From the NCBI GenBank assembly GCA_022539475.1, contig VCMS01000137.1, forward strand, positions 100,347-126,588: a DNA stretch of 26,242 bases, read 5' to 3'. The first letter of the stretch is position 1. The number at the start of each line of letters is the position of its first letter. Both the position numbers and the translations under genes were made by a program. The notes beneath the pieces are model-generated. The model did no database searches. It saw only the letters and a list, made by a program, of their open reading frames with translations, and had not been told where the DNA came from. Positions 1 to 26,242 of the stretch are shown piece after piece. Source of the stretch: Gracilaria domingensis. Taxonomy: Eukaryota; Rhodophyta; Florideophyceae; Gracilariales; Gracilariaceae.

Positions 1-1
1 G

Positions 2-934
2 TTCAAGATCGCTTGTACCAAGAATGGGTTTTCAGAGGCAGCAGCCATGTGGTTGTTTCAATTCTACCCAACTGGTCAAACTGGAGCGTTGCTCCATAGC
101 CGCCTCCAAGGGAACACCATGGCGGTGGACGAAGACCAAACGGAAATGTTGACGACATACCCACAGGTGGTCAACTTCCTACTGGAAACCTATGCAACCG
201 ATGAGGTTATTCAGGAGGCGTACGCAGAGGTGCTTGCGTACCGCCAGCGCGCGGGACAAACCGAATTGGAATTCGCTCGCTCCCTATGGGCATTAGCCTC
301 CCGCTGTGGAAGCGTCTTTACTACCAAAAGGTTGAAATCGATGTACGCCAACAACGTGGCGAAGTCTATCCGATCACAGGTTCGCCACTACCTAGCTACC
401 AACCGCACGGTCGATTACAACGCACTAGCCCGCCATGCACAGGGACTAGGCGACACCGTTCGGTCAGGGGCCAGGAAAGACTCCGCACCACTTGGCAAAC
501 CATCGAAGGAGAAAGGAAAAACCAGGCGGTCAGTGTTTGACGTAGAGGAAGAGGAGACCACTACGGATTAGGCATCCACACAATACGCCTCCCAGGGTCA
601 CCCAGTCCACTTGGTGCACGCACAACCGACAACTCGATCGCACGGTAACACCTCCTGGTCCAGCTCGCTATCCAGCGAGCCACCCTCGAGGCAAACCTCA
701 GCTCCACCATCACAGGTATCCGTACCGGTCAGTCCAGTCCTAGCGGTGCCATTCAACCAATATGGTGATAGAGGACCACCCCCGCAGCAACGGAGTGTAG
801 CACCGACTGGAGGTCGTACCCCATCACGCGCGTCGTCGCTCGCGATGAAGGACCCCACAACCGGTAATCTCCTCTGCTGGTTCTGTTTATCGCCTCACCA
901 CTTGGCAACAGCGTGCCCAAGTGTGGCTCCGTAG
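2..934 (+). pseudogene. gag: Gag polyprotein (capsid-like region plus zinc knuckle), partial, one in-frame stop
   Basis: The frame is already open at the left edge, so the true start is upstream and outside the window. The first part resembles retrotransposon Gag capsid domains: a conserved Trp near base 50, then a Gln-rich helix region and the segment ELEFARSLWALASRCG around 265-315. A TAG at 569-571 breaks the frame. The same frame then stays open through a Pro/Ser/Thr-rich linker to a CCHC zinc knuckle (Cys-x2-Cys-x4-His-x4-Cys) at 875-916, which binds RNA during packaging. Gag stops at 932-934. Pol lies in the -1 frame and is open from 868, giving a 67-base overlap suited to -1 frameshifting. 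I see no classical slippery heptamer there. Confidence 0.85.
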
Positions 935-3900
935 AACAGAAACGCTCTCCTGACTGCTCGCCAGCAGAACCACCAGGATATATTTGGGCCCACGGCGCGA
1001 AGCGCAGGCACAGGACACGCAAATGCGCGCCCCGATGCAGCCACACCTCATCAGGTACACATCATTACGGAGCAGGACCAAACGGATCCCGTCCCGCATG
1101 CAGAAAACGCCGAACATTTGGGATAGAGGCCTTCCCCAACTGTCCGAAGACGGAAGGCCTTCCAGAACCAAGTGGTGCAAGTATGGACAATTACCCATTG
1201 GTTACAGGGGAGGAGAGCCTCATGGACGGCACCGAACCGATATGCTTTCTCAATCATAGTAACTATAAGGTAAACGTCACCCTCGGGTTTATTTCTAACC
1301 ACTTGGTACCATGCGTCACTGTCCTAGACACCGGGGCAGGACCTAATCTGGTGAATGCCAAACTACTAACTAACAGACAATTTAATAAGCTTCAGCCATG
1401 TACACTAACTAACCCACTGGTTGACGCCAATAACAGACCACTAACCGTCATAGGCGCGCTTATCATAATGGTATTGATTGACACTATGAAGTTCCGAGTC
1501 CGTTTCATCGTCGTTAACCAACTGGCAACAGACTGTATCCTCGGGACGACTTTTATACACCAGGACGTCAGGGCGATTTTCCCACGCTCCAAGACGGTGC
1601 TGTTCCACAATGGTCCCCGTATCGCCATCATTGGTAACCACAAGGGTGCCTCTCCCACGGAGAAAAGCATTAGCTACCAACTCGTTCCGGAAAATACACT
1701 CTCCAACAAGGTGCGACTGGCAAAGGCGGTAACGATACCGCCTATGAACCACTTAGTAGAGAAGGTGACATGCCAACAACCTGGTCTGCTATCTATTCAG
1801 AACCACTCTCGGTTGGCCGAACGACCTATGATCTTAATGGCAAATGGTATAGTCGATAACATACCGACAAAACCGTTTCAGGTCTAGCTGAGTAACTTCA
1901 GCAACCGCCCGGTTAAGTTGCCAAAGCACACCGTAATTGGTCTGGCCCTACCGGCTCCTCGTACGATCTTTACGATCAAACCACAATGGTCCCACGAGGT
2001 CGTTGACGCTAAGGAGGGGGGAGGCAGTGCCAACTCGCCGCAAACAGACCATATGGTGCAGCGACTAGCTGAGCGAGAAGACTCGAAACTGGAGCTCGAC
2101 CCAGTGACCAATTGGAAAACGGAAGTGAATATAGGACTTGAAGGGGAAGAGCTCAGAGCTCCGATCCTCGGACTCTTAGAGCCATTCAGTACCATGTGGT
2201 ATGGTAAGCTGGGAGCCATTAAGGCCACCCTGCGTAGGATTGACCTCAAACCGGACTCCCGTCCCATCCGCCAACAGCCAGACCGCGCGGGACATAAGGC
2301 CCGTAAGGTAGAGCTGGAGGAGGTAGAGCGGATGCTCCGAGAGGGTGTTATAGAGCCGGCAGACTCGTAATGGGCTAGCCTTGTAGTGCTAGTCCAAAAA
2401 CGAGGAGAGACCCATATGAGGTTTTGTATTGACTACAGAAAACTCAACGCCGTAACGGTGAGGGACTCATATCCCATCCCGAGGATGGATGAATGCATCG
2501 ACTCCCTAGGAGATGCGAACATATTCACCACACTGGACGCGAACTGCGGCTATTGGCAGATCGAAGTACCAGAGGTTGATCGTGATAAGACTGCGTTTGC
2601 AGGCCATGCAGGCCTGTATCGCTTCTTAGGTATGCCGTTCGGTTTGCGAAACGCCCCAGCCACCTTCCAAAGAGCATTAGACATCATACTGTCTAAGTTG
2701 AAGTGGACTACCGCATTGGTATACATAGATGACGTATACATCTACTCGCGATCCATTGAGGAACACTTCTCACACGTCCAAGTGGTATTGCGATTGCTAC
2801 AGGAGGCAGGCGTGACCCTCAAACTACGAAAGTGTATGTTCTTCAACCAAGAGATATAGTACCTTGGGCATACAATAAGCCCCGGGAAACTCGAAGTGGC
2901 CGAACGGAAAATCCAAGCGGTACAGGAAGCGAAGCTCTCTACGTCGCAAACGGACATACGATCCTTTATAGGTCTATGTAACTTCTACCGGCGGTTCATC
3001 AAGGGTTTTGCAAAGATAGCTGCCCCCCTGAACCGGAGGTTGCAGAAGGGGCAACCCACACACTTTGACCACTTGGAAGAAGACGAGGTAGAGGCTTTCC
3101 ACACATTGAAAGCAGTGCTTCTCTCCCCACCGGTACTGGCACTGCCCAAAACGGGACTCCCGTATACGCTGGACACAGACGTGTCGGACGCCCAAATAGG
3201 TTGCTGCCTCATGCAGGAACAGGAGAGCGACACGCTCGCACCAATTGGGTACTGGAGTAGAGCACTGAACCAAGCAGAGCAGAACTACACCGTAACCGAG
3301 AAAGAATGCCTAGCGGTTGTTTGGAGTATGCTCATGCTACGTCCTTACCTATATGGTGTGCGCTTCACGCTTCGAACGGATCATGACTCCTTGAGGTGGA
3401 TATTAGGTTTGGCGGACGCATCGGGTCGTCTGGCCCGATGGCGTCTGAGACTCTCGGAGTTAGACTACGATGTACAGTACCGCCCCGGGGTCAAGCACCG
3501 AGTGGCGGATGCAATGTTCCGGTTGAATACCGAAGGATTGGACACTGACCCAGTGGACGACGACATTCCATGTTTTACAATATAATCAGCAAACCACGAG
3601 GTCAACGAAGTTCTGAAGGGATACTGGCATGATGACAGTACGTACCAAGTGGGAGTGGACACTCTCCTCCCTGTGGAAGAAGGGGAACACGCTCCAATTA
3701 CCCGTGAGGAATTCCTACGCGAACAATCGGCCGATAGGTTGTGCAAAACGCTCGCTGACGTACTAGGAAAGAAGGATTCTCAGTTCGACGTCGACCACAA
3801 TGGGTACCTCATCAGACGCTCACCTTTAGACGGAGCTCTCCAGAAGGTCGTACCTGAGTCATTGAGACAAAGGGTGTTGTATCTGTCACACAACCCACGG

Positions 3901-5418
3901 CTTTCGGGACACCCTGGAGCCACGCGGTTGTACTATACCCTTCGGAGGCAATTCTACTGGCCGCACATGGCTAACGACGTATATACTTATGTGGCTCAAT
4001 GCAATTCGTGCATTAAGACCCGAGGTGGTGTGAGGAAGCACAAGAAGTACGTGAAGCTATTCCCGGCGGCGGGGCCCCTGGAATTCGTCGCGATGGACAT
4101 ACTGGGGCCCCTAACAAAGACCTCGGAGGGTTTTTGCTTTGTAGTAATCATAACCGATAGGTTCACGAAGCTCACCAGGGCCATACCCGTGAAGAACCCA
4201 ACGGCAACGACACTGGCGACAGCCTTCTTGGAGAACTGGGTCTACCCATACGGTGCTTCTATGTACCTACTGACCGATAATGGTTCGAACTTGGTTTCTA
4301 AGTTCTTTGAGGCGGTTTGCACCATGCTAGGGGTCAAGCACTACTTTACTACGGCCTATTATCCGCAAACAAACGGCCAAGTGGAACGGTTCAATAAGAC
4401 TCTAATGGCACGCCTACGGCACTATGTCGAAGAGCACCAAACCACATGGTCGGAGTATGTCCAACCATTGACATATGCGTACAGCCTCCAGGTCCACGGG
4501 GTCACCCAAACAACCCCGTTTGACCTGGTACTTTCACGAACACCACACGGCATTATCGTCTAGCCCGGACCCGACCGCTCGGAAGCGGCAGGGACACTCA
4601 CACCTGCGAAGGTCAAGCGAAAGATACTCCGGAAGTTACGCGCCGCTTTGGCTGCTGCCAAAATCAAAATGACAGCAGCCCAAGAACGGTATAAAGCAGA
4701 TTATGACCGGACGGTGCGCAGAGTAACCAAAGTGGTAGCGGGAGACATGGTCTTCCTCGACGAACCACCAAAAGGTAAGCGACCGACCCCAGCGGAGATG
4801 GAAGACGACACCCGCATTGAGGAGGATATTAAATCTAAACTACTACCCAAGTCGACGGGACCATATAAGGTGATTCGCTCCGATGACCATTCCGCTACGG
4901 TCATAATGGATGGCTTGGAGAACACCGTCTCTATCGACAGGATTGCCAAGGCCGCACAAAAGACGGCACCGCATACACAAACAATAGGTGAGCCAACTCA
5001 GAGGGAAGTGCAAAGGGTAGAAACGTCTCCCATAGCCCCTCCTCTGACGAGTCGGCCGAGCGGTCAACCTTCCATCAGTGCCGTAACGGCTGATCCCACA
5101 ACCCAGGTGGCACAGGAGATCGAGCCACGGCGAGACCAACAGGTCACACCACCCACGAGGAGCCATGCACCCCAAGACCAAACGGAAGAGCCACACCCTC
5201 AAGTAGACACTCAGGAGTGTGCTATTGACACCATTGTAGGTCACGAACACACCACAAAGGGTATCCGCTACAGGGTAGGATGGTACGGATGGTCGCCAAA
5301 GCACGACTCTATGGAACCACCTGGTCATATCCCTAACAACTTCATCATCCGATACTGGCGCAAACAAGGGCGAACGCCCCCACCAACTGGGACTGCTTCG
5401 TGTGGTACGCATCGCTAA
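868..5418 (+). pseudogene. pol: Pol polyprotein: protease, RT, RNase H, integrase, chromodomain; five in-frame stops
   Basis: One reading frame covers all enzymes. Protease: LDTGAGPN with the catalytic Asp at 1327. RT: FTTLDAN motif near 2525-2545 and the YIDD catalytic box at 2722-2733. RNase H: TDVSD with Asp at 3178, then TEKECLA and RTDHDSLRWIL; its closing DALSR-type motif is altered to DAMFR. Integrase: an HHCC zinc site at about 3890-4020, then the DDE triad at Asp 4096, Asp 4276 and Glu 4384 (QTNGQVERFN). A GPY-type motif lies near 4858. A C-terminal chromodomain (about 5220-5385; YRVGWYGWSPKHDSMEPPG) would direct integration to marked chromatin. Stops: TAG 1885, TAA 2368, TAG 2857, TAA 3583, TAG 4561. 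The end at TAA 5416 abuts the polypurine tract and is probably the original stop. It is inactive as written. Confidence 0.92.
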
Positions 5419-5430
5419 GGAGGGGGGGAA
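5417..5430 (+). other. Polypurine tract marking the 3' LTR border
   Basis: The run AAGGAGGGGGGGAA overlaps the end of Pol and is immediately followed by TGG. Ty3/gypsy elements prime plus-strand DNA at such a tract, and their LTRs usually begin with TG, so 5431 is the likely first base of the 3' LTR. Without the 5' LTR in the window I cannot verify this by comparing LTRs. Confidence 0.7.
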
Positions 5431-5570
5431 TGGTTTAAGCCGTTGAAGGCCAAGCGCCACATGGAATACTAACCTACTAACCTAACAGGAAAATGGAAAG
5501 AGATCATAACGCACAACGCTAGATACTTTATTAGTCGAGAAGGGCCCACGAGAGCTAACCACGAGGTAAC
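5431..5570. other. Presumed start of 3' LTR; end not definable
   Basis: The 140 bases between the polypurine tract and the end of the minus-strand gene contain no ORF. An AT-rich TACTTTATTAG at about 5525 could be promoter-like. No terminal CA border or target-site duplication could be assigned, because the partner LTR is not in the window. Confidence 0.35.
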
Positions 5571-6794
5571 TCAGGAGGTCTTGGCAGAACCACGGCCACA
5601 TCCGCGACCACGACCGGTCCCGCGACGGCGCCCACGGCCACGAGAGGTACGGCGAGACGACGCGGAACCTCCACGACCAGAAGACATCGACATAGGACCG
5701 GCGGAGCTTCCGCCTCCGCCGCTAGCGGCGCTCGCTGGCGCACCAGCACTTGGTAACGGAGTAGAGGCAGAAGGCCCTACTGGGGTGTCGCTGCTAACTA
5801 CCGGCATGGTGTTCGCAGGATCAGTGGGTGGATAGAAGGAAGGCGGCAAGCTAGTCGGAGGGATATCGCCAGAGGTCGGAGGAGGAGCAAGACCGCTGGA
5901 AGGCCCTGCACCAAGGGTCAGACCAGGTGGTGCCCCAACTCCCGAAGGCCCAGGACCAGCAAGCGCCATCGGAGCACTGGACGACGACGGAAGCGGAGCC
6001 GAGCGGAAACCAGTTTGGAAACCACTTGGTGCTCTCATCCCAGTACTGGCGGGAGGGAGAGGAACGTTATGAGGACCAAGCGGTGTATGTAAGGGTGCCG
6101 AAGGATCTGCACCAGGAGCTCCACCGGGCGGTTGATACGTTCCGAGACCACCAAAGCCTACCATCTGGGTCGCAGGCGCCGGAGACGTCGGGGCATACGG
6201 GTTGAAACTTTCCAAAGGGGGTCGATGCAGGGGTGCATGGCCTTCCACGAGGTTGCTCAGCTGATCAACATAGGCAATCACCTCACGGTAGAGATTGCGC
6301 TGAAAGTAGTCGCGGAACTGCCGCAACTCGTTAGTGCGCCGCTCATGGTGAGCGACCACGGGAAGCAAGTTTCTCAAGGTACCCACCGCGGTGAGGATGT
6401 CGTTTGGACCAAGACGGTTGAAGTGCACCATCGACGCGTGGTTGAGACGTGCCAGAGCGCCCCTAATCGCACCGCTGTCACCACCTGGGGGTACTGGGCT
6501 TACCGGGAGCGAATGAAAACCATCGCGGAGAGGCCCATGGGTTCCCCGGCCGGGGGAATGCGCCGCTGCGTGAGCATAAGGAGGACCACTAGGGATGGGA
6601 GCCGCCACACTGGTAGGAGGAGTGGCGTGTACGGGAGCCGAGGGAGGTAATGCAGGGGACTCATAGTTCTCGGCAGCCACCATCATGGTATCATCGTCAC
6701 CAAAGGGGTCCTCGACAGCCACATGCTTGTTCTGCAAGAGCACTATGCTCTGTACCTCAGGATCATAGACGTCCCAACTTGAGGGTCGCTCCAA
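5571..6794 (-). pseudogene. Unrecognised Pro/Gly/Ala-rich protein with Arg/Gly-Ser C-terminal tail (3' part of a frame-broken gene)
   Basis: This open frame of about 400 codons begins without a good start codon; the first ATG is at 6686. It overlaps the end of the upstream minus-strand frame by about 50 bases, so it is best read as the continuation of that gene after a frame change. Residues of roughly 105-190 are predicted helical and not low-complexity (ARLNHASMVHFNRLG, then a hydrophobic/charged stretch). This is followed by about 170 residues of Pro/Gly/Ser/Ala-rich linker and a tail rich in RGG/RGR and SR-like dipeptides, typical of RNA- or nucleic-acid-binding proteins. I do not recognise the family. 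A Gag-like protein of another retroelement is possible, but no zinc knuckle, protease or RT is present. Confidence 0.45.
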
Positions 6795-8329
6795 TTGTGG
6801 TTACTCACAGCCTTGAGGTAGTTGTCGAGTGGCTGAGCAGTATACTTCGTACCTTCCACAATGGCGGCAAGCCCCATCGCACGAATGTCTCCAATGACAT
6901 CAGTCGGAATGTGGAAGATACGACCAACTGGTTTAGTACCGCTGATGCCGACGGTCTTGTCAGGACAGCGTGTGCCCCAGGTCACACCCTCCACGGATGC
7001 CTGAAGGGCGAGAATCGCCACCATAACGGCCCATTCGCTGCGCGCAATCGACCAAACGGCGTACTCATTGTTCCTTTAGAGGACGATGCTACTTCCAAAG
7101 TACGCGAGGGCCGGAGGGGTGGGCACCTCCAACCACTGGCAAACTTCGTAGTGATCCCACCAAGACGGTCGGCTCACATACCACGACCGGCGGTTTTGGT
7201 CGCTCTGCGACCAGTATTCAACGTTGTGGAAAAGGTGCATCGTACGCGTACGACCGTGACGGTGACGGACACGGCTCTAGGCCATCGCATCGGTCGCCCA
7301 CCTGCCACAGTCTGTCCAGTAGTTGGTGTCTAGAAGGCGTTCGAACGCCACGTAATCGAGATTAACCTCGAGATAACCAGTTGGTTCGTCCAGACGGTGA
7401 AGAATGTCAACCAAGCGGCGGAAGTAATGGACCTCCCCGTCGCATGGGATGAGCGCGAGGTCCGACGGGATGGACACTGTGATGTAGTAGAGAAACTTCG
7501 TGTGCCTCTGCCGTGCGTGGAAACACTGCGGACGACCAAATCGGTTCTGCTTCTCACCCTGACGGGGTGGCGGAGGAGCCATCGGCACTGCCTCCAACCG
7601 ACGACAATCCCAGCGGGCAATGGCGCTGTACTGCGAGAGTTCCATATAGCGGAACCGCAAAGGACAGAACGAGAAGCTGATATGAAACGGCCAGTTCCGC
7701 GGAGCGACCATTTCGGCGGAGATGTCGGCAAACCGGGCGCCATAATGGGCGTGCGGCTGCCCGTGTGTCATGTTAAGGTCGTGCGGGGTGAGCTTCTGAG
7801 CCTCCACCGTGCCGGCGAAGGTCAAGGGTTTGATGTTGCTGGGACCAGCAGCGGCGGCATAAGGATCATACCCGCCGCCACGACCATATGGATCCTGACG
7901 AGCCCGGGTGCTAGCCCGAGTGGTCTGCTTGAAGATGCCGCCACCACGCCCGCGGGCTACCCCAGGGCTCTTCCCGGACATCCTAGACGCAGCAAGAACC
8001 TCTCGAACCGAGCGGGTGGTCTGCGGAGACGGAGATACCTCAGAGGTGGAGTCGCCCCTTATAGGGTCATAATGTGGCTCTTCGCGCACCACGAGGGTCT
8101 CGGCTTCCGGAGCGTCGGCGCCGGATGGAAGCGAAACCGGGGTACCGGCTTGGGATAGGCCACGGCGACGCCAGGACTCCACCAACTGGTACTCGGGCGC
8201 GTAAGGAGCGCCTGCATCGGAGGGGCGCCCCGCAGCGGTCAGGACGGGGGACACGCAGGCGTCACCCTCGTCCACGCGGCGCTCGAAGGTCATAGACCAC
8301 CCCGTAGAGGAGATCGACCGTTCACCCAT
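6743..8329 (-). pseudogene. Unrecognised GC-rich gene with two in-frame stops (5' part)
   Basis: The frame is open from upstream of 8425. The first ATG in it is at 8329 (MGERSISS). It has an acidic/Ser-rich N-terminal part, a basic Gly/Arg patch (VARGRGGGIF), then a Trp/Tyr/Phe-rich, globular-looking region including FHISFSFCPLRFRYMELSQY and LDEPTGYLEVNLDYVAFERL. A TAG at 7277-7279 and a TAA at 7076-7078 interrupt it. The same frame resumes after each and ends at 6743, where the neighbouring frame takes over. The base composition is visibly richer in GC than the flanking transposons, suggesting a different origin. I cannot assign a function. It could be a decayed host gene or an unclassified element gene. 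An intron-containing gene is possible, but I could not place convincing splice sites. Confidence 0.45.
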
Positions 8330-8361
8330 GAGGTTAGAAGTCGTGCAGCGGAAACCCCACG

Positions 8362-8568
8362 GATGACGGCAACCAAGACGGTAAGAGACGCAAAGCGCAC
8401 AACCCGAGAGGGAGCGAACTGACACGGAGGAGCGGTCACCGAACCAGGAAGGTCAGTGCGAGCCGGCGCCAGACGAGACTCACCCGTGAGGCACCACTTG
8501 GAATTAGCAACCCCGGAGGGTGCGGCGACGTCGACAACACCGGTCGGGGAAGATGACGGCAACCAAGA
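8362..8568. repeat. 17-base exact direct repeat, 190 bases apart
   Basis: GATGACGGCAACCAAGA occurs at 8362-8378 and again at 8552-8568, at the 5' end of the unrecognised minus-strand gene. The surrounding bases show looser similarity (CACCC[A/G]TGAGG near 8324 and 8482), suggesting an old local duplication of about 160-190 bases. Confidence 0.6.
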
Positions 8569-8644
8569 GGAAGGGGGGGCAGCTTCGCAACCCGCGGAGG
8601 GAGGTACGTCTGTTCTCTCGTTTTGTTAGTTAGCAGTCCAAAAA

Positions 8645-8846
8645 TGCTAGTTTCGAAATGCTAGTTTTTCATATGTTATATTGCACTTTCTGTAGTTTCC
8701 ATTCTGAAGAAAAACTAGAGAAAACTACGACTAATGAGTGATTCCGAGGTGTGCTAAAGTATGCTATGTTTTTGATACTAGACGTCTAAAACTAGCAAGT
8801 ATGAAAGATGGCAGAACCGTACTTCCAGTCCTCCACTTTTGCTAGT
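8645..8846. repeat. Left-end TGCTAGT subterminal repeats of copy 1
   Basis: TGCTAGT is found at 8645-8651, 8659-8665 and 8840-8846, and in reverse complement at 8791-8797. CACTA-type elements usually carry short subterminal repeats bound by an accessory transposition protein, and these could serve that role. This is an inference from clustering and from the matching cluster on the right. Confidence 0.45.
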
Positions 8847-8859
8847 GCTCTAGGTTCTG

Positions 8860-8956
8860 GGCTTCCAATGTGGTCCGTTGGTGGACAACCCGAATAGGCC
8901 CACTCACCTAGAGTGGGCCCATTGGCGTGGTCCACCAACAGACCACATGGGAAGCC
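8860..8956. repeat. Nested hairpin: 27-base imperfect arms around a 9-base perfect stem
   Basis: The outer arms 8860-8886 and 8930-8956 pair at 25 of 27 positions (core GTCCACCAAC / GACCACAT / GGAAGCC). The inner arms 8897-8905 and 8911-8919 (GGCCCACTC / GAGTGGGCC) are perfect. The DNA or a transcript could fold into a two-tier hairpin of about 97 bases. It sits in the non-coding left flank of copy 1. Confidence 0.75.
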
Positions 8957-9196
8957 GAGAGAAAGGACCAGTCTAGAACGAACGCAGCCAGCCTCCGAGA
9001 ATACTACGGCTGGAACATTCATTTGCTGCAGTACCCCCTAAGCACCACCACCGCAACCGCATATCCTCAAAACACCATGATCAAACCAAGAACTCATCTT
9101 CACAACTTCTTCATCAGCTGTTTCATATAACCTCATCCTTTGCACAGTCCACACACCTCAATCGCATTACAACAGAAAGCCGTAAACGGACACAAG

Positions 9197-9756
9197 GTTA
9201 GTAGCCATACTCAAAACAACCAAGAAACGTCTCTTCGATACCTGCAACTCTTACCTCTCCATCTCTTTCAGTCCCAATCACCGTCCACACACTTTCATCG
9301 CGGCACCGCACAGAAACACACGCTGAAACACAGTTAGTACCTATAGCGCGCACACAACCCTTTCAATGCGATATCTCCCTACCTTTTCGAATCCTCCAGT
9401 TATCGTATCCAAACACACCTTCACGTCCCTATTCAAGAATCAAGACTCCGCAAGAAGCACCAAAAAGACACACAGTTAGCAATCAGATAACACACACGAA
9501 CCTCTTGATTCATTCGTTTTGCATACCTCTCCATGTCTTCCAGTCCGCTAATGCGACACATTCACCCTCCAATGCTTCACGATCCATGTTTTCTAGAGTT
9601 TTGACCCATGTTGAATAGGAAAGTGAACGTTCTCGTTCCTATTCAACATGGATCGAAAACCTGCAAGCAGTAATTGGACACACAGTTAGTACATATACAA
9701 CAAAGGTAAAACTCTCCTCGATAACTTATTGTTACATAACTCTCCATGTCTTCCAG
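9197..9756 (+). repeat. Four consecutive intron-like modules (GTTAG[T/C] ... pyrimidine tract-CAG)
   Basis: Four segments begin with GTTAGT or GTTAGC and end with a pyrimidine-rich tract and CAG: 9197-9271, 9333-9399, 9475-9543 and 9685-9756 (75, 67, 69 and 72 bases). A fifth GTTAGT begins at 9891. The last two 3' ends share CTCTCCATGTCTTCCAG, and three of the 5' borders are preceded by CACA. The segments between them are 61, 75, 141 and 134 bases. The array looks either like a degenerate tandem repeat or like a chain of mini-introns in an untranslated leader of the copy 1 transposase. There is no long ORF across the spliced-together pieces that I could identify. Confidence 0.5.
9606..9651. 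repeat. Perfect 16-bp hairpin with 14-base loop
   Basis: CCATGTTGAATAGGAA at 9606-9621 is exactly complementary in reverse to 9636-9651. Five further base pairs are possible outward (GTTTT/AAAAC). It lies inside the third spacer of the intron-like array, in non-coding DNA. Confidence 0.85.
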
Positions 9757-10020
9757 CCATGATAATGCGACACCTTCACCGTCTACCGCTCCACCATCTA
9801 CCCTCAACGCCCCCCATGTGCCACATTTTTCAATCCAATTAAATGGACGACCCAAAGTTCACTAAGCCAGAAGTAACACCAAACCCAGCTGTTAGTCATT
9901 AAAACCTCGCTAATTAAGTTCTACAAGCGTCTATAGTGAAAATTGTAGTACACTTCTCACTCGAACCGCTCTTAGAGCGTAATTAGCGACGTACCTTACG
10001 AGCGCTGACATGCGTTCCTA

Positions 10021-10268
10021 GAACCTTTGCTCGCTCTCCGTAAATCGCTGGCGTCAAACGGGTTCAGCAAGAACTAGATCCATAAAAACCTTAGATAGAG
10101 TGTAAACCGTACCAGTATGTCACTCCCATGATCTGCATAATAGTCTTTCGCTCGTTATTCGTACATCGCTCGCATCGAACTAGGTCAGCAACATATAAGA
10201 TCGCAGTAAGAGTCTAAACCGTTACATGTTTCACGTATCTGTAGGGAACTCGCATGATCTAGAAGATA
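10021..10268. repeat. Imperfect tandem duplication with a period of about 121-126 bases
   Basis: GCTCG-CTCTCCGTAAATCGCT at 10029 corresponds to GCTCGTTATTCGTACATCGCT at 10150. Later landmarks repeat in the same order: GGTTCAGCAA/GGTCAGCAAC, GTAAACCGTACC/CTAAACCGTTAC, and CATGATCT at 10127 and 10253. The stretch 9760-10268 otherwise contains no gene that I can support. Confidence 0.55.
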
Positions 10269-10604
10269 ATGTGTCGCAGAGAAGTGCCATGACCAGAGAT
10301 GGCATCGCACTGGTCAGGCCCGTGCCATGGCACTTTCCTGACTTCTCCAGTGCAACACTATCCACATTTAGTGTACACTTCACGCCGGCCGCAAAGTATG
10401 AGCGTAACAATTTCTTACAAGTTGCAACTACAAGTTGCAACACTGCACCTTCGACCTCCGCTCCTCAACTCCAACGTTCCAACCAACCGCCTCCTCCTCC
10501 CCATCCCCCATCTCCCCGCCCTACTGCATCACGTAAATATGTTGCTTCCCCCGCTGCGCCTTTCACACAGACTCTATCGCCTCCCTTGCGCAACATCAGA
10601 AACG

Positions 10605-12379
10605 ATGCAGGCACATGACGTCGTTCCCGCTCTGAAAAAACACATCGCACATTCTCCAAACCCAGGAGTGATCTGGCATGATCCCACCACTACTGGTATA
10701 GACTCCTTCATCGGCATGCTTCAACTCTACTCCGATAAGTCCTCCACCACGCTAAAAAGCTCCTCTGTCACATCATACTCCCTCCATATTACGTTTCTCA
10801 ACTTCAAGGACTCTTTCCGCAGAAAATGTATCACACACCACCATACTCTCGTCGGCTACATTCCTACTTCCTTCACATCCTTCTCCGACGATTCTTCCTC
10901 CACCGACACCGACTCTTTGGAAATTGGCCCCTTGTCGTCGAACATAACTCGCGTTGTGCGCATGTAGCTCGTCCAGAAGTCCTTGCAAACTATTTTCAAA
11001 CCTCTGTACGACATATGCAAAAAAGGCTTCCCCTTCAGAGACGCCAAGGGAGTCCTTCGTCAGTGCCATCTCATCATCGCTAGCTATAGCGCTGACATTC
11101 CCGAAGCAAAGGATATTCTCGCTGTTCTCCATGGCACGAAATCAAACAAGCCCTTTCATAGATACCTTATCCCTCGTTCACAACGCAACGTCTATCAAGC
11201 CATTCTCAACGATCGAACTGTATCCCACACCTCTGCAACGAGAAAGAAACACCAAGATCTACTTGCCGGCTCTGAACAGGCTCTGCTCTCCCGCAGACCT
11301 TGAGTGGCAACGACCCTGAAAAATGAAGTTGTTCAACTACTCTAAACCACCTCCTTATCGACTTAGAAGTCCTTTCTCGAATCATTCCCTATTCTCAATG
11401 TCTCCGAGCTGCTCACTCCTTACCCAATCTTCTCCTTCAAGCCCCTCCATAAATTTCATCTCGGAATCTCCAAACTCATCAAACTTGCCTCGATTGAACT
11501 CCTCAAGTCCGATTCGCTTCACACTTCTGTTGGTTCTCAGGGAAAACCGAGGTCTTTCAAGACCGTTCGAACTTCTATTCTAAGCCACGCCAACGCCATT
11601 CTCGCCGACATTGAGCGCTCCTATCCGGCACCCGGACTTCACATCGACTTCTCCACATCCGAAAAAGGAAAATCTCTCAACATTTTCTTCGCGACAAACG
11701 GCATCAGGGGTATGTTGGAAGCCAAGGACTACCCTTCCCAACAGCTGAAGAACCTTCACGACATCAAACTCACTGTCGTTAATTCTGCATACGTTCTTAG
11801 CGGCTTCTGCCTCTCTCTCGATGATTACGATCGAGATCTTCGATGCATAAGACTGAGAAGGCCCGATGTACAACTATGTGAACGCATCTTCGCTACGACC
11901 TCCTTCGGACCTCCCAAGTTGTCTAAGTTCTCCACGGTTCTTGTGCACGGGACACCCCTTCCCAACTGTACGGTTTTCGCAGCGTGGTATGCAAAGTATT
12001 TGCATTGCTTCGCGTCAGGGACAAGACCTTAGACAACTCTAAATCGGAGCTCGCTTTCGTTCGTTTCTTCGAAGTGACAGAGCCCTTGGATAACGTTGAT
12101 GAGACTCTGAACTGTATATCACTCCGTCGGGCCACCGACGACGAGCATGATCACAACGTACATCCAAGTACGTCAAGGATGAAACCTCGTTCTGCTACGG
12201 TCTCTCCTTGGTTCGAGCTTATCCCGTTCTCCTCAATCAAAGGCTCCATACACGTCATTTGCCAAAACTACCCTGCCCGACCATTTTTCCCTCCCCTTCA
12301 CTGGCAATTCCACCGTTTCTACATTAACAGATTCTATCGTAACTCTCGAGCCCACATTCATCATACTCGTACTACGTAA
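10605..12379 (+). pseudogene. Plavaka-like DDE transposase relic (copy 1) with stops and a large internal deletion
   Basis: Recognisable homology to copy 2 starts near an ATG at 10605. LYSDKSSTTLKSSSVTSY holds the presumed first catalytic Asp. YSADIPEAKDILAVLHGTK holds the second, and FSFKPLHKFHLGISKLIK follows. Decay is clear: TAG 10965 (copy 2 has Gln here), TGA 11301, TAA 11343, TAG 11364, and a frame change between about 11985 and 12030. The paired Cys after the HGT motif are replaced by Phe and Tyr. After MLEAKDY (11712) about 690 bases are missing relative to copy 2, including the segment with the presumed catalytic Glu. The final part (RFYINRFYRNS) is retained. The N-terminal zinc-finger region of copy 2 is not recognisable here; instead a Pro-rich stretch precedes it. 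Non-functional. Confidence 0.8.
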
Positions 12380-12538
12380 CATTCTTAACATAAACTGTTC
12401 ATGTACTTTGGATATTCTCCTCCACGTCTTCCATCTCGTGCTCATCGTCCACGCCTCCCACGTCTCGTTCCCTACCTTGTTCCCAGACATTCGGATTACA
12501 ATCGATCACATTACTATCTTGGATTTCATTGATTGCTC

Positions 12539-14646
12539 TTAAAGGGAGTATACGCGATCCCGTGGGTCACAATACCCAATATAGTAATCCAATACGGCTC
12601 CAAGATGTTCCGTAATCTCTTCCATGAATACATCTTCTCGAACAGCTAGATATAGCTTCTTCTTAGACGGTATCCAGTATGCCACAATTCCCACAAGGTC
12701 ATCATTTCCATGGGGGTGGATCTTGAGGCATTGAGTCGTTCCTGAACTCCATTCCAGCTTCTGCTCCATTTTCATTTGTAAAGCCATCAGTATACTTGCC
12801 AACGCCGGTGCAACATACTTTCCGAAAACTTTGGTGGACAACACCTGCCTTTTACCCCCCCGCTCTCCTTCAAACTCTCTAGCTCGAACCACTGACGCGA
12901 TCCAAGCGTCTAGACGCGCCAACTGCACTATTGTGCCATCCACTGGGTCCTTGTCTCCCGCATTTCTTGAATCCTTTTGGTTCACATCGTAACCCAGAAA
13001 CTCCCGTAAGACCTGTAGGTTTAGAAAGTTTCTAAACAGCAAGTCTTGCGGCTTGTTCTCTTCGCCACGCATTTTGAACCCGGAAAATGATATGTCCTCT
13101 CTTTTGGATGTTCTCCATGTGGAGAGAATCTCACACCCTTTTGCATCTAGTGGCAGAAGCTTCTCCCGTAGTTCTTCCGCTTGTTTTAGGTATATACTCC
13201 TCTCCCTCTCATGAGATGGTGTCTTCACCAACATGTCATACCCTAGCCCCATCAACAAATTCTCCTTCGCATGGCGTTTTCGAACCCCCACCGCATCCCT
13301 CAAGGCCTGTTTCAACCTCTTCCGTAAGCACATGTCGCTAGTCAGCTGTCTGATGCAGTCTTCTTCCATCTTCATCTCCCGGATGGATTACCAACGAGGT
13401 TTCATTACCTGCGTCTCCACGATTTGCATCAGCAAGTTATGACCCGTACCACGAATCGATGGAGTATACGAACTCATCTCCATCGCGACCTCCATTGGAC
13501 AGCGTGGAACAATCTCTTTCCCATCAACGACCAGGACACTGTACTCAGTCTCAGGTCCGAGTGTCTCACTTCGATTCCCCCAGTTTCTCGCCGGTGAACT
13601 CATCTCGAAGCACAATTCCCTTTTCTCGTCTTTCGCGTATCGCAGTATGGACTCGTATACTCAATCTCGTATCTTTTCCTTCCCCTGTGCGAATCACGCT
13701 CCGTCCGTGTTGCTCCTCGCTTCAGTGCCTCTCGAAGTGATTGTATTAGAACATTTTGCTCCTTCACCTTTAGCTCTAGTTCCGTCACGCTTTTCTGTGT
13801 TATTCTTACGCTTATCTTCAGACTTTGATTATTCTCGGTTACTCGAAAGAGATCCGCTTTCAAGTCTCCAATCTTGTCCAACAGCTCGTAGCGTGGCGTT
13901 AGGCTTTCATCTTCTTCATCTTCTTCGTCTACACCAGCAAGAGCACGAGATGGAAGCGTACAGTTAATTTTCCGGCGACCTGCCACATTACGACCCTTTT
14001 CGTTCCATGTCTCTCTTGGTAATTCTGACCCCACCTCTGTCCGTTCCTTACACATCTCGCCAAAGGAAACCGAGTTCGAACCCTTCCTTCTCATTTGTTT
14101 GAACCTATTCTGCGATGGTACTACCGTACGAGGAGCAGGCTGTATCTCGTCGACTTCTTCCTCGTTCGGACGACGTTCGGAATGAATGGAATCGTTTTTA
14201 TTCCGGAAACTCTTCCTCGACGGTGCGGGCGCAGGTACAGACGACTGTACATTATCGACTTCTTCCTCGTCACTAGCACGATCGGAATGAAGATAATCGT
14301 TCCGATTTTTGATCTCCCTTCGCGATGTTGCGAGCGGACGTACAGTGGGCTGTATATCATCGGCTTCTTCTTCGTCCCTACTACGTAGAGGTTGAATGGA
14401 ATCGTTTGTAATGCGCCTCGTCCTACCAGGTGGGGTTGCTCTTTCATGTCCGTCCAACTCTTCTTCGATGACATTGTTTCTCAAATTTCTTGCTCGTGTT
14501 CCTTTCGCTTTCGTACGTCTCTCGGCACCATTCTCTTCCACATTCGCATCGTTGATTATTCTTGGCACTTCCTCTGCAGCCATGTGTGGTGTAACCCGCC
14601 CTCCCACTGAGCTGTGATGTGGTAACACTACTTCGCTCTCTGTCAC
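12539..14646 (-). pseudogene. ORF B relic (copy 1): basic, three-fold tandem repeat, coiled-coil accessory protein
   Basis: This leftward gene is convergent with the transposase relic and 160 bases from it. The N-terminal 75 residues are basic and polar. There follow three 35-residue tandem repeats (14104-14418), then a predicted coiled coil of about 60 residues near 13850-13690. A conserved region includes ARNWGNR and DMCLRKRLKQALRDAVGVRKR, and the protein ends in a globular part with FLGYDV and VQLARLDAWI. Copy 2 matches it across these blocks. A frame change lies near 13610, and a TAA at 13388-13390 sits where copy 2 has Glu. The first codon shown is GTG; weak similarity to the copy 2 N-terminus continues to about 14840 but is interrupted by stops. 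The family is unknown to me. Confidence 0.7.
14104..14418 (-). repeat. Three 105-bp (35-residue) tandem repeats inside ORF B of copy 1
   Basis: Each unit carries a [R/N]xxNDS/Y[I/L] motif, then an acidic core (DEEEADDIQP, DEEEVDNVQS, NEEEVDEIQP), then a Pro/Ser segment ending in SRR, SRK or SQN. The ND dipeptides fall at residues 81, 116 and 151 of the frame starting at 14646, a strict period of 35. Confidence 0.85.
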
Positions 14647-15438
14647 TTCCGTTGTGGTCGTACTAACACCCAGCTTCGGTTTCAGTTTTGCTTTTGAAGC
14701 CCGGAGTGCTGACTTCGAACCAGACTTCTTTCCAGTAAGCCCGAGACGGGGAGCTCGTCGTCGAGTACTTCTTCAGGTCGCGGCAGGCGGAGGTTTCTTG
14801 CGCTTAGTGACGCCAATACCATATCGCGGGATTGTTTAGGATCCCTTCGTCTCCCGGTCGTCTGCGTTGCTGGACTTTTGTGGAGCTATGATTGCGCTTC
14901 AGAATCGTGTGAAAAAGAAGGGATTATGTTCGGATTATGGAGTGGGGAAACGGAAGCTTTTGGAGTTCTGCTCGTAGTGTGGGGTGAAAAATCGGAAAGG
15001 AGGAAGCTTTTGAACGCTTTGCAGCAGGTGATGGAGACCTTCAGTGGTTCTTGAGCCCTGAGTGAGCTGGTCCATTCCTGTGGCAGGCATTCATACCAAT
15101 TTTCCACATTTCCCATGGCCGTATTTTTCATTGGCTATGTTCTATGTGCCAGGTTCGTCTGTCCGGTCCCTTCATGATGAAGGTCCTCTGTTCCTTGGTC
15201 CAACCTCCTGGGGGTGAGGTGTTAGTTCTGAGGTGTTACTTTTGAGGTGATAGTTCTCATCGCTGTGGAGTATTCTTAGTAGCTCTTTGCTTAGCACGAC
15301 AATGCATCCTTGTGCCACGTTGTCGATTCCTGCAATAATAGGTTTACTGGAATGATGAATGAATTCAATAAATGACGCAGTAGTTATAAAATACACTACA
15401 ACAGTTTGTACTACGTCAAACTAGAAAGCATGGGAGAG
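14647..15438. other. Spacer between ORF B and the methyltransferase-SET relic in copy 1
   Basis: The first 200 bases hold a decayed N-terminus of ORF B on the minus strand (YGIGVTKRKK resembles the MGITPRKRN start of copy 2). The remainder has no supported gene. It contains a 14-base microrepeat, GAGGTG[T/A]TA[G/C]TT[C/T]T, three times in tandem at 15217-15258. Confidence 0.5.
15217..15258 (+). repeat. Three tandem copies of a 14-base microrepeat
   Basis: GAGGTGTTAGTTCT, GAGGTGTTACTTTT and GAGGTGATAGTTCT follow one another without spacers in the spacer of copy 1. Confidence 0.8.
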
Positions 15439-15458
15439 TTACAAATACCTCTCCCATG
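15429..15458. terminator. Perfect 10-bp hairpin overlapping the SET-relic stop codon
   Basis: CATGGGAGAG (15429-15438) pairs with CTCTCCCATG (15449-15458) around a 10-base loop holding the TAA stop of the leftward SET relic. It could shape the 3' end of that transcript. No such hairpin was noticed at the end of the copy 2 gene, so a conserved role is not supported. Confidence 0.35.
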
Positions 15459-16545
15459 GATAGCTGGGTCCATAGTCTACGTACAGTTCGTCGTGTTCAT
15501 GAATATCCCTTGTAGCCGTCACCAACAGTAGTCTATAGCTTGCGAGTGTACCCAATGTGGTAGCTTGATGCTCGGAGGGCTGTCGAATAATAACGTTTGG
15601 TAAGCGGCCTTGGTAAGGCTTCATCTCGGCAAGATCCTTCTCTTCGTCCCCATCCCGGTACGAAGCATCACTGATGTAGCCCGCTATACAGAAAGGAGCG
15701 GGTACTACCCAGGCAATCTCAGTATTGATTTCGGAATCATAGTGAGGAAGCGTGCTGTACATATGCCCTTTCAGCTTCAGTTCCATGCAATACCTCCTGA
15801 AACGAGAAACGGTGGCACCGAGCACTCCGCTTCCGTATTTCATCTGTTTTGCTTGCGTCGGCTTATGTCATGATATACCAATGTCTCATAGAAGTACCCA
15901 ACAACCTCTCTTTCCGAGAACGATCTATTACTGAAAACTCCATCTCCACTTATGGGGTGTTTGATATTTGATTTCTTCCTGTACAACCATAAACCTGCTG
16001 CTTCAGTGGCGAGCAAACTCTGTACATCCACCCTCTCCAATGTGCCCTGGAGATTCAGAGGCCACTTGTGCACCGGTTTCTCCTTGTGCTGCGCGATGAG
16101 ACTCGGTTCTCTGCAAAACGTTGCGATATAGGAATTGATATGAAACGGGAAACATTGCATGGCGGGAATTCTTTCGGTGCGGTACATATACGCGAGGGTC
16201 TTTGCTTCCCTTCCGGGAACTTTGTCTGTACTAAATACGAGGCTTGAACGACCTCATTACTGACAGTTATTCTTGCGTTGAACTCGTTACCCCAAACCTT
16301 CCTCGCATACACCACTACAGCATTGTGTTCAGCATGAGCGAAGCACTCCTCATCCCTCTCACACCCAATGAAGCGTCGGGGCTCTTCCATTTCCATGCAC
16401 GCCAAGGCACCGGAAAAGGTTCCACTATAGGGATCAACCACAACGTCTCCGGGATTTGAGAACCTGGCAATGAGTTCCTTTAGCAGTGCCCTCGGTTTCT
16501 GTTCGGAGCGAACCTGAACCGAGCGTATTTTGGAACGCTTCTTTA
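15439..16545 (-). pseudogene. DNA methyltransferase-SET relic (copy 1), lacking the DPPY half
   Basis: The gene begins, as preserved, just before SEQKPRALLKELIARF. This continues into DVVVDPYSGTFSGALACME and RRFIGCERDEECFAHAEHN, the SAM-binding motif I region of a beta-class amino-methyltransferase. The part that would carry DPPY is absent upstream, where stops appear. Downstream, after a frame change near 16190, comes a linker and the SET domain: GDGVF, then FYETLVY, a second frame change near the T4 run at 15847-15850, PAPFCIAGYISDASY, and DELYVDYGPSYPW at the end. Compared with copy 2, the Gly of the FYG motif is Glu and the Asn of YIND is Ser; both positions are usually conserved in SET enzymes. 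Inactive in both domains. Confidence 0.8.
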
Positions 16546-17041
16546 CGCTCTAACGGAGTCCTTCACCAGCCTCCAGATGCGGAACCTGATCGATAATGGA
16601 GTAATGCTCGCGTCTGTCTCTTGCAGATGCTAGTTTTTGGCGAGGGTCGTCCAGAAATTGGCAAGGGTCGTCCAGTAAATTTTTTGAAAAAATATCGAGA
16701 TCAATTATTTCAAAATCTGCAGATAATTGCTTGGGTCGTCCAGAATCGCTGTGCAGTAAATACTGGTGGGTTTTCCACTCGTGCTAGTTCTTTAGTCGAG
16801 GGCTACCTGAACTGTATTTCGCGAAGTCTAGGTTCAGTTTCCATTAAGGTGCACATTACACGATACCTTCTGCGGAATGATACCCTGCAACGCATGGAAT
16901 ACTAGTGCTAGTACAGATGATGCCCATTATGAAATCATACCGTTTTATTCGTATCTATTCTTCTATCGACCGCTTTTGCTAACCACTACTTCGCTATATT
17001 ACATGTACCATTTCCCCATGATGGATCGGGTGTAGGCGCAA
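16546..17041. other. Right flank of copy 1 with subterminal motifs
   Basis: No supported gene. GGGTCGTCCAG occurs three times in the same orientation (16644-16654, 16665-16675, 16733-16743). TGCTAGT occurs at 16628, 16782 and 16906. A TTTTTTGAAAAAA self-complementary stretch lies near 16680. These are likely subterminal repeats at the methyltransferase side of the element. Confidence 0.5.
16644..16743 (+). repeat. GGGTCGTCCAG, three direct copies
   Basis: Three exact 11-base copies within 100 bases in AT-rich context, at the right end of copy 1. They could be protein-binding subterminal repeats or mark the terminus. Confidence 0.7.
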
Positions 17042-17194
17042 TCTGCGGCAGATGCCGCAGAGGGCACCTGCACCATAGTGCTGGATCGGTAGAACACATA
17101 CGCACTCCGAGAGGATGAGGCGCGAAGCGCCTCATCCTCTCCGTTCCTCATGTAGGGAACCATGCCCAGATGCATGGTTCCCTACTTGAGGAAC
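17042..17194. repeat. Cluster of three strong palindromes
   Basis: First: TCTGCGGCA / TGCCGCAGA at 17042-17050 and 17053-17061. Second: a perfect 15-bp stem, 17109-17123 with 17127-17141 (GAGAGGATGAGGCGC), loop of three bases. Third: a perfect 14-bp stem, 17152-17165 with 17172-17185 (GTAGGGAACCATGC), extended by 8 bp (17143-17150 with 17187-17194) after a single T-T mismatch. No ORF covers the region. It lies at the junction between the two transposon copies. Confidence 0.9.
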
Positions 17195-17453
17195 CTGCAC
17201 CTGCAACTCGTGAGCTACGTACGCATCAAAAGTCATTTACCTGTATACGCAAGCAGAAAGTATCCATAAGTTAGTCAATGATCCGTTAGATACATTTGAA
17301 ATGCGATGGAACGTACCATTGATAAAACAAAACAGAAACGTTGCGCTAGAAAAGTCGAGGGACCTGGTAACTCGCAAACGGAAGAAGAAGCAGGAAAGGG
17401 ATCGGTTAGATTACAAGCCCACCATATCATCGTAAACCGCGAAAGGTGTCGAA

Positions 17454-17950
17454 GCGAGAACTCACAAGCAACGACACCAAGAATACCCATGCAGCAAACA
17501 TACCGCAAAATGCGATAAACGAGAGAGCAGCCTATGTCGCAACCAAGTACCAGAATCGACTATCCCGCAAGCCAGTCAACCAAGATCGCCAATACAAGAA
17601 GATCAACGTAAGGCGCGAGAAGAGAGGCGAGTCTATGAGGCAACCAAGTCAAACCATATCGCCAATGCACCAAAAGTAACGCAAGACGCGATAAGAGAGA
17701 GACCATCCTATGGCGCAACCTAGTCAACCAAGATTGCCATTGATGAACCTATCGCCCGAGCCAGTCAACCAATATCAACCAATATCGCCAATACACCAAA
17801 AGCAGCGCAAGACGCGAGAAGAGAGAAGAGTCTATGGCGGAACCAAGATCGCCAACAAACCAAAAGTAGCGCAAGATGCGAGAAGCTAGAGACGCCTATG
17901 GCGCAACAAAGTGAACCAAGATCGGCAATACCGCGTGATAGGTTACACGA
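17454..17950 (+). repeat. Degenerate tandem array in the left flank of copy 2
   Basis: A module GCGA[G/T]AAg..gag..., CTATGgCGCAACC, (a)GTCAACCAAGATCGCCAATAC, CAAAAGtAGCGCAAGA recurs. Module starts (GCGAxAA) lie at 17454, 17512, 17615, 17688, 17814 and 17878, with irregular spacing of 58-126 bases. The stretch 17195-18315 holds no supported gene apart from this array. Confidence 0.7.
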
Positions 17951-18315
17951 GCAGTCAGAGATCGATCTTGAGAGACGAAATGAAACTGGTTGCGTACTTA
18001 CAGTCGTTGTGGACGTCGGAAGAAATACAAAGGACGCACGTCAAATAGTGGTTACCTTCAATCACGTCAATGTTAGTAGCAAGACGTAGAACAAGATGGA
18101 ACATATCGTAAGCAGAACGTAGTTGAACAAATGGAACGAGTTGGAGGCTGAAAACGGGAACCCGGTAACCCAAAGCTTATTTTCTGCCGTTTACATGTCG
18201 AATAGCGCGAAAAAACGTGGTGAGGATGGGTTAGTTTAGAGCAAAGATACATAGAAGAATATGGAAGAGAACCTACGAAAAGACTGCACGGAATACATCC
18301 GTGAGATACGGATGA

Positions 18316-18390
18316 CTCCGTCCTACTTTTTTCCGCCCTCTACTTTAAGGAACCTCCATAAAGTACAGGGAGGAAAAAAGAAGGACGGAG
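18316..18390. repeat. 35-bp imperfect hairpin with 5-base loop
   Basis: The arms 18316-18350 and 18356-18390 pair at 31 of 35 positions, with four isolated mismatches and a loop AACCT. The compact long stem resembles a small-RNA precursor or a foldback remnant. It is about 370 bases upstream of the transposase start of copy 2, in non-coding DNA. Confidence 0.8.
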
Positions 18391-18624
18391 CGGAGTATAA
18401 CGCGAGGATGTGGATGGCACGGATCACGACGGTAAGGGAAGGTCGGACGTCGGAGGCGCGGCGGCGGCGGCGGAGGGAAGAGATTTATTTTTCTGTGCGA
18501 GATTGGACAGGTGTACAGCGTACAACGTTGCGAAACCACAGGTTTATAACCAGTGGTAGATAATACGAGAAGTACACCCTTGTGTTGAGGTCGACGTGTA
18601 CCTACGTTCCTTTTTGAACGAAAG

Positions 18625-18649
18625 CACGTGATTTGAACTCAAAATATAT
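18625..18649 (+). promoter_or_regulatory. Possible transposase promoter of copy 2 (CACGTG and TATA-like box)
   Basis: A CACGTG palindrome at 18625-18630 precedes an AAATATAT stretch at 18642-18649. The TATA-like box is too close to the ATG at 18664 but about 110 bases before the ATG at 18760, which supports the later start. This is motif-based only. Confidence 0.3.
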
Positions 18650-18759
18650 TCTCCGTTCTCAGCATGACGTCGATCTTGACTGTCGCTCGACCTCCTTCTC
18701 CCTTCGGACGCCCTTCCCTTGCAGTCTTTGTCGTCGTTTCTCGTTCAGTTCTTCTTCCC

Positions 18760-21700
18760 ATGGTCTACTACTGTACACATAAGAAGCGTGGGTGCCCCTT
18801 CGTTACTCGCCGAGGAGTCTTATCCCTTCAACAGCATGTCAACCATTGCCCGTTTCGTCTGAAAGCAGCGCTGGAAGACGACAATAGCCGGCCCATTCGG
18901 AGAAGCAAGCGTCTCAAGCTTTCCGCACCCGCGCCCGCATCTTCCGAAACGGTCACTCCCCTTGTCGCCTTCCCGAGCCTCCAGTGTCCGAGGACATCGT
19001 CGACCCCACTCCGTGCGCCCCTCCCATTCCGGAACTTCGCATTGTGTTTCTCCTTCCCCGGGTCCCGCGTCATTAGAGCGAGAACACGGAAGCAGTTCCC
19101 GCCCAGTGCCTTCTGAGGAGGCCCTCGGTGATTTGCATATGGATTATCTCACGGTTTGTCTGGCTTCAGTAGCTTCCAACCTTGGTCATCGTGAGGCGGA
19201 CGAGCTAATTGGGCTACTTCGGGACCCGCGATTCTCGCAAAAGCGATTCAACGAGACCATAACAAGTTCCAAGCGCTGTACAGAACTGAAGAAGGCCATT
19301 TTCGAACGATACGCCTCAAAGGACGGTTTCAATCGCAGAACTGTCTCGCCAGAAGGATGTAAGTTCAGCGCCACCCTCTACACGAGAGACCCCGTTCAGA
19401 CACTTGTGAAACAGCTCCAGTTGGCTAACAACGAAAACACATTCTTCCACCCTATACCTCAGACCCACTCCACGAAAATATCTCACCCCATGTCCGGCTC
19501 TCTCGCAAGAGACGCCACCTCAAAACTTAAGGAAATGGTCATGGGCTCTTTGGATAGTAGAATAGTGTGGTACTCCCAAGAAATAAGTTACAGTGAATCT
19601 TTCGTAGGTCTTCTGCAGGTATACACCGATAAGTCTTCAACAACTCTAAAGCAAACATCGGTTACCGCCTATCCTCTTCACCTCATATTTCTCAACTTCT
19701 CCGACCAGCTTCGCCGTAAGTGTATCCGTGATGACCTCACAGTAGTGGCATACTTCCCTACCACACTGATCGAGGTTTCCGCATCTGAAGCAGACGCAAT
19801 GCCATTTGTTTCTAGCAAGTCTCTACGCGAGTCCAGGATGCAAATCCTTCAAGAATCTCTTCGTCAAGTCCTGGAGCCCATTCTAAATCTCACGCAGAAA
19901 GGTTTTCAGTTCATCGGCGAAGACAAACTAAGTCGAGTGTGCCATCCTCTGCTTGCAAGTTATTGTGCGGATATTCCTGAGGCTAAGGACATTCTGTCTA
20001 TTCTTCATGGAACCAAAACGGAAAGCCCGTGTCATAGATGCAAAGCCCCTCGCTCATCTTTATGCAGTCCTATTCCCACCTCATTCAACGGACGTTCTCA
20101 AAAGCACACGAAAAGCATCCGAAAGACATACACAGCTATCTTGCAACATGCACAAAAAGACGAGGCGGAAAGACGTCCACGTCGTGCGAGGGAGAGGAGA
20201 TCTCAAGCGGATACTCTGATGCGTTCAAATTCCATATCTCTCATTCCTTCGTTCCTCGAAACTTCCGTAAGCCTTGGAATGATCCCGGGATTGTCTCCAT
20301 ACAGTCTGTTCTCATTCGAACCATTACACAACTTGCATCTCGGCATCTCAAAGTTGATAAAAACGGCCACAATCGAGAGACTGCAGTCAGACACCCTGTG
20401 CACCACATTAGGAACATCTGCATCGCGTTCATTTCGAACGATACGCACCCACTCCTCAACCATGCAAACGCAATTCTAGCTGCCATAGAACGCGATTCTC
20501 CTGCCAAAGGTTTACATATCGATTTCTCCACGCAGGAGAAAGGCAAATCTTTGAATGGTATCTTCACGAAAGACGGTCTCCGTGGAATGCTGGAGGCCAA
20601 AAACTACAAAGCACTTGACATGGTCTTTCCCTTCATAGGAGCATTCTTTGACATATGCTGTGGAGAACAGGACGTTGCCCCAATCACAACCGTTTTCTCT
20701 CAGTATTCGGACTTGCTCTCGACCTTATTCAGATACAATCGTGACCCGTATTGGACTGAAAGCTCTCTCCTGTGTCTAGTTCGGAGATTGAAGCCTTCAA
20801 GCGTTCCGCAACAAAGACTCTGGCGGATTTTCATCCCTCCAGACTGGGAACTCTGAAGTTTCATCTTCTCGATCATCTCGTGGACGATATTCGCCGTCTG
20901 GGAAGTATCAAGTATTACGACGCAGGCATATACGAACATGCACACCTGCTATTTAAAAGACACTACAAAAAGACGTCCAGAAGAACAGCAACGGCTGTGG
21001 AGGAGACTATTCGCTCCATTGAGCACGGACATGTTAGAAAGCAATGGAATGGCAATACTCCTTACCAGCGTAATCCAGGTTTACCAGGAACTTCCACACA
21101 GCTTCCTCGGTTTGCAATGAGAGGGCGTTCTTTCACTTTACGAGCTCTTCAACATTGTGTTTCAAGTATGTCCAGTTCAAAAACATGGACTGCTGTTAAA
21201 GAAATGTTCTCAAGTACGGACACAAGGTCGATTCTTGATCAAATTGGTGAACAGGCCCTTCCTCCTTTCCTCAGTCTCGTGAAAGAAACACTGGATGAGC
21301 ACTCTATTACATACTTCCCAGAAAAGACAAGGATAACTCTGGTGAATTCGGCCGTCGTGAAAGGCGGTTTCGTTCCGACTCTTGAACACTTCGATTCGTC
21401 TTCTAAGGCACTTAAGCTGGGACGACCCAAATACCCCATCATCCAACGTGTCTTCGCTTCTCCAGCATTTGGTCCCAGTAGAAAGCCAAAGTTTTCCACT
21501 GTATTGGTAAGCGGAGAAGATTCAGAGACTTGGGTTGCCCAGGTAGTCGCTCTGATTCGAATATCTCTCCTTGATTCTGCACTTACCGCACCAGAGGTGG
21601 CATTCGTCCGGTATTTCGAGGTTTTACCCCCCGCAACAAACATCGACCACATATTGAAATGCATATCTTTACGGTGGGCTACAAAGATGAAAAGAACCAC

Positions 21701-21934
21701 ACTCTTCCGTTCCCTCGTCATTCCAAAGCGGAGACTATCGTAGAGTTAACTCCTTGGTACGGGATGGTTCCGGCTTCTGCACTACAGGGAACTGTCCATG
21801 TTGTTCGATCAAACTACCCTGCTCCACCTTTTTGTCCTCCACTTCAATGGTTCCAACACCGATTCTACATCAATCGATTCTATCATGATTCAGATGAAGG
21901 ACCAACTGAGCACGTTGATCTTGTACAGCCTTAA
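18760..21934 (+). pseudogene. Plavaka-like (tnp2/CACTA superfamily) DDE transposase, copy 2, near-complete but frame-broken
   Basis: I start at ATG 18760 (context CCCATGG), leading directly into a Cys/His zinc-finger-like motif (YYCTHKKRGCPF ... HVNHC). A Pro/Ser linker follows. The catalytic core resembles fungal Plavaka transposases: VYTDKSSTTL...AYPLHLIFLNF with the first Asp near 19628, CADIPEAKDIL and the CHRC pair near 19967-20040, FEPLHNLHLGISK near 20315, and KFHLLDHLVDDIRRLGSI...YEHAHLLFKRHYKKTS near 20862-20985, supplying the probable catalytic Glu. The end (RFYINRFYH) matches copy 1. The frame changes near 18950-19050, 20455, 20775 and 21678. It ends at TAA 21932, overlapping the ORF B stop. 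DDE transposases excise and join element ends. The frame breaks may be real or due to assembly. Confidence 0.8.
21931..21934. other. Overlapping convergent stop codons (TTAA)
   Basis: The tetranucleotide TTAA carries the transposase TAA on the plus strand (21932-21934) and the ORF B TAA on the minus strand (21931-21933). The two genes thus end tail-to-tail with no spacer, so their transcripts must overlap in the 3' UTRs. Confidence 0.85.
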
Positions 21935-23671
21935 ACATTAAGGGCTCCATCTTCTACATGTTCACCTTGTGGTGCCTTTTCTTGTGATCCTGTGTTAATT
22001 CCGAAATCGTTCATGTCCATTTCCTTGAACTCCATATCCCCTTCCTCGCATTCACCAACGAAGCAATCGCTAATAGACCCCAATCTTCGGCTCACACTGT
22101 CAATAAAAAATTGTTCTTTCACAGTGAGGTAAAGTCTTCCGTTCGACGGCATTCGATATCCAAATGTAGCCTCTCTCATGTCATTACCAAGAACCTTAGT
22201 CCAATCTTCCGTTGTCGTTCCAAAATTATGAAACTCGCTGGAATTGGTCCTCAAGACATGTTGCCTAACATCCCCCAGAACATTCTTTAAACACAGAGGT
22301 AGCAGTTCAGCAAACTTCTTTGTAAACAGTTTCTGTCTCTGGCCACCCCTTGACACATCCGTACTTAGAAGGCTCACAACCGTCAACACCCAAGCGTCCA
22401 AACGTGCGAGCAACAGTATTGTGCCATCTAAAAAGGTGCCCGTATCCTTGTCTTCCACATCATACCCAATAAACTCCTTCAGCACTTGTACCCCGACACG
22501 GTTTCGGAAGAACAAGTCTTGATCTTCCGTCGGCATATCCTCGACATTGTCCGCATTGGAGTACTTTAGACGAACAAATGGGGCTTTCTCCACCATGAAG
22601 TGTTCGGTACACCATTTTCGTCAAAACGCAGTATGTTCTCCTGCGCTTCCTTCAACTGCATTGTGAGTTCGTCAGCATTCTCTTCTACCAGCTTTGTTCT
22701 TCTCCAAATCAGATCGTACCCCAGGAGCAGAAATAGTTTATCCCTCGTATTTCTCTTACGAACGCCCACGACGTCACTCATGGTCTGCCGCATTCTCTGC
22801 CTAAGGCACATATCTGCACAAAGTTCCAGTATACACCTGTCGGTAAGAGATGCTTTTCTAATACCTTCCCAGCTCAACTCCTTCAACTCGCTTTCAACCA
22901 TTTTCTTCAGCAAAGCATCTGGCCCCCCTCTACCGACGGTGTGAACATGCCAAAACTGCCCAAGAGCTCCACGGGGTTTTTAGGAACCATGTATGAACCA
23001 CCTTCCTCCGGCTCAATAAGCCCTTCCCCACTCTCAGTTGCGTCTTCCACCTTCTCGGCACGGTTACCCCAATTTCGGGTGAGCGACTCACCTTCGAGCC
23101 ATAGCTCACTTGTTTCTCTCCTTGCCCACGTCAGCATGTTGTGATACACTGCTCGAGCAACCCCTCGAAACTCGTCGCACACCTCAATTTTATGCTTCTT
23201 TCGACCTGTCTGCCCAGGTTCACCAGCACGTGTACTCCTATCTCCCTCCTGTTTCAGTGCCCCTCTTAGCCCTTCAATGACTAGATCCTTCTCTTCAAGC
23301 CTCTTTTTCAAAGCCGTACTCTGCTCTTGGGCGACCTTCACTAGAATTCCCCGAACCATCAAGTCCTCTTGTAGCGTCTTAACCTTTTCTTTCAAGCAAT
23401 TCAGTTCATTTAAAAGATCAGGTCTGTTCATAGAGCTTGAATTCACACCAGTTTGGATATCTTCCGTTATTTCCCTAGCTTCTTCGGCGACAGGCCCCGG
23501 TAATGCCGCAGGATTCGGTGTTATTTCGTTATCGGAACTATCCTCATGTGCCATAGCCTTAGCCACGAGAGGCTGCAGGCGTTCTGTGTCCACCCTTGGC
23601 ACGGCTCCGAGCTCCAACTCCCGTGTATGTCCTCCTCCATGGCATGGTATATCAGATGAATTGGGCCTCGT

Positions 23672-24031
23672 ACGAGCTGCAACGGCCCCCGTTCTGGAAA
23701 GAGGGGAAGGTCGAAAAGTAACTCGTCTATCAGTTGTCTCTCGATTTCTTATTGTGTTTCTGCCTTGTCCGGACCCATTGCGAGGCATGATACGATTCAT
23801 AGCGGCCCCAGTTCTAGAAGAGAGGGATGGACGTGACGATCTTAATATACTAGGACTCTCACGACTTCTCGTCATTGTCCCTTGTTGTCCAGATCCACTG
23901 GGCGGCGTAACCCGCGCCCCAGTAGCTCCGGTCTTCGATATCGGCCGGGGACATGAAGGTTTTGGTGTCATACGAACCTCTTCGGTTCCAGTTGTCATGC
24001 CCTCCTGTCCTGACCCGCTTGGCCGAGTTAC
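23672..24031 (-). repeat. Three 120-bp (40-residue) tandem repeats inside ORF B of copy 2
   Basis: Each unit has R[V/I]xPxxGSGQ, then a polar Arg/Thr-rich stretch, then a PSxxSRTGA-type end. GSGQ falls at residues 104, 144 and 184, a strict period of 40. The repeats occupy the same place as the 35-residue repeats of copy 1 but have a different sequence and length. Confidence 0.85.
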
Positions 24032-24325
24032 CTCATCTTCTTGAGGAGCAGAGACAGATGCACGATTTGCATTATCGGCAGTTGACGGCACGACATCGTT
24101 CGCTGATCCACGAATTCTTGACGCAATCCCGGAAGACGCTCCGCTGCGAGATGGGCGAGAGAGTCCTGTAGAAAGACGCCCACTGACTCTCTCCTTCGTC
24201 GAGGACGACTTCCGTTTAGGAAGTGCGGTGCTTGTAGCCTGATTCGTATCATCCGATGCTCTTCTCTTCTTCTGTCCACTCTTGTTCCGCTGCGTACTAT
24301 TTCGCTTTCTCGGCGTTATACCCAT

Positions 24326-24573
24326 GGTGTGGAGATAAACAGGGTAATGAAACGAAATTGTTGGGGAGGGGGGGAGGGGGTGGGGGGGGGTGCATGGTTC
24401 AGATATTCCGGGAGACTCCGCAGTTCCTGCTTTTTAGGAATTTGAGGTGCCCAATGGGTCGCAAATATCGCCGTTACAGATGAAGAGCTCCAGTGTACAT
24501 GTACAACAACGCGTATTGCAGGCAGCTGCAACACTCACAAGCATATTTACTTTGTATTCGCTACTGAACTCAT
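24326..24573. promoter_or_regulatory. Spacer upstream of ORF B (copy 2) with a G-rich tract
   Basis: This 248-base spacer must hold the leftward promoter of ORF B and the 3' end of the methyltransferase-SET gene. The plus strand carries 26 G in 28 bases at 24363-24390 (runs of 4, 7, 5 and 9 or more), which could form a G-quadruplex on the strand opposite the ORF B message. No other gene is supported. Confidence 0.45.
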
Positions 24574-26242
24574 CTATTGCTCCAATGTCAGAGCCCAGTC
24601 CCAGGCGTACTGCTCTCCGTAGTCGAAATACAACTCTTCGCCCCTCTCAATATCTCTTACTGCTCTACAACGAAGTAGAGCATAGTTAGAAAGGTCTGAC
24701 TTGAACTGTATCACGGACTTCGCTTCCACCACCTGCACATTGGCACTTCGAGTCCTGTTTGACCGGGGCTCCGATAAATCGGGATCCCCGGCATGATATC
24801 CGGCGTCGTTAATGTAGCCCCCGATACAAAAAGGCGCCGGGACAATGTAGACTTCGCTCTCCTTTCTATCCTGAGCCTGTCCTGGTCTGTTCCTCAGGTG
24901 CAGAAACTCCGTACCAGTCACAGTGACCATCATAGAAAACAACTTGTACCGCACTGGAGTTGCTCCGAGACAGCCACTTCCATACGTTAAGTGTCTTTCC
25001 TTCCGGTTCGTCAGATCCGTGTATACCAAAGTTCCATAGAAATGACAGATAGTTTCCCCAGCCAATATCTTATGTTCCGTGAACACCCCCATACCAGCAC
25101 GGGGATGTCGGATCTTAGAAGATGCTATATGTAAGCGATATCGATTGGCTTCAACAGTCAACAGCATATGCATATCCATAAGATTCAGAGCTCCTCGGTA
25201 CTTCTCCTCCCAAAGATCTACAGTACGCTCTCCACACTTGTCGACAAAGTCCCAGTCCTTCCAGTATCTTCCTAGGAACTGAGTAATATGTCCAGGCATC
25301 ACTTGGTACTGGGGGTAACCAAATGGAGCCTCCCATTCAAGCCGACCTCGGTCCCGATGTGGAACCCGTTCATAGGTCGTTGAAGCCGCATCCACCACCT
25401 CCTGTTCAACCAGGATGTCATTCTTCCCCCCCGAATAACTTCGGCCATAAGAGTCGTTAGATGGTGCTTCGCATGGCTGAAACATGGCCTATTCTTCTCG
25501 CACCCCAAGAACTTCCTATGCTTTGTCAGCGATAGGCACGCCATACCCGTAGAAAAAGTTCCCGCGAACATGTCCATGACAAGATCACCCGGTCTTGTGA
25601 AGCGACATATCAACTCCTTCATCAACTCCCTCGACTTCTGCTCCGGTCTCATGTACTGCCCACCTGGTACTGAGCTACCTGGCTCATGTACCTTCCATGT
25701 CAACCACTCCCCCGCCTCGGTTTGGGCACCCGGTCAATTACATTCCTGTTAGCCGGGAAAGTGGAAGGAATGAAATTGTTCTCCTCAAATGGAGTAAGAC
25801 TGGCTTCCTCCGATGGTCGCAATCCACGCTTCACCCCATGAACGGCGTACTCCGTTACGGGCTGTATCCCAAACTTCCGTGGATTCCCTCCAACATTACT
25901 GCGATCCCGGATGAACACCAGTGGATTCGCATCCACTTTAAACGAAGGCATGAGTTCTGGTTTACCTTCGCTTCCAGCTTCATCTTTCGTACTCGCCGTT
26001 TCCGAAAGTATCCTGTGCCACACATGAAACTGTGCCATGGCACAGAATATAATGAAGTGCCCACCTGACCGAAGCGCGGAACTTATTAAGTCAGCCGTAC
26101 GGATCATGTCTTCCTCACTGAAGACATCGTGACCACTATTCCGTTTGTTCCTCTTCCTTCGAGTGTTAAAGGGAGGGTCTGTTAGGACAAGCTGTGCCTC
26201 ACCCCATAAAATCTCACTCTGATTCACAACGTTTCGTTGTGT
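24574..26242 (-). pseudogene. DNA amino-methyltransferase-SET fusion (copy 2), partial at right edge, two homopolymer frame shifts
   Basis: The frame is open to the window edge, so the N-terminus may be missing. First domain: LVLTDPPFNTR (motif IV, near 26180), GGHFIIFCAMAQF, then after a shift RPEQKSRELMKELICRF and LVMDMFAGTFSTGMACLSL with FLGCEKN (motif I, near 25580-25500). DPPF before the FxGxG-like motif is the order of beta-class bacterial N6-adenine/N4-cytosine methyltransferases. Second domain, after another shift: GMGVF (25095), HFYGTLVY, GGYINDAGY, and GEELYFDYGEQYAW (about 24640-24595), the core SET motifs. No post-SET cysteines follow; it ends at TAG 24574. Shifts sit in the C5 run at 25709-25713 and the C7 run at 25426-25432. 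All key residues seem kept, so the protein may be functional if the shifts are artefacts. Histone and DNA targets are unknown. Confidence 0.85.

Follow-up and report, generated by a model that had tools for sequence, protein, structure and literature searches.

A DNA methyltransferase-SET fusion gene in a transposon with a Plavaka-type transposase in the red alga Gracilaria domingensis

Results

Gene content of the locus

We analyzed a stretch of 26,242 nucleotides of the Gracilaria domingensis genome (hereafter, the window) in which two DNA transposons, elements A and B, each carry a transposase gene on the plus strand and, on the minus strand, genes for an accessory protein and for a fusion of a DNA methyltransferase with a SET domain (Table 1). 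An earlier note on this DNA had described one such fusion gene, at the right end of the window. That gene is present, but it is one of two, as element A carries another from a different subfamily (family 2). To the left of both elements, positions 1-5418 (plus strand) hold a Ty3/Gypsy-type pol with reverse transcriptase, RNase H, and integrase in successive open frames, and positions 5571-8452 (minus strand) hold, in a stretch of higher G+C, ORFs of 409 and 391 aa that match no Pfam family at E up to 0.01.

Table 1. Features of elements A and B in the window
Feature	Coordinates	Strand	Basis or remark
Transposase of element A (family 2), degraded	10611..12346	+	tblastn of P0003, 43-46%
Accessory protein of element A	12557..13660	-	tblastn of P0002, 35%
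Fusion gene C-terminal half, element A (family 2)	15442..16606	-	tblastn of P0009, 83-94%
Element B (family 1)	16611..26242	.	right end beyond the window, behind an assembly gap
Left terminus of element B, CGTCTGTCTCTTGCAGATGCTAG	16611..16633	+	exact copies counted genome-wide
Subterminal tandem repeats, 73- and 64-bp units	17566..17911	.	TRF
Plavaka-type transposase, frameshifted in the window copy	18637..21931	+	PF18759, E 2e-19
Accessory protein, frameshifted in the window	21934..24534	-	tblastn of P0002 (868 aa), 84-100%
Methyltransferase-SET fusion gene	24577..26242	-	tblastn of P0001 and ORFs
Beta-class N6_N4 amino-methyltransferase domain	25482..26194	-	DPPF before FAGTF
SET domain	24616..25095	-	

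The fusion gene of element B corresponds to residues 500-1055 of a 1055-aa frame (tblastn of P0001); a run of N starts directly past the window end (seen in locus L009), leaving the N-terminal half of the gene unassembled there. The motifs named in the earlier note are all present on the minus strand and in the order that it gave: DPPF (26168-26179), the FxGxG-like FAGTFSTG (25545-25568), and, in the SET part, GMG (25087-25095, its GxG), FYG (25033-25041), YIND (24805-24816), and DYG (24616-24624). Profile searches matched both domains, in the window as well as in an intact copy. For the window copy, N6_N4_Mtase (PF01555), which makes up the methyltransferase half, reaches E 6.4e-12 in its C-terminal half and 0.0095 in its N-terminal half (alone below the cut-off), and SET (PF00856) reaches E 2.1e-8. 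The note had further placed both domains in one polypeptide. This does not hold for the window copy, which is split over three frames (25700-26242, 25299-25733, and 24574-25488) by two frameshifts relative to full-frame copies, near 25.71 kb and 25.43 kb, but it does hold for nine other places in the genome, each of which has a single 1055-codon frame.

Intact copies and subfamilies

With the SET part of the fusion as query, 717 candidates were found in the genome (680 contigs, 77.9 Mb), of which 130 were scored; these yielded at least 134 matches, including four short second pieces. The stop-free 1055-codon frames occur at 9 of these 130 scored places; three were read whole and six up to the edge of the fetched stretch. 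In P0001, the intact protein of family 1, N6_N4_Mtase covers residues 516-753 (E 3.6e-15) and SET residues 883-1042 (E 1.4e-7), both over the Pfam cut-off.

Five subfamilies of the fusion gene are present in this one genome, and in families 1, 2, 4, and 5 both Pfam families are over cut-off within one open frame. Family 2 includes a frame of 1121 codons (P0009, locus L040), in which SET exceeds its cut-off only just; family 4 is represented by a 634-codon frame with both domains (L035), and family 5 by frames of ~1170 codons at three places on contig C382. Both copies of family 3 that were read (L037 and L042) break within the SET domain. The family-5 copy that was read (L043) has EPPY instead of DPPY, and this family is possibly domesticated or altered in its catalysis. 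Taking these frames together with the homologues described below, we regard the fusion as real with near certainty.

The copies closest to that of the window share its defect. Eight places, the window included, are identical over a 304-residue SET frame, and all have the frameshift between the domains. A run of G lies at this point (window 25424-25434; L001-L011), with seven G in eight places and eight G in two; the search pattern for the run matched these 10 places, counting L005, L009, and the window as one place, and did not match the other fetched copies. With seven G, SET no longer shares the reading frame of the methyltransferase, and the two full-frame copies that have the run carry eight G. 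Barring assembly errors, the most alike, and presumably youngest, copies would then have multiplied with the fusion already broken, and, as they carry a split gene, any function would act in trans. Programmed slippage at this G run (near 25.43 kb) was considered and rejected, since ordinary frameshift decay or assembly error suffices.

Element B and its linkage to the fusion gene

The claim that a DDE transposase resides in the same element was borne out by the neighboring gene, which encodes a Plavaka-type protein. Its window copy matches the open frame P0003 at 94-100% over five main segments (tblastn); P0003 itself matches PF18759 at E 1.7e-18, and 24 of 24 transposase homologues among the matches listed carry this family. 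The accessory protein (P0002), encoded on the same strand as the fusion gene, is coiled-coil-like by eye and has no match in Pfam or NCBIfam at E up to 1.

The left boundary of element B, at 16609/16611, is common to the window, L010, L016, and L022. The terminal sequence CGTCTGTCTCTTGCAGATGCTAG is found unchanged at 465 places in the genome (247 + 218) and at 0 in the reversed control, and in the rows printed the bases directly upstream of it are nearly all unrelated, with one identical pair. Four family-2 loci match the window up to 16606-16610, and family-1 copies match it from 16609/16611 onward. These boundaries show that element B has inserted into the fusion gene of element A at ~16611, so that a transposon is nested in a gene of its relative. 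The degraded transposase of element A matches PF18759 at E 0.0003, under the family cut-off.

We measured linkage on the 28 fusion genes of contigs C1-C68, where the listing of termini is complete. At 19 of the 28, a left terminus in the expected orientation lies on the expected side at a distance of no more than 10 kb; in these 19 it is 5.0-8.9 kb from the SET match, on the 3' side. On the 5' side, at least 10 of the 28 have within 7 kb a divergent ORF4, an abundant large frame (L049:674-1338, L050) of up to ~1300 codons (one listed at 2760); counts of ORF4 are lower bounds because 150 of 406 candidates were scored. The opposite-orientation control gave 0 of 28 for the left terminus or ORF4 on those sides. 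Nine of the 28 are without a terminus and 18 without a listed ORF4, some of them at contig ends. The fusion gene is, we conclude, very probably part of the transposon.

In two loci that have both the fusion gene and ORF4 (L044 and L045), the divergent promoter region has a ~100-bp inverted copy upstream of both genes, with G+C-rich palindrome arrays between. ORF4 contains a faint ParB-like stretch, with one PHROG match at E 0.0033. We did not adopt a ParB identity for it: this single match is a hint only, without Pfam, NCBIfam, or PDB-sequence support. Genome-wide, ParB_N gave 0 matches, with the control positive in 10 of 14 genomes.

The left end of element B (CGTCTG) matches neither the TGT..ACA termini of PlavakaA nor the CATCA..TGATG termini of PlavakaB (both from PMC12730594), and we therefore name the element by its transposase and file it in neither lineage. 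Plavaka transposons are characterized by target-site duplications of 2-3 bp; a ~480-bp piece in L022, possibly a fragment, is compatible by eye with 3-bp repeat flanks.

Homologues, motifs, and selection

Two protein searches, the second of which scored the 7994 candidates sharing most words, yielded at least 29 distinct homologues. By precomputed family tags, all 29 carry PF01555 and 18 also carry PF00856; the earlier note had proposed searching other genomes for the same two-domain order, and it recurs there, at 25-41% identity. One example, from Chondrus crispus, is 1000 aa long, bears the name adenine specific DNA methyltransferase, and has both families over cut-off. Closest to P0001 among the matches listed is the environmental protein P0004 (41% over 96%). 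In the tree, P0004 groups with family 4 and not with family 1 (support 100/100), which makes the fusion older than the split of these families.

Of the 29 homologues, 27 keep the DPP[YF] motif (all but P0032 and P0033) and 23 the SET tyrosine (all but P0005, P0007, P0008, P0016, P0030, and P0031), with P0008 stopping ahead of SET and so missing the whole SET part. Since five of these six form one clade in the tree, SET has decayed there and, separately, in P0016. SET is thus dispensable in some lineages, and the methyltransferase is the more constant part of the fusion. The window copy has the IND and DY of SET, as do families 1, 2, and 4.

Signs of purifying selection can be read from the aligned frames. 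For 20 family-1 open frames (L009-L028; frames of at least 300 codons, 136-190 pairs), pooled pN/pS is lowest in the methyltransferase (0.29, 171 pairs), followed by the SET core (0.37, 190 pairs) and the linker plus SET (0.39), and highest in the N-terminal region (0.54), values biased toward intact copies as the loci were fetched mostly for their long frames. Three more family-1 loci (L034, L038, and L039) were left unpooled; single pairs with these, or inside family 3, have dN/dS of 0.6-0.8, suggesting little constraint after insertion. Between families 2 and 3, dN/dS over the linker and first part of SET (157-162 codons) is 0.13, at a dS near 2 that is close to saturation.

Among PDB sequences, the methyltransferase is nearest to DpnA (M1.HpyAVI) and CcrM, and the SET part to KMT2A and its relatives. 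The predicted methyltransferase fold, taken from the relative P0004, matches beta-class N6_N4 enzymes, and a predicted structure likewise shows a SET fold. While the best SET matches include the H3K4 enzymes MLL1, MLL3, PRDM9, and SET7/9, SET8 and EZH2 match nearly as well, so likeness does not fix the target lysine. P0001 matched neither ParB families nor the chromodomain at E up to 1, and its N-terminal region matched no family.

We also looked for a source of the fusion. An origin of the whole in giant viruses or phages was set aside, as an IMG/VR scan gave 3 matches, all within the methyltransferase part; none of the 50 rows listed from BFVD covers both domains by row name. A scan of genome_contigs for a prokaryotic donor gave a single short match of 51 residues, on an archaeal contig, and on that account we name no donor.

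Methyltransferase genes of the host

Some host genes may escape the following searches because of introns or gaps in the assembly. The C5 cytosine methyltransferase family gave 0 matches in the genome, with 10 of 14 prokaryotic controls positive; MT-A70 also gave 0, but no control was positive either, so this absence is uninformative. With the SET profile, 150 of 311 candidates were scored: 8 reach at least 49.9 bits in long frames and are probably host genes, and 142 are at or below 38 bits, many of these coinciding with places of the fusion gene. A plastid-type set of phycobiliprotein genes on contig C680 identifies the host as a red alga.

Discussion

Relation to known systems

In SETMAR, a host SET domain is fused to a mariner transposase, without a DNA methyltransferase; as in our case, SET is tied to a DNA transposon. 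ParB plus N4/N6 methyltransferase accessory proteins are described in algal transposons, for example Sola1-1_Ec32 of Ectocarpus (PMC12477816, which refers to Iyer 2011 and Petroll 2025 for those of green and red algae). Compared with these, the fusion has SET instead of a ParB match, the faint ParB-like stretch being in the separate ORF4. The HarbingerS and MuDR transposons of Phytophthora carry SET genes (PMC12730594) and are similar in placing a SET methyltransferase on a DNA transposon; however, the transposase superfamilies differ, and the source passage mentions no DNA methyltransferase. According to the same source, fungal Plavaka and KDZ transposons carry TET/JBP genes, so that there, too, a Plavaka-type element bears an enzyme that edits epigenetic marks, although theirs is a dioxygenase acting on 5mC whereas ours would be two methyltransferases in one. 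In bdelloid rotifers, transposons are the proposed targets of N4CMT (structures 8s9m-8s9o) and SETDB1 (PMC8885841). N4CMT is a host gene with SPPY and a chromodomain reader, in contrast to the transposon gene described here, with DPPF/Y and a SET writer. Transposon-borne SET genes and ParB-methyltransferase proteins are known, then, and the methyltransferase-SET combination itself may be a new variant; our full-text literature searches did not find it described, and Petroll et al. 2025, outside their coverage, may describe it.

Proposed function

The best explanation as a whole, to which we give about an even chance, is that of a transposon accessory enzyme with dual DNA and histone methylation that establishes a permissive state. 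A polypeptide of ~1055 residues would combine a helical N-terminal region, a beta-class amino-methyltransferase of bacterial/phage type, and a SET domain. The predicted product of the methyltransferase is N6-methyladenine; N6A enzymes are described as having DPPY/F and most N4C enzymes SPPY (PMC8885841), and an active N6-adenine enzyme seems somewhat favored. The SET domain is predicted to methylate lysine. Recruited to element DNA by its N-terminal region, by a partner (the divergent ORF4, for example), or by both, the protein would methylate adenines of the element and lysines on neighboring histones. The resulting permissive (6mA/H3K4-like) state would leave element genes expressible and ends usable, an anti-silencing effect that would also extend in trans to defective copies. 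This purpose is comparable to the role proposed for TET/JBP of fungal transposons (PMC12730594).

That the role is permissive rather than repressive we hold tentatively, at somewhat less than even chances. In a survey of unicellular eukaryotes, whose main text does not mention red algae, 6mA coincides with H3K4me3 and transcriptionally permissive regions; the same source reports that in Acanthamoeba H3K4me3 was lowered with 6mA almost unchanged (PMC12695648), which counts against permissive coupling.

Alternative explanations

The same enzyme could instead put repressive marks on copies of the element and so keep copy number tolerable. The high copy number and the scarcity of full frames would fit such self-restraint, as would the bdelloid precedent, in which silencing is linked to a beta-class methyltransferase and to SET proteins (PMC8885841). 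But the bdelloid genes are the host's and are directed against transposons, whereas in our case the transposon itself carries the gene, and the SET matches include enzymes of activating marks; we find this reading rather unlikely.

Adenine methylation could also control transposition itself. Dam methylation gates Tn10/IS10 transposition, and methylation of terminal or subterminal repeats might similarly govern transposase binding or couple excision to replication, with the SET part acting on the transposase or another protein. The subterminal tandem repeats of element B and the adjacency of the methyltransferase and transposase genes speak for gating. The idea itself has no need of the SET domain, and we judge it unlikely.

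More improbable still is a mostly dead or structural enzyme, its methyltransferase fold serving DNA binding and its SET domain protein contacts, with no catalysis: the missing SET tyrosine in 6 of 29 homologues and the EPPY of family 5 point that way, but catalytic motifs are kept in most homologues and pooled pN/pS is <0.4 in both domains. Finally, an assembly or frame artefact joining two abutting neighbor genes, to which the different frames of the two domains in the window copy and the seven most similar places would lend themselves, is ruled out for practical purposes by the 1055-codon frames at nine other places, the longer frames of families 2 and 5, and the same domain order in other organisms, including Chondrus crispus.

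Conclusions

DNA and histone methylation are normally carried out by separate enzymes, and their coupling is debated. If the reading of a dual, permissive accessory enzyme is true, the element may write its own chromatin state. In its widest form, which we consider possible but doubtful, a transposon family would have evolved and spread a single enzyme that marks the family's own copies with both 6mA and a histone modification, and this parasite-supplied epigenetic system would possibly provide its host, where the search for C5 cytosine methyltransferases gave no match, with its principal DNA methyltransferase and most numerous SET family. Along with bdelloid N4CMT, the fusion would make two cases in which a beta-class bacterial methyltransferase is attached to a chromatin domain in a eukaryote. 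One polypeptide with both catalytic domains, mobile and kept in many subfamilies, would offer a direct test case for joint 6mA and histone methylation, and for how transposons manage their own chromatin.
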